Made by a program: the position numbers and the translations under genes
Notes under the pieces: generated by a model
What the model was told of the DNA's origin: nothing
The model's database searches: none
What the model saw: only the letters and a program-made list of their open reading frames with translations
Assembly (NCBI RefSeq): GCF_025642135.1
Contig: NZ_CP106794.1
Coordinates: 244,447 to 308,446, forward strand
Source of the DNA: Streptomyces cynarae
Lineage (GTDB): Bacteria; Actinomycetota; Actinomycetes; Streptomycetales; Streptomycetaceae
Direction of reading: 5' to 3'
DNA: 64,000 bases
Part shown: positions 1 to 64,000 of the stretch, in pieces
How positions within the stretch are numbered: the stretch's first letter is position 1
Layout of the letters: each line of letters opens with the position of its first letter

Positions 1-2
1 CC

Positions 3-1604
3 ACCGAAGAAGACGAGATCTGGCTGATCGCCGTGGACCACATCCGAGAGCGGCAGAAGGCGGCCGCGCAGGTGGCGGCCCAGGAAACCCGGCAGGAGCG
101 GGCAGCCGCTTGGGCATCGCTGCTTCAGGGGCCAGGGCCTTCTAAGAGGTTGCGTGAGATGTGGGCGCACGGGCTGGCTCTCAACCCGGCCACCCCCGAT
201 GCCCTGCGCGCCGGCCTTCTGGGCTTGTCGCATTTCCTTCTGTGGCGCCGCCTGCCAGCGGCGGTCATCGAGGCGGCCATCGTCCACCCGGAGTGGAAGG
301 TTCGGCAGTTGCTGGCCGAAGCCCAGCCGGACCTCGCAGCTGAGCAGTGGGCACGCCTGATCCTGGGTGAACAGGAATCCCGGCACCGCTGGATCCTCAC
401 TATGCTCGCGGCGGACCAGCGCGCCGAGCTCACCGACACCGCGTACGAGCAGCTCGCCGCCGATCCTTCCGCCCGGGTCCGTGAAGAGACGGCACGCCTT
501 CCCGGACTGCCCATACGGATACTGACCGCCCTGGCTGCCGACGTCGATCCGTCCGTACGGGCCTCGGCCTGCCGAAGGGCTTGGCGTCATTTGGAAACCT
601 CGGCTCAGCGCGAGCTTCTCAATGACCCGTCCGGCAAGGTCCGCGTTGAGGCGCTGCTCCAGTACCACCAAGAGGAGCCGATGACCCGATCGGTCTTTGA
701 CACCGCGGGACTCAAAGACCGCGCGGTAGATACCTGCCGCCTGGAACGCGGCCTCGCCGAATACCTGGTCCACCACGGCGAGCCAGCCGAGCGCCGTTCC
801 CTCGCGGGCAACCCATACCTGGACCCGGACCTGGTCAACGTCCTCGCCCAGGACCCCGACGTGAACGTCCGTTCCTCGGTGGCCACACGCTCCGACCTCA
901 CCGAGGAACAGCGGGCTGGCATCCACATCGACTTCGACCCGCGCGGCCACTACAACCCGCTCAACTGGGTCATGGCGCTGCATGAGGATCCCAGCGCCAT
1001 GCGCCGCTTGGCCGCCTCCTCCCACCCCCTCGTACGCAGAAGCGTCGCTCGAGCGCGGCATCTCCCGCCCGACGTCGTTGCACTCCTCGCACGCGACGAC
1101 GACCGGGTCGTCCAGCTCTTTCTCGCGGAATCCTGCGACGACGCGCCCGCCGACATGCTGCTGCGGGTGTGGCAGTGGTGGACCGGCAGCCTCAGTAACC
1201 CCGACCGCCCCCACGGCCACCCCAACTTTCCCCGTCGCAACCTGCTCCGCTACGCCGACGATCCGAACGCGAGAATGCGCCAACTGGCCTTGGACGACCC
1301 AGAGTCGACGGCAGAACTGGTGGAGAGGTTCAGCTGGGACAGCGATGAGGAAGTACGGCACCGGGCTGCATCCGACCCACGGCTGACGCCCGAATCGGCA
1401 GTACGGCTGCTCGACGACCCGCACGAGCGCGTGCGCAGCGCCGCCGCTCGGCATCCCAGACTGCCCGCAGGGGCGTTGGTCCGACTGTTGCGGGACACCG
1501 ACACCGCACAAACCGCGGCCCAGCACCCGGCGCTGCCCACCTCGGTCATGGAACACATGTTCCGGCGGATCCAGCCTCCGACCAGCGCCACACCGGAGCA
1601 GTGA
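3..1604 (+). CDS. HEAT/LRV-type repeat protein, 5' end outside window
   Basis: About 530 residues are visible and are built almost entirely of short helical repeats with recurring patterns such as 'DPSARVREETARLP', 'DPSVRASACRRAW', 'DPDVNVRSSVATRSDL' and 'DPHERVRSAAARHPRLP'. This is the signature of the leucine-rich-repeat-variant/HEAT class of solenoids, which bind proteins or nucleic acid and have no catalytic residues. The frame stays open to the window edge: a GTG at 33 is the first start codon, but ten in-frame codons precede it, so the true start probably lies upstream. No signal peptide or membrane segment is seen. The partner is unknown. It stands apart from the convergent polymerase gene that follows. 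Confidence 0.8.
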   Translation, partial: TEEDEIWLIAVDHIRERQKAAAQVAAQETRQERAAAWASLLQGPGPSKRLREMWAHGLALNPATPDALRAGLLGLSHFLLWRRLPAAVIEAAIVHPEWKVRQLLAEAQPDLAAEQWARLILGEQESRHRWILTMLAADQRAELTDTAYEQLAADPSARVREETARLPGLPIRILTALAADVDPSVRASACRRAWRHLETSAQRELLNDPSGKVRVEALLQYHQEEPMTRSVFDTAGLKDRAVDTCRLERGLAEYLVHHGEPAERRSLAGNPYLDPDLVNVLAQDPDVNVRSSVATRSDLTEEQRAGIHIDFDPRGHYNPLNWVMALHEDPSAMRRLAASSHPLVRRSVARARHLPPDVVALLARDDDRVVQLFLAESCDDAPADMLLRVWQWWTGSLSNPDRPHGHPNFPRRNLLRYADDPNARMRQLALDDPESTAELVERFSWDSDEEVRHRAASDPRLTPESAVRLLDDPHERVRSAAARHPRLPAGALVRLLRDTDTAQTAAQHPALPTSVMEHMFRRIQPPTSATPEQ

Positions 1605-1666
1605 GCCCGTAGACCGATGCCTATTCCGCAGCTTCTGATTGCCCGGGTTACCAATACTTACAGTGA

Positions 1667-4600
1667 TCACCCAGCGCTTCCCTGACTCCGGTGGCCGAGT
1701 CGGCGCAGGTCCGCCGAGCGGGTGCTGGCGGGCAGCAGGTCGGCGTATGGGTGCAGGCGGGCTCCGGCGGTGCCGTCGGCGAGCGTGCGCTGCGGGGTGG
1801 CCGTCTGGGCCGGGGTGGGGGCTGGGCTGGTGCGGCCGAGGAGGTCGAGGGCGGCCTGGGGTCCGTGGTCGCGGCGGGTGGCGGCCACCTCGTCCAGGTC
1901 CCAGGCCATCTCGCCGACGACGGTGCGGCGCGGGCCGCGGGCCTCCACCGTGCCGCGTACGAGCAGCAGCCCGGAGTGGAACACGGTGTGCGCGACGTGC
2001 TCGTGGGAGTTCTCGAAGAAGGCGATGTCGACCAGGCCGGAGCCGTCCTCCAAGGTGCAGAAGATGATCCGCTTGCCGGACGGGATGGGAGGAGTCTGCG
2101 TGGAGGCCCGCACTCCGGCGACGAGGACCTTCTGTCCGGGCACCATGGCGCGCAGGTGGGCGGCGTCGGTCGCGCCGAGTTCGCGCAGCAGCCGGTGGTG
2201 GTGCTCCATCAGATGCTGGCTCACGTCGATGGAGAGGGTGTCGAGTTCGGCGCCGAGCTTGTCGCGGCTGGGCATTTCCGGCAGCCCGCTCGGTCCGGCG
2301 GTCACGAGCTCGCCGGCCAGCGGCAGCTGCCCGTCGGTGGCGGTACGGTTGCGGGATTGCCGGTGCAGTTCGGTGGCCTGCAGGAGCAGATCCCGGCGGG
2401 TCAGGCCGGGGGAGAGGGCGTCGAGGGCGCCGATACGGATGAGGCGCTGTGCGAGCGGGAGGGACGGGCGGGCGCGCAGCCACAGATCCTGCAGACCGGT
2501 GTAGGGCTGGCCAGCTACCAGGCGGGCGGTCTCCGCCTCGCTGATGCCCTTGACCGTGGAGAACGCCAGGCGCACCCCCCAGCCCTGCCCGGTCTTCTCC
2601 ACGCTGTGCTGCCCGCTGGAGTGGTTGACGTCGACGGGCAGCACGCCAACGCCGTGGCGTCGGGCGTCGGCGACGATGACCCGGCGCGGCCACATGCCCG
2701 GATCGTGCTCCAGCAGCCCCGCGTACAGATATGCCGGGAAGTGCGCCTTCAGGTACGCGGACTGCAGGGCGGGGACGGCGAAGGCCACCGCGTGGGCGCG
2801 GCAGAAGCCGTACGCGCCGAAGGAGAAGACGGTCTCCCACACCTCGTCCAGCACGTCCTTGGTGTAGCCGCGCTCGCCGGCCGTGCGACGGAACCACGCC
2901 TCGACTTTGGGCAGCCGACCGGGGTCGGCCAGGGCGCGCCGGGCGACGTCGCCGGCGGCACGGTCACAGCCGGTCATCGTGGTGAGGATCGCGATGATCT
3001 GCTCGTGCCAGATGACCACGCCGTAGGTGTCGTTGAGCACCGGCTCCAGGTCCGGATGCGGGTACTTGGGGGCGGCGCCGTGCCGGGCGGCGATGTACAA
3101 GGCGGGCATGCCCCCGGAGACGGGGCCGGGGCGGAAGAGGCTGATGTCGGCGACGACGTCCTGCATGTGCCGGGGCTGGAGACGCCCCACCAGGTCCTGC
3201 TGACCGGGACTTTCGAGCTGGAAGAGGCCAACGGTGTCCGAGGCTCGGATCATCTCGAAGGCCTGCGGGTCGTTCAGGCTGACGTGGTCGGGGTTGTCGA
3301 GATCGAGCAGGCGTCCGGTCGTGCGGCGGATCTCGGCGACCGCGTACGCCATCGCGGACTGCATACGCACGCCCAGGACGTCGAGCTTCAGAAGACCAAG
3401 ATCTTCGACGTCCTCCTTGTCGGCCTGCACCATCGGGTATCCGGCCCGTGTCGGTTGCACCGGAAGCCGGTCCAGCAGCGCCGCGTTCGACAGAATCACC
3501 CCGCACGGGTGCATGGCGTAGCCGCGGGGCAGCGCATCCAGGCCTTCAGCGAGCTCCCACAGCGGACCGAATTTCCCCGCCTTGGAGGCGAGTTGCCGAA
3601 GCTCCGGCAGTTCGGCCAACGCGCCGCGAATGTCCCGGGCCCGCAGGTGCGGAAAGCTCTTGGCGATCTCACCGACGACCTGCGGCGGAATCCCCAGGGC
3701 GAGGCCGGTATCGCGCAGAGCGTGCCGCGCCCGGTAGGTTTCGGGCATGCCGGTGACCGCGGTCCGCTCCCGCCCGAACCGCTTGATGATCGCGTCGTAC
3801 ACCTCCAGCCGACGCTCGGACTCCACATCGAGGTCGATGTCCGGCAACGACGTACGCCGCTCGCTGAGGAAGCGCTCGAACAGCAGCCGGTGTTCGAGAG
3901 GGTTGGCCGTGGCGACGAACAGCGTGTGGTTGACCATGGAGCCGGCGCCGGAGCCGCGCGCTGCGACTCGGATACCCAGTGCCCGGGTGTCCGCGACCAC
4001 TTGGGCCACGGCCAGGAAGTACCCCTCGAAGCCCAGCCGGCCGATGACCTCCAGCTCGTAGTGCAGCTGTCGTACGGCACGCTCATCCCGCTCCAGACCG
4101 CGAGCGACCATTCCCGTCTCACACCGCTGCCGCAGCAGCCGCATCGCCGACCCGCTCTCTGGGCCGGCACCGACGACGGCAGGTTCGGGGAAGTGGGGCC
4201 GCCCGAGCCCGAGATCGACCGGGGTGAGGGTGCACGAATGGCCGGTGGCCTCGGTCTCGGCCAGCAGGCGGATCGCCCGGGTGGAGTCGTCGCCGACGGC
4301 CTGGGCGATGCGGTCGGCGGCCGCCGCCATGTCGTCCGGGTCCTTCAGCCAGCGTTCGCCGCAATCCAGGTGGCGGCGGTCGACGGGCCGCAGCAGCCGG
4401 GCCGCATCCAGCACGTCGGCCAGCCGGTGCTGGTCGGGGTCGGCGTAGCGGACCGCGTTCGTCAGCACCGTACGGACGCCGAGCTGGTCGGCCAGGCCCA
4501 CGGTGCGCGCGGCCAGCCGCAGCGAGCCCGCGCCGGTGCCCTGCCGCCCCAGGTACACGGCTTCCAGCCGCAGCTGCTCTCCGGCCAGCTCCCGCCACGG

Positions 4601-5176
4601 CGCGAGCAGCTGCTCGGCAACGTCGGGGCGGCCAGCGGACAGGGCCCGCACCGGTTCGGAGGCCGGGCCGAGCATCACCACCAGGTCCTGGTCGGCGTAC
4701 GCGCGCAAGACGGGCCAGGACACGACCGGCGCCGCGCCGCCGTCGGCCTCGGCGTGCGCGGCGGACACCAGACGGCACAGGCGAGCCCACCCGGCCGCGT
4801 TCTGTGCGAGCAGGGTGATCCGCAGCGGTGGCTCGATCACGTGCGCGCCGCCGCGCACGGGCGTACGCGGCCGTCCGGCGGCCCGATCAGGCGGGATGAG
4901 TGGGGCGACGGCGACGTCGACACCGAAGACGGGGCGGATACCGGCGGCCGCGGCGGCGGTGGCGAAGCGGACCGTGCCCGCGACGGTGTCCCGGTCGGTC
5001 AGCGCGAGCGTCGTCATCCCGCGCTCGGCAGCGCGCTGCACAAGAGCGCTGGGGAGAGAGGCGCCGTAGCGGGCGGAGTAACCGGAGGCGACTCGCAGAT
5101 GAGTAAATCCACGGCTCGAACCTCCCGGCTGTCGTTCGCCCCTCCCTGACCTGTGTCCTCTCCAGGTATCCACCAT
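1667..5176 (-). CDS. dnaE2: Error-prone DNA polymerase III alpha subunit (DnaE2/ImuC)
   Basis: A C-family DNA polymerase of about 1169 residues, the normal length for DnaE2. The N-terminal PHP domain begins '[11 protein letters not shown]' and contains '[15 protein letters not shown]'. The polymerase core has the acidic pair in '[12 protein letters not shown]' (around residue 443) and the third aspartate in '[10 protein letters not shown]' (around residue 595). A helix-hairpin-helix and an OB-like region follow. DnaE2 acts in SOS translesion synthesis, usually with ImuA' and ImuB, which are absent here. The ATG at 5176 was chosen because it is the last start codon before the conserved PHP sequence; a GTG follows directly. 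An SOS-like palindrome lies nine bases upstream of it, so the message may be nearly leaderless. Being an orphan copy on an accessory replicon is the odd point. Confidence 0.93.
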
Positions 5177-5185
5177 AACGCGAAA

Positions 5186-5201
5186 TCGCACACGCGTGCG
5201 A
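5186..5201. promoter_or_regulatory. LexA/SOS-like palindrome at dnaE2 start
   Basis: TCGCACACGCGTGCGA is a near-perfect 16-bp palindrome matching the actinobacterial LexA box layout TCGAAC-N4-GTTCGA with one symmetric change per half-site. It lies nine bases upstream of the dnaE2 start codon, where a repressor would block transcription initiation. DnaE2 is a classic LexA-regulated gene. Binding is inferred. Confidence 0.55.
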
Positions 5202-5694
5202 ATGAGTGATTCGATGCTGTCCCAGGTCGCGCAGCGACTGCAAGAAGGGGGACGGCCTTGATTCGGTGGTCCGGGACGCACGTGTGACGTGCGTCTCACT
5301 TCTCGTTTCGGTCCTTAGGGCGGCCTGGTTCTCGGCGGAAGGGGTGAGCCCGGCGACCGTCGCTTGGCCCGGAAGGGCAGTGATGCCCCACCTGCTCAAG
5401 CACCGCGCGCTGCTCGCGGCGTTCATCGTTCTCACGGCGATCGCCTCACGTCGCTCGCTATCGACGCCGAGGACGAGCTCTACGTCGGAGGACAGACCGC
5501 TGTCACCGCTCGGGTCCATCGCCAGCCGCTACTTCGGCGGCTCCGACCTGGTCACTGGAGAGACATGGGGATGATCCGATGACCGAGGGGATCGATGATC
5601 CTGTGGTCTTGCGGTCAGGCTGTGCAGCCCGCCTTCAGCATGGCAGTCATCGGATTGGCGCAATTCATGACTGTGGCTGGGGGCGGATCCGTCG
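5202..5694. other. Stretch without a recognisable gene
   Basis: Between dnaE2 and the iteron-like region no frame shows convincing protein character. Short open frames on both strands have no ribosome-binding site, motif or conserved block. The stretch may hold the dnaE2 promoter (reading left) and decayed sequence. Confidence 0.5.
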
Positions 5695-6396
5695 GTGGTT
5701 GAGCGCGCTTCGCGTGCGGCGTCAACGAAATGCGCGGGTAGTGGACAGCACCAGCGGTTCCGAGTCTCGGGTGGTGAACGCCGCGACGCTTCAAGAGTCA
5801 AGGCGTGGTTGATCTGAGTGGTGGGTGTCGGCGGCCTCCGTCCGTCCGTGCGTACGTCAACGACCGTAGGGGCTGGCTTTCGGTGGCACAGGTGGGACAT
5901 GGGATGTGGGGTGCAGCGCCAGGTGTTCGGGCACAGGCCCAGGTCGGTCCTTAGCCCCTTGTGAGTGGCTGGGTAGGTCGGGGTGCTCTTTAAAAAGAGG
6001 CGCGCGGGTTTTTTGCGCCTCTGACCTGCGCTTCTGGGGGATCCATGTTGCTTCGGGGCGCACATTTGCGAGCTCAGAATGTCACTACGGCGCGCACATC
6101 TTGCTCCAAAGATCCACCCAGGGTTGATTTTTGGAGCGCAGGGGTGCGGATGGGGAAGTCGCAGGTCACAGGCGTGCGGCCTGAGCTGCCGAGTGGCCTT
6201 CTTGAGTGCGGACCGCGCGACGAGTGTGCCGCAATAGCGACACAAGAAATCAACCACAGCTTGATGTCAGGCGCCTGGAAGCATCAAAGATCAATCTGTG
6301 GTTGAGTTTCTGGGTCGAGGCGAGGCAGGGTGCCCCGTCGCGAGGCGTCGTCGGCGCGTCGTCTGACCAAAAGACAAGCGGTGATTGATTTTTGGG
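5695..6396. repeat. Dispersed iteron-like repeats, candidate replication origin
   Basis: Six related copies of a GTGGTTGATTTTTGG-like motif occur in a relatively AT-rich, non-coding stretch: 5695-5703, 5805-5816, 6121-6134, 6248-6260 (inverted), 6296-6308 and 6381-6396. The copies at 6248 and 6296 form a 10-bp inverted repeat (TCAACCACAG / CTGTGGTTGA). A separate hairpin with AGAGGCGC arms spans 5996-6022. The last copy ends 37 bases before a winged-helix protein gene. Iterons in a non-coding stretch next to a rep-type gene are the normal origin layout of Streptomyces plasmids, so an origin or Rep-binding region is a reasonable inference. Confidence 0.45.
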
Positions 6397-6433
6397 CTAG
6401 TCTCTGGAGCGCCTGAGTAACAAAGGAGGTTCC

Positions 6434-7117
6434 GTGACATCTGATCCACCAGCACGTCGGCGGCCCCGAGCCGTCCCTGATGCGGCATCCGACGAGGCTG
6501 GCTTCGACGATCTGCTGCACATCTTGGGCGAGCAACTCGGGGAAGCCAGCGAGAGCGCCGACCCGCGTACCCGCCGCAAGCTCAAGAACGTCACCTTCGA
6601 GTTCGAGCCGGACCGTACGGCCGTGCACGACATGGCAGGGGACGCCGGCTACAGCCTGGCCTCCAACTGGTTCACCCAACTCCTCGCCCAGCTCGCCGTC
6701 GCCAATTCCATCACCAAGTCGCAGCTATGCGTGTTTCTGTACGTCGCCGGCGGCCAGGACCGCGGAACCGGCATCGCTCAGTACACCCAGCAGGAGATCA
6801 CCGACGGGCTGAACCGTCTGGCTGCCAAGAAGGGTGGCAAGCGCATCACCCGTTCGACCGTGAACCGCGCGATCCGTGCACTCGTCGGGTACAAGTGGGT
6901 CGAACAGCTCGGCAACGGCATGATCCAGCTCAACGTGCGGCTGTGGTTCCACGGCAACAGCAACGCCCAGCATGCCGTGCTCGAACAACTCGCCGTCCAG
7001 CACGACCGCGATCCTGAAGCCTTCCCCAACTCCATCGGACCCGACGTCCACCAAGAGGAACTCGACCTGGGCGTCACCCAGCCCACACACTACGAGAGAG
7101 GGAAGCGCACCGGGTGA
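6434..7117 (+). CDS. Winged-helix protein, possible replication initiator (RepL-like)
   Basis: A 227-residue soluble protein with a GTG start behind a strong AAAGGAGG. The centre (residues about 75-165) reads as a winged helix: 'SITKSQLCVFLYVAGGQD', then 'YTQQEITDGLNRLAAK', then 'ITRSTVNRAIRALVGY' followed by a wing, resembling plasmid RepL and MarR-like domains. The N-terminus is acidic and charged. The gene lies directly downstream of the iteron-like repeats and 42 bases before a second winged-helix gene, an arrangement reminiscent of two-gene rep loci on linear Streptomyces plasmids. A role as Rep or as regulator of the tap/tpg locus is inference; a plain transcription factor is the alternative. 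Confidence 0.7.
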   Translation: MTSDPPARRRPRAVPDAASDEAGFDDLLHILGEQLGEASESADPRTRRKLKNVTFEFEPDRTAVHDMAGDAGYSLASNWFTQLLAQLAVANSITKSQLCVFLYVAGGQDRGTGIAQYTQQEITDGLNRLAAKKGGKRITRSTVNRAIRALVGYKWVEQLGNGMIQLNVRLWFHGNSNAQHAVLEQLAVQHDRDPEAFPNSIGPDVHQEELDLGVTQPTHYERGKRTG

Positions 7118-7159
7118 TACACCTCCGACCGCCCCGCTGCACATCACGAAGGGATACTG

Positions 7160-7579
7160 ATGGCTGAGGTCATGTCGCCGGTCGTGTCCGAGCGCATCTG
7201 GGCCCTGCCGGTCTCCGGAGCTTCGGTGAAGTTCCTCCAGTACCTGCTCTACCGCTCCGACTTCGGTGGCCAGCTACCGATACGGCAAAAAGACATGGCC
7301 CGCGAGTTCCGCGTCACCCCGCAGGCCGTCAGCAACCTCATCGCCCCGCTATGTGAGCTCAATATCGTGCTCCGCCCGCGGAACGAAGACGGCCGCAAGA
7401 GCAACTCCTACCGGCTGCACCCCCTCGCGGCCAAGTACGCCAGTCCCGAGGACATGGAGGCTTCCTTCCGGAAGGCCATCGCCAGCATCAAGGCTGGCGA
7501 CCTGCCCACCCTCAAGCTGCCCGCCTACGCCGCCGTACCACCCGCCGCCGACGGGCGCCCAGACCTGCATGTCGCCTGA
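7160..7579 (+). CDS. Small winged-helix DNA-binding protein (MarR/RepL-like)
   Basis: A 139-residue protein with the start preceded by GAAGGG. Residues about 20-85 form a helix-turn-helix with wing: 'VKFLQYLLYRSDFGG', 'IRQKDMAREFRVTPQAV', 'SNLIAPLCELNIV'. The C-terminal tail is proline and alanine rich. It follows the 227-residue winged-helix gene and the pair is closed by a strong hairpin, so the two are probably one transcription unit. It could be the second subunit of a replication initiator or a repressor. No catalytic motif is present. Confidence 0.7.
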   Translation: MAEVMSPVVSERIWALPVSGASVKFLQYLLYRSDFGGQLPIRQKDMAREFRVTPQAVSNLIAPLCELNIVLRPRNEDGRKSNSYRLHPLAAKYASPEDMEASFRKAIASIKAGDLPTLKLPAYAAVPPAADGRPDLHVA

Positions 7580-7588
7580 CCACCAAAA

Positions 7589-7620
7589 CAAGGGCCCCAC
7601 CGAGATCGGCGGGGCCCTTG
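7589..7620 (+). terminator. Rho-independent-type hairpin
   Basis: CAAGGGCCCC and GGGGCCCTTG form a 10-bp perfect stem around a 12-base loop that is itself partly complementary. It lies ten bases after the winged-helix gene, has no U-tract (usual in streptomycetes), and separates that pair from the GNAT/tap'/tpg group. Confidence 0.75.
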
Positions 7621-7745
7621 TGCCTGAGTAAGAGGTCGTGCTTCCACTATACCCACCTTTCTGGTTCCACACCCGATGAGAGTGACCGCCCCGCCCGAGC
7701 GAACGGTGACGGCGGCAGCCTTCGACCGCCACCGCAGACCAAGAC

Positions 7746-8177
7746 GTGGACGGCCTCGGCCGAATGCTCGCCGACTACCTCACAAAGGAACTTGATCGCA
7801 CCGGTCACATGGTGCCCGGCCTCGCCGTCGCCGGATTTTTGTGGACCGCGATTGTCAAGGTTGGCGGCCAACCCCCTGGGTTCGTCTCTATCGACGGCAA
7901 GCGTTACTCCATCGAGGTCATCTACGTGACCCCAGAGCACCGCGGTCACGGCGTGGCCACGATGATCCTGGTCGGCGTGGCCCGTGCGTGTCCGCAGCAG
8001 CTGGCCCTCAAGGCACCGCTGAGCCCGGGCGGAGAAGCCCTCGGCGCCCGCCTCGGTCTGCCCAGCGTGGAATCCACGCCCGAGGAGATCCGTGAGATGC
8101 AGGAGACCATCCAGCACGCGGAGATACCATGGCCGACCTCGGCGGGCCGGAGGGGCTCATGCCGGAGGAGTTCCTGA
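7746..8177 (+). CDS. GNAT-family acetyltransferase, C-terminus run into tap remnant
   Basis: The core 'IEVIYVTPEHRGHGVATMIL' is a textbook GNAT motif A (acetyl-CoA binding, RGHG loop), followed by a helix. The substrate is unknown. The protein is small (143 residues; GTG at 7746, ATG at 7764 also possible). From about residue 128 the product reads through, in another frame, into DNA that encodes the conserved C-terminal part of Tap, so the native 3' end of the GNAT gene seems to have been replaced by a recombination joint. It may still be functional because the acetyl-CoA site is intact. Confidence 0.65.
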   Translation: MDGLGRMLADYLTKELDRTGHMVPGLAVAGFLWTAIVKVGGQPPGFVSIDGKRYSIEVIYVTPEHRGHGVATMILVGVARACPQQLALKAPLSPGGEALGARLGLPSVESTPEEIREMQETIQHAEIPWPTSAGRRGSCRRSS

Positions 8178-8680
8178 CGGCGATGGACGGCTACAAGCAG
8201 CGAGATCCATAGATGGCGATCCTCCTGTCCGCGATCAAGGCGACCGTCAAGGGCGGCATTGGCAAACTGACGGAGCGCCCGCGCGGCGGCGGATGGCGCC
8301 CCGGCCGGCCGTGGCCGGCACTGTCCCGGCCGACATGGCGCCCCGACATCCGCGCCGCCGTCATCTCCCGGGCCCGCATCAACATGCACCGCAAGATGCT
8401 CGCCCTCGCCGCAACCACCGGACGCTACCCGGTGGCCGTCCTGTCTGACTGCGCCGTCTACGCTGCAGACGGTCCCAGCCCGCTGGACGTCCTGCCCTAC
8501 CAGGGCGGCAAGACCGTGCCCGGCAGCTCCCGGCTCGGCGTCCTGCCGGGGATGGTCAAGCATGAAGGCTCGCAGACAACCCTGTGGGCCGAAGCAGCGC
8601 GCGAGCAGTACGGCCCGGACCAAAACCTCGCCCGCTACATCAAGGATGGCCACATCACCGCCACTGACGGCGAAGAGTAA
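8129..8680 (+). pseudogene. tap: Telomere-associated protein Tap, 3' remnant with in-frame stop
   Basis: Tap (about 740 residues in Streptomyces) binds telomeric 3' overhangs and recruits Tpg for end patching. Only its C-terminal ~180 residues remain. The frame begins 'TMADLGGPEG' at about 8126, runs to 'AMDGYKQRDP', hits TAG at 8210-8212 and continues in the same frame as 'MAILLSAIKATVKGGIGKL', 'RPTWRPDIRAAVISRARINM', 'YPVAVLSDCAVY' and 'GVLPGMVKHEGSQTTLWAEA'. The second part (8213-8680, 155 residues) could be translated from the ATG next to the stop. Homology is by recognition of the family's C-terminal sequence. It sits 15 bases upstream of tpg, the normal tap-tpg order. The N-terminal DNA-binding half is missing. 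Confidence 0.75.
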
Positions 8681-8695
8681 GAGAGGGACGGGTCG

Positions 8696-9250
8696 ATGGA
8701 CACGGTCGGGGACGGCCTCGAAGAGGCCCTCCAGAAGGCGTTTACCCGCCCGATCCCCAGGAGCGCGGGCGCGCAGATGCGCTACCTCGTCAAGCAGCTC
8801 AAGGGCACCAGACCGGTGGCCGAGCTGCTCGGCATCACCCAACGCACCGTCGAACGCTACGTCAAGGACCAGATCCGCAAGCCCAGACCAGAACTCGCGG
8901 AGCGGCTCGAGCGCCAAGTCCGCGGACGGTGGCAGCCCCAGGTCCGCGCCCGGGCGAAGAAGTTGGCGGCCACCACCACCGGCATCGTCATCGACACCCG
9001 CGCCCGCTTCGGCTACACCGCCGCCCCCGGCACCACCGACGACCCCCGGCTGCGCCACCTCACCGTGGCCCTGCCCCCCGAGTACGCCGCCCGCCTCTTC
9101 GACGCCCAGGAAGCCGGCGCCACCGAACCTCAGCTACGCGACATCGCAGCCGAAGGCCTCGGCGAGATGTACTTCCGCGACCGCGGCCGCCGCGCCCAAG
9201 GCCTCGATGTTGAGTTCACCGACGTCGAGCACGTCGAGTTCGACCTCTGA
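8696..9250 (+). CDS. tpg: Telomere terminal protein Tpg
   Basis: A protein of 184 residues, the canonical Tpg length. Tpg is covalently linked to the 5' ends of linear Streptomyces chromosomes and plasmids and primes end patching. Visible features are the N-terminal 'GAQMRYLVKQLKGT', the helix-turn-helix 'VAELLGITQRTVERYVKDQ' (residues 41-59), the basic 'RGRWQPQVRARAKK', the block 'IDTRARFGYTAAPGTTDD' and the C-terminal 'MYFRDRGRRAQGLDVEF'. GAGAGGGA precedes the ATG. The gene directly follows the tap remnant. Its stop codon abuts the putative left inverted repeat of an insertion sequence, so the coding sequence just escaped disruption. Confidence 0.95.
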   Translation: MDTVGDGLEEALQKAFTRPIPRSAGAQMRYLVKQLKGTRPVAELLGITQRTVERYVKDQIRKPRPELAERLERQVRGRWQPQVRARAKKLAATTTGIVIDTRARFGYTAAPGTTDDPRLRHLTVALPPEYAARLFDAQEAGATEPQLRDIAAEGLGEMYFRDRGRRAQGLDVEFTDVEHVEFDL

Positions 9251-9325
9251 GCTTGTTCTTTATGGTCTGAGCTGCCTTGAAAGCGTGTGACGAGGCCCGA
9301 GCAGACGCTGAGTAGGGTTGTGGCC

Positions 9326-9601
9326 ATGGCCAAGGGAATGGGGCGGCGGCCCAAGGTGGACCTGGACAGCGGCGTCGAGGACTCGACGCCGCTCATCTTG
9401 GAATGGCTCGGTGAGCAGGGTGTCGGTGCCATGATCCGGGTCGACGCGGAGCGCATGCGTGACGGTCAGCCGGCGTGGACTTTTGCCGCTTCTGGTGGGC
9501 CGCTGGACGGTGGGATGAGGGCCGACGGGGCCTCGGTTGCCGAGTGCATGAGCAGGGCACTGCTTCGATTGCGGGAAGCGGGGCTGGCCGTCCCCTTCTG
9601 A
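9326..9601 (+). CDS. Small protein of unknown function
   Basis: 91 residues from ATG 9326 (an upstream in-frame GTG at 9287 is possible). It is acidic and soluble, with 'LILEWLGEQGVGAMIRVDAE' and a C-terminal helix 'VAECMSRALLRLREAG'. I do not recognise the family. It is convergent with the transposase gene and lies within the putative IS boundaries. Confidence 0.45.
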   Translation: MAKGMGRRPKVDLDSGVEDSTPLILEWLGEQGVGAMIRVDAERMRDGQPAWTFAASGGPLDGGMRADGASVAECMSRALLRLREAGLAVPF

Positions 9602-9609
9602 AGCCGTGT

Positions 9610-11063
9610 TCAGCGTCTGAGTTGATCGCGTTCGGTGATGCTTTCGGGGCGTCTGGTGGTCTTGCCCACGTCGTAACGGGTGGCGAGGTGCCGGTTCCTC
9701 AAGCCAAGTGGGCGTCCTAGACCTGGAGTTGAGGGTTTGGGCGCACGGGCGGGACAGTGCAAGTGGGGGCGGATGTTCCTGAACCCACGGCGGACGCGGG
9801 CTGGGGTGAGCCGTGCGGGCTCGACCGGCTTCTCCCAGGGCCGACGGAGGTCGGCCGCGGCCTCTCGAGTGAGGCGGAGCTGAGTGTGGGCGGCGATGAC
9901 GATCCATGTCCATCGGTCCGCCGCCTCGGGAGTACGCAGCTTGGGACGCGTCCAGCCGAGCGTCTGCTTTTCAAAGCGGAAGGTGTGTTCAAGATCGAAC
10001 CTGCGGAGGAAGGCTTGCCAGCGCAGGTCGACGTCTTCGCTGGTCATGCCGGTCTTGGAGGACCACAGCCACAAGGGCAGGGGCTCACGGTCACCGGGCA
10101 AGTGGTCGACCTTCAGCCGGATCAACGTTCCTTCGATGACGGGGAGTTCACCGTCGTGGTCGATCCACGCGGAGCGGGTGGTGAGGCGAGGGTGGATGCG
10201 GTCCCAGGCCATCGCCTGTGCGGTCCCGTAGCGGTCGGTGACCTGCACCGTTTCGGCGTCCGGGGCGCCCCAGGTGTCGGGCTTGGCGAAGCGGAACTCC
10301 CTGCCGTGCTTCGGCGGTCGCCCGCCCTGGGGGTAGGCCAGGGCGTACTCCTTGAGCGAGGGTGTCGGACGGCGCATCACCCGGTCCGAGCGCATCCGCC
10401 CGAGCACCTCGACGGGGAGCCCGTCGAGGAGGTAGGCCATGCGCGGGGCGTCGTAGCCGGCGTCGAAGACGACCATGACGTCCGGGTCCCCAGCCTCCCA
10501 CTGGCCACCGTCGATCAGGTCGGTGACGACACGGCGGACCTGGGCCGCGGTGACCTCGGCGACATCATCGTCGGGGCCGAGCCGGACCGCATCCAGCAGC
10601 TGGCACCACGAGGTGCGGCCCGTCTCCAGGGCGGCGACGACGAGTACGGCCAGCCGGGAATGAACTGGTCCGAGGAGCGCCCCGAGCGTCCGTAGACATG
10701 ACAGAACAGGCGGTTGGGGCTGGTCGGCGCGTCGGGCCGCAGCCACGCGGAGACATCAACGGCCAGAACGATTCGGTTGTCGGCGGCCTTGGGCTGCGGC
10801 AGCACGGCCAGCGCCTTGCGCAGCTTGTCCGCGTCGATGCGGCCCTGGTTGAGCGCGTCGTACATCGCTCCGTGCCCACGTCGGTGCTCGGCCAACAGCG
10901 TCAGGTCGACCGGTGAGGTCACCGGGCCGTCCTCGCAGAGCATCGCGTCCGTGAGCTCGAACAGCGTGTCACCACGTGCGGTCAGGCACGTGTAGAAGTC
11001 TTCCCGGAAGTGTGACGTGAAGTCGAACGCATCCCGCCGGGCATCGTGGTCCAGCACACTCAC
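9610..11063 (-). pseudogene. IS701-like DDE transposase, frameshifted
   Basis: Two overlapping minus-strand frames together make one transposase of about 480 residues. The N-terminal frame (from 11063) carries 'IVLAVDVSAWLRPDAPTS' with the first catalytic Asp and 'CHVYGRSGRSSDQFIPGWPY'. The second frame carries 'VMVVFDAGYDAPRMAYLL' with the second Asp and the block 'FDLEHTFRFEKQTLGW' with the Glu. The switch falls near 10650, where 'GWPYS' should continue into 'VAALETGRTSWCQLL'. The C-terminus is complete. No transposase would be made without frameshifting, so the copy is probably dead. Confidence 0.8.
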
Positions 11064-11068
11064 CTCTG

Positions 11069-11122
11069 CGGCCTTCGTATGAACGTGATTCCGTGGCGGA
11101 ACGCATGGTCATACGAAGGCCG
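11069..11122. repeat. Inverted repeat upstream of the IS transposase
   Basis: Perfect 14-bp arms, CGGCCTTCGTATGA (11069-11082) and its complement (11109-11122), enclose 26 bases. They start five bases upstream of the transposase start codon. It could fold in read-through mRNA and hide the start, a common way of limiting transposition, or be a binding site. Confidence 0.6.
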
Positions 11123-11365
11123 TCAGCGTGCCCGGCGAATCCCCAGATGAGCGAGCCTGTACGAGGCAACGTTCGAGGCCAGAGGTAAAAGAACAAGCTG
11201 AGTAGGTGTCTTTCAACCCGCTTCCTTGTGCTGCGTCCCGCTGACCTGCGTGGACTAGATTTGGTGAGGGGCGTGGGCTCGGTTCGTTGAGACAGACGAC
11301 AGCTGTCCGTCTCACGTGATCTCAGTTGCCCCCGGCTTGGGGACCGGCGTCGATAGAGTGTCGCC

Positions 11366-11866
11366 ATGCCGTATTCGCCGATGCCGCTCCAACTCGACAC
11401 CGCTCGGCTGACGTTGCGTCCGTGGACCGAGCCTGACATCGACGCCCATCGGGCGCTCGTCGCCGAACGGGGTGGTGGCATGCCGTCGATCGAGGACAAC
11501 CGGTGCATGATCGAGGATCAGCGCGCTGCGTCGGCACTGACAGGGATTGCTCTGCTGCCCGTCATCCGCCGAGATGTGGGCGACTTCATCGGGTATTGCG
11601 GGCTCACTGTCAGTCGGGCGTCCGTTGACGAGCCGGAGATCGCCTACGAGCTGTTCCGGCGCGTGCACGGACAGGGCTATGCCACCGAGGCGGCGTCCGC
11701 GGTACTCGACGCGGCGATCGCGACTGGGCGGAAACGGCTCTGGTCGACGGTGCGTCCCTGGAACGCGCCATCGTTTCGCGTCCTCGAAAAGCTTGGGTTC
11801 CAGCGCGCCCACGCCACGACAGAAGACAGTGGCGAACTGGTGTGGCTCACCCGTTCCCTACCGTAA
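11366..11866 (+). CDS. GNAT acetyltransferase, RimJ/RimL-like
   Basis: 166 residues of the RimJ/RimL N-acetyltransferase type: N-terminal 'LDTARLTLRPWTEPDIDAH', a central strand 'DFIGYCGLTV', 'EIAYELFRRVHGQGYATEAA' (acetyl-CoA-binding motif A) and the C-terminal 'NAPSFRVLEKLGFQRA'. These enzymes acetylate protein N-termini, aminoglycosides or small amines; the substrate cannot be told here. It is a single gene downstream of the IS. The sequence just after its stop is a membrane-transporter remnant unrelated to it. Confidence 0.88.
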   Translation: MPYSPMPLQLDTARLTLRPWTEPDIDAHRALVAERGGGMPSIEDNRCMIEDQRAASALTGIALLPVIRRDVGDFIGYCGLTVSRASVDEPEIAYELFRRVHGQGYATEAASAVLDAAIATGRKRLWSTVRPWNAPSFRVLEKLGFQRAHATTEDSGELVWLTRSLP

Positions 11867-12269
11867 GAGACGCGCTGCGGTCAGTCCGAAGTGGCTCGAC
11901 AGTTCCACCCAGGAGCTCGTGTACGTGGCCGGGCACGCCCTCGCCATCGCGGTGGCCACCTGGTCCTCCCCAGCCGCAGCCCTGGCCCTGGCCGCCGCCG
12001 CCACACTTGGCGGGACCTTCGCCTTCGCCTTCGCGCCCCCAGTCCGGACCTAGCGCGCAGAACCCCGCCGCCACGACCGGCTCGGCGCACTGCGCCCGCC
12101 TGCCATCAGGTCCCTGCTCACCGCCCTGGTCGCACTCGGCGCCGCCGTGGGGGCACTCGACGTCGCCGCGATCGCCGCGGCCACCCACCACCACGCCGCC
12201 TGGCTGGCTGGGGCCCTGCCCGCCGTCTTCTCCGCCGCCGGACTCCTCGGCGGCGTCCTGTTCTCGTGA
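11867..12269 (+). pseudogene. MFS transporter remnant
   Basis: One frame encodes hydrophobic segments typical of the middle of a major facilitator: 'LVYVAGHALAIAVATWSSP' and 'ALALAAAATLGGTFAFAFAP', then TAG at 12051-12053, then in the same frame 'DRLGALRPPAIRSLLTALVA' and 'AAWLAGALPAVFSAAGLLGG', ending at 12267-12269. Both ends of the transporter are missing and there is an internal stop, so it is a decayed fragment. Confidence 0.65.
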
Positions 12270-12384
12270 CCCGCTGGCCGCGGCGGGTACGCAAGGGACT
12301 GATCCCCGGCACCGGGCGGGGACTGACCAACTCTCAGTCCCTTTCGTGTTTTTCCAGGTCAGCGCCCATCTCTGCGCATCCGTA

Positions 12385-12947
12385 GGGACTCAAGGGACCC
12401 AACTTTCCAGTTATGACGCAGCCATACGCCTGCTCTGTGTATGCGCCCGCGCGTGTGACACACATACTTGGTTCAGCTCATAACTTTCAACTTCCGGTCC
12501 CTTCAGTCCCTGCATTCCAGCGGGCAGGCTCCGGAACTGCGGTGATGCCCAGGGGCTGGAAGGCCGCGCCCGTCCCTGGGCGGGGCCGAAGACAGTCCCT
12601 GCCCGGCGGCCGCCCCCGGCTGGGCACTGCGGTACGGCGTCTGCGCGCCCCGGAATCCGGGTCCCTCCGGTCCCTGGGCAGCAGCTCTCGCTGAAGCTGC
12701 TGGTTTCGCGGATCAAGTCCCTACAGTCACTCGCAAAAACCCCAAAACGGGCAGAGTTGCGGTGCCCCCCGCCCCCAGGCAGGGGTTGAAGGGACTCAAG
12801 GGACCGAAGAAAATGAAACACCGGCACGCTGGGGAATGTGACGGGCAGGGTTCCCGAAGGGGCCTACACTTTCTGCGACCCAGTCCCTTCGGTCCCTGAG
12901 GTGGCATCATCCAGGCGCGTGGCCTGCTGTTTCACCGTCAGGGACCG
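12385..12947. repeat. Paired GTCCCT iterons upstream of prim-pol gene
   Basis: Double hexamers GTCCCT-NNN-GTCCCT (9-bp period) recur in both orientations: 12385-12399 (GGGACTCAAGGGACC), 12496-12512 (GGTCCCTTCAGTCCCTG), 12659-12675 (GGGTCCCTCCGGTCCCT), 12714-12731 (one base degenerate), 12790-12806 and 12881-12899. Single hexamers lie near 12335, 12572, 12593 and 12938. The stretch has no convincing gene and leads into the prim-pol and helicase genes. Iterons of this kind are normally Rep-binding sites of an origin; they could also be operator sites for the operon. Confidence 0.75.
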
Positions 12948-12984
12948 TACGAGAACCGACCGAGAACCGACGAGGACGACCCGC

Positions 12985-14061
12985 GTGCCGCGCCCTGGTG
13001 AGACCCGCTCGCCCGCCGCCCCGGCCAGGCCGGTGTCGCCGCATGCCGTCGCCCGCTCGTGCGCGACACAGGGCTGGCCTGTGCATCCGCTGGCCCCGGG
13101 CCGCAAGACACCGGCCGCGAACTGCCCGCAGTGCAGGGACCGGAACCATTCAGTGAAGGGGTGTCCGTGCCTTGAGGCAGGGCGGTGGTGCCACAGTTTC
13201 CATGCCGCCACGCTTGACCCGAAGCGCATTGACGCCTGGTGGGCGGCGGAGCCTTCGGCGGGGGTGGGCATCGCCTGCGGACCGGCCAACCTGGTCGTCA
13301 TCGACGTCGACGCCCACCAGGCGTCGGTGCCGGACCGCAGCCGCCTGCTGAGCGGTATCCCGATCCATGACTCGGTGAACCTCGAAGGACTGACCTCTGG
13401 TTTCGACACGCTGGCCCTGCTCGCGGCGCTGCGCCGCCAGCCCGACCCGGTCACGGACAGGGACACGCTGCGCGTGCGCACGCCCTCGGGCGGACTGCAC
13501 ATCTGGTACCGCAACCCCCGCCCGGAGGTGCGCTTCCGCTGCTCCACGGGCTCCGGCAAGGTCGCACTGGCCTGGCAGGTCGACGTCCGCGCCCACGGCG
13601 GCTACATCGTCGCCCCGACCACCCGGACTAAAGACGGCACCTACCAGGCTGAGGAAGGCGCGCGGTTGCCCGCGCCGCTGCCCGGCTGGCTGCACGACGA
13701 ACTCGTGCGCACCGGCCACGTGATGGACCCGCCCCGTTCGGCCCCTGCCCTTCCTGCAGCCCGCCGCCGGGGCAGGAGCCGCCCCAAGGCCGCGGTGCGG
13801 GCGCTGGCTCCGCTGCTGGAGCAGGTCGCGCAATGCGCGGCCGCCCCCGAAGGGACTGGCTTCACCGAGAAACTCAACCGCGCCGCCTACACCGCCGGCG
13901 GCCTGGTCGCGGCAGGCCACCTCGACGAGGCCACTGTTCGCGACCAGCTGCTGCAGGCGGCCAACTGCGCTCGCCCCTGGCAGACCACCCGCAACGAGAA
14001 CATCATCGACACCGCCCTGGCCGCCGGAGCCGTCCGCCCGTTCCGTCTTGAAGGACCCTGA
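12985..14061 (+). CDS. Bifunctional DNA primase/polymerase (prim-pol)
   Basis: A 358-residue archaeo-eukaryotic primase-type protein. The prim-pol domain has the metal-binding 'LVVIDVDAHQ' (about residue 105), 'RVRTPSGGLHIWY' (about 165-172) and 'WQVDVRAHGGYIVAPTT' (about 195). An N-terminal cysteine group 'NCPQCRDRNHSVKGCPC' may bind zinc. A helical C-terminal region follows. GTG 12985 was preferred because GAGGAC precedes it and the prim-pol homology starts soon after; an ATG frame from 12838 would overlap the iterons. With the helicase four bases downstream it forms a primase-helicase replication pair as in plasmids and integrative elements. Confidence 0.85.
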   Translation: MPRPGETRSPAAPARPVSPHAVARSCATQGWPVHPLAPGRKTPAANCPQCRDRNHSVKGCPCLEAGRWCHSFHAATLDPKRIDAWWAAEPSAGVGIACGPANLVVIDVDAHQASVPDRSRLLSGIPIHDSVNLEGLTSGFDTLALLAALRRQPDPVTDRDTLRVRTPSGGLHIWYRNPRPEVRFRCSTGSGKVALAWQVDVRAHGGYIVAPTTRTKDGTYQAEEGARLPAPLPGWLHDELVRTGHVMDPPRSAPALPAARRRGRSRPKAAVRALAPLLEQVAQCAAAPEGTGFTEKLNRAAYTAGGLVAAGHLDEATVRDQLLQAANCARPWQTTRNENIIDTALAAGAVRPFRLEGP

Positions 14062-14065
14062 CCCG

Positions 14066-15613
14066 ATGAGCAGCGCCGAGAGCACGCCGCGGTTTGATCC
14101 CCAGGCCGCCGCTCAGCAGATGCTCGAGCTCGACCTCCCCCCGGGCACCGGGCAGCCTTCCTCCCTGCCTCTGCTGCCCGCACAAGCCACCGCCGCCCCC
14201 ACCGCCGGGACCAGCGTCGGCTGGGCACCGGCCGCACCCCTGCCGCCGTCCCTGAGCGACCGCGGCAACGCCCGCTTGTTCGTCCAGCGCTACCGGGACC
14301 AGTTCCGCCACTGCGAGGGCTTGGGCTGGTTCGTGTGGGACGGCTATCGCTGGAAGCGCACCGGCGGCGAGAAGGCGGCATTGTGGGCGGCCGGAGAGAT
14401 GGCCGAGGACCTCCCCACCCACGACCCTCAAGGCCTCTACACCGACCGCGAGCTGGCCCGCCACAAGCGTCGCACCTTGTCCACCACCGGTATCCAGGCT
14501 CTGCTCACCCAGGCCAAGGCCTCTCCCGACCTGTCCGTGGACCCTGACACCCTCGACGGCGACCCCTACGCCCTGTGCACGCCGGCAGGCGTGGTCCGCC
14601 TCCACACCGGTCAGCTCCAGAAGCCAGACCCCAGCAAGGACTTCCACTCCCGCGCCACCAGCGTCGCTCCCCAGCAGATGGACACGCCTCGCTGGCACCG
14701 CTTCCTGGCCGACACCTTCGGTGACGACGACGCCGGCCGCGAGATGATCGACTTCCTGCACCTGCTCCTCGGCTACTCCATCACCGGAGACGTCGGCGCT
14801 CAGGTGCTGCCCTTCCTCCACGGCGAGGGCAAGAACGGCAAGAGCGCCTTGCTGGATGTCATCCTGCAGATCCTCGGCGACTACGCGGACGCCGCCCCGC
14901 CCGGCTTCCTCATGGATCGCGGCGCCTACTCCGAGCACTCCACAGAACTCACGGAGCTGCACGGTCGCCGCCTGGTGGTGTGCAGCGAACTCAAACCGGA
15001 CGACAAGTGGGACGAAGCGCGTGTCAAAATGCTCACCGGCGGCGACCGGATCAAGGCCCGCCGCATGAGGCAGGACTACTTCTCCTTCACCCCCACCCAC
15101 CACCTGTGGCTCCTCGGCAACCATCGCCCGGAGGTCTCCGTCGGAGGGTTCGCGTTCTGGCGTCGTATCCGGCTTCTGCCGTTCACCCGCACCGTCCCCG
15201 CCGAACGCCGGATCGACAACCTCGCCTTCGAACTGGTCCGCGACGAAGGCCCGGGCATCCTGCAGTGGCTAATCGAAGGCGCCCGCCGCTACCTCGCGAC
15301 CCGCGATCCCCTCGACGGCCCCGATCAGGTACGCCTGGCCACCACCACTTACGCCACCACCGAGGACCACATCGGCCGCTTCCTCGAGGAGCGCTGCACC
15401 CGCGACAGCCATGCCGACCTCCGGGTCGAACAGGGCCTTCTGTATGCCGAATACCAGAACTGGTGCAACACCGAAGAAGGCGTCCGCGCCGCGACACCGC
15501 GCGCCTTCGCCACCCGTGTCCGCTCCGAACTCGGCCTCTCCTCGCCCACCGACATGATCAAGTCCAACGGGCGCAAGTTCTACCCGGGCTTGGCCCTGTT
15601 GGAGGCCGAATGA
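14066..15613 (+). CDS. D5/P4-type superfamily 3 helicase (plasmid/phage primase family)
   Basis: A 515-residue protein. A D5_N-type region ('WFVWDGYRWKRTGGEKAALW') is followed by an SF3 helicase domain with Walker A 'LHGEGKNGKSALLDVI' (about residues 250-265), Walker B-like 'RLVVCSEL' and sensor 'HHLWLLGNHRPEV'. A C-terminal winged-helix-like region ends at 'KFYPGLALLEAE'. It would unwind DNA at the origin and work with the prim-pol encoded just upstream. ATG 14066 follows AAGGACC. Its stop overlaps the next start (ATGA), indicating translational coupling. Confidence 0.9.
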   Translation: MSSAESTPRFDPQAAAQQMLELDLPPGTGQPSSLPLLPAQATAAPTAGTSVGWAPAAPLPPSLSDRGNARLFVQRYRDQFRHCEGLGWFVWDGYRWKRTGGEKAALWAAGEMAEDLPTHDPQGLYTDRELARHKRRTLSTTGIQALLTQAKASPDLSVDPDTLDGDPYALCTPAGVVRLHTGQLQKPDPSKDFHSRATSVAPQQMDTPRWHRFLADTFGDDDAGREMIDFLHLLLGYSITGDVGAQVLPFLHGEGKNGKSALLDVILQILGDYADAAPPGFLMDRGAYSEHSTELTELHGRRLVVCSELKPDDKWDEARVKMLTGGDRIKARRMRQDYFSFTPTHHLWLLGNHRPEVSVGGFAFWRRIRLLPFTRTVPAERRIDNLAFELVRDEGPGILQWLIEGARRYLATRDPLDGPDQVRLATTTYATTEDHIGRFLEERCTRDSHADLRVEQGLLYAEYQNWCNTEEGVRAATPRAFATRVRSELGLSSPTDMIKSNGRKFYPGLALLEAE

Positions 15614-15813
15614 CCAGCCACAATCGGCTCCGGCCCACGCCACGCGCCCTGCACGCGCCGCCCCGGCCGCTCTACCATGAACGCCAGGCCCCGTACCCGG
15701 CGGTCACCACACCCGCGGCCACGGGCCGCAGTATGGACAACAGCATCACGCACACACGCCAGGCCACGCTCCAGGACAGGAGCCAGCTGACGAAGGAGGG
15801 GCGGCAGCCATGA
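15610..15813 (+). CDS. Small basic protein coupled to helicase and DUF6009 genes
   Basis: 67 residues, starting in the ATGA overlap with the helicase stop and ending in an ATGA overlap with the next gene. It is arginine, proline and threonine rich ('RPTPRALHAPPRPLYHERQ') with no recognised domain. The double overlap is the main evidence that it is translated. Confidence 0.5.
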   Translation: MTSHNRLRPTPRALHAPPRPLYHERQAPYPAVTTPAATGRSMDNSITHTRQATLQDRSQLTKEGRQP

Positions 15814-16193
15814 GCTCGCTGTTGACCGAGAGCGACCTCATCCACGAATCCGACGTGGTGTGGCTGGAGCCCCTCGACGGTCTCGACTACGTCCGCCAGG
15901 CCCTCGACAAGACCAAGCGCCGCAACAACCGGCCCCCCTACGCCCGCGACGGCCGCATGGTCGGCTACGCGCGCCTGGACGACAGCGCCGAACCCGACCC
16001 CGACAGTGGCCTGTACAAGCGCCGCGTCTTCTACCTCCTGCCGCACGACCGCGACAGCATCCCCGACGGCCTCTACCACGAAGGCGCCCCCGGCGAAGCC
16101 GTCGACCCCCGCACCATCGCACCCAAGAAGCCCGGCACCAAGACCGACCGCTCCCAGCGCGGACCCGCCGCCATAGCGTCCGCAAGGCTCTAA
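15810..16193 (+). CDS. DUF6009-like protein
   Basis: 127 residues behind a perfect AAGGAGG. The N-terminus 'SLLTESDLIHESDVVWLE' and 'ALDKTKRRNNRPPYARDGRM' with 'RRVFYLLPHDRDSIPDGLYH' match the DUF6009 family, which I associate with Streptomyces plasmids and integrative elements next to replication genes. The function is unknown. It is the last gene of the prim-pol/helicase operon. The IS5-type element lies 40 bases downstream. Confidence 0.75.
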   Translation: MSSLLTESDLIHESDVVWLEPLDGLDYVRQALDKTKRRNNRPPYARDGRMVGYARLDDSAEPDPDSGLYKRRVFYLLPHDRDSIPDGLYHEGAPGEAVDPRTIAPKKPGTKTDRSQRGPAAIASARL

Positions 16194-16232
16194 CTTCCCC
16201 CTCACCGCGGAACTCGAGGGCAGAGGCGCCGG

Positions 16233-17430
16233 CTAACGAGCTCGTGCACGGTAGGCAGTGAGGCGTAGAGTTTCTGATCGTCGATCATGGTCGTTGTGGT
16301 GGGGATCGTGCAGTCCCGAGCGGTTCAGCTCGTCGAGGGTGGTCTCCAGCACTGCGGGAGACGGAGGTACTGGTCCCGGCCCGCACCGACCTCAGGTCGA
16401 AGGCCGCGCGCATGGCCGCCGAGGACGTCGGGATGAACGGCTCGGCGTGTCTTGTGCAGCGATCATCAGCGACCGGAGGATCACGGGCTTGTCGGCCGAT
16501 GTGATTGCTGAACTCGTGGCCGAGTTGGGCGCGTTGTGGCATGAACGGCACCAGGCCAAGCTTGCGTCCAGGCCGCGGAAGCGGGCGGTGGGCGCCGGAG
16601 CGAAGCATCGGCTGGTCTTCGTCGACCGGCTCCTGGCCACCCTCGTGCACCTGCGGGCACGGAGTCACGCACGACGTGCTCGCCCGCTGGTTCGACATGG
16701 ACCGCTCCACTGTCACCCGCGCCATCGGCGAGATACGACCGCTGCTCGCCGAGCGAGGCTGCACGGTGAGCCCTGGCCTTCGGCTGCGGACTCTGGCCGA
16801 GGTCGTCGACCATCTTCGCGCCAGCAGGAAGGCCGGCATCGTCGACGGCACCGAGATCCGGGTCCGGCGGCCGGCTGCCGGACGCAAGGACCGGGACAAG
16901 TTCGTCTCCGGCAAGAACAAGCAGAACGCCGTCAAGACCATGGTCGTCACGGGCGGCGACGGCCGGGTGCTGTTCTGCAGTCCGACCATGCCCGGAAGCT
17001 GTGCGGACATCACCCACGCCCGCCAGTTAGGGCTGGTCAAGCTCCTGGCCGACGGTCCCGCCGTGGAGATCCTCGCCGATGCCGGCTACCAGGGCCTGGG
17101 AGCCCAGACCGGCGGACGTGTGGTCACACCTCCGCATCGCAAGTTCAAGAAGAACGCTCCGGACTGGTACGAGCAAATGCACGAGCGGCAGCGCAAGGCG
17201 CATTCCTCACGACGCATCCGCGTCGAGCACGGCATCGCGCACCTGAAGAACTGGCGGGCGCAGGCCCGCCACCTCGGCCGCCGCGAGCACGTGAGCGACA
17301 TCGTCCAAGCCGTCGCGGGCCTGCTGTCCCACCAGCAGACCGCGGACCTGACGTCGGCACGCGAGGTGTGAACACCGAGCCCCGCCGCCATCCTCGACGC
17401 CTCACTGCCTACCGTGCACGAGCTCGTTAG
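16233..17430 (+). mobile_element. IS5-family insertion sequence
   Basis: The element is bounded by perfect 33-bp inverted repeats, beginning CTAACGAGCTCGTGCACGGT at 16233-16265 and the complement at 17398-17430. Length is 1198 bp. It carries one transposase gene split over two frames. Removing the element together with one copy of a 2-bp GG (16231-16232 / 17431-17432) restores an open frame across the joint, which suggests a GG target duplication and an interrupted gene. Confidence 0.9.
16447..17371 (+). CDS. IS5-family transposase, two frames (+1 shift)
   Basis: The N-terminal frame (GTG 16447) encodes 'RRITGLSADVIAELVAEL' and 'RLVFVDRLLATLVHLR'. It switches near 16655 to the frame encoding 'VTHDVLARWFDMDRSTVTRA' (helix-turn-helix) and the DDE_Tnp_4-type catalytic core: 'GIVDGTEIRVRRP' (Asp), 'EILADAGYQGLG' (Asp) and 'RIRVEHGIAHLKNWR' (Glu). 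Many IS5-family elements use programmed frameshifting, so the element may be active; a point indel is the alternative. Confidence 0.85.
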
Positions 17431-17640
17431 GGTCACCTCTCCGACGAGGAACTGGACAACCTGCTCGACGGGGCGGTCAAGGCCTTCGACACGAAGGCGA
17501 GCAGCAGCCCCGTCACTACTGACGACCTGACCAAGCTCCGCGAGCTGGCTGCTGCGGCTGAGGCAGCGCGGGCGGCACGCCTGCGGTCGCCGTCCGGGAC
17601 TGGCCCACCGTCGACCTCGGTCCGTGCGGCCGCGGACGGC
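17431..17640 (+). pseudogene. Fragment of gene interrupted by the IS5 element
   Basis: After the IS an open frame reads 'HLSDEELDNLLDGAVKAFDT' and 'VTTDDLTKLRELAAAAEAAR'. Upstream of the IS, at 16195-16232, the matching frame reads 'FPLTAELEGRGAG'. Joined across the element these give a continuous N-terminal segment that resembles the helical leader of phage-type structural proteins, though the family is not certain. The frame breaks down after about 17600, so only the 5' part survives. Confidence 0.4.
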
Positions 17641-17746
17641 CATCGGCGTGTGATGCCTTCGCGCGGCCAAACCAGCGGATGATGAGCAGGCGGGTTCCGC
17701 GTCGATACCCGAGCCGACGCGGGACCTGCTGGCGGGACCTGTCCCC

Positions 17747-18253
17747 TCATCGCCGACCCGGTGATCCGCGAGCAGGCGCAGGCCGCCCCCAGCACTCCGG
17801 CCCGCTCCAGGCCCCGGCCCTGTCGCTGCCGCCGCCGCTAGAGGACCCAGGCCGAAACGGAGCCTGCGGTGGATCCCAGCGCCCCAGCGCCCTGCTGAGC
17901 GCCTCTCTCACCCCGTCGGCCAGGTCCTCGGCGGTCTCCTGGTGTCTCGCGTCGCTCCGCCTCGCCTCTCGGATGGCGTCCTGCGCTGTGCTTCGGGCCT
18001 CTTCCACCTGCCTCTTCAGAGTGATTCCGAATCCGGAGACCTCGGAGAAGAAGACACCCAGGAGCACTAGGATCACGAGACCGGTGACGACCATGGGCGG
18101 ATCTGTCATCTGGGGATGATGGCACACCCTGACGACTGTGCCGTTCGATGCCAACTGCTGGTCGCACACTTCGGCCGTGAAGAACAGGACGACGGCCGCA
18201 CCCGCGGCGAGGACCACCAACGAAGCCGCCATCCCGGGTGCCCGCCGCCACAA
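17747..18253 (-). CDS. Small two-helix membrane protein
   Basis: 168 residues, GTG start. Two hydrophobic segments, 'AASLVVLAAGAAVVLFFTAE' (about residues 9-28) and 'MVVTGLVILVLLGVFFSEVS' (about 54-73), flank a loop with two cysteines that could face outside. A charged, probably coiled cytoplasmic part follows ('RQVEEARSTAQDAIREARRS') with a disordered tail. No known family. It is divergent from the truncated sigma gene. Confidence 0.6.
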   Translation of the reverse strand: MWRRAPGMAASLVVLAAGAAVVLFFTAEVCDQQLASNGTVVRVCHHPQMTDPPMVVTGLVILVLLGVFFSEVSGFGITLKRQVEEARSTAQDAIREARRSDARHQETAEDLADGVREALSRALGRWDPPQAPFRPGSSSGGGSDRAGAWSGPECWGRPAPARGSPGRR

Positions 18254-18403
18254 CTACGGCACGCATGTCACCGAACCCCCGCCCCAGACGAGCCCGCCGG
18301 GCCGGTCAGCCGGTGGTTTACCCTGCCTCGTCCACGGATGCACCTGTACGTGCTCGACATCGTCTCGTCTGGGCCGGGTAGCCGGCCTACACCCCACCCT
18401 CCC

Positions 18404-18447
18404 AAGGCCCTCGCTCCGCCGGACTCCCCAGCCGGAGCGAGGGCCTT
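18404..18447. terminator. Strong hairpin
   Basis: A 15-bp perfect stem, AAGGCCCTCGCTCCG with its complement, encloses 14 bases. It lies between the divergent membrane-protein and sigma-like genes and could end read-through transcripts in either direction. Confidence 0.65.
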
Positions 18448-18626
18448 CTCGCGTCTGCCGGACGTGGCCTGTCCTACCGCGACGCAGCTCTGAGGAAGAT
18501 TTTTTTGGATCCCTTCTCACACACCTCCTCGCCCGCGGCTGAGAAGTCTGTGCGGTCTCACGATCGGCCCGCAGGGGCAGAGCACGGACTGCGCCTTCCG
18601 ATACCGACGAACAGAGAGGGCCAGGC

Positions 18627-18938
18627 ATGATCGGCGGCGAGAAGAAGCGGAAAGTGCCGCGCCAGCGTGGCCTTGCCCCTGGTGACCTATGCCCTGAAGA
18701 GGTCTTGTGCCCTGAGGCCCAGCGGCAGTGGGAAGCCGGGCTGAGCAAGACACCCGCGCTGCGCAACCTGGTCTGGGCCTACACAAACGCGCAGGGAACG
18801 CACACCGACGACGTCATGTCGAAGGTGATGATGGCGTTCTTTGCGCGGCTCAGGTCAGGTCCCTTGGACGGGGACGTCGAGGCCTACCTCAGGACGATCA
18901 CCAAGCGCCGCGCGTGGAACCACCTCAAAGAACTCTGA
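18627..18938 (+). pseudogene. ECF-type sigma factor, truncated by ISL3 insertion
   Basis: 103 residues from ATG 18627 (GAGGG upstream). The C-terminal half resembles sigma-70 region 2: 'DVMSKVMMAFFARLRSG', then 'DGDVEAYLRTITKRRAWNHL'. The frame ends at TGA 18936-18938, which is supplied by the left end of the ISL3 element (from 18931), so region 4 is absent. No convincing continuation is seen beyond the right end of the element. It could bind core polymerase but not a -35 element, so it is treated as a relic. Confidence 0.6.
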
Positions 18939-20724
18939 TCCTCGGCGTGATGCCCCGCAGGATTGATGACGATCGCAGGCAGGCGGATCAGGCCCGTTGA
19001 CATGGTCATTTGGCGAGCAGGACGCGCTTGCGGAGGAGCTCGAATCCTGCGCGGCCGAACATCTGGCGCTTGAGCATCTTGATCCGGTTGACATGGCCTT
19101 CGACGGCACCGGAGCTCCACGGTTGGGAGAGGCCGGCGACGACGGCGTCAAGGTCGTGTTCGAGGTGGTGGGCGAACCGGTTGAGACTGGGCAGGCCGGT
19201 GGATGCTCTGGCTGATTCGATCCACTCTGGCAGTTGGTCGCCTTGCAGGTCGGTGACCATGTGGGCGAAGGTCCGCACGTGCTTGGCGAGGACGTCCAGT
19301 TCGGGGCAGTTGGCCAGCACGGCCTTGAGCTGGATCTGGTCGCTTTCGACCAGGGCGTCTGGGTGGGTCAGGAGCCAGCGGGTCACGGCGCGGGCCGATG
19401 GCGGCCGGGGTCCGACCGGCTGGGGTTTGCCGCGCAGAGTCCTGCTCACGTAGTTGCGGACGTTGCCGTAGCCGTCCGGGTAGCCCTGCTCTCTGATCTC
19501 CTCCCACAGCTTCCAGGCGTTGGTGCAGCCTTCCTGCCAGCGCAGGTCGAGGTAGGGCTTGTAGGCGTCGAGCTTGGTCGCGCGGCTTTGCCACTGGCCG
19601 GTGAACAGGTCCTCTGGTGTGGCGGCCCGGGAGAAGCGCAGGATCGTGTTGAGTGTCATGCCGAGCTGCCGGGCGACGGACCGCTTGCAGTGGCCGGCCT
19701 TCAGTAGCGCGTGGATGGTGGCGTGCTTGGCGCGGGTGCGTTCGGCGAACCGGTGGCCCGTCGGCCAGGGCGATGACGCGGCCGGCTCCGCCTCCTCCGG
19801 TGGTTCATCAGGCGGTGCTGGTGCGGGGCGCAGGCAACCGCGGTGTCGATAGACGCACTTCTCGGCGGCTTCGCCCAGGTTGTGCCAGAGGTGCCACCGG
19901 TCCGCGATCTGAATGGCCTGTGGGGCGCCACGGGTCGCGCCCTCGGCGAAGAAGGGGGCTCGGTCGCGGCAGACGATCTCGATGCCGGGCCGTTCGGCGA
20001 GCCAGGCCGCCAGCGTGTCCGCCTCCCGGTCCGGCAGGAGATCGATTGGGCGACGTGTCTCGACGTCGACGAGCACAGTTCCGTAGATGCGGCCCTTGCG
20101 CTGGGCGTATTCGTCCACGCCGACCACGCGGGGCTCCGTGACCGGAGGATCGGGCAGCGAGGCGATCAGCCGCAGCAGAGTGTTCCGGCTGACCGGAACC
20201 CCCAACGCGTCCGTCATCCGGGCGCCAGCCCGACCCGCGAGCGCGAGACCGACCGTGACCAACGTGGATCGCAGCCGCTCGGTCCGTCGGCCGAACTGGC
20301 GGGTGAGCCCCGGAACCTGCTCGGCAAAGGTCTTGCGAGGACAGGAGCTCTCCGCACAGACGAACCGCCGAACCCGTAACGACACCACGACGAACTTGCC
20401 CGCCGTCGGCAGATCACGAGGAAACCGCAGATAGGAACCATGTACTCGCCCCGTCCAGCGCCCGCAGCCCGGACAAGCCACCCGCATGGCCGTGCTCCGG
20501 GCCTCGACTTGGACACCCGCGTTGGCCATGTCGACGGACTCCAGGGACACGCCTTGCACTGAGGAGAACAGCAGCTCATGCAGCTGCGGCCGTGCTTCGT
20601 TCACGCCGCAGCACTGTCGACCACGCAGCAGTCCGGCCCGGCGATTTTCGGGCGCTCTCAAGCTCCGTCCCATGAAGACCAACAGTCACGCTCCGTACGC
20701 GACCACAAGAAGTGGACCAGAGCC
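18931..20724 (-). mobile_element. ISL3-family insertion sequence (copy A)
   Basis: An intact ISL3 transposase on the minus strand lies between imperfect terminal repeats: AACTCTGATCC at the left (18931) and, read inward from the right, GGCTCTGGTCC (ending at 20724). No matching 8-bp target duplication is visible, so one flank may have been rearranged after insertion. It truncates a sigma-factor gene. Confidence 0.75.
19006..20604 (-). CDS. ISL3-family transposase, full length
   Basis: 532 residues from GTG 20604 (an upstream ATG frame extends to 20682). The N-terminal zinc ribbon is 'CPGCGRWTGRVHGSYLRF' with 'CAESSCPRKTF'. The catalytic core has 'RVVGVDEYAQRKGRIYGTVL' (first Asp), 'EIVCRDRAPFFAEGA' (second Asp) and 'PWSSGAVEGHVNRIKMLKRQ' (Glu). 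All three acidic residues are present and the C-terminus 'GFELLRKRVLLAK' is complete, so this copy looks functional. Confidence 0.93.
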   Translation of the reverse strand: MNEARPQLHELLFSSVQGVSLESVDMANAGVQVEARSTAMRVACPGCGRWTGRVHGSYLRFPRDLPTAGKFVVVSLRVRRFVCAESSCPRKTFAEQVPGLTRQFGRRTERLRSTLVTVGLALAGRAGARMTDALGVPVSRNTLLRLIASLPDPPVTEPRVVGVDEYAQRKGRIYGTVLVDVETRRPIDLLPDREADTLAAWLAERPGIEIVCRDRAPFFAEGATRGAPQAIQIADRWHLWHNLGEAAEKCVYRHRGCLRPAPAPPDEPPEEAEPAASSPWPTGHRFAERTRAKHATIHALLKAGHCKRSVARQLGMTLNTILRFSRAATPEDLFTGQWQSRATKLDAYKPYLDLRWQEGCTNAWKLWEEIREQGYPDGYGNVRNYVSRTLRGKPQPVGPRPPSARAVTRWLLTHPDALVESDQIQLKAVLANCPELDVLAKHVRTFAHMVTDLQGDQLPEWIESARASTGLPSLNRFAHHLEHDLDAVVAGLSQPWSSGAVEGHVNRIKMLKRQMFGRAGFELLRKRVLLAK

Positions 20725-21130
20725 CATGAAAAGTGACACAGCCACGTTGGACCACCGCGTTGCTAGAGATGGCATGTAAGTAGACCTCCACCGCAGGACG
20801 GCCGATCACGATCGGCGGCCTGGCCGTAGAGGTTCTCGATGCTGTCCCGGTTGTCAGCCTGGCCGCCACGGCAGTGGGCAGCCCGTTCACCGACCGCGAG
20901 CAGAAGTCTCCCGACCAGTGGGCCGGTGCCGCCAGCTGAGGCATCTACGTGCCCGTGCGCCGCGACCTGGTGACCGGATCGTCCTGGCGGAGGCCCGGAT
21001 TGCCCTCCCGCGCCGACGATCCGGCCGTCCTCGTTCCGCTTCAGGTGCACCTTGCGCGCGTGCTGCCCCGGGGTGGGGCACTTTCAATCGGCGAGGCAAC
21101 AATGTCGGTGGCGTGCGGCAGCATCAGGGC
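20725..21130. other. Stretch without a recognisable gene
   Basis: Right flank of ISL3 copy A. A short open frame (20780-20940) reads 'PITIGGLAVEVLDAVPVVSL' but lacks a start site and any known homologue. The stretch is probably decayed sequence. Confidence 0.4.
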
Positions 21131-21350
21131 ATGACGCAGATGAACAGGGATTGGTCGATCGGGAAGCTCAGAGGCTTCCTTGTCACGGCATCGATCTCGT
21201 ACGTGCCGGATCCTCCCGGCGCGATTGGGCGGCTCCAGCTCCGGCGTCCTCAAGCAGCTCGCCACCCTCGTCGGCACCAGCGCACACATCTGTTTGAGCA
21301 GGCCCTCCCGCGCGTGCAGGCATGGTGGACCTGGCGCCTGGACCGGTGAC
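21131..21350 (+). pseudogene. Possible N-terminal relic of a TIGR02391-like gene
   Basis: From ATG 21131 the frame reads 'MTQMNRDWSIGKLRGFLVTA' and then loses protein character. The opening resembles N-termini of Streptomyces TIGR02391 (Abi/Ymh-type) proteins, whose C-terminal block appears separately at 22432-22614. Two unrelated genes lie between. The link is inference and weak. Confidence 0.25.
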
Positions 21351-21762
21351 CGCCGCGGTCGAGCCCGCCGCGCGCACGGAACTGACCGACACCCTCCCCG
21401 CGCTGGCCGCCAGCGGGGGGCCTCCCCGACGAGTGGATCCTCCAGAGTTCCGCGACCTGCTGCGCGCCAGCGGCCAATTGCGCCCGGACGCCACCACCTT
21501 CGCCTACCGCACCCGCACCGTCGGCACTCACACCGAGCAGGTCCTGCTCCTCCTCAAAGACTGGATCATGACCCTCGGCCCCCACGACCAGATGCCCCGC
21601 TTCCGGGAAGTCGACATCCGCACGTTTCTACGCACCGGCCTGGACGACCCGCAGCAGACCCCGCTGGCGGAGGAGATCATCAACCGCGCCGCAAGGGGCG
21701 GGCACGCCCAGTTCCGAGTGCTGCTGCGCGAAGCTGAGGTCGGGGAGAAGGACGCGCCCTGA
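21322..21762 (+). CDS. Hypothetical protein
   Basis: 146 residues, soluble. The second half has regular character: 'QVLLLLKDWIMTLGPHDQ', 'FREVDIRTFLRTGLDDP' and 'INRAARGGHAQFRVLLREAE'. I do not recognise the family. Start 21322 (ATG) is uncertain because the preceding frame may be a relic of the same or another gene. Confidence 0.45.
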   Translation: MVDLAPGPVTAAVEPAARTELTDTLPALAASGGPPRRVDPPEFRDLLRASGQLRPDATTFAYRTRTVGTHTEQVLLLLKDWIMTLGPHDQMPRFREVDIRTFLRTGLDDPQQTPLAEEIINRAARGGHAQFRVLLREAEVGEKDAP

Positions 21763-21868
21763 CCCCGCTGCCCCTGTCGCGCGACGCAGAAGGACGCTCC
21801 TGGCTCGGGGCTCGTTCACGGCGTGGTACGGCGTCGCCGGTCCCGGTCGTGCAGCGGGTTGCGTGCGG

Positions 21869-22363
21869 TCATGCCGGGGTGGGATGCCAGGCGTGGACGC
21901 GGACGGGGTCGAGGTGCAGTTCGTTGGGGCCCATGCAGTCGGCGGCCCAGGTGGCCAGGCGTGAGCCGCAGGCGCAGGCCAGGTTGGGGCCGGCTGCGCC
22001 GGTGGGGCCGCAGCAGCCGGTCTGGTTGTCCCCGCAGGTGAATGGAGCGAGGCGGGGGAGGACGTCGTCGGGGTGAACGACGACCGTGTTGCGCGGACCC
22101 GTGGAGACGGTGGACCCGGTGTCGGGCCAAAGCAGTTCACGGCCCGTGCTGCGGGCGTGCTGGCGGGGTGCGGTGGCCGGGACGAAGGGCGCGCCCCACG
22201 GGTCGGGGTCGATGGCATAGTGCCCGCGCGGGACGGTGGAGCGGGCCAGCCCAGTCTTCTTGTCCCGGCCGTTGTCCGGATCGTCGACGTCCGGGACGGC
22301 GGGCAGGGCCGCCAGGTCCCCGGTGAGCGCGGTGCCGCACTTGGTGCAGAAGAAGACGGTCAC
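21869..22363 (-). CDS. Cysteine-rich zinc-ribbon-like protein
   Basis: 164 residues. The N-terminal 'MTVFFCTKCGTALTGDL' is half a zinc ribbon; further cysteines occur in 'FTCGDNQTGCCGPTGAAG' and 'NLACACGSRLATWAADC', enough for one or two zinc sites. Proteins of this kind are common in Streptomyces and uncharacterised. It is divergent from the 22432 fragment. Confidence 0.7.
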   Translation of the reverse strand: MTVFFCTKCGTALTGDLAALPAVPDVDDPDNGRDKKTGLARSTVPRGHYAIDPDPWGAPFVPATAPRQHARSTGRELLWPDTGSTVSTGPRNTVVVHPDDVLPRLAPFTCGDNQTGCCGPTGAAGPNLACACGSRLATWAADCMGPNELHLDPVRVHAWHPTPA

Positions 22364-22431
22364 AACACGGGTTCTACCGTGGGCCAGGCCGGCCCGGCAC
22401 GCGGATTGCGCTCCCGTTACCCGCTCAGCCG

Positions 22432-22614
22432 TTGGCCAAGGCCCTCAACAACCTTGCGACTGGGCTGAACCTCACGGTCAGGAACGTCGCGGCTCACACT
22501 CGCGATGAACTGACCGAACAGGAGGGCATGGAGCGGCTGGCGGCCTACAGTTACTTGGCCCGCCTGCTCGACCAGTGCGAGATCCGGCGCGCAGAGGAGC
22601 CCGAAGGCACGTGA
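22432..22614 (+). pseudogene. C-terminal fragment of TIGR02391/Abi-like protein
   Basis: About 60 residues: 'LNLTVRNVAAHTRDELTEQE' and 'GMERLAAYSYLARLLDQCEI'. The 'RN..AH...E....ALE.LA..S.LARLLD.C' pattern is that of the C-terminal end of TIGR02391 (Ymh/abortive-infection-like) proteins. A TTG could serve as start, but the family's body is missing, so a relic is more likely. Confidence 0.45.
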
Positions 22615-22685
22615 GCCGTTTCCGTCAGTCGATCCGCTCCGTAGAGCGGCTGAAGCCGTTCCGGCCCGGCTCCTAAGCTCTCGGC

Positions 22686-23153
22686 ATGACGATGACACCG
22701 GTTGAACTCGAGGCGCAGAAGGACACGCTGGAGCTCCTCAACAACGAGGCGACCTCGCGCTTGACGCGCCAGTCGGATTCACTGGCGAAGATCGACACCA
22801 AGGCGGTGTTCCTGATCGGTTTCGCGGCAACGGCCGCCCAGTTCTTGGCGACGCACAAGCACCATGACGTCCTGGCCTACTGTGCCTTCGCCGCGTACGC
22901 CATCGCCCTGTTCACGGGAGTGCTGACGATCCGCGTGGCGGAGCACAAGGAACTGGAGCCTCGGCGGATGATCACTGATCACGTCCACTTGCCCAAGAGC
23001 CAGGTTCTGGCCGCACTAGCGGCGTCCCGGGCGTCGATCTTCGAGGTGAACGAGCGACGCCAGAAGCTGAAGGCCCGATACTGGGGGGTCAGTCTGTGGT
23101 CGCTGGTTGCGGGGCTTGGCCTGTCGACTGTCGCACTCCTGCTGCACACTTGA
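22686..23153 (+). CDS. Integral membrane protein, SLATT/PycTM-effector-like
   Basis: 155 residues with three or four hydrophobic helices: 'AVFLIGFAATAAQFL' (about residues 40-54), 'VLAYCAFAAYAIALFTGVLT' (about 62-81) and the C-terminal 'SLWSLVAGLGLSTVALLLH'. An N-terminal helical stretch ends 'SDSLAKIDTKAVFLIG', a DTKA-next-to-TM arrangement seen in SLATT and Pycsar-type membrane effectors. No nucleotide cyclase or TIR is adjacent, so an effector role is inference. A small gene follows after five bases. Start ATG 22686; 22692 is also possible. Confidence 0.65.
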   Translation: MTMTPVELEAQKDTLELLNNEATSRLTRQSDSLAKIDTKAVFLIGFAATAAQFLATHKHHDVLAYCAFAAYAIALFTGVLTIRVAEHKELEPRRMITDHVHLPKSQVLAALAASRASIFEVNERRQKLKARYWGVSLWSLVAGLGLSTVALLLHT

Positions 23154-23158
23154 GCCCC

Positions 23159-23353
23159 ATGAGCAACGGACAGAACCAGGGGAACGGCCAGTCCGCTCCC
23201 GCGCCGGCCTCTCCAGCCGCGGCACCGGCGCCCCAGCCGGACTTCGTCGACACCTTCACCAACACGGCGATGATCGGTTCCGACAAAAAGAGCGACACCA
23301 ACCCCACGCTCAACAAGGCAGTGCGGCCGCAGGGGAACACCGAGACCCGCTGA
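23159..23353 (+). CDS. Small disordered protein partnered with membrane protein
   Basis: 64 residues starting five bases after the membrane protein gene. The first half is Gln/Ala/Pro rich and disordered; the second half, 'PDFVDTFTNTAMIGSDKKSD', looks structured. No known family. The close spacing suggests co-translation with the membrane protein. Confidence 0.5.
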   Translation: MSNGQNQGNGQSAPAPASPAAAPAPQPDFVDTFTNTAMIGSDKKSDTNPTLNKAVRPQGNTETR

Positions 23354-23463
23354 AATACCGCCTCTACAGCCATCGAGCCCGGCCCTCCTGTCGGAGGATC
23401 GGGCCAGAGGTGAGACACTGGGACTCCCGCAGGAACTGGCCAGGAAGCGGTCCGGGCGGGTCA

Positions 23464-24354
23464 TCAGCGCCGGTGGCGCCAGTGCTGGTGCGCCTTCAAG
23501 ACCTCGTAGCTCCACGCGGTGCGCTGCTGGGAAGCCGAGTGGCCCGTAAGGAGGCCGAGCTGTTCGGCGATCGCCGGGAACCGGGGGTGCATCTGTCGGT
23601 CGCCGACCGTGACCAGCGCCGACAGCAGCGGTTCGCCTTCCTGACGGTCCTCGTCCACTAGCCAGAGGATCACGCTTTCATCGTCGCGGTGGAGGCGGGC
23701 CAGCCCCGGCAGGCGCTTGCGGATCGCAGGCCAGCTGGTGGTGGCACCGGCGCGGGCAGTCTGCTCAAGCAGCGGCCGTAGTTCGGTCGCGATCTCCCAC
23801 AACTGCCCGGCCTCCAACAGCGCCGGCTGCGCCGTACGCGAGGACGGCCGCGAACCAACGACCGCAGGCGCGGCCTGCGTGCCCGGGCGGCGCGCGGGCG
23901 TGGTCACCGCTGGAAGTTCGGGGTTGGCATCTGAGGACCACACTGCCGCCGGAGGCGTCGGAGCGGGCCCCGCCGCCCGCCGGGGCCGGGGAGCCACGTG
24001 CCGCTCCGGACGCGGTGGGGCCTTCGGCGATGGGCTTGCTGTCTGGCGCCGTTCCTCCTCCTGCCAGCGACGGGAGCCCAGGATGTCCTTGTACGACGCC
24101 AGCTGTGCGCGCTGCTCCCTGGTCTCGCTCGGCGGCGCCTGCGCTGCCTGCTGCCAGGCCAGGGCATATAGGTCGGCCGCCTCCGCCACCCTGTGGTTGT
24201 CGATGGCCCGCTGCAGCTCGGTCAGAGTGTGGTTCAGCGTGCGGCGGACCGTGGCTATTTCCATGGCCGTGCGCACCGGGCGGCCTGTGGTCCGGCGCCG
24301 AAAGTCCATCTGCCACGCAGAGCCGCCACTGAGCCGTACCCGAGCCTTCGACAA
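23464..24354 (-). CDS. Hypothetical protein with disordered middle
   Basis: 296 residues when started at TTG 24354, which follows GAGAGGGGA at good distance; ATG 24309 and 24264 are alternatives, and a longer frame to 24720 has no ribosome-binding site. The N-terminal region 'TAMEIATVRRTLNHTLTELQ' is helical. A Pro/Ala-rich linker (about residues 95-180) joins a C-terminal domain: 'LWEIATELRPLLEQTARAG', 'LARLHRDDESVILWLVDED' and 'SYEVLKAHQHWRHRR'. I do not recognise the family; similar proteins are scattered in Streptomyces accessory DNA. Confidence 0.6.
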   Translation of the reverse strand: MSKARVRLSGGSAWQMDFRRRTTGRPVRTAMEIATVRRTLNHTLTELQRAIDNHRVAEAADLYALAWQQAAQAPPSETREQRAQLASYKDILGSRRWQEEERRQTASPSPKAPPRPERHVAPRPRRAAGPAPTPPAAVWSSDANPELPAVTTPARRPGTQAAPAVVGSRPSSRTAQPALLEAGQLWEIATELRPLLEQTARAGATTSWPAIRKRLPGLARLHRDDESVILWLVDEDRQEGEPLLSALVTVGDRQMHPRFPAIAEQLGLLTGHSASQQRTAWSYEVLKAHQHWRHRR

Positions 24355-24728
24355 CAGCGTTCCCCTCTCAAACCGGCCGTGAGCCACCGGCGCCCCACGG
24401 CGTAAAGCCAACATCGGGCACGGCCGGGCGCGGCACAAGGGCACCGGACAACGCACGACTTCATCCGAGATGCGCCAGCGGCCACGATCACGGTCAGGCC
24501 TTCTGCGCCAAAGGAGCCGACGGCATCGGCGTGACCCCGCCTCAACAGGGCCTCTTCTACCACTTGGTTGCCTCGGGCGCCGGGGATTGGCTTGCATCGG
24601 CGAATGTTCCGGGCGACTGGCGACGGAACGCGAGGCTGTGGCCCCAGCGACCTGCGGGAAGTGTCGTTTTGCCGGGGATTGACGGCATTCGTTTTTCGCA
24701 CAGCGTGTCGCTAGGGTCACGCTCAGGC
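24355..24728. other. Upstream region without a recognisable gene
   Basis: Intergenic DNA between divergent genes. A plus-strand GTG frame from 24531 encodes 'LFYHLVASGAGDWLASANVP' but has no recognised homologue and runs into the hairpin at 24729, so I do not call it. Confidence 0.4.
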
Positions 24729-24779
24729 GCGCGCAGGTCCTCGCACGGTCGCCAAACCTACATCCGAGGGCCTGCGCGC
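24729..24779 (+). promoter_or_regulatory. Long hairpin in leader of small membrane protein gene
   Basis: 15-bp arms (GCGCGCAGGTCCTCG and its complement with one wobble pair) enclose 21 bases. The hairpin ends 30 bases before the start codon at 24810. It may be an upstream terminator or an attenuator in the leader. Confidence 0.5.
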
Positions 24780-24809
24780 GTTCCCTAACAACAACTCCAA
24801 GGAGATGCG

Positions 24810-25097
24810 ATGTCTCGATCCCCTCGGCGCCGTGGCGCCAAACCGGCAGCTGCCCGTCCGGCGCCTGGAAGGCAGGCTAACAGGGGCGACAAAATTCGTG
24901 CCGTTGTTGCCTCTGCGGGAAAGGCAAGGTTCGTTGCGTTCCTAGCGGTTCCTGCCCTGGCCATTGTGCTCATCAGTGGTGCATCGCTCGGCGCCCGGGC
25001 CAGGGCCGATCTGGTCGGGCAGGTGCTGGGCAGCGTGCTCGCCGCAGTGGTGACGGCCGTGCTGAGCAGCAACAGGCGGCGTAAGCGGCACAGCTAG
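24810..25097 (+). CDS. Small basic membrane protein
   Basis: 95 residues, ATG behind AAGGAG. A very basic N-terminus ('MSRSPRRRGAKPAAARPAPG') precedes two hydrophobic segments, 'FVAFLAVPALAIVLISGASL' (about 41-60) and 'LVGQVLGSVLAAVVTAVLSS' (about 68-87), and a short basic tail. No family recognised. Both ends are probably cytoplasmic. Confidence 0.6.
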   Translation: MSRSPRRRGAKPAAARPAPGRQANRGDKIRAVVASAGKARFVAFLAVPALAIVLISGASLGARARADLVGQVLGSVLAAVVTAVLSSNRRRKRHS

Positions 25098-25268
25098 CCG
25101 CGCGGTGGGCGGGCCGCTGCGACAGCGCCCCGCCCACCGAAAGGGTGTTCCCAAGCAGTTGACGAAACCCCGCCCGGCCCGGATCCGGGGACGAAATACC
25201 CGGGCATCAACGACCGGTCGGGTCACAAAAAGTAGCGAACGAGTCCTTGACCCAAAGGAAGAATCTCC

Positions 25269-26618
25269 GTGGACCGCTGCGCCTTCTGTCACGCTCCCTT
25301 CCCACTGGCCGGCCCCAGGGTCGGACGTCCTCAGAAGTACTGCTCCGCCGCATGCCGCCGGTCGGCTCACCGAGCATCACGCCGCCAGGCCGACGCTCTA
25401 ACCGCGCCGCAGGTGCACCGCCCTCGCCTGACTCGCACAACGGCGTCTGCCGCGCCGAACGCGGCTCTGCCGCCCCGCACCACCCCCGGCCGTCTGGACG
25501 AGATCCTCGGAGAAATCATCCGCGACCTCCAGGACGACGGCAGGGTACTGCTGCGACAGCTGGGAGACGACGACACCGAACAGATCCTGGAACAGGTCCA
25601 GCAGATGCGCACCCGGCTGGACTGCCTGACCGCGGGCCTGGTCGGGCGGGCACGGCTGCGCCAGGGCACCTGGGCCCGTATCGGCCTGGCGCTGAGCGTC
25701 AGCGAGGACACCGCCCGGCACCGGTACACCGACGACTACATCGTGCGCCGCCTGAAACAGGTGGGACACCTGCCATCCGTGCCCACCTCGCTGCGCGCCC
25801 TGTATGAGGAGCCGGCCCGGCACGTCGCCGCCGGCCCGGCGGACACGGGCGAGGAAATCCCCGACGAGGTCGAGGCCGTCGGCGCGGCCTACAACCGCCT
25901 GGCCCCCGTGCTGTCCATGCTCGCCCGCGCCTCGGAACTCCCGCTGCACGAACTGGCCCGCCAATCACGCTGCTCCGCCTCGTACCTCAGCCGCATGCTC
26001 AGCGGGCACCGGGTGCCCTCCTGGAAGATCACCGAACGGTTCGCGCGGGCCTGCGGCGCCGACCCGGTCGTGCTGCGCAAAGTGTGGGAGACCGAGCAAC
26101 TGCGCCGGCGCCAGCCCCGCCGGCCGACTGCGGACCAGCACGAGATCGACTCGCTGGACGGCATCAGCACCCAGGCACAGGCACTCCAGCGCCTCATGGC
26201 CGCCCTGCGGACCCTCCACGTGCGAGCGGGACAGCCCACCGCCCAGCAGATCTGCATCACCTCACGCTGGCGACTCCAGGCGGCAGAGGTCACCGACGTG
26301 CTCGACGGCGCCGCCATGTGTGACTGGCCGACATTGTTTCAACTGGTGCAGGCCATGGGCGGATCCGTCGACTACTTCCGCCCCCTGTGGCAGGCCGCAA
26401 CCGAGTACCGCGATCAACCAACCGAACCGCCACCCACGGCGACCACAGTGGACCAGCCGTCCGCTGACGCACGGCCTGCAGGACCAGCGGACAACGCACA
26501 CCACCTGATCAGCCAGTTCCGCGACGTCCTAGGCAGCGCACCCGCCCTCGACCTCGGGCAGCGAGAAGCCATCCGACGCCGGATCGCACAGCGCGCCGAG
26601 CGCCAGGGCCACAGCTGA
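25269..26618 (+). CDS. Zinc-finger/XRE-type DNA-binding regulator
   Basis: 449 residues, GTG behind AAGGAAG. An N-terminal zinc-binding motif ('CAFCHAPFPL' with 'KYCSAACRRSAHRASRR') is followed by a helical linker ('DRVL'-type, residues 75-130). A first helix-turn-helix-like part is 'IGLALSVSEDTARHRYTDDY'; a clear XRE-type helix-turn-helix is 'LHELARQSRCSASYLSRML' with 'SGHRVPSWKITERFARACGA' (about residues 225-265). A third helical region follows. Such proteins occur on Streptomyces plasmids as regulators. Its target is unknown; it stands alone. Confidence 0.75.
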   Translation: MDRCAFCHAPFPLAGPRVGRPQKYCSAACRRSAHRASRRQADALTAPQVHRPRLTRTTASAAPNAALPPRTTPGRLDEILGEIIRDLQDDGRVLLRQLGDDDTEQILEQVQQMRTRLDCLTAGLVGRARLRQGTWARIGLALSVSEDTARHRYTDDYIVRRLKQVGHLPSVPTSLRALYEEPARHVAAGPADTGEEIPDEVEAVGAAYNRLAPVLSMLARASELPLHELARQSRCSASYLSRMLSGHRVPSWKITERFARACGADPVVLRKVWETEQLRRRQPRRPTADQHEIDSLDGISTQAQALQRLMAALRTLHVRAGQPTAQQICITSRWRLQAAEVTDVLDGAAMCDWPTLFQLVQAMGGSVDYFRPLWQAATEYRDQPTEPPPTATTVDQPSADARPAGPADNAHHLISQFRDVLGSAPALDLGQREAIRRRIAQRAERQGHS

Positions 26619-27018
26619 AACACGGAGGAGCGGTAGCTGGCACCTACTCGCCCCAAAAACATCGGTGACGCTCATGAGGCGATACCGGGGCACACGGACC
26701 CGGCACGGTCCGTAGGGGTGTCCGGCGTCCGGCGGCTTCGAGCACCCTCGGTGCCACCGTCGACGGGTCGCCGCCGGCCACCCACCGGAAGCGCAGCGCG
26801 CGGCCTACCGCCTGGGACCGCTCCGCGAGGTGCTCGCGTGAGCAGCCGACCAGCATGTACTTGCGACGGCACTTCACCTGGAAGTCTCCGCAAGGCCGCG
26901 CCTTCTTTCCGGGGATGCCCACGCAGCTGGGGTATGACCACAACCCTGCCGCCCGGCCCTGCCCTCCCGTTTCGGAATTACGTGGTGACGGCCCGGTGAC
27001 CCCGTTTAGCGTGATCTA
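26619..27018. other. Intergenic stretch, no gene called
   Basis: A minus-strand frame (26644-26943) with a few cysteines ('GDFQVKCRRKYMLVGCSREH') is the only candidate. It has no ribosome-binding site and no recognised homologue, so it is left uncalled. Confidence 0.4.
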
Positions 27019-27034
27019 GCTGACGGTCGTCAGC
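27019..27034. promoter_or_regulatory. Palindrome upstream of AlbA_2 gene
   Basis: GCTGACGGTCGTCAGC has perfect 7-bp arms around a 2-base centre and lies 27 bases upstream of the ATG at 27062. It fits a dimeric repressor site, possibly for the gene's own product. Confidence 0.45.
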
Positions 27035-27061
27035 AGCATGTGCGAACACCCTGGAGCACCG

Positions 27062-28354
27062 ATGGCTCTGCCGGCCCGGCTCACCGCCGCCCTGGGACGA
27101 CACCCCGATCACCTCACCGAGGACGATCTGCAGCGCGCGGTCGACAACCAGATTCCCGAGAGCGTCGACCTGGACTGGAAGAAGGACTTCTACCAGGGCA
27201 CCGACGCGGGTAAGAAGGAGCTCGCTAAGGACGTGTCCGCCATGGCCAACACCGCCGGCGGCATGGTGGTCATCGGCGTCCACGACGGCAATCAGGACCA
27301 CGCCCACGACCTGGACCCCGTCGAATTGGTGCCCGGACGCGGTGAGGAGTGGATCCGCTCGGTGCTCGCGAACTGGATCCAGCCCGTCGTGCCCAATGTG
27401 GGCGTCCGGGTCGTGAAGTCCGCGGCCAAGGCGGGCAAGATCTACTGGGTGCTCACCGTGCCCCCGAGCACTCAGGCCCCGCACGCGGTCGCGGCTCTGG
27501 GTAACGACTACAACTTCCGCGTCCACGTCCGGCACGGCACCACGACCCGCACCCTCGCCGAATCCGAGATTGCCCAGCGGTACCGTGACCGTTTCCAGGC
27601 AGCCTCCGACGACGCCAACCGCCTGCGTCAGGTTGTCGACGCGGGCCTTGGCTACCTGTCGGACTATGTGAGCAGAACCGTAGATGGTCGCAGCGCTCCG
27701 GTGACCTACTACCCGGGCTGGGTCAGCCTCGCCGTAGTTCCGGCCGTACGCGGCACCTATCCCTTGACCACCCGGGCCGATCGCGACGCTGCCTTCAACC
27801 GCTTCCACGACCTCGCCTGTCACGCAGTGACGCTCAACGCGCGGCCCCACCACCCCCAGCTGGTAGGCCGTCGGCAAGTCCGCTTCGAGGGCCTTCCCAC
27901 CGGCCAACTCCATCAAGACGGCAGCTTCTACGCCGCACAGACCATCAGCCTCCACAACGATCAGCGCGACGCTGACGGCCCCCAACAGATGTCCCAGCGC
28001 GCATTCGAACTCGACCTCGTCACCCTGGTGCAAGCAGCCGCGGCCTGGGCAGCAGAGACCGGAGCGGCCGGCGACCTGATGCTGTCAGCCGCACTGCACC
28101 GCTACGACGGCAGTGACAAGACCGTCCGACTGGTCGTGAACGAAAGTGCCTTCCAACACGCCCCGGCGCTACCGCTTCCCGCCACTCCTGCGCAGACCAC
28201 AGGAGACCTCGCCGCCATCGTCACCGACAAGCGGGAAGCCGTTGTCGTGGCCTGTGCTCTCGCATCGGACCTGCTTGCCGACATGGGAGCCCACCAGCCG
28301 CGCTCCGCCGCGTTCCTGTGGTGGGCCAAGGACCAGCCTGGACGGTTGCCGTAG
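27062..28354 (+). CDS. AlbA_2/Schlafen-type ATP- or nucleic-acid-binding protein
   Basis: 430 residues from ATG 27062 (GGAG upstream). The N-terminal 150 residues carry the AlbA_2 signature: 'ESVDLDWKKDFYQGTDAGKK', 'LAKDVSAMANTAGGMVVIGV' and 'FRVHVRHGTTTRTLAESEI'. The remaining part is a mixed alpha/beta region without recognised motifs. AlbA_2 domains occur in regulators and in Schlafen-like nucleases of several anti-phage systems. It is a single gene; a role in regulation or defence is inference. A palindrome sits in its promoter region. Confidence 0.8.
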   Translation: MALPARLTAALGRHPDHLTEDDLQRAVDNQIPESVDLDWKKDFYQGTDAGKKELAKDVSAMANTAGGMVVIGVHDGNQDHAHDLDPVELVPGRGEEWIRSVLANWIQPVVPNVGVRVVKSAAKAGKIYWVLTVPPSTQAPHAVAALGNDYNFRVHVRHGTTTRTLAESEIAQRYRDRFQAASDDANRLRQVVDAGLGYLSDYVSRTVDGRSAPVTYYPGWVSLAVVPAVRGTYPLTTRADRDAAFNRFHDLACHAVTLNARPHHPQLVGRRQVRFEGLPTGQLHQDGSFYAAQTISLHNDQRDADGPQQMSQRAFELDLVTLVQAAAAWAAETGAAGDLMLSAALHRYDGSDKTVRLVVNESAFQHAPALPLPATPAQTTGDLAAIVTDKREAVVVACALASDLLADMGAHQPRSAAFLWWAKDQPGRLP

Positions 28355-28781
28355 GCGCCCACTGACGTCACTGAGCCGCTGTCTGATGTAGCCTCCGGGC
28401 GATCCCGGAGCGGTTCGCGTCACCGCAAGGATCTCTTGTGCAACGAGATCGGCGCGTTCAGGATCGGCCCTTGTCGACGGCAAGGTTGTCCTTCGAACCC
28501 CGGTGACACGATGGCCGGCAGACCTGCCCCAGGCGCTGTCGAGCCGGGTACCGAGGTCAGCGCGCGTGATCGGCCAGTGAGAGAAGCAGGTGCGCTGACG
28601 GGGGGGGGAGGTAGTCGGAGTGCGTGCCTTCGATCCGTAAGGGTGAGCTGCGGTGGCACGCGCCAGCATCTCCGTTGATGAGCCGGGTGGCGCGGAAGGC
28701 GTAACTGCCGGTGATGCAAGGGCACGGTGTGCAGGCGCTCCCAGTTCAGTGCGCTTCGCTGTGCTGGAGAAGACGTTCGCG
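28355..28781. other. Stretch without a recognisable gene
   Basis: Intergenic between convergent genes. It contains an uninterrupted run of nine or ten G residues near 28602-28611. No frame shows protein character and no clear hairpin was found. Confidence 0.4.
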
Positions 28782-30032
28782 TCAGGTGCGGGTGACCGTG
28801 CCGCACACGTCGGGACGGTTCGGGTCGAGGTTCTTGCTGCGGTCGTAAGGGTCTGTAGCCGGGCCGGTCGCCGGCGCTCCGCTCGCAGCGTCCGTGGTGA
28901 ACTGCGGATGGAAGAAGCCGTCGTAGATCTCGCAGGCGCTGTTCGCGATGTCCTCGTCGTAGCTGATCACACCCAACTTGCCGGGTGTGACCTCGTATTT
29001 CGTCGGATCGAGCAGCTGCGTGTCCAGCACGCGACGCACGATGGTCCGTTGCACCTCCGTGGAACCACCCCCGGCCTGGGCGACGGGATAGACGAAGGTG
29101 TAGTCGGCGTGCACCATGACGGAGGCGCCCTCGCCCCGTTTGAAGGTCATACGGCCGCGGACCTTGACCACATCGCCGACGAGCCGGAGTTCGTGCGGGT
29201 CGAACCGGCTGAACATCGTCAGGGGGTCGTGGCGCTTGTCCGGCTTGCGCAGCGCGGTGTCCAGCAGGTCGAGCAGATCGGTCTGGTGCGGGTCGATCAC
29301 GTCCAGCGCCGCCTGCGGACGCTCGCCGCGCAGGGTGCGGGGATCCACGTTCGCCGCCACGAGGAGTTGCTTGGTCTCCTTCAGCGCGAAAGCGACCTGT
29401 GCCCTGCTCAGGGTGCCCACCGGGGTTGCATTCGGCAGCACGATGGCGTCGGCTCCGTCCGCCCACCCCTCGGCGGGCGAGCCCGCGAAGGGCCGCTTCA
29501 GCGTCGGCACGCTGGGCTCCCTGGCGGACGGGGCCGTGGTGGGCCGGGTCGTCTCCGGCGGCAGGGGAGTGGGCACTGAATCCGCGTCGCCGGAAGACGC
29601 GAACCGGTCTCCCAGCCCGTCGGGCAGATGGGACAGCGCCCAACCCGGATGGACCGCGATGACGGCCACGGCCACCGCGACGACTACACCGACCGCGCTG
29701 AGCATCCGGCGTCGCCGCCCAGCCCGCCCGTCCAGCTCACGCCATGCCGAACCGGTCCGCCAGCCTTCCGGCTGCCCTGGCTGAACGGCCGCGCCGGCCC
29801 CACCCTTCTTCCGGAACCGCCTCTTGCGCCCGCCCTGCTGAGCCGTGGCCCGCGCGTCCTGTTCCCGCAGCCGCGCGGTGACCATGCGGGCGCGGGCCGA
29901 GGGCTCCTTCGGCGCGGTGGACCGTATCTCACTCTCGTGGTCCCGGAGGAACTTCTCCCACATCTCGTCGGGTACCGACGATTCCTCCCCGTCCTTCGCC
30001 GGTCTGCCGTCGTCCGGCCCCTTGGTGCCCAT
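28782..30032 (-). CDS. Membrane-anchored protein with large extracytoplasmic domain
   Basis: 416 residues. A charged cytoplasmic N-terminus ('VPDEMWEKFLRDHESEIRST') precedes one membrane helix, 'MLSAVGVVVAVAVAVIAVHP' (about residues 110-129). A Ser/Thr/Pro linker leads to an outer domain of about 250 residues with 'LSRAQVAFALKETKQLLVAA', 'LTMFSRFDPHELRLVGDVVK' and 'IYDGFFHPQFTTDA'. Homologous proteins are common in streptomycetes and uncharacterised. No peptidase or binding motif is recognised. Confidence 0.7.
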   Translation of the reverse strand: MGTKGPDDGRPAKDGEESSVPDEMWEKFLRDHESEIRSTAPKEPSARARMVTARLREQDARATAQQGGRKRRFRKKGGAGAAVQPGQPEGWRTGSAWRELDGRAGRRRRMLSAVGVVVAVAVAVIAVHPGWALSHLPDGLGDRFASSGDADSVPTPLPPETTRPTTAPSAREPSVPTLKRPFAGSPAEGWADGADAIVLPNATPVGTLSRAQVAFALKETKQLLVAANVDPRTLRGERPQAALDVIDPHQTDLLDLLDTALRKPDKRHDPLTMFSRFDPHELRLVGDVVKVRGRMTFKRGEGASVMVHADYTFVYPVAQAGGGSTEVQRTIVRRVLDTQLLDPTKYEVTPGKLGVISYDEDIANSACEIYDGFFHPQFTTDAASGAPATGPATDPYDRSKNLDPNRPDVCGTVTRT

Positions 30033-30315
30033 GGGCCCCCTCCTTGTCGTTCACCGTTCCTCGCCCGCGCGCGTGCCTGACCAGGGCGTAACGCCTGCAG
30101 GCTGTGGCGATCAGCGGTAGCAGGCGCACATCCAAGCAGAGGCCACCGACACCGGGGGACAGGGGGTGCCGTTCTACGGGCGTCGGTCAGGGCGTATGGA
30201 CACTGCTCGTCGCTTCCAGCTCACGGCCCGGAAGCACCAGAAGTGACGCCCATGGTGTCGACGATCACGCAATTCGGCTCTGTCGGGGATCTTGTGACGA
30301 TGAGGGGGCCGAAGC

Positions 30316-30567
30316 CTACTGATTCGCCTCGGCATGAGCGTCGGCACCGGCCTCGCGGAGTTCGGCCACCATGGCGGTGGCGACTTCTTCCGGCACGTTC
30401 TCGAGGATGGTCGCGGGCAGGTGGCTGATGAGGGACTTGCAGCGCCACAAACTCTGCCTGGTTCGCTGGTGCAGTAGCTTCACGATCTCGATGGCCCGGG
30501 GGCCGACGTCAGTCAGGACTACGGTGTGCGGCAGGTCGTCGCAGACCAGCAAGAACGATTCGCTCAC
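30316..30567 (-). CDS. Ribosomal L7/L12 C-terminal-domain-like small protein
   Basis: 83 residues. 'VLTDVGPRAIEIVKLLHQRT', 'WRCKSLISHLPATILENVPE' and 'EVATAMVAELREAGADAHAE' follow the pattern of the L7/L12 C-terminal fold (KI.VIK.VR..TGL.LKEAK..V...P..V....S.EEA......LE.AGA). Ribosomal L7/L12 has an N-terminal dimer domain that is absent here. Stand-alone copies exist in Streptomyces and their role is unknown; interaction with translation factors is inference. It is next to an ISL3 fragment. Confidence 0.6.
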   Translation of the reverse strand: MSESFLLVCDDLPHTVVLTDVGPRAIEIVKLLHQRTRQSLWRCKSLISHLPATILENVPEEVATAMVAELREAGADAHAEANQ

Positions 30568-30626
30568 CGTGTCCGATCCCTCCGTTCACTCCGCAGATGG
30601 CCTGCAGCATATGGCGAGCTCGGCGA

Positions 30627-30989
30627 TCACGTCCTGAGGAGGATGCGTCTACGGAGGAGGTCGAGGTTGGCCCGGCCGAAGCCCGTGCGCTTGAGGAGCT
30701 TGGCTCTGGTCACGTGGCCCTCGACCTGGCCTGAGCTCCATGGCGTCGACAAGCCGGCGGTGACAGCGTCCAGGTCCTGTTTCATGCCGTTGACCAGGGA
30801 GTGCAGGGCGGGTAGGTCGTCGGCGAGGACGCGGTCCATCCAAGCGGGCAGGCCATCGCCGCGCGGGTCGCGCATCATGGCGGCGAAGTCGCGGACGTGG
30901 CCTGCGGTGGCGTCGAGGTGCGGGCAGGCGGCCCGAATCTCTTTGAGTTCGGCCGCATCGCTCTCGGCGAGGTGTCCAGGGTTGGTCAA
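30627..30989 (-). pseudogene. ISL3 transposase, C-terminal fragment (copy B)
   Basis: About 120 residues align with the C-terminal quarter of ISL3 transposases: 'LAESDAAELKEIRAACPHLD', 'TAGHVRDFAAMMRDPRGDGL', 'STPWSSGQVEGHVTRAKLLK' (catalytic Glu) and 'NLDLLRRRILLRT'. The upstream three quarters are missing; at about 30990 the sequence changes to a helicase fragment. An immobile relic. Confidence 0.85.
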
Positions 30990-31366
30990 TGTCGGGCAGG
31001 CTGCCGTCGGCTTCGACCAGGTCCGCCAGGACGCGGTAGTGGCGCTGCCAGTCCAGCGGCCACGGGCAGTCCCAGTCCGGGTCGATGGCGGTCAGCTGCG
31101 CCGCACGCTGCTCCGCCCGCTTGGGGTCCTTGCCCAGGCCGTTCTTCGCGCCCTTCCGCCGGAGGTTGGCCATGTGCTGCCCGATGGGCACAGGGTCGCC
31201 GCCGGCCGGGTCGTCCCACATGGCGTCCTGGCGGGGGGCGAGGTGCCCGGTGTCCCGCCGGTAGGACCGGAGCGCGGCGAGCTTGGCTTCCCAGGCTTCC
31301 TCGCCGGGCTCCCACACCATCCCGGCCTCGGGCGCGTCCAGCAGCTCCTTGCTGTGACGGAGCATT
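30990..31366 (-). pseudogene. Helicase-associated (HA) domain fragment
   Basis: One frame reads 'LDAPEAGMVWEPGEEAWEAK', 'LAALRSYRRDTGHLAPRQDA' and 'WPLDWQRHYRVLADLVEADG', the repeat typical of the C-terminal part of large Streptomyces telomeric-type helicases. No helicase core is present. It is fused at its 3' end to the ISL3 fragment, marking a recombination joint. Confidence 0.65.
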
Positions 31367-31867
31367 GATCTTGAGTGGGCTTGGTCGTTCGGGTCTGGTG
31401 TCCCGTCTTTGGGGGTGGGACTCGGGACGGCTGGATCGGCTGCGTTTGGGCGGGATGGGCGTGGCCTGGTGCCGTGTTCGGTTTGCTTGTTCGGGCGTTT
31501 GGCCTGTGGTCCGGTAGTTGTGTGGGAATGATCTCGGGTTTCCGGTGGATGTAGTGGTGCGTCCATAGGCGGCTGGCGTTAACGCCACGACCACGCCTGT
31601 GTGGCATCCGACGTAGGCGGTTCGTCTCCGAACCGCACGGCAGACACGTCAGCCGCTCCAGATGCGAGCTCGCCCAGCGGCACCCCGTCGAGGGCCGACA
31701 GGCACCGCACACCTCCGAGACAGAACCAACCACCCGCTGGCTGCCCCGGGCCGACCACCCCCACACCGCAACCGCCCGAAAGCCGCAGATCATCGAGCTA
31801 CAGCGCGGTTCACCACCACGCTCTCACTTGCCAGGCTGAAAGCGAAGATGGGGCCGGGGAGCATCAG
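31367..31867. other. Stretch without a recognisable gene
   Basis: Follows the helicase fragment. G/T-rich on the plus strand (31370-31560) and without convincing coding potential. No terminal repeat of a known element was recognised. It separates the relics from the TIR gene group. Confidence 0.4.
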
Positions 31868-32554
31868 TCAAGATGTGATCTCCGGTGTTCCGGGAGAGAG
31901 CTGGTCGCCGTGCAATGTCCAGGTGGTCACTGCGGTGCCGGTGGCGCAGCAGGTCATGTCCGTGGCGCGGTACCAGTTCTCGTGGACGATCACGGAGCCG
32001 TGCTGTATTTGCACGCCGGCCAGGAGGGTGACGTGGACGTCCGGCGCCTGCTCCTGGGGAGTGATGCTTCCGAGGGCGACGAGACGGCCGTGCCGGGAGG
32101 CGAGGATCACGGCCCCGAAGCCGAGCTGGCCGTCGGCGGTTCCGCCGTTGTTGTCGCATTCGACCTCCAAGGCGGCCTCGGGCCGCCCGTCGCCGTCGAT
32201 GTCGCCGTAGGTGACTTCCTGCATGCTCCCCAGGTGGACCCGGCCGAACCGACGGGATGTGGCCATGGCTTCCCCGGCCTGGAGCGCGATCACTGCGGGG
32301 ATTGCACAGAAGTCGCCGGGTACGTGGACGGAGGCCCAGTCCAGTTGGTGAAGGTCTGCGGGCGCGGAGCCCAGATCGGCGGGGTGTGGCGCGGTGGTTG
32401 CTGATTGCGTCATGGAGGGAGGGGCGATGCCGGGGGGTGTGGTCTGCGACTGGGTGATCGGGGGGCCCACCGAGGGAGCGCACCCGGCGACCGCCAGTGT
32501 CAGGCAGACGAGAGGAGTCAGTAAGCGGCTCGGACGGGGCAGGGACGTCCACAC
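31868..32554 (-). CDS. Lipoprotein with FG-GAP-like motif
   Basis: 228 residues from GTG 32554 (AAGGAG upstream). The signal peptide ends in a lipobox, 'SRLLTPLVCLTLAVAGCAPS'. The mature part contains 'QEVTYGDIDGDGRPEAALEV', a calcium-binding, FG-GAP/VCBS-like D.DGD loop, and 'HVTLLAGVQIQHGSVIVHEN'. It is anchored outside the membrane. It starts 71 bases after the TIR-WD40 gene on the same strand and is probably the last gene of that operon. Function unknown; an envelope sensor or ligand-binding subunit is inference. Confidence 0.75.
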   Translation of the reverse strand: MWTSLPRPSRLLTPLVCLTLAVAGCAPSVGPPITQSQTTPPGIAPPSMTQSATTAPHPADLGSAPADLHQLDWASVHVPGDFCAIPAVIALQAGEAMATSRRFGRVHLGSMQEVTYGDIDGDGRPEAALEVECDNNGGTADGQLGFGAVILASRHGRLVALGSITPQEQAPDVHVTLLAGVQIQHGSVIVHENWYRATDMTCCATGTAVTTWTLHGDQLSPGTPEITS

Positions 32555-32625
32555 GGGCGCTCCTTCGTACGGGGGCGATGGCAGAGCTCTCACGCGCATG
32601 GCCCGCCGGCGGCGCACAGTTCCGG

Positions 32626-35427
32626 TCATGACGCGCAAGGCGGGTCGTACGTCATCTGCGGTAGGTACTGCTTCCACTGGTCGGGGGTGATGTGGGGGGA
32701 CTGGGCGCACAGCCGTCGCAGGATGTTCGGTGCCTGGGCGTCCCATACCTGTACCTCGGTGGCGGTTTCGGCGGCCAGTTTTTCGCCGTTGGGGCTGAAC
32801 GCCAGCAGGGCCGGGTCGAATGCCCCGCCGACCTGGAGGCTCGCCAGCACAGCCGGGTGTGAGGGATCGCTCATGTCCCACAGCAGCAGGTTCCCGTCCT
32901 CTCCCGCACTTGCCGCGAGGGGAGCCTGCGGGTCGTAGGCGAGTCCTCCTATGCTGCCGACATGGCTGATGGGCGAGGCCAGTTGTCTGGGATGTGCCAC
33001 ATCATGCACGTCCCAGGTGGTCAGCGCGCCTGCCGAACTGCCCGCGAGGAGGGTGCGCCCGTCGCTGGTGAAGGCAACGACGTCTTCGTTGCCATGGGCG
33101 GCCTTGATGGTCGCCCGCTGCACGGGCCGGGATGGTGTCGCGATGTCCCAGAGCTGGATCTTTCCGGCGTGGTCGACCGATGCCAGGGCCTTGCCGTCAG
33201 GGCGGAACGCCACGTCGTTGCCCTTTGATCGGGAGTCGTTCAGTTTGGAGAGTTGAACCGGTTTGCCCCGGTTGCGCACGTCCCACAACTGCACTTCGTC
33301 CGCGCCGACTGCCAGCAGGGAGCCCGCCGGGGCGAAAACCACCGATGAGGCACCGGTGACCGCCTGGCCGCCGGGGACGAGCGGGCGGGGGTGCGCTCGG
33401 TCCCGCACGTCCCACAGCGCCACGGACGCCCCGGCCGCCAGGGTGTCTGCGTTGGGGCTGAAGGCGACGGCGTTGCCGCCCTGTCCGAATGAGGGCACGG
33501 TCGACAAGACTGTCGGCGCTCCGCCGGTGGTGTCCCACAGCCTGGTCGGGTAGCCGGCCGCCAGGGTGGCGCCGGTGCGGTCGAACGCCGGGACCGTCCC
33601 CGTGCCGCCGGACAGTTCCCACTGGGCGGCGGAGCGCGAGGCCCCGTCGATGTTCCACAGCCGCACCGTGCCGGGCTGCCCGGACACGCCGTCGGTGCCG
33701 AGTGCCGCGCCGTCCGTGCTAGCCGAGGCCAGCGTCCTGTCGTCACGGCTGAACGCCAGTTGCGCTATACCGGATGAGTGGCCGGTCAGCTGGGATCCCG
33801 GGACCGGGTGGAGCGGGTCGGAGACCTGCCACAGCTGGATGGTGCCGTCGTCGGCGCCGACGCCGAGCGTGGATCCGCTGTGTGAGAAGGCGACCGCGCT
33901 GATGCCCAGACGCTGGCCGTTCATGATGGAGTCCTGCCGGGCATCCTTCGGCTGGGTGACGTCCCACAGCCGGACGGTGTCGTCCCTGCCGCCGACGGCG
34001 AGCAGGTGTCCGTCTGGACTGAACGCCAGCGTTTGGCCGGAGCCTTGCACCTGCTCGCGCAGCGTCGGCCGGTCCGGCTGGGATACATCCCACAACTGCA
34101 CGATGTTGTCCCCGCCGGCTGCCAGCAGACGCCCGTCCGGGCTGATCGCCAGCCCATCGGAGAGCCCGGTCGTGGGGGATCCGGTGAACGTGGCGGCAAG
34201 CCGGAGGGTGTTCGGTCCTCCGATGTCGAAGATGAGGACCTGTCCTCCGTCGATCCCTACGGCCAGATGCCGGGAGTCCGGGGTGAACGCCGTGTTGTCC
34301 ACGATGGCGCCATGGGCCTCGGCGGAGGCGAGCAGCCGTGGACGGGTCGGGGAGGTCACGTCGAAGAGCCGGATGTATCCCTCCTGATCGCCCACGGCGA
34401 GCATGCGGTCGTCGTCACTGAGTGAGAGGCCCTGGGCGTATCCGTGCTGCCCGGTCAGATGCGCGAGGACCGCTAAGCGGCCGGGGTCGTACAGGGTCAC
34501 GCCGGAGTTCCCGGCGATGGCGATCAGGTTGCGGTGGGGGCTGTAGGCGACGCCACGGGCCAGGCCGCCGACGGAGACCACCCTGGGGATGGCAGCGCTG
34601 GACAGGAGCGCGCCCAACACTCCGCCGTGGGGGTCGAGCCGATAGGCCTCGACGAGCAGTTGGCGTGCGAGGTCGGGTTGGGTGTCCTGCAGGTTCTGTG
34701 CGTCGGCGATGAGTTGGCGGGAGGTCGCCTGGTACTGCCGTGCGATGGCGGTGCTGCGCTGCTGCAGCGCGATGATGCCGCCGGAGGCGGCCAGCACCAG
34801 AAGCACGGTCAGTGTGGCCAGGGTGCCGCGGACCCAGCGCTTCGTGCGGCGGCGCTGCCGCACGTGCTCGCCGATCAGTTCGTCTTTGCTCATTCCGCGG
34901 ATCGGTGCGACAAAGTCGGCGGCGCACTCGATCATCCGCGGATCGGCTCGGTTGGCTTGCTCTGGTGTGTGGAGCCAACTCAGGTCCACCCAGCGTGGCT
35001 GGTGACGGAAGACGCCTTCCAGTTCCTCGCGTGGCAGGGCATTGGTCCGGTTCCAGTCGAAGTCGGCGGCGTCTTCGTCCCAGAGCAGTGTCCCGTCGGT
35101 TAAGGCGATGAGGATGGTGTCCGGGCTTCGGTGGGTGAGCCACCACCGGATCTCCTTGCGTACCCAGAAGGACCCGGCCGCGGCAGGCGATGCCATGACG
35201 ACGAGCCACTGCGACTGGCTGAGTGCCCTCTCGATATCGGGCCACAGTCCCGGACTGGCAGTGAGGTTGGTGACGTCGCGGAAGGTACGCAGCATCCGCC
35301 AGCGATACCAGGGACGGGCCATCGACTGAAGCTCGGACTGGAAAGCCGTCGCCACCGCGTTGTCCCACGAGTGGCTGTAGGAGATGAACGCGTCATAGTG
35401 CGGCGCGGCGTCGGAGCTGTCCGTCAC
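32626..35427 (-). CDS. TIR domain - transmembrane - WD40 repeat protein
   Basis: 933 residues. An N-terminal TIR domain (about 10-150) begins 'YDAFISYSHSWDNAVATAFQ' and includes 'SFWVRKEIRWWL'; Glu92 occupies the position of the catalytic glutamate of TIR NADases. One membrane helix follows, 'GTLATLTVLLVLAASGGIIA' (201-220), then a coiled stretch and 12-14 WD40 blades to the end (e.g. 'AFSPDGHLLAVGGRDDTVRL'). The predicted layout is a cytosolic TIR with the propeller on the other side of the membrane, or a reversed topology. Its GTG start overlaps the stop of the upstream gene (GTGA). TIR domains cleave NAD or make cyclic ADP-ribose signals in bacterial immunity; the propeller is probably a sensor or scaffold. 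Confidence 0.93.
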   Translation of the reverse strand: MTDSSDAAPHYDAFISYSHSWDNAVATAFQSELQSMARPWYRWRMLRTFRDVTNLTASPGLWPDIERALSQSQWLVVMASPAAAGSFWVRKEIRWWLTHRSPDTILIALTDGTLLWDEDAADFDWNRTNALPREELEGVFRHQPRWVDLSWLHTPEQANRADPRMIECAADFVAPIRGMSKDELIGEHVRQRRRTKRWVRGTLATLTVLLVLAASGGIIALQQRSTAIARQYQATSRQLIADAQNLQDTQPDLARQLLVEAYRLDPHGGVLGALLSSAAIPRVVSVGGLARGVAYSPHRNLIAIAGNSGVTLYDPGRLAVLAHLTGQHGYAQGLSLSDDDRMLAVGDQEGYIRLFDVTSPTRPRLLASAEAHGAIVDNTAFTPDSRHLAVGIDGGQVLIFDIGGPNTLRLAATFTGSPTTGLSDGLAISPDGRLLAAGGDNIVQLWDVSQPDRPTLREQVQGSGQTLAFSPDGHLLAVGGRDDTVRLWDVTQPKDARQDSIMNGQRLGISAVAFSHSGSTLGVGADDGTIQLWQVSDPLHPVPGSQLTGHSSGIAQLAFSRDDRTLASASTDGAALGTDGVSGQPGTVRLWNIDGASRSAAQWELSGGTGTVPAFDRTGATLAAGYPTRLWDTTGGAPTVLSTVPSFGQGGNAVAFSPNADTLAAGASVALWDVRDRAHPRPLVPGGQAVTGASSVVFAPAGSLLAVGADEVQLWDVRNRGKPVQLSKLNDSRSKGNDVAFRPDGKALASVDHAGKIQLWDIATPSRPVQRATIKAAHGNEDVVAFTSDGRTLLAGSSAGALTTWDVHDVAHPRQLASPISHVGSIGGLAYDPQAPLAASAGEDGNLLLWDMSDPSHPAVLASLQVGGAFDPALLAFSPNGEKLAAETATEVQVWDAQAPNILRRLCAQSPHITPDQWKQYLPQMTYDPPCAS

Positions 35428-36188
35428 GGCCTTCCGGCTCCTCCCCCTGGCCCGCGAGCGGCGCCACCGGAGACATCGAACCCCGCCGTCGCTCTGATGA
35501 TGTCCGCCGCATCACGTACACCAGCGAGACGGGCGAAGCTATGGGCGTAGCCGGCCAGATGGCGCTGCACCGCGCGGAGCTCGGTCCGGCAGGTGCCGCA
35601 CTGCGGCCAGAGCGATTCCGGCTGGCCTGGGTGTTCCTCCTCGTAGACCCGCAGCCTGGGATGCCAGGCCGATAAGAAGGGCCGCAGCTCCCGGTTGAGC
35701 ATCGCGATGGCCAACTGCTCGACGGTGTGCCCGCCGGATACAGCGATCGAGGGCCTGCTGGCCTTGAGGGTGTCGCGCGTGGTGGCGAACAGACCGTACA
35801 GCGAGGTGAGGGCCTCACGGATGAGACCGTCACCGTCCGCGAGTGGCTGGGTGGAGACACGGGTGACAGTCTCGACGAACAAGTGCCATGCCACCTGACG
35901 CGCATCATCGTTCACGACGAAGGTGAACTCGCTCAACTGCGGGACTGTGACCTTCACTTCCGAAAGCCGTGCCGTGCTGCGGTAGAAGTCGAGGACAAGG
36001 AGCACAAGTGCCCCGGCGAGGCCGCCGACGACCGCGTAGAGTACCCGGCCGGACATGCGGGTCACAGCGAAGACGACGAGGCCGACGAGGGAGCCGGCGA
36101 TGACAGCGGCTGCGCATCGCACCGACCGGGCGGACGCCCAGTACCGTACTGCTCGCCCTTCGACCACTACACCCCCCGGTGTGATCAT
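35424..36188 (-). CDS. Two-TM protein coupled to TIR-WD40 gene
   Basis: 254 residues. Two N-terminal membrane helices, 'CAAAVIAGSLVGLVVFAVTR' (about 25-44) and 'VLYAVVGGLAGALVLLVLDF' (about 49-68), are followed by a soluble domain of about 180 residues with 'VAWHLFVETVTRVSTQPLAD', 'LREALTSLYGLFATTRDTL'-like helices, 'NRELRPFLSAWHPRLRVYEE' and 'LRAVQRHLAGYAHSFARLAG'. I do not recognise the soluble domain. The stop overlaps the TIR start by four bases, so the two proteins are probably made in fixed ratio and interact. It lies 54 bases downstream of the NUDIX gene. Confidence 0.75.
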   Translation of the reverse strand: MITPGGVVVEGRAVRYWASARSVRCAAAVIAGSLVGLVVFAVTRMSGRVLYAVVGGLAGALVLLVLDFYRSTARLSEVKVTVPQLSEFTFVVNDDARQVAWHLFVETVTRVSTQPLADGDGLIREALTSLYGLFATTRDTLKASRPSIAVSGGHTVEQLAIAMLNRELRPFLSAWHPRLRVYEEEHPGQPESLWPQCGTCRTELRAVQRHLAGYAHSFARLAGVRDAADIIRATAGFDVSGGAARGPGGGAGRP

Positions 36189-36242
36189 TCTCCCTACAGC
36201 GGGGCCAATCTATGCCCGTACGGGTCCTGTCATGGGGTGATT

Positions 36243-36812
36243 TCAGTCTTTCGATACCGTTCGGTGACCGGCCGTTCCCTCAACCGCGATGGCCAGGACG
36301 AGCGCGGCGCTCACGGCGCAGGCGATACGCCCGTCCCGCGCGGCCGAGACGACCTCAGGCAGCGGTACGTGATGCACCTTCAGGTCGGCCTCGCCCGGGT
36401 CGCCGCCCTGCGGCCGGCCGGCGCTCAGCCCCGCCGCCGACCACAGGTGAACGCGGAGAGGGCTGAGGCCGGGCAGCGGATGGAGGGCGCCGTGCGACGT
36501 CCAGCATCCGCCGTGGTACCCCGTCTCCTCGCGCAGCTCCCGCTCGGCGGCTGCCCGCGGGCCGAGGTCTTCCGGGGCGACGTCACCTCCCGGGAGTTGC
36601 CATGTCATCCCAATGAGGTAGTGGTACTGCTCCACCACGAGAAGGCAGCTCTCGACGAGCGCGGCGACCCGGACGAGGTCCGGCGCCTCCACCCAGTCGT
36701 AGGTGTCGGCCTGCCCGTCCGGACGAGTGACACGGTCCCGCCTTACCGATAGGTGCGGTGTCTCGCACAGCACATGTCCGCCGTGCCGCCTCCACGATCC
36801 CCTGCGTTCCAT
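36243..36812 (-). CDS. NUDIX hydrolase, ADP-ribose pyrophosphatase-like
   Basis: 189 residues. The NUDIX box is present as 'LPGGDVAPEDLGPRAAAERE' followed by 'LREETGY'; it has one extra residue compared with the classic spacing, but the REL.EE metal-binding core is intact. The N-terminal part 'HLSVRRDRVTRPDGQADTYD' and 'CLLVVEQYHYLIGMTWQLPG' resemble ADP-ribose or nucleotide-sugar pyrophosphatases. It is co-directional with and just upstream of the two-TM/TIR-WD40/lipoprotein genes. Since TIR enzymes release ADP-ribose-type products, a role in clearing or shaping that signal is attractive but inferred. Confidence 0.85.
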   Translation of the reverse strand: MERRGSWRRHGGHVLCETPHLSVRRDRVTRPDGQADTYDWVEAPDLVRVAALVESCLLVVEQYHYLIGMTWQLPGGDVAPEDLGPRAAAERELREETGYHGGCWTSHGALHPLPGLSPLRVHLWSAAGLSAGRPQGGDPGEADLKVHHVPLPEVVSAARDGRIACAVSAALVLAIAVEGTAGHRTVSKD

Positions 36813-36849
36813 ACCCGTACGCTAGAGGACATGTGCGTGGTGGGCTCAA

Positions 36850-37230
36850 GGCGGTGCTGCGCCCGCTGATCGACGGCCGCACCGTCGACCTCGCCACACC
36901 CCCCCGACGCAGGCCTCACCAAACCGATGTGACGATTCATAGCGGCGTAGTGGCGTTGCCAGTCGGCCGGCCACTTGGGGTCCCAGTGCTCGTCCACGGC
37001 CTCCAGCGCCGTCTTCTACTCGGGGTGGTCGTCGAGCGCGTCGGGTGGCGCAGGCTGGACAGCCACTGTTCCACCGGCCGGTCCAGCATCGTCGCGTACC
37101 GGGGCGCGCGCAGCGTCCAGTGCTCCCCGTAGGAGCCCTTCGGGGCCTGAAGGTTCTCCTTGAACCGCTCATCGGCCAGCGACCAGACCTATGCCCAGTT
37201 TCTCCAGCCGCCGGGCGCGCAGGCCACTCC
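36850..37230 (-). pseudogene. Decayed helicase-associated (HA) domain
   Basis: Pieces in different minus-strand frames recall the HA repeat of Streptomyces telomeric-type helicases: 'SLADERFKENLQAPKGSYGE', 'HWTLRAPRYATMLDRPVEQW', then after a frame change 'DEHWDPKWPADWQRHYAAMN'. At least one frameshift and a stop are present and there is no helicase core. It is the second HA relic in the window. Confidence 0.55.
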
Positions 37231-37781
37231 TGCGTGCTGCTGGGCGTGCGCTGGGCAGCGTGTCTTCGTACGGTTTTCAGTGCCCGGCTCGGACAGGACG
37301 GCAGGGCTTGGCGGTCCCGTGCCCGGTCGCACGTTGCATGGGACCGCCCCCTGAGGAGTAACTGGCCGCGGCAGGGTGGGGTGCCCCTGTCGTCCCTCCT
37401 TCCCGATGGCCCCGTGGCGGTCAGGCGAGCCGGCTGGCGGTCAGTGCCTCCTGGGCTGCGCCCTGCTGCCCTTCGTCGTGAGCATCCCGACGCACGGCGG
37501 CCACCATGGCGCCTCCCGAAGCGCTGGGCGCTGTTGCGTGCAGAGGTCGGATGGTGCGAGCGGTGCGGTAAATCCCTGCAGGTGTTGGCTTTGTTCACGA
37601 AGTTCGGGTCCTGGCACAGATCTTGGGGAGTGGTCGCGGAGTGTTACCTCGATGTTCGATTGCGAGGGGACATTTCGCGTGAGACCGCGTACGCCTTGTC
37701 GTCCGACGGTTGAATGTGACGCAACCTCAGATGCCTGCTGGCGGCTGCTGTTGTCGGCTGTGGACAGTGATGGTGCTGGTC

Positions 37782-39374
37782 ATGCAGACCGATGCACCGT
37801 TTTGGGAGTCGCTGGTCTTCGATGGGATCGACGATGTGGATGTCGAGGCGGTTACGGCTGCATTCGGCACGGTCGAGGTGGTGGCGAGAGGTCGCGCGGC
37901 CGGGGCTGTATGTCCGACCTGCGGCCGCTTCTCGGATCGAGTCCACGACCGCTATCTGCGCAGGCTGAGAGACCTTCCGCTCGCTGACCAGGGCCTTCTG
38001 ATCCGGCTGACGGTCCGGCGCTTCATCTGTGGGTCGGCGGACTGCCCGCGTCGGACGTTCGCCGAGCCGTTCTCGCGGCTGGCCGCCCCGCACGCACGGT
38101 TCACCACTCGGCTCAACCACGTCCTGGCGCGAGTGGGGCTCGCGCTGGCCGGACGGGCCGGTGCTCGGCTGGCTGCCGAGCTGAACTTCGGCGCGGGAAG
38201 GATGACCTTGTTACGCAGGGTCATGGCATTGCCCGATCCACGGTTCAGCACGCCGCGTGTGCTGGGCGTGGACGACTTCGCGATCCGTCGCGGCCAGACC
38301 TACTCAACCGTCTTGACCAGCGTCGAAGACCATCGCGTTGTCGATGTGCTCCCGACTCGCGAAGCCGGGCCGCTGGCTGCCTGGCTGATGCGTCACCCCG
38401 GCGTGGAGATCATCTGCCGGGACCGCGCCAGCGCCTACGCCGAAGGTGCCCGCCGCGGTGCCCCCGATGCTCTGCAGGTCGCCGACCGGTTCCATCTGTG
38501 GCAGGGCCTCGGCCGAGCCGTGGAGACCTGCGTCGCCGCCCACCGCGACTGCCTGCGCAGTCCCTCGCCCAGCGGCCTGCTACTGGAGGCCACCGGACTG
38601 CTTTCAGGACGGCCGCAGGACGACTCGGCGCCCGTCGGCCGGCGGGCCGAGCGGAAGAAGGCAGCGCACGCACTGGTCCACGAGCTGCTTGCCCAAGGCC
38701 ATTCACGCCGGGCGATTGCCCGGCACCTGGGCTGGGGCCTCAACACCGTGCTCCGGTATGCAAACGCCGCACGCTGGCAGGACACCATCCGCGACAACCG
38801 GCCCCGACCCAGCAGGCTGGACCCCTACAAGCCCTACCTGGAGCGTCGATTCGCCGCAGGATGCACCAGCGTCACCCTCCTCCACAACGAACTCGTTGCC
38901 GTCAACGCGCCCGTCACCTACCAGATGGTCCGCGCCCACATCGCCACCCTCCGCGAGTCTCCGGTCGGCACACCGCACCGGCCTCCGACGGTACCCCAGG
39001 TGACAGGCTGGCTCACCCGACACCCCACCGCGCTGAGCGAGGACGACCGTGCCGGTCTGAAGGAGGTCCTGGCCCGCTGCCCCGAACTGGACATGGCCGC
39101 CGGGCATGTCCGCGACTTTGGCGAGATACTCACGGGTCGCCTCGGCTCCAGGCTCCCTGCCTGGATCGACGCAGTCGATGCCAGCCAACTGCCCGGCCTC
39201 ACCGGCTTCGCACTCCACCTGCTCCGGGACCTCTACGCCGTGATAGCCGGCCTCACCTTGGACTGGAGTTCCGGCAGCATCGAAGGCGCCGTGAACCGCA
39301 TCAAGAAGATCAAGAGGCAGCTCTACGGGCGAGCCGGATTCGAACTACTCCGCAAGATGATCCTTCTTCAATAG
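37782..39374 (+). CDS. ISL3-family transposase
   Basis: 530 residues from ATG 37782 (ATG 37770 and 37710 are in frame). The zinc ribbon is 'CPTCGRFSDRVHDRYLRRL' with 'CGSADCPRRTF'. The catalytic core has 'VLGVDDFAIRRGQTYSTVL' (Asp), 'EIICRDRASAYAEGARRGAP' (Asp) and 'LDWSSGSIEGAVNRIKKIKR' (Glu). A helix-turn-helix, 'HSRRAIARHLGWGLNTVLRY', lies in the insertion. It is uninterrupted and ends 'GFELLRKMILLQ', so it is probably active. Confidence 0.93.
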   Translation: MQTDAPFWESLVFDGIDDVDVEAVTAAFGTVEVVARGRAAGAVCPTCGRFSDRVHDRYLRRLRDLPLADQGLLIRLTVRRFICGSADCPRRTFAEPFSRLAAPHARFTTRLNHVLARVGLALAGRAGARLAAELNFGAGRMTLLRRVMALPDPRFSTPRVLGVDDFAIRRGQTYSTVLTSVEDHRVVDVLPTREAGPLAAWLMRHPGVEIICRDRASAYAEGARRGAPDALQVADRFHLWQGLGRAVETCVAAHRDCLRSPSPSGLLLEATGLLSGRPQDDSAPVGRRAERKKAAHALVHELLAQGHSRRAIARHLGWGLNTVLRYANAARWQDTIRDNRPRPSRLDPYKPYLERRFAAGCTSVTLLHNELVAVNAPVTYQMVRAHIATLRESPVGTPHRPPTVPQVTGWLTRHPTALSEDDRAGLKEVLARCPELDMAAGHVRDFGEILTGRLGSRLPAWIDAVDASQLPGLTGFALHLLRDLYAVIAGLTLDWSSGSIEGAVNRIKKIKRQLYGRAGFELLRKMILLQ

Positions 39375-39502
39375 CACTCCGAGACGATCCCCAAGAGCTG
39401 CGCGAGAACCGGATAGTAGGAACCCTCTGCTGCACGGCGTATAGCCAGTGCATGCAGGTGCCCAGCCGTGGCAGGATGGCCTCATGTTGATCCGAAAGGG
39501 CG

Positions 39503-39913
39503 ATGCCGCGTAGGCGTCCCAAGGCCGTCCGTGCACAGCGGTGGCGGCCACGACGGCAGTATCCGGTCCTGAAGGTCCCCGGTGTCTCCGCGCGGACTCG
39601 TGCAGCGATCCGCCGGGTGGAAGACCAGGAGCTGTGGCCCAACGCGGTCGCCAAGGCACTCTCGTGTTTCGAGTGGGCTTTTAAGCAGCCCGGACGCTAC
39701 CTGGACGCCTCCGCGTTTGATTCGCCCGGGGTGGGAGATGCCCGCGATGACCTGGAGTGGGCGATGCTGTACCTTCCACCCGGAGCCAAACGGGACTTGG
39801 GCCGACTGATCACGCGTATCGATGAGGAACTCGAGCGCCGCACCTTGCCGGAGCCCAACTACAGCGAGTGGGCGACGATGTGCTGGTGGTGGACCAGAAT
39901 GCGTGAACGCTAA
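39503..39913 (+). CDS. Passenger gene of ISL3 copy C, unknown function
   Basis: 136 residues from ATG 39503 (AAAGGG upstream), 128 bases after the transposase and inside the right terminal repeat. The basic N-terminus 'MPRRRPKAVRAQRWRPRRQY' is followed by a helical, Trp-rich body: 'AVAKALSCFEWAFKQPGRYL', 'DARDDLEWAMLYLPPGAKRD' and 'EWATMCWWWTRMRER'. No known family. It could be an accessory factor of transposition or cargo. Confidence 0.6.
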   Translation: MPRRRPKAVRAQRWRPRRQYPVLKVPGVSARTRAAIRRVEDQELWPNAVAKALSCFEWAFKQPGRYLDASAFDSPGVGDARDDLEWAMLYLPPGAKRDLGRLITRIDEELERRTLPEPNYSEWATMCWWWTRMRER

Positions 39914-40146
39914 CTGTGCCTGGGGTCGAGCCCCTCCCTGCAATCGAACGAACCTGTCACCCTCCGCAACGATTCCCCAAGATCTGTGCCAGAACCGAAG
40001 TTCGGCAGCAGCTGTTCAGCAATTTGGGAGGCACCCGAACCACGCTGTGTTCGATGTTCACGAGATTTGACAGCGCCCAACCCGGTCGAGCGCGCCTTCG
40101 CTCTGGTCCCCGTGGGCAGCGTCCGCTTGGGAGTGGCCGGCATCGG

Positions 40147-41031
40147 TCAGGCGGTCAGGCCGAGCGTGGTCAGACGGTCAGGATCGGTGAGGATGTCGAG
40201 TCCGGTGATGCGGCCGTCCCAGATGGTGAACGACATGACGGACAGCGGTCGTCCCTCGACGAACGAGACAACGCCGGGTGTGCCGTTGACCAGCACCAGA
40301 CGCGCGTCCGCCGCGAAGCGGGCGAAGGTGATCGCCTGGGACGCCACGTCGGCTGCGCCGCGCCGCAGGATGCTCGGGACGAGCGTGCCGCCATCGGAAC
40401 GCGCGACCACGTCGGGGTCGAGAATGCCCAGAAGCGCCTCGAAGTTGCCGCCGCGGGAGGCGGCCAGGAAGGCGTCCACGACGCCGCGCTTGCGGGCAAC
40501 GTCTGTGTCGGCCGCCGGGGCGGCGCCCTGGACCCGGCGGCGGGCGCGGCTGGCGAGCTGCCGGGTGGAGACCGTGGTCCGGCCGAGGATGGGGGCGATG
40601 TCGTCGAAGGGCACGTCGAACATGTCATGCAGGACGAAGGCCAGTCGCTCGGCTGGGGAGAGGGCCTCCAAGACGATCATGAGTGCAATGCCCACCGAGT
40701 CCGCAATCAGGATCTCCTGCTCGGGGCCGACACGGGTCAGCGCGGTGACCACCGGGTCCGGAAGCCGGATGGACCCGTCCTGCTCGGGCAGGGGACCCTC
40801 CCGTCGCGAGGTACGCGAGCGCAGCATGTCCAGGCATATCCGGCCCACGACCGTGGTGAGCCAGGCCCCCAGGTTCTTCACGTCGCTCACATCGGCGCGG
40901 CTGAGCTTGAACCACGCCTCCTGGACGGCGTCCTCGGCCTCGGCGAGCGACCCCAGCATCCGGTAGGCCACCGCCCGAAGCCCGGGCCGCTCCGCCTCGA
41001 AACGGTCGGCCAGGAAAAAGTCTTCGCTCAC
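40147..41031 (-). CDS. ECF41-type RNA polymerase sigma factor (SigJ-like)
   Basis: 294 residues. Sigma region 2 is 'YRMLGSLAEAEDAVQEAWFK' with 'GAWLTTVVGRICLDMLRSRT'; region 4 is 'LSPAERLAFVLHDMFDVPFD' with 'IAPILGRTTVSTRQLASRAR'. A C-terminal SnoaL-like extension (about residues 180-294) ends 'WDGRITGLDILTDPDRLTTL', characteristic of ECF41 factors, where it controls activity instead of an anti-sigma factor. It is divergent from an AhpD-like gene whose promoter matches the ECF41 consensus, the known genetic context of this group. Confidence 0.92.
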   Translation of the reverse strand: MSEDFFLADRFEAERPGLRAVAYRMLGSLAEAEDAVQEAWFKLSRADVSDVKNLGAWLTTVVGRICLDMLRSRTSRREGPLPEQDGSIRLPDPVVTALTRVGPEQEILIADSVGIALMIVLEALSPAERLAFVLHDMFDVPFDDIAPILGRTTVSTRQLASRARRRVQGAAPAADTDVARKRGVVDAFLAASRGGNFEALLGILDPDVVARSDGGTLVPSILRRGAADVASQAITFARFAADARLVLVNGTPGVVSFVEGRPLSVMSFTIWDGRITGLDILTDPDRLTTLGLTA

Positions 41032-41032
41032 C

Positions 41033-41059
41033 TGTCACACCCCCGCGTCCGGATCCGTC
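41033..41059 (+). promoter_or_regulatory. ECF41-type promoter of the AhpD-like gene
   Basis: TGTCACA at 41033-41039 and CGTC at 41056-41059 are separated by exactly 16 bases, the published ECF41 consensus (TGTCACA-n16-CGTC). Transcription would start near 41066, about 36 bases before the ATG at 41102. A TGTCACT facing the sigma gene lies on the other strand but without a good -10. Confidence 0.75.
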
Positions 41060-41101
41060 GGTCCAGTGACAGACGCTAACGGATCACCAGGAGAGCATCA
41101 G

Positions 41102-41578
41102 ATGAACGCCGCGATCACCACCACCGCCCGGATGAAGAACCCCGCTCTGGTCCTGCCGGACGCCATGAAGGGCATCCAGAACATCTACAAGGCCATGTAC
41201 CAGGGCGGCGTCTCCCCGCAGATCCTGGAGCTGGTCCACCTGCGGGCCAGCCAGATCAACGGCTGCAGCGCCTGCGTGTTCGCCGGCGTGGCGGGCGCGA
41301 AGAAGCACGGCGAGACTGACGAACGCCTCCACGTCGTGGCCGCCTGGCGCGAGGCGCCGTTCTTCACCGACGAGGAGCGCGCGGCCCTGACCCTGACCGA
41401 GGCCGCCACCCGGATCGCCGACCGCTCCGGCAAGGCCGTCCCCGACGAGGTGTGGAACGAGGCCGCGGACCACTTCAACGAGGAACAGCTCGCCGCGATC
41501 ATCCTGATGATCGGCCTCACCAACTTCTTCAACCGCATCAACACCACCATCGAGGAGCCCGCCGGAGCTACCTGGTAA
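41102..41578 (+). CDS. Carboxymuconolactone decarboxylase/AhpD-like protein
   Basis: 158 residues from ATG 41102, with AGGAGA upstream. The AhpD core 'LELVHLRASQINGCSACVFA' carries the redox CxxC (Cys-Ser-Ala-Cys), followed by 'GVAGAKKHGETDERLHVVAA' with the conserved histidine. 'DEERAALTLTEAATRIADRS' completes the fold. Such proteins are peroxide-related thiol enzymes or decarboxylases. It is controlled by the divergent ECF41 sigma factor, typical of the COE-type targets of that group. Confidence 0.92.
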   Translation: MNAAITTTARMKNPALVLPDAMKGIQNIYKAMYQGGVSPQILELVHLRASQINGCSACVFAGVAGAKKHGETDERLHVVAAWREAPFFTDEERAALTLTEAATRIADRSGKAVPDEVWNEAADHFNEEQLAAIILMIGLTNFFNRINTTIEEPAGATW

Positions 41579-41885
41579 CCGGCGTCGCTGACGTCTCATC
41601 AGAACCCGACGTGCATGCCGTCCTCAGCAAAGGTGCTGGTAGCAGAGGAGTTCTGCCACCAGCACCGCCTCGGGCCCCCAGGCGAAGTCACACGCGAGAC
41701 CGACGCTGCCCGAACTCGTGAACAGTTCGAATCCCGCCTTGGCTCCATCCGCCTCTCAATCCGGGGTTCTGGCTCAACTTCTGTGACGCGGCCACTCTGA
41801 GTGACATTCGGACACCTTCGAGACGTGCGCGAAGTCGCCCGAAAATGGTCCGTGGACGAGGCAGTCGGGCCGACAGTTCGAGGCT

Positions 41886-43486
41886 GTGGAAGAGGTCACG
41901 CTCCGGCTGAAGGAGTTGTTGTTCCCGTCGATCGCGGACGTCGCGGTGCTGTCGGTGGACGTGAACATCGAGATAGTGCGCGTTGACGCGCACTGCATCG
42001 CGAACGGCGCCCCGTGCCCGGTCTGCGGCGTCTGGTCGAACCAGGTTCATGGTTCCTACCTGCGGTTTCCCGCTGATGTGCCGAGCGGTGGCCGAAGCGT
42101 TGTTCTCCAGCTGAGGGTCCGTCGGTTTACCTGCGGGAACTCGGGCTGCGCACGCCGTACCTTCGTCGAGCAGATACCCGGCTTGACACGCCGACACGGT
42201 CAGCGGACCGAGCGGTTGCGCTCCACCCTGGCCGCGGTCGGCCTGGCCCTCGCGGGCCGGGCCGGAGCCCGCATGCCCGCGTTCTCGGGGTGTCCGTCAG
42301 CCGCAGCACGGTGCTCCGGCTGGTCGATGCGTTGCCCGAACCCGAGGCCCCCGCGCCGCGGGTGGTCGGCGTCGACGAGTACGCCACCCGCAAGGGCCGC
42401 CACTACGGCACCGTCCTCGTCGACATCGAGACCCGCCGTCCCGTCGACCTGCTGCCGGACCGGGAGGCGTCCAGTCTCGCGGCCTGGCTCGCCGAACGGC
42501 CGGGCATTGAAGTCGTCTGCCGCGACCGTGCGCCGTTCTTCGCCGAAGGCGCCTCCGCCGGCGCCCCGCAGGCCGTCCAGGTCGCGGACCGGTGGCACCT
42601 CTGGCACAACCTGAGCGAGGCCGCCGAACGGACCGTCGCCCAGCACCGCCGCTGCCTGCGGGCCCTTATCCCAGCCACCCTCGAACCCGAGCCTGAGCCC
42701 GCCCCGCAAGAAGAAGAACCGCCCGGTTCACCATGGCCGACCGGACACCGGTTCGCCGACCGGACCAGGTCCCGGCACGCCGCCGTTCACGCACTCCTGG
42801 AGGCAGGACACAGCCGGCGCTCGGTCCAGCGGCAGCTCGGCATGGCCTGGCACACCGTCAAACGGTGCGCCGACGCCGCGAAGCCGGAGGACCTGTTCAC
42901 CGGCCAGTGGCAGAACCGGGCCTCGGTCCTCGATGACTACAAGCCCTATCTGGACGACCGCTGGAACGAGGGCTTCACCAACGCATGGAAGCTGTGGGAG
43001 GAGATCGTGCCGCTCGGCTACAAGGGCAGCTACCAGCGCGTCCGCGCCTACCTGCACAAGAAGCGCACCTCACCGCGACCGTTGACCGCCCGGCCGCCGT
43101 CGCCCCGAACGGTCTCCGGATGGATCCTCAGACGCCCGGAAACCCTCACCGAGCCCGAACAACTCCAGCTCAAGACCGTCCGCACCCAGTGCCCCGAACT
43201 CGACGCACTCACCCGACACGTCCGGTCCTTCGCGGTCATGCTCACCGACCGCCAAGGCGAGCGTCTCCCGAACTGGCTCGACGCCGTCCGACAGGACGAC
43301 CTGCCCAGCCTCCACACCCTCGCCGCCGGCATCTACCGCGACCTCGACGCCGTCACCGCCGGACTCACTCTGTCCTGGAGTTCAGGTGCGGTCGAAGGTC
43401 ATGTCAACCGGATCAAGATGCTCAAGCGCCAGATGTTCGGGCGGGCAGGCTTCCAACTTCTCCGCAAGCGCGTCCTACTGGCGTGA
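41886..43486 (+). pseudogene. ISL3-family transposase, frameshifted
   Basis: GTG 41886 starts a normal N-terminus ('CPVCGVWSNQVHGSYLRFPA' zinc ribbon with 'CGNSGCARRTF'). Near 42282 one base seems lost: the frame should continue 'GVSVSRSTVLRLVDALPEPE', which is found in the next frame to 43486. That part has all catalytic blocks: 'VVGVDEYATRKGRHYGTVLV', 'EVVCRDRAPFFAEGA' and 'SWSSGAVEGHVNRIKMLKRQ'. It is close in sequence to copy A. Without frameshifting no active enzyme is made, though copy A could act in trans only if it recognises the different ends. Confidence 0.88.
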
Positions 43487-43547
43487 CGGAGGCGGCCGCG
43501 TCACGGGCGTTGAGCCAGAGTCTTCGCAGTGAACAAAGCCAATGGGG

Positions 43548-44150
43548 TCAGGTGTCGGCGCATTCGTCTATGACGGCGCAGGCGAGGCGGATGCCGCCGA
43601 CGTAGGCGGAGATGCCGTCATCGCCGTGCATGTGGGGCGCGTCCTGGAACCACTGCCGCCACAGGCCACCCTCTTGGAGGAAGTGGCTGGCCCGGTCGCC
43701 GTGCAGGACGGAGTCGGTGTAGGCCAGGGCGCCCATGGCTGTCGGCTGGTCGTAGGCGAGGTCGGGCCGACGCAGGTAGCGATCCAGGTAAGCGGCAAGC
43801 AAGTCGGCGTCCCGTGCGGTGCCGAAACTCGCCAGTGCCACACAGTAGGCCCCACCCGCGCAGCAGACCTCACTCTCCAGCAGCAGCGCTCCCAGACGCT
43901 CGCGGAAGTGGTCACGGCGCGAGGCGGCGGCGAGCCATGCCGCGGTCCGCCGCTCGCGCCAGCTGCCTTCGAAGAGGATGGTGAGCTCGGCGTCGGTAAC
44001 AGCCTTCGCATCAGCGGCCAGGTGCTGAACGAACGGCTCGTACTCCTCGCGCGACATGCGAAGTACCGCTCCGCCGAGCTTCAGGTAGCGGCGCGCGGGG
44101 AGGCAATAGCGGCGGTACAGGGCCTGTATCTCGGTGTCGTAGCGGATCAC
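43548..44150 (-). CDS. DUF6000-like protein, passenger of ISL3 copy D
   Basis: 200 residues from GTG 44150; a longer frame to 44369 would cross the transposon end and is unlikely. It matches the DUF6000 pattern: 'RYCLPARRYLKLGGAVLRMS', 'LFEGSWRERRTAAWLAAASR', 'LGALLLESEVCCAGGAYCVA', 'DADLLAAYLDRYLRRPDLAY' and 'SHFLQEGGLWRQWFQ'. Function unknown; the repeats suggest a helical, HEAT-like protein. It lies wholly inside the target duplication of the transposon and so travels with it. Confidence 0.8.
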   Translation of the reverse strand: MIRYDTEIQALYRRYCLPARRYLKLGGAVLRMSREEYEPFVQHLAADAKAVTDAELTILFEGSWRERRTAAWLAAASRRDHFRERLGALLLESEVCCAGGAYCVALASFGTARDADLLAAYLDRYLRRPDLAYDQPTAMGALAYTDSVLHGDRASHFLQEGGLWRQWFQDAPHMHGDDGISAYVGGIRLACAVIDECADT

Positions 44151-44577
44151 CACCCCATCCTCTCGCGACGAGCACGCAGCTGAGGGCGTGGGGCGGAATA
44201 CGCCTGCAGTGGCCCCGGGACGGGTGAGCAGGCTTTCGACAGCACGCAGCGCTATTACTCCACAAAAGTTGAGCCAGAACCCAATCCGGTGAACAACTGC
44301 TGTCCGATCGATCTCATGCACAGAGCCACTCCAGGGTTCCACCGACAGCGGCCCAGAAATCCCCTGCACCCAGCTCCTTGTCGCCCTCGGTGCCCCTGAA
44401 GCCTCCGCGCCGGCCGTATGCCTCGGGATCGGGCTCCTCCAGACGCGAACGGCAGGTCCGCCCGGGGGGTCACCCCAGTTCGCCCGACCTCGCCGCTACC
44501 CGGCTGGTTCCGTGCGCTACTCTGCGCCCACCACTCGAACATCCGATCTTCGGACAATAGAAAACGGGGGGCGCGCC

Positions 44578-45456
44578 ATGCGTGGCATGCGGTTCCGTAC
44601 GGCTCTGGCGGTCACGGCCGCCACGGCGACTTTGGGCACAGTCTCCGCCTGCGACGGCAAGTCCGCTTCCACGACGGGCCAACACGCGTCCGCCGCGCCG
44701 TCACCGGTCGCCGTCTCACCGGTGGACTACCTGCTCAAGGTGGAGAACGCCACATCCAAGATCCACTCGACCGAGATGGACCAGACCGTCACCACGGGCA
44801 CCGTGCGCCAGATGCACATTGTCGGGGACAGCGACTGGGCCGGCGGTTTCAAGGCCAACGTGACCGTGTCCGTGAAGTCCTCCGTTCCAACGCCGGTTCC
44901 CTCTCTGCAGGTCAAGATCCGCAGCGATGCGATGTACATGAAGGTGCCCGCTCAGAAGGTGGCCAGTACGGGCGGCAAGCACTGGCTCAAGGAGCCGCTC
45001 GCCCTTCTCGCCGCGCAAGGTGACGGAGGCAAGGCCGAAACCGACCAGATGAAGCGGTCGAACCCTGCTATGGACGTACGGATGTTGATGGCCAGCGGGG
45101 ATCTGCGCAAGGTGGGCCGGGAGACGGTACGCGGGGTGACGACCACCCATTACACGGGCACGTTGGACACCGCCAAGCTGATCGCCAGCAAGGAGGGCCT
45201 GACGCCTGACGACGTGAAGTTCCTCAAGAAGCAACTCGCGGCGGAAGGGGTTGCCGAGGACCACATCGACCTCTGGGTCAACAGTGAGAACCTGCCGGTG
45301 GAGATGCAGGAGCAGACGCAGACGAGCACCGCCAAGATCACATCGACTACCTACCTCTCCCACTACGGTGTCGCGGTCGACCTGTCCGTCCCCGCCGCAT
45401 CCGACACCTTCACCCTCCACTCGGTGGTCGGCGCAGGCCAGACCGGCACGGCCTGA
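44578..45456 (+). CDS. Lipoprotein, LppX/LprG-like
   Basis: 292 residues from ATG 44578 behind a G-rich site. The signal peptide with lipobox is 'TAATATLGTVSACDGKSAST'. The body resembles the LppX/LprAFG lipid-binding fold of actinobacteria: 'VDYLLKVENATSKIHSTEMD', 'KIRSDAMYMKVPAQKVASTG', 'GRETVRGVTTTHYTGTLDTA' and 'HIDLWVNSENLPVEMQEQTQ'. It would be anchored outside the membrane. It is a single gene followed by a long hairpin. Confidence 0.8.
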   Translation: MRGMRFRTALAVTAATATLGTVSACDGKSASTTGQHASAAPSPVAVSPVDYLLKVENATSKIHSTEMDQTVTTGTVRQMHIVGDSDWAGGFKANVTVSVKSSVPTPVPSLQVKIRSDAMYMKVPAQKVASTGGKHWLKEPLALLAAQGDGGKAETDQMKRSNPAMDVRMLMASGDLRKVGRETVRGVTTTHYTGTLDTAKLIASKEGLTPDDVKFLKKQLAAEGVAEDHIDLWVNSENLPVEMQEQTQTSTAKITSTTYLSHYGVAVDLSVPAASDTFTLHSVVGAGQTGTA

Positions 45457-45515
45457 TCCGGGAGCGTTCGGCGCGCCCCGGCCTACCTTGACGCAGGGGA
45501 TCGGACCCCGACAGT

Positions 45516-45565
45516 GCCACAGGCGTCACCCTCACCTCGGCATCGGTGAGGGTGGTGCCTGTGGC
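45516..45565 (+). terminator. Long hairpin after lipoprotein gene
   Basis: A 21-bp stem with two mismatches (GCCACAGGCGTCACCCTCACC against its near-complement) encloses 8 bases and begins 60 bases after the lipoprotein stop. The rest of 45457-45780 contains no gene that I can support. Confidence 0.8.
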
Positions 45566-45780
45566 CCTGTCGGGCCGCGCGGCTGGCTTTGTACGCGAGT
45601 CACGGTCTCCTGGGCCGCCAGGGCGACCGTGTAGGCGATCACTGCGGGCCACAGCTTGCTCGACGAGGTAGCCCCGGCCGCCCTCGTCCGGGTAGCGACT
45701 GGCCAGGCCCAGGGCGAAGCGACGATCGTGACGGCAGGGCAGGCGGGGGCTACCGTCTTCTGCGGCCGGGTGGCTGACGG

Positions 45781-46179
45781 CTACTGGTCGGGGTGGACGG
45801 CTTGGACGCCGGTGCCCGCGTACGCCTTCGGCGTCAGGGTGAGCAGGAACCGTCCGCTGGGGTGGGCGGCGGAGGGCCGGGCGGCGTGGATGGCGTGGAC
45901 GGCGGCCCAGGGGTGCCCGAAGCGCAGCAGCTCGGTGGCGGTGACCGCGGCGTCGGTATCGAAGGCCTCGATGCGGATGAACCGCAGGCCCTTGATGTAG
46001 CCGAGCAGGCCGGGCCGCTCGGCGTCGCCGGCCGTCAGGGACAGCACCGGCGCGTACAGATCACCGAGTCCGCCGGAGGCCTGGACGTAGAACGCGGCCA
46101 CCGCCTCGTTGAACGGGTCCTTCGGGTCGTACAGCGCCGCGGCGGTGGTGTGGTCCAGGACGACCGCGATCGCCGCCAC
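45781..46179 (-). CDS. PIN-like toxin-type protein
   Basis: 132 residues. 'IAVVLDHTTAAALYDPKDPF' provides the first Asp of a PIN-like fold and 'ATELLRFGHPWAAVHAIHAA' with 'GRFLLTLTPKAYAGTGVQAV' resembles the C-terminal part, but the other acidic residues of active PIN ribonucleases are not evident. Its start overlaps the end of the antitoxin-like gene. Such pairs are common in streptomycetes; the toxin may be inactive or divergent. Confidence 0.6.
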   Translation of the reverse strand: MAAIAVVLDHTTAAALYDPKDPFNEAVAAFYVQASGGLGDLYAPVLSLTAGDAERPGLLGYIKGLRFIRIEAFDTDAAVTATELLRFGHPWAAVHAIHAARPSAAHPSGRFLLTLTPKAYAGTGVQAVHPDQ

Positions 46180-46454
46180 TACGCCGCCGCCCGCGGACCG
46201 TGCGAGGCGGCGCCCAGGCGCTCGAGCAGAGCCCGGGCCTTGGCTTCGGCCTCCGGGCTCGGCGCGCTGCCGAGGGCGGAGGCGAGCTCGGCGCGGGCGA
46301 GCTCGGCGCGCTCGGCGTACTCGGCCTGGGTCGGAGTGCCTTGCGCGAGGTCCTCGACCAGGTTGCGAATGGTGGTGCCGTGCTCGGCCGCCAGCTGGGC
46401 GAGCCGGTCCCGCGCGGCCGTGCTCACCTTGATGCTCGTCTCGTCTGCTGCCAT
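46179..46454 (-). CDS. Ribbon-helix-helix antitoxin-like protein
   Basis: 91 residues from ATG 46454 (GTGAGGA upstream). 'TSIKVSTAARDRLAQLAAEH' with 'GTTIRNLVEDLA' is a ribbon-helix-helix DNA-binding domain; an alanine-rich acidic helical tail could wrap the toxin. It precedes and overlaps the PIN-like gene. A perfect palindrome 20 bases upstream is a likely autoregulatory operator. Confidence 0.75.
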   Translation of the reverse strand: MAADETSIKVSTAARDRLAQLAAEHGTTIRNLVEDLAQGTPTQAEYAERAELARAELASALGSAPSPEAEAKARALLERLGAASHGPRAAA

Positions 46455-46474
46455 GTTCCTCACTCTACTCGCGT

Positions 46475-46493
46475 CCTCTACCGTTGGTAGAGG
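46475..46493. promoter_or_regulatory. Operator palindrome of toxin-antitoxin-like pair
   Basis: CCTCTACCGTTGGTAGAGG has perfect 8-bp arms around GTT. A related CTCTAC lies at 46463-46468. This fits a ribbon-helix-helix repressor site in the promoter of the antitoxin gene. Confidence 0.65.
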
Positions 46494-46754
46494 AAAACGG
46501 CAGCATGCTCCCGGTTAGCCTCCGCGCCCGTACGGAAGATCGCCCCCGCCGGGCCGATTGGCGTACGCCCTGCGACCGGGAGAGGACACGTCTCCTGCAC
46601 GCGGTTGGTACGCAAGGTGTGCGCTTGAGCTGCGGGACACAAGGTGCCTCGTGGCCCGGCGATAGGTCCTGCCGGGGCGGGGACGATTTTCCTGGCCGTA
46701 CGGTCCCGTCCAGGGACGCCCCTGTTGTCAGTGACGCCTGTCATGGTTCTGATC

Positions 46755-48878
46755 ATGTTCGACGGACTTGATGACATCGACTGGGCGTCGATGGAGCGCG
46801 CGTACGGCTCGGCCGAGGAGGTGCCGGCGCTGCTGTGGGCGCTGCGCTCCCCGGACGCCGTGGAACGCCGCAAGGCCCTGGACCGTTTCTACGGTGCGGT
46901 TCACCACCAGGGCAGCGTGTACCCGCCCACGGCGGCCAGCCTGCCCTTCCTGTTCGAGTTGGCCGCCGACGGCGCCACGCCCGAGCGGGCCGCCGTGGTC
47001 GCGCTGCTGGTCAGCATCGGCCGGGAGTCCCTCGAGCGGGGCTTTGAGGACGATGGCACCGAGATCGAGTACTACCCACCGATGGGCTACGCGCAAGCCG
47101 TCGCCTTCCTGCGCGAGCGGGGTGCGCAGTTCGCCGAACTCTCCCGCGACCCCGACCCGGACGTGCGCCTGGCCGCGATCGGCGGGCTCGGGCTCTTCCT
47201 CGACGACGCCCGCCAGGCCGCCGCCATGCTGCGCGAGCGGCTGGCCGCCGAGCAAGGCATCGCGGCTCGGCTGCAGATCGTCGAGGCGGCGGCCACTCTG
47301 GCACTGCGCATGCCGGCGGCCTCGCAACAGGTGATGGACTGGCTCGCCGAGCTCGCCACCGACCCGGCCCAGAACCCGGCGACTCGGCTCGCGGCCCTTG
47401 TCCAGCGGGCCCGCTGCGCCCCGGACGAGATCGGCGAGGACACCGGGGCGGCCGCCGTCGGCCTGCTGCGCGAGACCGCCCGCGCCCTACCCGTACAACC
47501 GATCGCACCGGCCCCGAGCCGCCCGACGGCACCCACGGACAACGTTGCGCCACAGATCGTCGCCGCCTTCGAGGATCTCGACCGCCGCACGCGCGTATAC
47601 GCACCGACCACGGCGCTGCTGCGTACGTTCCACGAAGCCCTGGGGGCCCGGGTGCCCGAGCGCACCGCGGTGCTGGCAGAGCAGCTGAGCAGCCCCGACT
47701 TCGGCTCGCGCCTGGACGCGGTCCGTATGAGCGGGGAGCTGATGCGCACCTGGCGCGGGGATCACACCCGGCTCCTGATGCTGGTTGCCGACCAGCTCAC
47801 CACGGCCGATCAGGAGGTTGCCGCCGAAGCTGCGGCCGTCCTGGCCTCCTGCCACCCGATCGCTGCCCCGGCCCGGGAGGCCCTCGCCGCACACATCGAT
47901 GCCCAACGCGCGGTGCACGGCCCTTACGTATGGGCGGCCCCCGACGTGCTGCTGCGCAGAAGCCACCAGGAGGCCGTGCGGGCCTTGGCGCGCCTGGCCG
48001 ACGCACGCGCGCTGCCGAGTCTGCTGGCCGCGCTGGACAACGTCGTCGACGCCTGGCGTGCGATCCAGGTCGCAGGGCATCTGCTGCAGGCGGCGGACCA
48101 GTTGGTGCCCCGGCTCTGCGACCACCTGCGCCGGATCGACCTCTCCCAGCAGCAGACCGAGATGAGCGCCACCGCGATCCTCTCCGCCCTGGCCACCCTG
48201 GGCGACCCGGCCGCGCTTCCTGTGGTGGTGGACACGCTCGGTGCTGCGGTGCGCCTTGAGCAGGACCGCGTCACGCGATCAGCTCTTGATGCGCTGGGGG
48301 CGTTCGGCCCGGCGGCGGCCAGCGCACGGGAGACGATACGGCTGCTGACCACCGCCACCGACGCGCACGTACGGCCTGCCGCCGTCGCCGCGCTGTGGGC
48401 CGTCGACGGTGACCTGGCCGAGGTCATGCCGCTCCTGCTCGGCCTCCTCGACGACCGCATCACCTTCCGGATCAGCGACGCGGCTGATCTGCTCGGCGAG
48501 ATCGGCCCGCCCGCCTCCGCCGCCCTGCCGCGCCTACGCAGCCTCCTGACACACGATTACGAATGGGTCCGGGTGCACTGCGCGGCCGCGCTCTGGGAAA
48601 TCGGCGGCCAGGCCGAGGCGCCGGCCGTCCTGAACGCCCTGCTGCAGGCCATGGCCAAAAACCCCGCGACGGCCAACCACGTCGTGGCATGCCTGGACCG
48701 CATGGGCCCCCTCGCGGCACCGGCCCTGCCCCTGCTCCGCGAGCAACTGGCCCTGCCCCGACGCGGCGGCAGGTTCCAGAGCATCGACCACGACGAGGAA
48801 CTCCAGCGCATCGGCCATACCCTCATCACCCGGCTCGATCCTCCAGCGCCGGGAGCCGCCGCACCGAGAACAGCCTGA
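46755..48878 (+). CDS. HEAT-repeat protein
   Basis: 707 residues from ATG 46755 (ATG 46743 also in frame; no strong ribosome-binding site; an open frame extends to 46644). Repeats such as 'DPDPDVRLAAIGGLGLFLDD', 'ADARALPSLLAALDNVVDAW', 'LGDPAALPVVVDTLGAAVRL' and 'DYEWVRVHCAAALWEIGGQA' make a long alpha solenoid. There is no enzyme motif or membrane segment. It is a scaffold-type protein with unknown partner and stands alone. Confidence 0.85.
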   Translation: MFDGLDDIDWASMERAYGSAEEVPALLWALRSPDAVERRKALDRFYGAVHHQGSVYPPTAASLPFLFELAADGATPERAAVVALLVSIGRESLERGFEDDGTEIEYYPPMGYAQAVAFLRERGAQFAELSRDPDPDVRLAAIGGLGLFLDDARQAAAMLRERLAAEQGIAARLQIVEAAATLALRMPAASQQVMDWLAELATDPAQNPATRLAALVQRARCAPDEIGEDTGAAAVGLLRETARALPVQPIAPAPSRPTAPTDNVAPQIVAAFEDLDRRTRVYAPTTALLRTFHEALGARVPERTAVLAEQLSSPDFGSRLDAVRMSGELMRTWRGDHTRLLMLVADQLTTADQEVAAEAAAVLASCHPIAAPAREALAAHIDAQRAVHGPYVWAAPDVLLRRSHQEAVRALARLADARALPSLLAALDNVVDAWRAIQVAGHLLQAADQLVPRLCDHLRRIDLSQQQTEMSATAILSALATLGDPAALPVVVDTLGAAVRLEQDRVTRSALDALGAFGPAAASARETIRLLTTATDAHVRPAAVAALWAVDGDLAEVMPLLLGLLDDRITFRISDAADLLGEIGPPASAALPRLRSLLTHDYEWVRVHCAAALWEIGGQAEAPAVLNALLQAMAKNPATANHVVACLDRMGPLAAPALPLLREQLALPRRGGRFQSIDHDEELQRIGHTLITRLDPPAPGAAAPRTA

Positions 48879-49051
48879 GGCTGCGCCACCCCTCCGCCAC
48901 CACCGCCATCTCGCCCCCAGCGTGCCGTTCCGTCAGGGCAGACATCTGCGCGCCGTCGCTAGGCGCACGTCCATGACGAGAGCCGTGAACGGTCGTTTTC
49001 ACTGAAGGACCTGACCTCTGCATGCTGGACTCGATCCGGCCGGCCCGATCG

Positions 49052-49924
49052 TTACGGCGTAGAGAACAGACCGGGCCCCGGAGGCGACTCGGCGCGGACA
49101 CCGTTGGTGACCCGCAGGAACTCCAGCTTTTCCGCATCGGCGGAACCCGCGGCCACCGTGTAGACGACGAGTCGGATGTCGCAGCCTGGGACGGTGAGCA
49201 CGTCGCAGTCGCAGATCACCTCACCCACCTGGGGGTGTACCACGGTCTTGCGGGCCGAGACGTGCGGGCCGACCGTGCCCTCGTCCCACAGACGGGCGAA
49301 CTCCGCGCTGACCGAACGCAGTTCCTCGACGAGGTCGGTCAGGCCGCGGTCGCGGGGGTAGTCGATGAGAGCTGTGCGCAGGTCGGCGACGAGGGCAATT
49401 TTCAGGGCGTCGTCGTCCTGGAGCACGGGCCACGACGCGAGCCGGCTGGGCCCTGCGGCGAAGACCGCCCGTGCCAGGTTGCGCTCGTCGTGTGTCCGTG
49501 CGCTGGGATGGCCCATCAGCACTGACCATGCGGGGGTCCAGGACAGCAAGGTCCAGTCGGCGCTGAACACGCCCACGGGGAACTCCCCGAGACGGGCCAG
49601 CATCCGTTGGACTCCGGCCGGAACATGTGTGGAGACCGTTCCCTCCTGGGGAGGCAGGAGGCCGGCCAGCCGGTAGGCGTGATCGCGCTCCATGGGCTGC
49701 AGTTGCAGTGCCCTGGTCAGGCTCGCGACGACCTGCGCCGATGGGCTTTTGGCGCGGCCCTGTTCCAGGCGGACCACGTAGTCGACCGACAGCCCGGCGA
49801 GTTCTGCCAGTTCCTCGCGTCGCAGCCCCACCGCGCGTCGTCCGGGCCGTGAGGTCAGTCCGACGTCGGCCGGAGAAAGGCGGTCGCGCCAGCGGTGCAG
49901 TGCCGTTCCCAGGGTCTCGTCCAC
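49052..49924 (-). CDS. XRE-family regulator with MmyB-like ligand domain
   Basis: 290 residues. The N-terminal helix-turn-helix is 'LRREELAELAGLSVDYVVRL' with 'EQGRAKSPSAQVVASLTRAL' (about residues 33-72). A C-terminal PAS-like MmyB domain contains 'FSADWTLLSWTPAWSVLMGH', 'WDEGTVGPHVSARKTVVHPQ' and 'GEVICDCDVLTVPGCDIRLV', and would bind a small, perhaps fatty-acid-like ligand. It is divergent from a short-chain dehydrogenase gene, 102 bases apart, which it probably controls. Confidence 0.92.
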   Translation of the reverse strand: MDETLGTALHRWRDRLSPADVGLTSRPGRRAVGLRREELAELAGLSVDYVVRLEQGRAKSPSAQVVASLTRALQLQPMERDHAYRLAGLLPPQEGTVSTHVPAGVQRMLARLGEFPVGVFSADWTLLSWTPAWSVLMGHPSARTHDERNLARAVFAAGPSRLASWPVLQDDDALKIALVADLRTALIDYPRDRGLTDLVEELRSVSAEFARLWDEGTVGPHVSARKTVVHPQVGEVICDCDVLTVPGCDIRLVVYTVAAGSADAEKLEFLRVTNGVRAESPPGPGLFSTP

Positions 49925-50026
49925 TCGGCCATTGTGTCTGCCGGGCCGTCGTCGTGCCTGGTACTGGCTGTCCTACCGTCACGGAGAGCACTGGCTGGCC
50001 TCTCGTCACGGGCCGAGAGTGGACGC

Positions 50027-50722
50027 ATGACGACCACATTCATCACCGGAGCCAACAAGTCCCTCGGGTATGAGACCGCCCGCCGCTTGATCGAGGCCGG
50101 TCACACCGTCCTCATCGGTGCGCGTGATCCGGAGCGCGGCCGGGCGGCCGCCGACGCACTCGGTGCCCGTTTCGTCCAGATCGATGTGACGGATGACGCG
50201 TCGGTGGCTGCCGCCGCCGCCGACATCGAGTCTTGCGAGGGCGGCATCGACGTCCTGATCAACAACGCAGGCGTCTTCGGGACGCACAGCCCCGCCGACC
50301 AGATCACGGCCGCTGACGCCAGTGAGGTGTTCGAGGTCAATGTCGTCGGGATCGTCCGGGTCACGCACGCGTTCCTGCCGCTGCTGCGCAAGTCCGCGAG
50401 CCCGGTCATCGTCAATGTGTCCAGCGGTATGGGATCGTTCGCGGCCACCCACGACGCACAGCGCGTCGAGTCGAGGAACCTCGCGCCGCTCTACACGGCG
50501 TCGAAAGCTGCCGTGACCATGCTGACCACGCAGTACGCGAAGTCCTGGCCGGACGTGAAGGTGAACGCGGCCGACCCGGGCTACACCGCGACCGACTTCA
50601 ACGGGCACAGCGGCCCGCAGACCGTGACCGAGGGCACCGACGCGATCGTCGAACTCGCCACCATCGGGCCCAACGGACCGACGGGAACCTTCCGCGACCG
50701 TCACGGTGAGATGGCCTGGTGA
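50027..50722 (+). CDS. Short-chain dehydrogenase/reductase
   Basis: 231 residues from ATG 50027. NAD(P)-binding 'TTTFITGANKSLGYETARRL' (TGxxxSLG), 'IDVLINNAGVFGTH' and the catalytic 'LAPLYTASKAAVTMLTTQYA' (Tyr-x-x-x-Lys) with upstream 'VIVNVSSGMGSF' Ser define a classical SDR. The substrate is unknown. Its regulator is divergently encoded next door, a frequent Streptomyces arrangement. Confidence 0.93.
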   Translation: MTTTFITGANKSLGYETARRLIEAGHTVLIGARDPERGRAAADALGARFVQIDVTDDASVAAAAADIESCEGGIDVLINNAGVFGTHSPADQITAADASEVFEVNVVGIVRVTHAFLPLLRKSASPVIVNVSSGMGSFAATHDAQRVESRNLAPLYTASKAAVTMLTTQYAKSWPDVKVNAADPGYTATDFNGHSGPQTVTEGTDAIVELATIGPNGPTGTFRDRHGEMAW

Positions 50723-50939
50723 TCCACCCCTGAATTGGGGCGTGCCCGGCACGGACGAGGGATCCAGAGTGGCGAACTCATGCCGAGATCCTTCATCTCG
50801 CCGGGCATGCCCCCAGGGTCGTCTTGGTTTGTTGGGCTGGATGATGGCGTGTGCGGCAGACTCAACGGCCTTGGAGACCGGGACTCAGCTGCGCAGCCCG
50901 ATGAGCAGAGCTGCGGTGGTTACAGTCCCGAGGTAGACG

Positions 50940-51236
50940 TAGCCGTGCTTGTCACCGCGCACGTGGCCGGGGTCAAGGCACTCCCGCCGGACTACCAGAT
51001 CGTTTACAAGGAGATGCAGAAGTACCTGTTCAAGGTCGGACTGGTCAGCCTGCCCGACGGGCTCCCCTGGGATCGTCGACTTCTTCGAGGAGGGCGTCGC
51101 CGCGGGCGAGGGAGTTTTGGAACTCATCGGCACCGATGCCGCCGCGTTCTGCGACGACCTGATCAAGGACTCTCCCACCTACGCAGATGCCTACCAGGAA
51201 TCCATGAGCGGGGAACCCGGCGCGGCCAGGAAGTGA
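50940..51236 (+). pseudogene. DUF1048 protein relic, frameshifted
   Basis: Frame one reads 'AGVKALPPDYQIVYKEMQKY' and 'LFKVGLVSLPDGLPWD'; the next frame reads 'GIVDFFEEGVAAGEGVLELI' and 'GTDAAAFCDDLIKDSPTYAD'. Together they cover most of a DUF1048 protein. The switch is near 51068. No start codon with ribosome-binding site is seen, so the 5' end is probably missing as well. Confidence 0.65.
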
Positions 51237-51284
51237 CAGTCGCCGGACCGGTTCGCGACACTGCCGGTTCCACCACGGCGGGGT

Positions 51285-51785
51285 TCATGGCGTCGTCTGC
51301 GTCGGCTGCACGCGCACAATCGCATGTGCACGCCGGTCGGCGAGCTGCCGGTGCAGGTGGCTGTTCTCCACCGTGGCCTGGTGCAGCGCACCCACCAGTG
51401 CCTCGACATCAGCTTTGAGCTGGGTGATCTCCTTTGCGTCGGCTGCCCTGAGCTCCTTGAGCCGCCGGACCTGCTGGCGCAGACGCCGCTCGCTGTCCGG
51501 CGTCCCTCCCCGGGCCCGAACCTGCTCGTAGAACTCCGCCTTCAGGTCGGTGTGCCGCTGGGTGAGCGCGTTGCGGGGGACTTGGGCCTCGAGCGCGAGA
51601 GCGACGATGGTCAGGGCGCCGTTGGAGTGCTCAGGGTGGCCGGCCAGGATGCGGTCCATCGCTGCGCGGATGCGGTTGCGTTCGGCGGGTGAGGCGGTCG
51701 GCAAGGGGGGTCGGGAACCGCCTCGGGTCGGCGGTGAAGCGGCGGAGTGTCTCGTACGTGGGCACGGTGTTCTCCCGGGCAGCAC
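51285..51785 (-). CDS. DUF6262/TnpC-like coiled-coil protein
   Basis: 166 residues from GTG 51785 (start uncertain). The middle has a helix-turn-helix-like part, 'GALTIVALALEAQVPRNALT', and then a long coiled coil, 'ERRLRQQVRRLKELRAADAK' and 'QLKADVEALVGALHQATVEN'. This is the layout of DUF6262 proteins, accessory factors often encoded beside tyrosine recombinases; none is present here. It is divergent from the relaxase gene. Confidence 0.5.
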   Translation of the reverse strand: MLPGRTPCPRTRHSAASPPTRGGSRPPLPTASPAERNRIRAAMDRILAGHPEHSNGALTIVALALEAQVPRNALTQRHTDLKAEFYEQVRARGGTPDSERRLRQQVRRLKELRAADAKEITQLKADVEALVGALHQATVENSHLHRQLADRRAHAIVRVQPTQTTP

Positions 51786-51925
51786 GACGAAGCCCCCGGC
51801 GAGTGCCGGGGGCCGATGGGTACTCGTCCGTATAGGGCGGTGTGTGGTGCTTGTTGGTCTCGGTCGGGTGGTTGTCCGGGTGTTGCCGGAGAGCGATGAC
51901 ACTGGCTTGCCGGCTGGAGCCGCTT

Positions 51926-51980
51926 CCCGCCTGGCGGGCACCTGAGAAAGAAGGTTCGGGCGCTGCTCCCGCCTGGCGGG
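51926..51980. repeat. Twin palindromes upstream of relaxase, possible oriT
   Basis: CCCGCCTGGCGGG occurs twice, at 51926-51938 and 51968-51980, 42 bases apart (four helical turns). Each copy is a perfect 6-bp inverted repeat around one T. They lie 55-109 bases upstream of the relaxase start, where an origin of transfer or the relaxase promoter's operators would be expected. Confidence 0.45.
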
Positions 51981-52034
51981 ACGTAAGCTTGATCGGCCTT
52001 TCACCGCAGGTCAGGGCCGTGTGGCGTGGTCTCC

Positions 52035-54089
52035 ATGATGGATATCCAGCTGATCACCGCCGGGCAGATGTACCGCTACTACCTGCGCCAGGTCATCGTC
52101 GGCGACGGCCGCCGACCGGCCCGCACGCCACTCGCTCAGGCCCAACAGGAGGCCGGGGTCCCGGCCGGGCGATGGATGGGTAGGGGCCTTGCCGTCCTCG
52201 GTCTGCAGGCGGGCGACGTCGTCACCGAAGCGCAGCTGCGGAACCTCTTGGGCGAGGGCCGGCACCCGTACGCCGACCGGATCGAGGCCGACAAGCTCGC
52301 CGCGGGGAAGAAGCCTGCGGCCGCGCGCCGGGCCGGGGCACTCGGTCGGCGTGTGAAGGTCACCGGGTTCGATCTGGTCTTCCGCCCACAGCCCACCCTC
52401 ACCCTGCTGTGGGCGCTGGGGGATGAGGAGACCCGCACGGCGATCGAGGCCGCGCACGAGCGGGCGATTGCCGCCGTGCTCGCCTGGATCGAGGACGAGG
52501 CCGCGATCCTTCGCTTCGGCGCGAAGGGGATCTATCAGAACCGCCCGGTGCATGGTCTGGTCGCCGCGCGGTTCCGCCACTATGAGGCGCGCTCCGGGAT
52601 GCCGCTCCTGCATGACCATCTCCTTCTGTCCGTCAAAGCCCAGCGCCCGCACAAGGACAGGAACGGGCAGGGCATCTGGGGCTCGGTGCACTCCGAGGTC
52701 CTGTACGAGAACGCGGTGGCCGCCTCCGCGCTCTACAACGAAGTCGTGATGGCTGAGGCGTGCGAGGCGTTGGTGCTGGCTTCCGAGCCGCGCACCGTCA
52801 CCGCCGGCCGCCGACCGGTCATGGACGTCGCCGGTGTGCCGTACGAGCTGATCCGCTGGACGTCCCGGCGCAGCGACCAGATCGCCGCCTGCCGGGCAGA
52901 GCTGGAGCACGAGTACGTCACCGCCGTCGACGACGACGGCACCCCGCGGTTCCTGCCCGTGGTCTCCGAGCGGGCCCGCGCCAAGCTGAACCGGATCGCC
53001 GCGAAGATGACGCGCCCGCCGAAGCAGAAGGCCCGGACCCTTGCCAAGCTGCGCGAGGAGTGGAAGGAGAGCGCGATCCTCACTTCTGGTGTCGCCGCCG
53101 ACGTCATCAACTCCCTTCTCGAGCACGCCCGTGCCGCAGCGGCGGCGATCCGGGCCCGGGTCGCCGCCGTGGTCGACATAGCGCTGGCGGCCGTCGACGT
53201 CGCCGCGACGGTGTTCGTGATGAACAGCGGCGGCCGGTTCCACCGCCGGCACCTGCTCGCCGAGGCCCGCCGTCACCTCGCTTTCGTCCTGCGTGGCCGC
53301 CGCCGTGAGCCGGGCCTGGACGAGCAAATCGTGGACGCCGCGCTCGCCACGTACTGCGTGGACATCAGCGAGCCGAAGACGCTGCGCGGTCTGCTACCGG
53401 CCTACCGCCTCTACACCGCCCGCTGGTCGCTGGCCGACCTCGAACCCGCCCGGCGTCCGCTGACCACCGCCCCGGACCGGCAGCCCCCGGCCAGCCCGGG
53501 CACACCGGCCGCGTCCCGGCCTTCGGACCTGGAGCCGGGGGAGTGGGAGATACCCCGCGTCCCGTTGCAGTACGAGCGGGCCGTCCTCGCCGGCGCGGTG
53601 GTCCGCGAGAAGCTGCGCACCGCCGTCACCGCCGCGCGGGGCCGGGCGTATGACGTCGTCGCGCACCAGCAGGCGGCGATGCCCGAGCAGCTGCTCGCGC
53701 CCCCGGCCGCCGACTCCGAGCGCGACGACCAGGAGCCGGAGCCCGGGCGCCGGGAGGTGATCGACCTGACGGCGCTGCGGGCCTTGAGGAGGTCCCGCAC
53801 GGACGTGGAAGCCCTCGATCTGACGGCCGAGCGGCTGCGCCACCTCCAGGACGCGTTCACCAAGGTGGCCAACGACTCCCGCGCCCGTGCGGACCGCTAC
53901 GTCGAACAGGACGATGCCTACCCAGTGCACCCGGTACGCCAGGACGACCAGCAGGCGCACCGCCCGCAGGAGCCCGGACCGCACCGCGGCCGGGGAGGCC
54001 GGCCACTGAGCGCACCCGACGCCGCGGGGTGCGCACCGACGATGCCCGGCGAGCGAAGCCTGCAGGCAGGTAAACGGAGTCGGGTGTGA
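52035..54089 (+). CDS. MobF (TrwC-type) conjugative relaxase
   Basis: 684 residues from ATG 52035 (GTG 52026 and ATG 52038 also in frame). The N-terminal relaxase domain has the tyrosine cluster 'TAGQMYRYYLRQVIVGDGRR' and the three-histidine metal site 'ARFRHYEARSGMPLLHDHLL' (about residues 180-197). 'GFDLVFRPQPTLTLLWALGD' is also typical. It would nick oriT and lead the strand into the recipient. The C-terminal half is rich in Arg and Ala and lacks a recognisable helicase Walker A, so it is shorter than TrwC/TraI. No other transfer gene is visible nearby. Confidence 0.88.
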   Translation: MMDIQLITAGQMYRYYLRQVIVGDGRRPARTPLAQAQQEAGVPAGRWMGRGLAVLGLQAGDVVTEAQLRNLLGEGRHPYADRIEADKLAAGKKPAAARRAGALGRRVKVTGFDLVFRPQPTLTLLWALGDEETRTAIEAAHERAIAAVLAWIEDEAAILRFGAKGIYQNRPVHGLVAARFRHYEARSGMPLLHDHLLLSVKAQRPHKDRNGQGIWGSVHSEVLYENAVAASALYNEVVMAEACEALVLASEPRTVTAGRRPVMDVAGVPYELIRWTSRRSDQIAACRAELEHEYVTAVDDDGTPRFLPVVSERARAKLNRIAAKMTRPPKQKARTLAKLREEWKESAILTSGVAADVINSLLEHARAAAAAIRARVAAVVDIALAAVDVAATVFVMNSGGRFHRRHLLAEARRHLAFVLRGRRREPGLDEQIVDAALATYCVDISEPKTLRGLLPAYRLYTARWSLADLEPARRPLTTAPDRQPPASPGTPAASRPSDLEPGEWEIPRVPLQYERAVLAGAVVREKLRTAVTAARGRAYDVVAHQQAAMPEQLLAPPAADSERDDQEPEPGRREVIDLTALRALRRSRTDVEALDLTAERLRHLQDAFTKVANDSRARADRYVEQDDAYPVHPVRQDDQQAHRPQEPGPHRGRGGRPLSAPDAAGCAPTMPGERSLQAGKRSRV

Positions 54090-54277
54090 TGGCGACCGTC
54101 GCGGGGTCGGTGTCGAGGCATCGGCGTCAGACGTCGAGGCCCGTGGCGGTCTTGTGCTGCTCGCGCCGCTCCTGCCGGATAGCGAATGAGGCCGGCGGCC
54201 CGTTGTCAGACCTGATCTCTACTCTCTGTCACTGGTTCGCTACAAAGGGTGGCGAACGGGTTGGAGGGAGTATTCTC

Positions 54278-54781
54278 GTGTCGGTTCCGGTTCAGCGCAC
54301 CATCGGCGCTGATCTGCAGAAACTTGTCGATCAGATCCCCGCATGGGCTCAGGCGAGAGGGCTGACACCCCTGGCTGCCCTACCGGAGGGAGAGGGCCGA
54401 CGCGTGCTGCTGACGGGTGATGAGGTCAGCGCGGCAGACTTCATCGACCTCGCCCACACGTGCGGCGCGCGGGTGCTGTACTTCGACAGCGATGTGTTCG
54501 CCGCAGAGGAGTTCGCCGTCTTGGACGGCGACGGGCTCGAGCCAGAGGCCGGTGTCGAGGACCAGCTGAGCGCCGAGGCTCACGATGAGCTGAAGCGGCT
54601 GCGCCGCGCCGCGCGGACACGCGCCGGTGAGATCACGGCCGTGGGGATGTGCTTCATGACCGAGGGCCTGCCTCACTACTGGACTGAGGAAGCCGCCTGG
54701 CACACCGACCTGCAGGGCGCCTGGACGGAGTTCACCCAGCTGCGATGTTCCGGTTTGGTGTCGGTGGGTGGGTGTCAGTGA
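54278..54781 (+). CDS. Hypothetical protein, C-terminus altered by transposon end
   Basis: 167 residues, GTG behind GGAGGGAG. It is acidic and soluble, with 'LQKLVDQIPAWAQARGLTPL', 'VSAADFIDLAHTCGARVLYF' and 'ITAVGMCFMTEGLPHYWTEE'. The last 16 residues ('CSGLVSVGGCQ' type) look non-native and coincide with the start of the Tn7-like segment at about 54739, so the original 3' end has probably been replaced. I do not recognise the family. Confidence 0.55.
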   Translation: MSVPVQRTIGADLQKLVDQIPAWAQARGLTPLAALPEGEGRRVLLTGDEVSAADFIDLAHTCGARVLYFDSDVFAAEEFAVLDGDGLEPEAGVEDQLSAEAHDELKRLRRAARTRAGEITAVGMCFMTEGLPHYWTEEAAWHTDLQGAWTEFTQLRCSGLVSVGGCQ

Positions 54782-54991
54782 CGGGACGTCAGAACTGGGT
54801 GTTTTCGCTGGTGGGGTGCTGAGGATGGGCGGGGTCGCTGCCGTGGGGCGGTGTGTGGTGCCGTCGCGGCTGTCATGGGGCGGTACACCCCGCTCCGCTC
54901 CGCTGTCTTGGGAACGGCACTTCTGATCCTTCCGAGGACTGCACGGCGGCACGGTGGTCGGTGACGGTTTCCGTGGGCGGAAGGGTGTGCG

Positions 54992-55540
54992 GTGGGGGAG
55001 CCGGGCGCGTGGGGTGAGGTCACGGCGGGGCTGAGGGTGTCCAGGCCGGTGCTGGTTGCGCGGCTGCTGGAGCTTGATGCGGCCGGGGCGTTGACGACGG
55101 CGCATGTGCGTGCGGGCGCCCAGGTCGGCGGAGTGAATGTGCGCACGGTGTGGCGCTGGCTGGAGGCGGCGCGGGCCGAGGGCCGCATGGAGCGCAGGCC
55201 GCGGGCCCGGCTGGAGGTCTCTGACCAGGCGTGGGAGGTGCTGGCGCAGGCGGGCGGGAACGTGGCGGCGCTGCACCGGCATATGAAGGAGGCCGGGGGC
55301 CAGGTGCCCTCGCTGGCGTCGTTGTACCGGGTGGTGCGCCAGGATTTGGAGGCCGGCAGGGTGTTGCCGGACCGCGCGGTGGTGCGGCGGGAGCGGGATG
55401 AGCAGCAAACGCGGCAGGCCCTGGCTGACCTCGCCCTGGCCGGGCCGCATGGGGGCGGCGCGGTGAAGACGTCTGCGCCACCGCGTCTCGGGCCAGAGGC
55501 GACCAGCGGCTTGCCGGTGGGGAGAGCGGCGCGCTGGCGG
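54992..55540 (+). pseudogene. TnsB/TniA-type transposase, N-terminal fragment
   Basis: The first 150-160 residues are paralogous to the start of the transposase at 56358: 'LTTAHVRAGAQVGGVNVRTV' with 'WRWLEAARAEGRMERRPRAR' (helix-turn-helix) and 'VLAQAGGNVAALHRHMKEAG' with 'SLASLYRVVRQDLEAGR' (second DNA-binding part). It stops making sense before the DDE core; the ATPase gene begins directly afterwards in another frame. It cannot catalyse transposition but could still bind ends or act as an inhibitor. Confidence 0.7.
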
Positions 55541-55542
55541 GT

Positions 55543-56268
55543 GTGGCGTTGCCGGCGGGCGCGCAGTTGGTGCGGACGTCGTCGGTGCGGGCGGTGGCCG
55601 AGGCGGTCGGGCAGGCGATGGCGACCCAGGGCGCGGTGTGTGTGTTCGGTGACCCGGGCCGGGGCAAGACCGTCGCTGTGCGGATGGCGCTTGGCGAAGT
55701 GCCCCCGGGCTGGAAGGTGACGTGGGTACCGGTACCGGTGCGCCCGTCGGTGGCCGGCATGAGGCGGGCGGTGTTCGACGCTCTGGCGCTGCCGGGCCGC
55801 TTCCCGCACACGTCGGCGCTGGCCGACGCCGCGGTCGCGGAAGCTTTGGGTGAGGCGCGGGTGCTGGTGGTCGATGAGGCGCAGCGCCTGCCCGCGCCGT
55901 GCCTGGAGTACCTGCAGAGCCTGTGGGACCACCCCGGCACGCGGATCACGCTGGTGTTGTGCGGGGCGGGCAGCGAGCGGGCGCTGTCCCGGCTGCCGCA
56001 GCTGGCGTCGCGAGTGGTCGCGTGGCAGGAGGTTCCGCGCCTGGACGCAGCGGAAGTGGCGCCCGTGGTGACTGGCTTCCATCCGCTGTGGCGCACCGTC
56101 CCGTCCCCGGATCTGACGTGGATCGACCAGTCGTGCGCGCACGGCACGTTCCGCACGTGGGCCGCTTTGACTGCGCACCTGCAGAACGCGCTGCTCACCA
56201 CTGCTGACGCATCCGTCGACCGGGGTTTGTTGAGGCGACTGTTTAAGCGGGTCGCGCCGCCGCTGTGA
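55543..56268 (+). CDS. TnsC/TniB-type AAA+ ATPase (copy 1)
   Basis: 241 residues, GTG start. Walker A 'GAVCVFGDPGRGKTVAVRMA' and Walker B 'RVLVVDEAQRLPAPCLEYLQ' with sensor 'TRITLVLCGAGSERALSRLP' define a TnsC/TniB/IstB-like target-selection ATPase. It overlaps the next transposase frame and shares its order with copy 2. All catalytic residues look intact. Confidence 0.85.
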   Translation: MALPAGAQLVRTSSVRAVAEAVGQAMATQGAVCVFGDPGRGKTVAVRMALGEVPPGWKVTWVPVPVRPSVAGMRRAVFDALALPGRFPHTSALADAAVAEALGEARVLVVDEAQRLPAPCLEYLQSLWDHPGTRITLVLCGAGSERALSRLPQLASRVVAWQEVPRLDAAEVAPVVTGFHPLWRTVPSPDLTWIDQSCAHGTFRTWAALTAHLQNALLTTADASVDRGLLRRLFKRVAPPL

Positions 56269-56357
56269 CCGGAGCGCTTCTGCACGGGCGGGAGGGCGAT
56301 CGTACGGTCCCGGCACCTGGCAACAGACGACGTCCTACCCGCGTGAGGGGAGCTGAC

Positions 56358-57797
56358 ATGGAGGACGATGACGCGGTCCGCGCAGGCGGCGGACTGCCTG
56401 TGGCGTCGAGGACGGCACTGCGTGGTCCGGCTGTGCGGCGGCTGCTCGCACTACGGGCAGGGAAGAAGCTGACAGCAGGACACGTACGAGTGGCTGCAGA
56501 CGCGCTGGGGGTGTCGGAGCGCACGGTGTGGCGCTGGCTGGCCGCCGCTCAGAGCGATGAGACCGCAGCCGCCTACCCCGGCGCACGCTCCCGAGTCGAT
56601 GCGAGGTTCACGATCACGCCCGAAGTCCGGAGCCTGTTGGCGCTGTGGAAGGGGAACGTGCGGGCGGTCCACCGCGAGCTGGTCGTGCGTGCTGCCCGTC
56701 AGTCCCCGCCCGTGGAGGCACCGTCGCTGACGACGCTGCACCGGGCGATCCGCCGTGATCTGACGCCGGGGGAGCGGGCCGGGCTTGCAGGTGGGGAGCG
56801 GGCGGCGCGCAAGCATGATGTGTTCCTGGCCCGGCTGCGGGGCTGGCGGAACCAGGTGTGGGAGACCGACCACGTCCAGGCGGCGGTGCTGGTCGACGTC
56901 GACGGCCATGCCCGCAGGCCGTGGATCACCTGGTTCACCGACTGCGCCACCAACGCGATCACCGGCGTTGCCGTCACGCCCGGGCATCCGTCGCGGGAGT
57001 CGGTACTCGCTGCGCTGCGCTCCGCCGTGCTGCGCGAGGACCCCTACGGCCCGTTCGGCGGCGTGCCCGAGAAGGTACGGGTGGACCGTGGCAAGGACTT
57101 CCTGTCCCGGACGGTGACCGCAGCGTTCGATCTCCTGGACGTGACGGTGGAGGACCTGCCCGCCTACACCCCCCACCTCAAGGGCACCGTGGAGGGCCTG
57201 AACCGTGCGGTGGAGAGCATGTTCCTGGCCGCGCTGCCCGGCTACGCCCGCCAGCCGTGCCCCGGCAAACGCTCCTTCCGTCCGAAGGACGAAGTGCTGC
57301 TGGGCTTCGAGGACTTCACCACCCAGCTTCTGGCCTGGACGCTCTGGTGGAACACCGAGCACCGCCCGGCGCCGTTGCGGGGCAAGACTCCGCTTCAGGC
57401 GTGGCAGGACGATCCCACCCCGCTGCGGGACGTGCCGGCCGCGGATCTGTGGACGTTCACCCTGGAGGACGCCGGTACTCGCATGCTGACCACCCGCGGC
57501 ATCCGTTTCAGGAGACGCGACTACGTGGGGCCGTGGATGACCGGCCAGGCCGGTATCCAGGTCCGGATCCGCTTCATGCCCCACCACGACCACCGCATCG
57601 AGGTCTACCACGCCGCCACTGGCCGCTACCTCGGTCCCGCGGACCTGGCCGATCAGGCCACCGAGGAACAGGTCAGTGCCGTACGGAAAACGCGGGCCGC
57701 CCGTGCGCGCCGCCTGAAGAAGGACCTGGAGGCCTCGCAGCGCGAGCGCTATGCCGCCGCTACCCAGGCCGAGCCCCTCGGCGGCTCGGCGCGCTGA
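56358..57797 (+). CDS. TnsB/TniA-type DDE transposase
   Basis: 479 residues from ATG 56358 (GAGGGGAGC upstream; an open frame extends to 56265). An N-terminal helix-turn-helix, 'TAGHVRVAADALGVSERTVW', is followed by a Mu-type rve core: 'NQVWETDHVQAAVLVDVDGH' (Asp), 'PEKVRVDRGKDFLSRTVTAA' (Asp) and 'PHLKGTVEGLNRAVESMFLA' (Glu), then a beta-barrel part. Near 57785 a single-base shift would let the protein continue 'RRLGALTTAQVEAELAQPAE' for about 75 more residues, so the present stop may be premature and the native C-terminus, which contacts TnsC, may be lost. Confidence 0.9.
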   Translation: MEDDDAVRAGGGLPVASRTALRGPAVRRLLALRAGKKLTAGHVRVAADALGVSERTVWRWLAAAQSDETAAAYPGARSRVDARFTITPEVRSLLALWKGNVRAVHRELVVRAARQSPPVEAPSLTTLHRAIRRDLTPGERAGLAGGERAARKHDVFLARLRGWRNQVWETDHVQAAVLVDVDGHARRPWITWFTDCATNAITGVAVTPGHPSRESVLAALRSAVLREDPYGPFGGVPEKVRVDRGKDFLSRTVTAAFDLLDVTVEDLPAYTPHLKGTVEGLNRAVESMFLAALPGYARQPCPGKRSFRPKDEVLLGFEDFTTQLLAWTLWWNTEHRPAPLRGKTPLQAWQDDPTPLRDVPAADLWTFTLEDAGTRMLTTRGIRFRRRDYVGPWMTGQAGIQVRIRFMPHHDHRIEVYHAATGRYLGPADLADQATEEQVSAVRKTRAARARRLKKDLEASQRERYAAATQAEPLGGSAR

Positions 57798-58034
57798 CCA
57801 CCGCGCAGGTCGAGGCCGAACTCGCCCAGCCTGCTGAATCCGACCTCGCGCAGCTCGCGATGCCGGACGTCATCCCGCACGCCGCACCCCCGGCCGACTG
57901 GCGCACCCCGCCCTCTCTGGCCGCGCCGCCCGCCCCGCCCCGCTCCCGCCAGGCCGTGACTCCGCCCCTGCAGTCCCCGACGGCCCGGCCGGACGGGCCG
58001 TACCCTCCACCACCGCTGAAGACGGAGACGCCTC

Positions 58035-58778
58035 GTGACCGCGGCCACCTACCAGTACGTCGACCTGCCCGACGCCTCCGTGGTCACCACCCGCGCCCTG
58101 CTCACTGCCCGGGAGAACATCACCGACACGGTCGCTGCCCGCGCGATGATGTGCATCCATGGCGGCGCCGGCTTCGGCAAGACCCTCGCCGTCAATACCT
58201 GCTTGCGCGGACTCGAACCCGGTGAGGACGTCCGAAAGATCACCTTCCGTGCCCGTCCCACGGCCCGCGCGGTGCGCTACGAACTGTTCACCGCGCTCGA
58301 CCTGGCCGGGGAGCCACCGCGTCACCCCAGCGAGTTCGACCGTCTGCTGAAGACGGCCCTGGCCGAACGCTCCCGTACCTTCCTCGTCGACGAGGCCCAG
58401 TGGCCAGGCGGGGAGGCGTTCGAATACTTCCGCTACCTCTGGGACGAACCCTCAACCCAGCTCGCCATCATTTTCGTCGGTGGCGCGGGCTGCCACACCG
58501 TGCTGCGCCGCGAACCGATGCTCTCCTCCCGCATCTTCATCTGGCAGCAGTTCACGCGCCTCACACCCGACGAGGTCCTGGAGGTGATCCCGCTGTTCCA
58601 CCCGGTCTGGGCTGACGCCGACCCCGAGGACATCGCCTTCGCCGATCAGCACGCCGCGCACGGCAACTTCCGCGCCCGGGCCCAGCTGACCGCCCACACC
58701 CGTACCGCACTGGCCCGTACGGGACGTGCCCGCGTCGACCAGGAGCTGCTGCGCTGGGCCTTCAGCCGCCTCGCCTGA
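58035..58778 (+). CDS. TnsC/TniB-type AAA+ ATPase (copy 2)
   Basis: 247 residues, GTG 58035. Walker A 'RAMMCIHGGAGFGKTLAVNT', Walker B 'SRTFLVDEAQWPGGEAFEYF' and sensor-like 'QLAIIFVGGAGCHTVLRREP'. It follows the transposase as in Tn5053/Tn7-type operons and would choose the target and activate the transposase. Divergent from copy 1, so the two are probably from different elements or an old duplication. Confidence 0.88.
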   Translation: MTAATYQYVDLPDASVVTTRALLTARENITDTVAARAMMCIHGGAGFGKTLAVNTCLRGLEPGEDVRKITFRARPTARAVRYELFTALDLAGEPPRHPSEFDRLLKTALAERSRTFLVDEAQWPGGEAFEYFRYLWDEPSTQLAIIFVGGAGCHTVLRREPMLSSRIFIWQQFTRLTPDEVLEVIPLFHPVWADADPEDIAFADQHAAHGNFRARAQLTAHTRTALARTGRARVDQELLRWAFSRLA

Positions 58779-58789
58779 CCACACCGTCC

Positions 58790-59901
58790 ATGCCTCCTGC
58801 TCCGCCGCTGCCGTCCGTCACCGTGGTTCTCGACCGTCATGACGACGTGCTGCACACGCACACCGCTCTGGCCGCCCACCATCCGCCGTCCGGCCGGATC
58901 ACCCTGCACCCCGGCCCGGGCACCACCAGCGAAACCGGCCTCGCCCACGACCTTCTCGTCGCCCTGGGTAAACCGCCCCTGCTCCCGGGCCGCTTTCCCG
59001 GCGGTCGTCAGCCCGCCTGGGAAGCCGCCACTGCCTGGCTGACCGCCCTGCCCGTCACCAGGCTGACCGTCCTGCGCGCTCACCGCCTCACTGCCCGCCG
59101 CACGATGCGCCTCCTGCAGCTACATGCCTTCGCTGGTATCCACCTGACCCTGGTCTGCCACCGCCCTCACCTTCCCGCCGCTCTGCATCAGGCCCTGCGG
59201 ACGGTCGACTACTCCGTCACCGCCGACTTCGCGGCCGCCCGCCGCCACTACTACGGCACGCCTATCGCCGAACCCCCGCCCCCAGACGAGCCCGCCGCGC
59301 CGCCAGCCGGTGGCTCACCCTGCCGGCACTGGAACGCCTCGTCTCCTACGACAGCCCCCGCCCCTGCGCCGACCCGTGCACGCCACCGCCGATCGCCTGG
59401 CGGCACCGCCCACCACCCGTGCCTCTCACCGCGCCCACCGCCCAGCGAGTCGCCCACCGGCTTCACACAGCGACCGCACATCCCAGCCTGGCCGCGACCC
59501 TCACCGCTGCTCTGTTCACCGGCGCCTCTCTGCAACAACTTGCCACCGCCCGCCCCCGCGACTACGACGACGCCGCAGCCACGCCCGCCCTGCACGACCG
59601 CGCCCGTTACACCGACGGCTGCGCCGCCTACCCCGTACCGCCGTGGGCGGGCATCTTCCCGCGGGCCGCGGCCTGCTTCGCCCGGCTCCTATCCGGCGAG
59701 GACGAGGAACTGCTCGCCACGCCAGGAGACCGCGCACACCTGCTGCGCGTGGCCGAGACGGCCAGGCTGCGCCCGCCTCAGCCGCCCGCGGCCCGCCGCA
59801 AAGGCCCGGCCGGCCGTATGGAATGGGACTGGCGCGAGCGGCAGGAAGCCGAGAGGTACGAAGCGATGCCAGCCAGGCGCGTCAGGCCCTCGCGACGCTG
59901 A
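58790..59901 (+). pseudogene. Third component of the Tn7-like operon, frameshifted
   Basis: The first frame (58790) encodes 'SVTVVLDRHDDVLHTHTALA', 'AWLTALPVTRLTVLRAHRLT' and 'AGIHLTLVCHRPHLPAALHQ'. Near 59305 the frame changes and continues 'RWLTLPALERLVSYDSPRPC', 'HPSLAATLTAALFTGASLQQ' and 'GIFPRAAACFARLLSGEDEE'. Total about 370 residues. It starts 12 bases after the ATPase. Its position suggests a TniQ-like or accessory role but no TniQ motif was recognised. Confidence 0.6.
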
Positions 59902-59933
59902 ACACCCTGACGCGGTTACGCGACGGGGCAGGC

Positions 59934-60491
59934 TCAGCCGATCGAGAAGTCAGCGAACTCGACGTCGCTGAAAGAGACATGCAGACCGTGGGCCCGGCGG
60001 CCCCGATCGCGAAAGTAGGCGTGTCCCAGCGCCCGGGCCAGGATCACCGTCTGCTGCTGCTCGCCTGCGCCGGCGTCCCGGGCGGCGAACAGCTCCCGGG
60101 CGACCTCTCCTGACAGGTCCTGGGTGATCCACCGCACCCGCGGATCGTCCGACGACCCTGCTGGCGCGGCGAACCCGAATCGCGCCCTGGTGTGGAAGAC
60201 GAACCCGTTAGCTTCGGCTTGTGCACGCCGACGGGCCCGTACACGGGGCTGCCACCGCGCCAGGACCGCTTCCTCGATCGCCCGGACATGCAGCGAACCC
60301 GGCGGACGTCGCGCTCCGGGCCTCTTCGTCACCCACCGCTGCACGGTGCGCTGCGACACCCCCAGCACGACGGCCACCTTCCGGGTGGAACCCTTGTGCG
60401 TCGCCAGCAGAAACCGCAGACGGGCCTCGGTGCTCGAGGGAACGGGCCGGGTGCGCAACGCCTGCTCCAGCCCCTGCTCGATCTGCCCCAT
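59934..60491 (-). CDS. Second, divergent telomere terminal protein (Tpg-like)
   Basis: 185 residues, again the Tpg length. The same blocks as tpg at 8696 are present in order: 'TEARLRFLLATHKGSTRKVA', helix-turn-helix 'VLGVSQRTVQRWVTKRPGAR', 'LARWQPRVRARRRAQAEANG', 'HTRARFGFAAPAGSSDDPRV', 'AGAGEQQQTVILARALGHAY' and 'FRDRGRRAHGLHVSFSDVEF'. Sequence identity to the first copy is only partial. No tap is adjacent; a helicase lies upstream and the Tn7-like segment downstream. It may serve a different telomere type. Confidence 0.88.
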   Translation of the reverse strand: MGQIEQGLEQALRTRPVPSSTEARLRFLLATHKGSTRKVAVVLGVSQRTVQRWVTKRPGARRPPGSLHVRAIEEAVLARWQPRVRARRRAQAEANGFVFHTRARFGFAAPAGSSDDPRVRWITQDLSGEVARELFAARDAGAGEQQQTVILARALGHAYFRDRGRRAHGLHVSFSDVEFADFSIG

Positions 60492-60587
60492 GTCCGCCTC
60501 CCCCCAGCGGCCAGCCGACAGGGCCAGCCCCTGCAGCCCGTGGCGTCAGTTCTCCCACACCGTCCGCCCCTGACTACCGGTTCCGGC

Positions 60588-60621
60588 GTAGCCGATGACA
60601 GCACCAGCTGTCATCGGCTAC
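60588..60621 (-). terminator. Hairpin between helicase and second tpg
   Basis: A perfect 15-bp stem, GTAGCCGATGACAGC and its complement, with a 4-base loop. It begins 20 bases after the helicase stop (minus strand) and about 100 bases before tpg2, so the two genes are probably separate transcription units. Confidence 0.8.
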
Positions 60622-60641
60622 GCACGCCCCACCGCCGTCAA

Positions 60642-63181
60642 TTACGCCCAGCGCATCCCGATCGCGGACAACTGCTCCACGCGTTCCGGTGACAGCGTGG
60701 CGGCCCTACTGCGCTGGTTCCCGATCCATGCACCAAGCCGGAGCTGCCGTTCCTTCTGGTCCTCGCCCCTACCGCCGTCTCCATCGCCACCGCTGAGGAC
60801 GATCGTCTCGACGTGCTTCCTCGGCACCCGAAGGTGTCCCTCGCGCTCGTAGAACTGCTTGGCGGCCGCGTAGTTCATCGCCCATTTGTCGGCCTGCGTA
60901 CGGCGCGGCTGTGGTTTCTCGTCCTCGGTGGCGGGCTCGATGCCGAGGATGTGCTCACACATCCACTGCTGCACGGCTGTGAGCTCGTCCCAGCCCAGCC
61001 GGACCGAGCGCACCCACCGGCCCAGATCCTCGCCCTGGTGCACGATCCCACCCGGCGACATGGGCAGCTCGCCGCCGGCCTCCAGGTGCAGCCGGACCAG
61101 ATGGAAGGCGCGCTGCCACTCCACCGGCCAGGCCGGGCACCACGACGGGTCGATCTCCTCCAACTGCTCGCGCCGCTCCTCCGACAGCGCGCCGGCTACC
61201 GACTCCACCGGCAGTCCCTCGGCACGCCGCTGCTCGATCTCGGCAGCCTTCCGGGCCGCGGCCCTGGCGTTCTTCAGCCAGATGCCTACCCGGTAGCCCT
61301 GGTAGGTGGCGTCCAGCGGTGCCAGGAGATGCCCGTTTTCCGCAGCCCACCCGCGCGCGGCGGCCAGGCCCTCTTCCCATGCGACGTCGAAGTGCGACCA
61401 CACCATGCCCAGCTTCTCCAACTGCTGGACGCGGTCCTCGTCCATATCGCCGCGGGCATAGAACCTTCTTGCGTCGGCGATCCATTGCCCGAGGGGGAAC
61501 CCGGCGAGCGCGGCCGGCCACCCCTCGACCTTGGCCTCCTGGTCGTCGCCGCCGGGCACGCGGTACGTGAACGGGACCTTCAGGCCGCCGTGGAGCCGGT
61601 TGTAGATGACGGCGGCCTCGATGCCGCGCCGCCAGTGCTCATGCTCAGGGTTGAGGACCCGCAGTTTGATGAACGCCGCCAGCTGCGCGGGGTCACGCGG
61701 CGTGGAGAACTTCAGCAGATGCCGGGCCGGAGCCGACGGCCCAGACCCTTCCTCTCCCCCTCGCCTCGGCCCTCCTGACCCCCGCTGCGGCTTTGAACGC
61801 CCCTGACACGGCTCTGAGCCTGCTGCTGCGCCAGAGCCTCACCACTCGGGCGTCATGCGCCCTGAGCGCTTCCAGCAGCTTCGCCAACCCCCGAACGCCC
61901 GCGAGGTCAGCATGTTGTCCACCGTCTCGCCGGGCCCGAGCAGGACCGGCACCACGAGGGATGCGACCTTGCCCTCGCCGGGCTGCATCCGCAGCGCCCG
62001 GCCCACGGCCTGGACGAGGTCAGGCATGGAACCGCGCACGTCGGCCCAGTAGACGGAGTCACAGTTCTTGGTGTCGACGCCCTCGCCCAGCACCTTCACC
62101 GACCCCAGGAACCCCTTCTCCACGACCGTGCCATCCGTGGCGATCCCGGCCGCGAACTCCGCAAGAACCCGCCGCCGGTGGTTCGGCTTGTGATCGCCGC
62201 ACAACCAGTTGGCCCAGATCGTCTTCGGGTACAGCTCAGGGTCGGCGGCATGCAGCTGCGCGGCCACATCGGGAAGGCGGCTGCGAACGCCTCGGCCTCC
62301 TTGACGACGTGGTGGAAGACCAGCGTCCTGCGGAACCCTTCCTCGGCCGACGCCTTCACCAGCGCCGTCTGCAGCGCCGCGAGCCGCGCCCCACGCACCT
62401 CATCCGAGCGGCCCGCAGCCCCCAGCAACTGGGCGGCCTGGAGCTGGGTGTCGGTGATGTCCACGCACACCACCTGATAGGGCGCGCAGATTCCCCGGTC
62501 GATCGCCTCCGACAGCGTCAGGGTGAAACACCTGGCGCCGAACGGCCCCTCCGGGTCGTCCTCCATGCTCGCCACCAGCTCGCCCGGCGCGCCCTGCTCG
62601 GAGTCCCCGTCCAACTGCCACAGCCGGGGCGTGGCCGTCATGTACAGGCGGCGCAGGGACGGGATGCGGGTGTTGTCGTGGACGACCGCCCACGGCTTCC
62701 CGATCCGGCCCGAACACCGGTGCGCCTCATCGACCACGATCAGGTCCCAGCCCGGCAGGCCGGCCTTGTGGGCCCGCTCCAGCGTGCCCAGCCCCAGCGA
62801 GGCGTACGTGGCGAACACCGTGACCTTGTCGAACGGCCTCACCCAGTCGACCAGCTCGCCCACGTCCGTGGTGTTGGGGAAGGACACCTCCTCACCCCGC
62901 AGCGAGGACACCCCGACCATCGGGCCCGTGCGGCCTCCCTCGCGCCACGCGGCCTCGGTCTGGGCAAGCAGATCCAGGGAGGGAACGAGCACCAGCACGC
63001 GCCCCGCACGGAGCTCCTCAGCGCTGTGGGTGGCCACGAGTGTCTTGCCCGTTCCGGTTGCCATGATCACCTGAGTGCGGAGCCCCCGCTCAGGCACAGT
63101 GGATCTTGCAGGGAATTCGAGCGCCCGGAGCACTGCGCCCACGGCTTCTCGCTGATGAGGACGAAGTACCTTCATAGCCAT
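60642..63181 (-). pseudogene. Telomeric-type SF2 helicase with HA repeats, frameshifted
   Basis: About 840 residues in four frames. Helicase core: 'LRPHQREAVGAVLRALEFPA', motif I 'VIMATGTGKTLVA', motif II 'LIVVDEAHRCSG', 'LYMTATPRLW', then after a shift near 62270 'DTKNCDSVYWADVRGSMPDL' with 'VQAVGRALRMQPGEGKV' (motif VI). A second shift near 61893 gives 'LAKLLEALRAHDARVV'; a third in the linker near 61800 gives 'FSTPRDPAQLAAFIKLRVLN' and the HA repeats ('DPSWCPAWPVEWQRAFHLVR', 'KLGAWIGN'-type) to 60642. Such helicases lie near Streptomyces telomeres (TtrA-like) and are linked to conjugal end transfer. Either a pseudogene or affected by assembly indels. Confidence 0.8.
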
Positions 63182-63484
63182 TCGCTCTACTCTCTCCTGC
63201 GAGCCGGACGACAGCTCTCACACACCAAGGCGCGAGCAACTAGCCTGTCGCCAACGGATATTCGCCCAAATTGCCCACCGAGACACCGGATCCACACCTC
63301 CGATGCGGGACAAGATGACCCCCGTGCAGCGGGTCACAGATTCCCAGAACCTCTGGAGCCGTCTGATTCCAGAGTCTATCGCAGACTAAAAAATGAAGCA
63401 GATGTCCTGGAGAATCGACACGGAAGCCGCGGGTACTCCGCATTCATCACTGTCCAATCACAGCCCAGCCTGCCGGGGAGAGCC
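63182..63484. other. Divergent intergenic region
   Basis: About 300 bases between the helicase and the zinc-ribbon gene, lower in GC than its surroundings. It should hold both promoters. No palindrome or repeat of note was seen. Confidence 0.4.
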
Positions 63485-64000
63485 ATGGCGCAGAAGACTG
63501 ATGACAACAAAGGCAACCGGTTCTGCAAGGCCTGCGGCACGCCGGCCGAAGATGGGAAACTCTGCAAGCACTGCGGCGCCGTCCTGGACCTCCCTGACAG
63601 TGCGGGGCTGACCGAAGACCAAGGTGCAGCAGTACGCCGCGACTTCGAAGGCCCACTCAGCAGCAAAAACAAGGGTGAGCAGTACGGCAGAAGCGAAAAA
63701 CCCCGACTGCTGAACAGCGCGCCCTGGGGTACACGGCTCCGCATGGCACCGAAGATTGAACGTATCCAGTTCCTGCGGGCCGTGCGGCAGCTGCATCGCG
63801 TCCGCTCCTTCTACGCCGTGGGTGTCCTGCTGTGGGCGGGCTCTGCGGCCTGGACCGGCTGGCAGGCGCCCGGGAGCCGGCAGATGTGGGTGTCCGTCCT
63901 CCTCTTGGCCGTCTTTACCGGTCTCCTCGCCATCGCCAGCCTGTCCCTGCGGCGTCTCGCGGTCCCCCCGACAGGTCGGCCCGCGCATCACGCCGCCTCG
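63485..64000 (+). CDS. Zinc-ribbon membrane protein, 3' end outside window
   Basis: 172 residues are visible and the frame is open at the edge. The N-terminus has a zinc ribbon, 'RFCKACGTPAEDGKLCKHCG'. Two membrane helices follow: 'FYAVGVLLWAGSAAWTGWQA' and 'MWVSVLLLAVFTGLLAIASL'. ATG 63485 is preceded by GGGGAGAGCC. The 5' part has more A at third positions than its neighbours, hinting at a different source. Function unknown; a zinc_ribbon_2-type membrane protein. Confidence 0.7.
   Translation, partial: MAQKTDDNKGNRFCKACGTPAEDGKLCKHCGAVLDLPDSAGLTEDQGAAVRRDFEGPLSSKNKGEQYGRSEKPRLLNSAPWGTRLRMAPKIERIQFLRAVRQLHRVRSFYAVGVLLWAGSAAWTGWQAPGSRQMWVSVLLLAVFTGLLAIASLSLRRLAVPPTGRPAHHAAS

Follow-up and report, generated by a model that had tools for sequence, protein, structure and literature searches.

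Thoeris systems pair a TIR protein (ThsB) with an effector (ThsA), and their types, together with the products of TIR domains, are described in the available parts of PMC12847820 and PMC13232231. The latter source, as far as available, also describes phage NARP1 enzymes that rebuild NAD+ from ADP-ribose (ADPR). Nudix proteins are presented as ADPr hydrolases in biological conflict in accessible portions of PMC9503650 and PMC7159879, and TIR-STAND/effector-associated-domain conflict systems are outlined in those of Kaur (2020, 2021). The gene set described here is not named in the available sections of PMC7159879, PMC8195603, PMC9503650, PMC10907252, PMC12265719, PMC10853773, PMC12847820 or PMC13232231. 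No description of it was found among titles and the opening parts of abstracts; a TIR survey by Yirmiya (2025) and a study by Wang (2024) of TIR systems in E. coli, cited in PMC13232231 and PMC12847820 respectively, also bear on the subject, and priority is uncertain. No literature was found under the names TIR-WD40, WD40-TIR or TIR-WD.

The window, which is the whole stretch of DNA analysed here, occupies the final 64 kb of a contig of 308,446 bases in a genome of 9.36 Mb and two contigs. It carries genes for a NUDIX hydrolase, a two-TM protein (TM2), a TIR-TM-WD40 protein and a lipoprotein. Like Thoeris, this locus has a TIR gene with an adjoining partner gene; the two-TM partner recalls type II, and at seven loci with TM2 relatives the TIR partner matches ThsB_TIR best. 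In contrast to Thoeris, TM2 has no SIR2, SLOG, macro or caspase match, the TIR domain of the window is fused to a TM helix and WD40 repeats, and NUDIX and lipoprotein genes are added.

The four genes and their products

The genes follow one another on the minus strand in the order NUDIX, TM2, TIR-TM-WD40 and lipoprotein. The preliminary description had proposed four co-directional genes with short gaps, and the coordinates (Table 1) confirm both the common direction and the spacing: 54 bases between NUDIX and TM2, a 4-base GTGA overlap between TM2 and TIR, and 71 bases between TIR and lipoprotein. Upstream of TM2 (TAGGGAGA), TIR (GGAGG) and the lipoprotein gene (GAAGGAG) there are letters resembling a Shine-Dalgarno site, none being clear before the NUDIX start. 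A scan for sigma-70 promoters gave no match, and there are two terminator-like sites, about as many as shuffled sequence yields. Because Streptantibioticus rubrisoli (locus L003) carries these four genes in this order, the grouping is not due to chance.

Table 1. Positions in the window of the four genes and of features predicted in their products
Feature	Position	Strand	Basis
NUDIX hydrolase, ADP-ribose/ADP-sugar pyrophosphatase-like, 189 aa	36243..36812	-	Pfam NUDIX, 38.7 bits; PDB matches
Nudix box core REXXEE, residues 91-98; Pro 16 residues past last Gly	36519..36542	-	
TM2, two-TM protein with unnamed four-helix domain, 254 aa	35424..36188	-	homologues; AF2 model
TM2, two hydrophobic helices, residues 20-71	35976..36131	-	hydropathy; model
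TM2, four-helix bundle, residues 94-222	35523..35909	-	model
TM2, conserved motif RPFLSxWHP, residues 169-177	35658..35684	-	alignment
TIR-TM-WD40 protein, 933 aa	32626..35427	-	Pfam TIR_2, WD40
TIR domain, about residues 10-130	35038..35400	-	TIR_2, 30.9 bits
TIR catalytic-type Glu92	35152..35154	-	alignment with plant TIR Glu
TIR-TM-WD40, single TM helix, residues 200-223	34759..34830	-	hydropathy
WD40 repeats, about residues 286-933	32629..34572	-	Pfam WD40 models
Lipoprotein, predicted all-beta, 228 aa, GTG start	31868..32554	-	lipobox; family alignment
Lipobox VAGC of lipoprotein	32480..32491	-	Cys kept in alignment

The TIR_2 match of the TIR-TM-WD40 protein exceeds the Pfam cut-off of 28 bits, and many WD40 models also match (25 of the 45 matching Pfam families were listed). 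Together with the hydrophobic helix (hydropathy 2.34), these matches substantiate the proposed joining of a TIR domain to a membrane helix and a WD40 propeller. Net charge around the helix is +5 before and +3 after; from this weak bias we infer the sides of the membrane, which would place the WD40 repeats outside the cell. In weak PDB matches (E 0.18-0.32) the FWVRKEI Glu falls opposite the Glu of plant TIR domains of the L6 type, a residue that we take to be catalytic in L6. Of 54 aligned TIR rows, 47 extend through this column and all 47 have Glu in it; the other 7 have a gap there. These alignments agree with the earlier claim of a catalytic-type Glu in the TIR domain.

Besides its Pfam match, the NUDIX protein finds ADPR pyrophosphatases as its best PDB matches (best E 2.8e-14). 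Like such enzymes (e.g. PDB 1mk1), it has the core REXXEE and, counting 16 residues on from the final Gly of the Nudix box, a Pro that we take to be a mark of ADPRases. Both the Nudix core and the nearest characterised relatives fit a predicted hydrolase of the ADPR type. It differs from the known pyrophosphatases in forming a distinct subfamily tied to TM2 genes, with a predicted substrate. The likeness to ADPR pyrophosphatases and the Pro strengthen the suggestion, made at the outset, that a TIR NADase and a NUDIX could serve as source and sink of an ADPR-type signal.

Hydropathy and a structural model agree on the two hydrophobic helices of TM2. In the AF2 model (mean pLDDT 80.9) the chain starts with two long helices, passes through a beta hairpin into four helices and ends in a short one. 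A protein search found 385 relatives; the named ones among the 120 listed are hypothetical or uncharacterized proteins, two of them labelled as uncharacterized membrane proteins, and the named organisms are mostly Streptomyces. The window copy has no Pfam match at E ≤ 0.1, including SIR2, SLOG, macro and caspase effector domains. When 43 relatives were scanned, no Pfam family was matched repeatedly with a good score among the 25 of 30 families listed, of which the best (E 0.00052) was a transporter-type family in one member; SIR2-SLOG, macro and caspase domains were absent from these 25 at E ≤ 0.5, and the other five families are single-member matches. For 16 diverse members, PADLOC and PHROGs together gave six single-member matches at E 0.019 or weaker (the PADLOC "2TM" match, in one of the 16, being at E 0.019) and NCBIfam gave none. 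Models for SLATT or other known 2TM conflict effectors do not appear among the Pfam or NCBIfam matches listed for TM2 relatives, and a PDB profile search with the 43 sequences returned nothing up to E 10. For the soluble domain of TM2, Pfam, NCBIfam, PHROGs, PADLOC and PDB thus offer no convincing match, and the earlier portrayal of a two-TM partner with an unrecognised soluble domain holds.

Fold searches with the TM2 model found generic four-helix bundles only, and Foldseek gave no match at E ≤ 0.001. An HEPN-like RNase was considered, an R-x6-H motif being present, and was dropped in view of these two results and of the lack of an outstanding VIA row among the families listed there. Residues invariant over the 43 sequences include R110, R138, P170, W175 and H176, of which P170, W175 and H176 are also invariant across 16 more diverse rows; R169 is conserved like R110, R138, W175 and H176. 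As the locus scan described below was queried with ETxTRxSTQ and RPFLSxWHP, the conservation of both motifs is partly selected. Many TM2 proteins consist of a soluble domain of about 165 aa, and in the window protein this domain is probably cytoplasmic.

TM2 genes and their TIR neighbours

A genome scan for TM2 loci, from which the best 80 of 93 stretches were taken, yielded 79 distinct loci. Of these, 66 have a TIR ORF no more than 3 kb from TM2, and in 62 the distance is at most 1.5 kb. There were 75 TIR ORFs in the 446,593 bases within 3 kb of TM2 versus 3 in the 654,381 bases beyond 5 kb, a comparison that may slightly favour the near side since TM2 loci supplied nine of the ten TIR seeds. 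No TIR was detected within 3 kb in 13 loci (L005, L007, L026, L027, L032, L035, L048, L050, L051, L058, L074, L075 and L081), some of which are at contig ends or on short contigs; four of them (L005, L007, L032 and L075) retain a NUDIX gene. All four TM2 loci found in IMG/VR adjoin a TIR_2 or ThsB_TIR gene. Seven plasmid records matched, three of them from one species, and of the five examined, four have a TIR neighbour by annotation or Pfam (H1, H4, H5 and H7) and H6 has none. The INPHARED phage set yielded no TM2 relative.

The two domains also occur in one polypeptide. At six loci a TIR protein ends in the TM2 domain, with a probable ATPase between the two; the one such fusion that was scanned matches AAA_22 and NB-ARC, both under their cut-offs. 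A search with the fused TM2 domain, which covered proteins of about 380-1200 aa among the 7997 candidates sharing most words, gave 94 proteins including the query, and 86 of these have a Pfam TIR match. Four of the eight others were inspected: three (P0164, P0187 and P0194) carry a tandem pair of TM2 domains preceded by hydrophobic helices, and the fourth is an apparent ATPase-TM2 piece. In several of the six fusion loci, the TM2 domain is present in both the TIR-ATPase fusion and its neighbour, which is a likeness to TIR-STAND/effector-associated-domain systems; in contrast, the TIR-WD40 protein of the window has no TM2 domain. TM2 differs from effector-associated domains in its lack of a convincing match in the Pfam copy used, which may contain only some of the models for such domains.

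Other TM2 partners seen with Pfam are TIR-SLOG_cluster2 (L042), TIR-GUN4 (L043), TIR-TPR (L082) and WD40-TIR (L069) proteins. ThsB_TIR-type proteins occur beside distant TM2 genes: in L028, L038, L045, L106, L109, L114 and L116 the TIR partner matches this Pfam model best, and in L038 and L045 TM2 has two predicted TM helices. A neighbour cluster (c24, in L026, L031, L033 and L063) adjoins TM2, and its L031 member is SLOG_cluster2 by Pfam.

TM2 and TIR partners tend to share a compartment. Among the 66 pairs, 21 are both membrane proteins, 30 are both soluble and 15 are mixed (Fisher p 8.8e-6, with related loci treated as independent). The mixed pairs comprise 11 with a membrane TM2 and a soluble TIR and four of the reverse kind; several resemble broken TIR genes, cut contigs or mis-set starts and were kept in the count. 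When the association was examined from the other side, with TIR-WD40 proteins like that of the window (200 genomes, E ≤ 1e-20), TM2 was within about 3 kb at six of ten sites. The remaining four (G133:C223, G133:C110, which is cut by a contig end, G154 and G070) indicate that TIR-WD40 can exist without TM2.

Counting all forms and the window's own genome, the TM2 domain is found in 23 of 200 genomes of the family and two of 296 of the phylum; in the second genome of the phylum sample, a ThsB_TIR gene adjoins TM2. By record title, TM2 loci belong to Actinomycetota, Cyanobacteriota, Planctomycetota, Verrucomicrobiota and Myxococcota, and plasmid matches add Pseudomonadota. The TM2-TIR combination ranges from Streptomyces to cyanobacteria, myxobacteria and marine proteobacteria, plus mobile elements, and TM2 represents a testable TIR partner domain that the family libraries searched have missed.

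NUDIX and lipoprotein genes near TM2

In 8 of the 79 loci no more than 225 bases separate NUDIX from TM2, and two further loci have a NUDIX match at 4.3 and 9.5 kb. In the 200-genome family sample, 19 genomes have a NUDIX match at E ≤ 1e-20. Three of these matches (own, G035 and G118) cover nearly the full length, are at least 58% identical and each have a TM2 gene within about 3 kb; a fourth (G172) is a fragment of 69 residues close to a lipoprotein homologue, with TM2 absent. The other 15 genomes have a NUDIX of 37-44% identity, and none of the 15 is among the 23 genomes with TM2, a control that is weak because only about 1.7 TM2 genomes would be expected among them by chance. In a sample of 391 genomes of the order (E ≤ 1e-35), there are five matches besides the window's NUDIX; like the latter, four adjoin TM2, and the remaining one (G416) is too near a contig end (268 bases) to be judged. 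The close subfamily is within about 3 kb of TM2 at seven of seven testable full-length sites (own, G035, G118, G498, G299, G219 and G337). These samples overlap the locus scan (G035 is L003, G498 is L007, G299 is L047 and G337 is L032). There are about 12 distinct NUDIX-TM2 loci, in four layouts, with NUDIX before TM2, after it, divergent from it or across a TIR gene. At L083 (about 3490-4565), a NUDIX fragment and a lipoprotein homologue occur with no TIR-WD40 or TM2 match, which is likely a decayed cassette.

The tail gene had been described as a lipoprotein with an FG-GAP-like loop. The first part stood: the product has a hydrophobic signal and a lipobox-type Cys, as expected of a predicted lipoprotein, and this Cys is kept in 12 of the 12 family rows that reach the N-terminus (14 rows in all), along with further Cys residues. 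The second part fared less well, as the GDxDGDGR loop is only partly conserved and the protein has no FG-GAP model match, nor any Pfam match at E ≤ 0.1; its structural model has no Foldseek match at E ≤ 0.001. A protein search gave five matches, one being the window's own, and two of these probably share contigs (of 10,367 and 6,911 bases) with two TM2 relatives. The lipoprotein profile matches 8 of the 79 TM2 loci, one a remnant (L022). The gene comes after TIR-WD40 in L003, L011, L014, L018, L021, L036 and L073, and also follows TIR-WD40 in L101, where no TM2 was found. A family of mostly 156 aa (c9) is found beside TIR-WD40 in L008 (9096-9563), L018, L019, L021, L041 and L047, and by look in L098; its L008 member has no Pfam match, and the family may be a soluble counterpart of the lipoprotein.

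NUDIX and lipoprotein are recurring minority accessories of TIR and TM2. The preliminary description had treated all four genes as one system, to be judged by a survey of neighbouring genes. The TIR/TM2 pair came through this survey (66 of 79 loci), and the other two genes recur but are present in only 8 of 79 each. These counts, with the six of ten TIR-WD40 sites that have TM2, mark the four-gene set as one form of a wider TIR+TM2 arrangement.

Possible roles and mobile surroundings

The association of TIR with an unnamed helical partner suggests a little-known NAD-based switch in immunity or stress. The reading that we tentatively prefer is a membrane-bound, mobile TIR immune or stress module, the core of which would be a predicted TIR NADase and TM2, with TM2 regulating or adapting the TIR. 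The WD40 propeller and the lipoprotein, outside the cell membrane, would sense disturbance of the envelope such as phage attack, and TM2, anchored beside the TIR, would restrain it or gate its assembly. Once released, the TIR would consume NAD+ and yield ADPR products, and the cytosolic NUDIX, which we infer to be an ADPR remover, would convert ADPR to AMP and ribose 5-phosphate. With ADPR cleared in this way, leaks would fail to trigger the module, and the spent product would not be rebuilt into NAD+. A regulatory role for TM2 is suggested by three features: its soluble minimal forms, its C-terminal position in fusions and its anchoring, which matches that of the TIR. The locus also offers a natural case of a TIR and an ADPR-type hydrolase travelling together, in which product removal in TIR signalling is directly testable.

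The chief alternative, possible if on the unlikely side, is a Thoeris-like pair, in which the TIR would make an ADPR-type signal and TM2 would be the effector, binding this signal through its Arg/His/Trp-rich helical domain. In two-TM forms, binding would lead to membrane disruption, as for the TM-macro ThsA of type II Thoeris, an effector described in the available part of PMC12847820. The ThsB-type partners at seven TM2 loci, the two-TM forms in L038 and L045, and the conserved R110, R138, R169, W175 and H176 all point to an effector. However, many TM2 proteins are soluble and of about 165 aa, and the C-terminal position of the domain in TIR-ATPase fusions better fits an adaptor or sensor.

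The module may have a broader meaning, although we consider this unlikely: TM2 would define an unrecognised, cross-phylum class of TIR immunity, the actinobacterial branch of which would be a bacterial Toll-like receptor with an anti-counter-defence NUDIX. The WD40 repeats and the lipoprotein would then form a sensor outside, with the TIR inside held by TM2, and the dedicated NUDIX would destroy ADPR, such that phages with NAD+-rebuilding enzymes of the NARP1 type could not recycle the TIR product. Animal Toll-like receptors are likewise membrane proteins with the TIR and the sensor-type domain on opposite sides, as is probable here; the window protein differs in its N-terminal TIR and in having WD40 in place of LRR, and the likeness is one of analogy only.

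A non-immune role in envelope or developmental signalling of filamentous bacteria, in which WD40 and the lipoprotein would act as the receptor and NAD or ADPR would carry the message, would suit the receptor-like architecture and the many organisms found that, judged by their names, are presumably filamentous. We regard it as quite unlikely, as TM2 is patchily distributed (23 of 200 family and 2 of 296 phylum genomes) and occurs on plasmids, on IMG/VR contigs and beside transposase or integrase-like genes. It is very unlikely that NUDIX and lipoprotein are bystanders of a TIR+TM2 pair functional alone, as their low frequency (8 of 79 loci each) might imply, since NUDIX stays by TM2 in about 12 distinct loci of four layouts and, as a point weak by itself given the 1.7 expected by chance, none of the 15 genomes with a NUDIX of 37-44% identity holds TM2.

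In the window, an ISL3 transposase adjoins the cassette; related loci include some on plasmids or IMG/VR contigs and one (L082) that, by look, neighbours an integrase-like gene. Around the cassette, transposases of the ISL3 family or what remains of them are at 37710-39374 and, by look, at 42290-43486 and 19006-20682; for 37710-39374 and for the stretch at 41.8-43.5 kb, DNA identity to many Streptomyces plasmids is approximately 80-91%. Elsewhere in the window are genes for a TrwC relaxase (52026-54089) and for a Prim-Pol and a D5-type helicase (12838-15613); the contig may contain, or itself be, a plasmid-like element. A Mu-type transposase is encoded at 56265-57797, and a similar-looking gene is found near a NUDIX-TM2 pair in another Streptomyces (L099, 3882-5417). 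The gene at 28782-30032 encodes a membrane protein resembling the SCO2583 family, with a match under the family cut-off.
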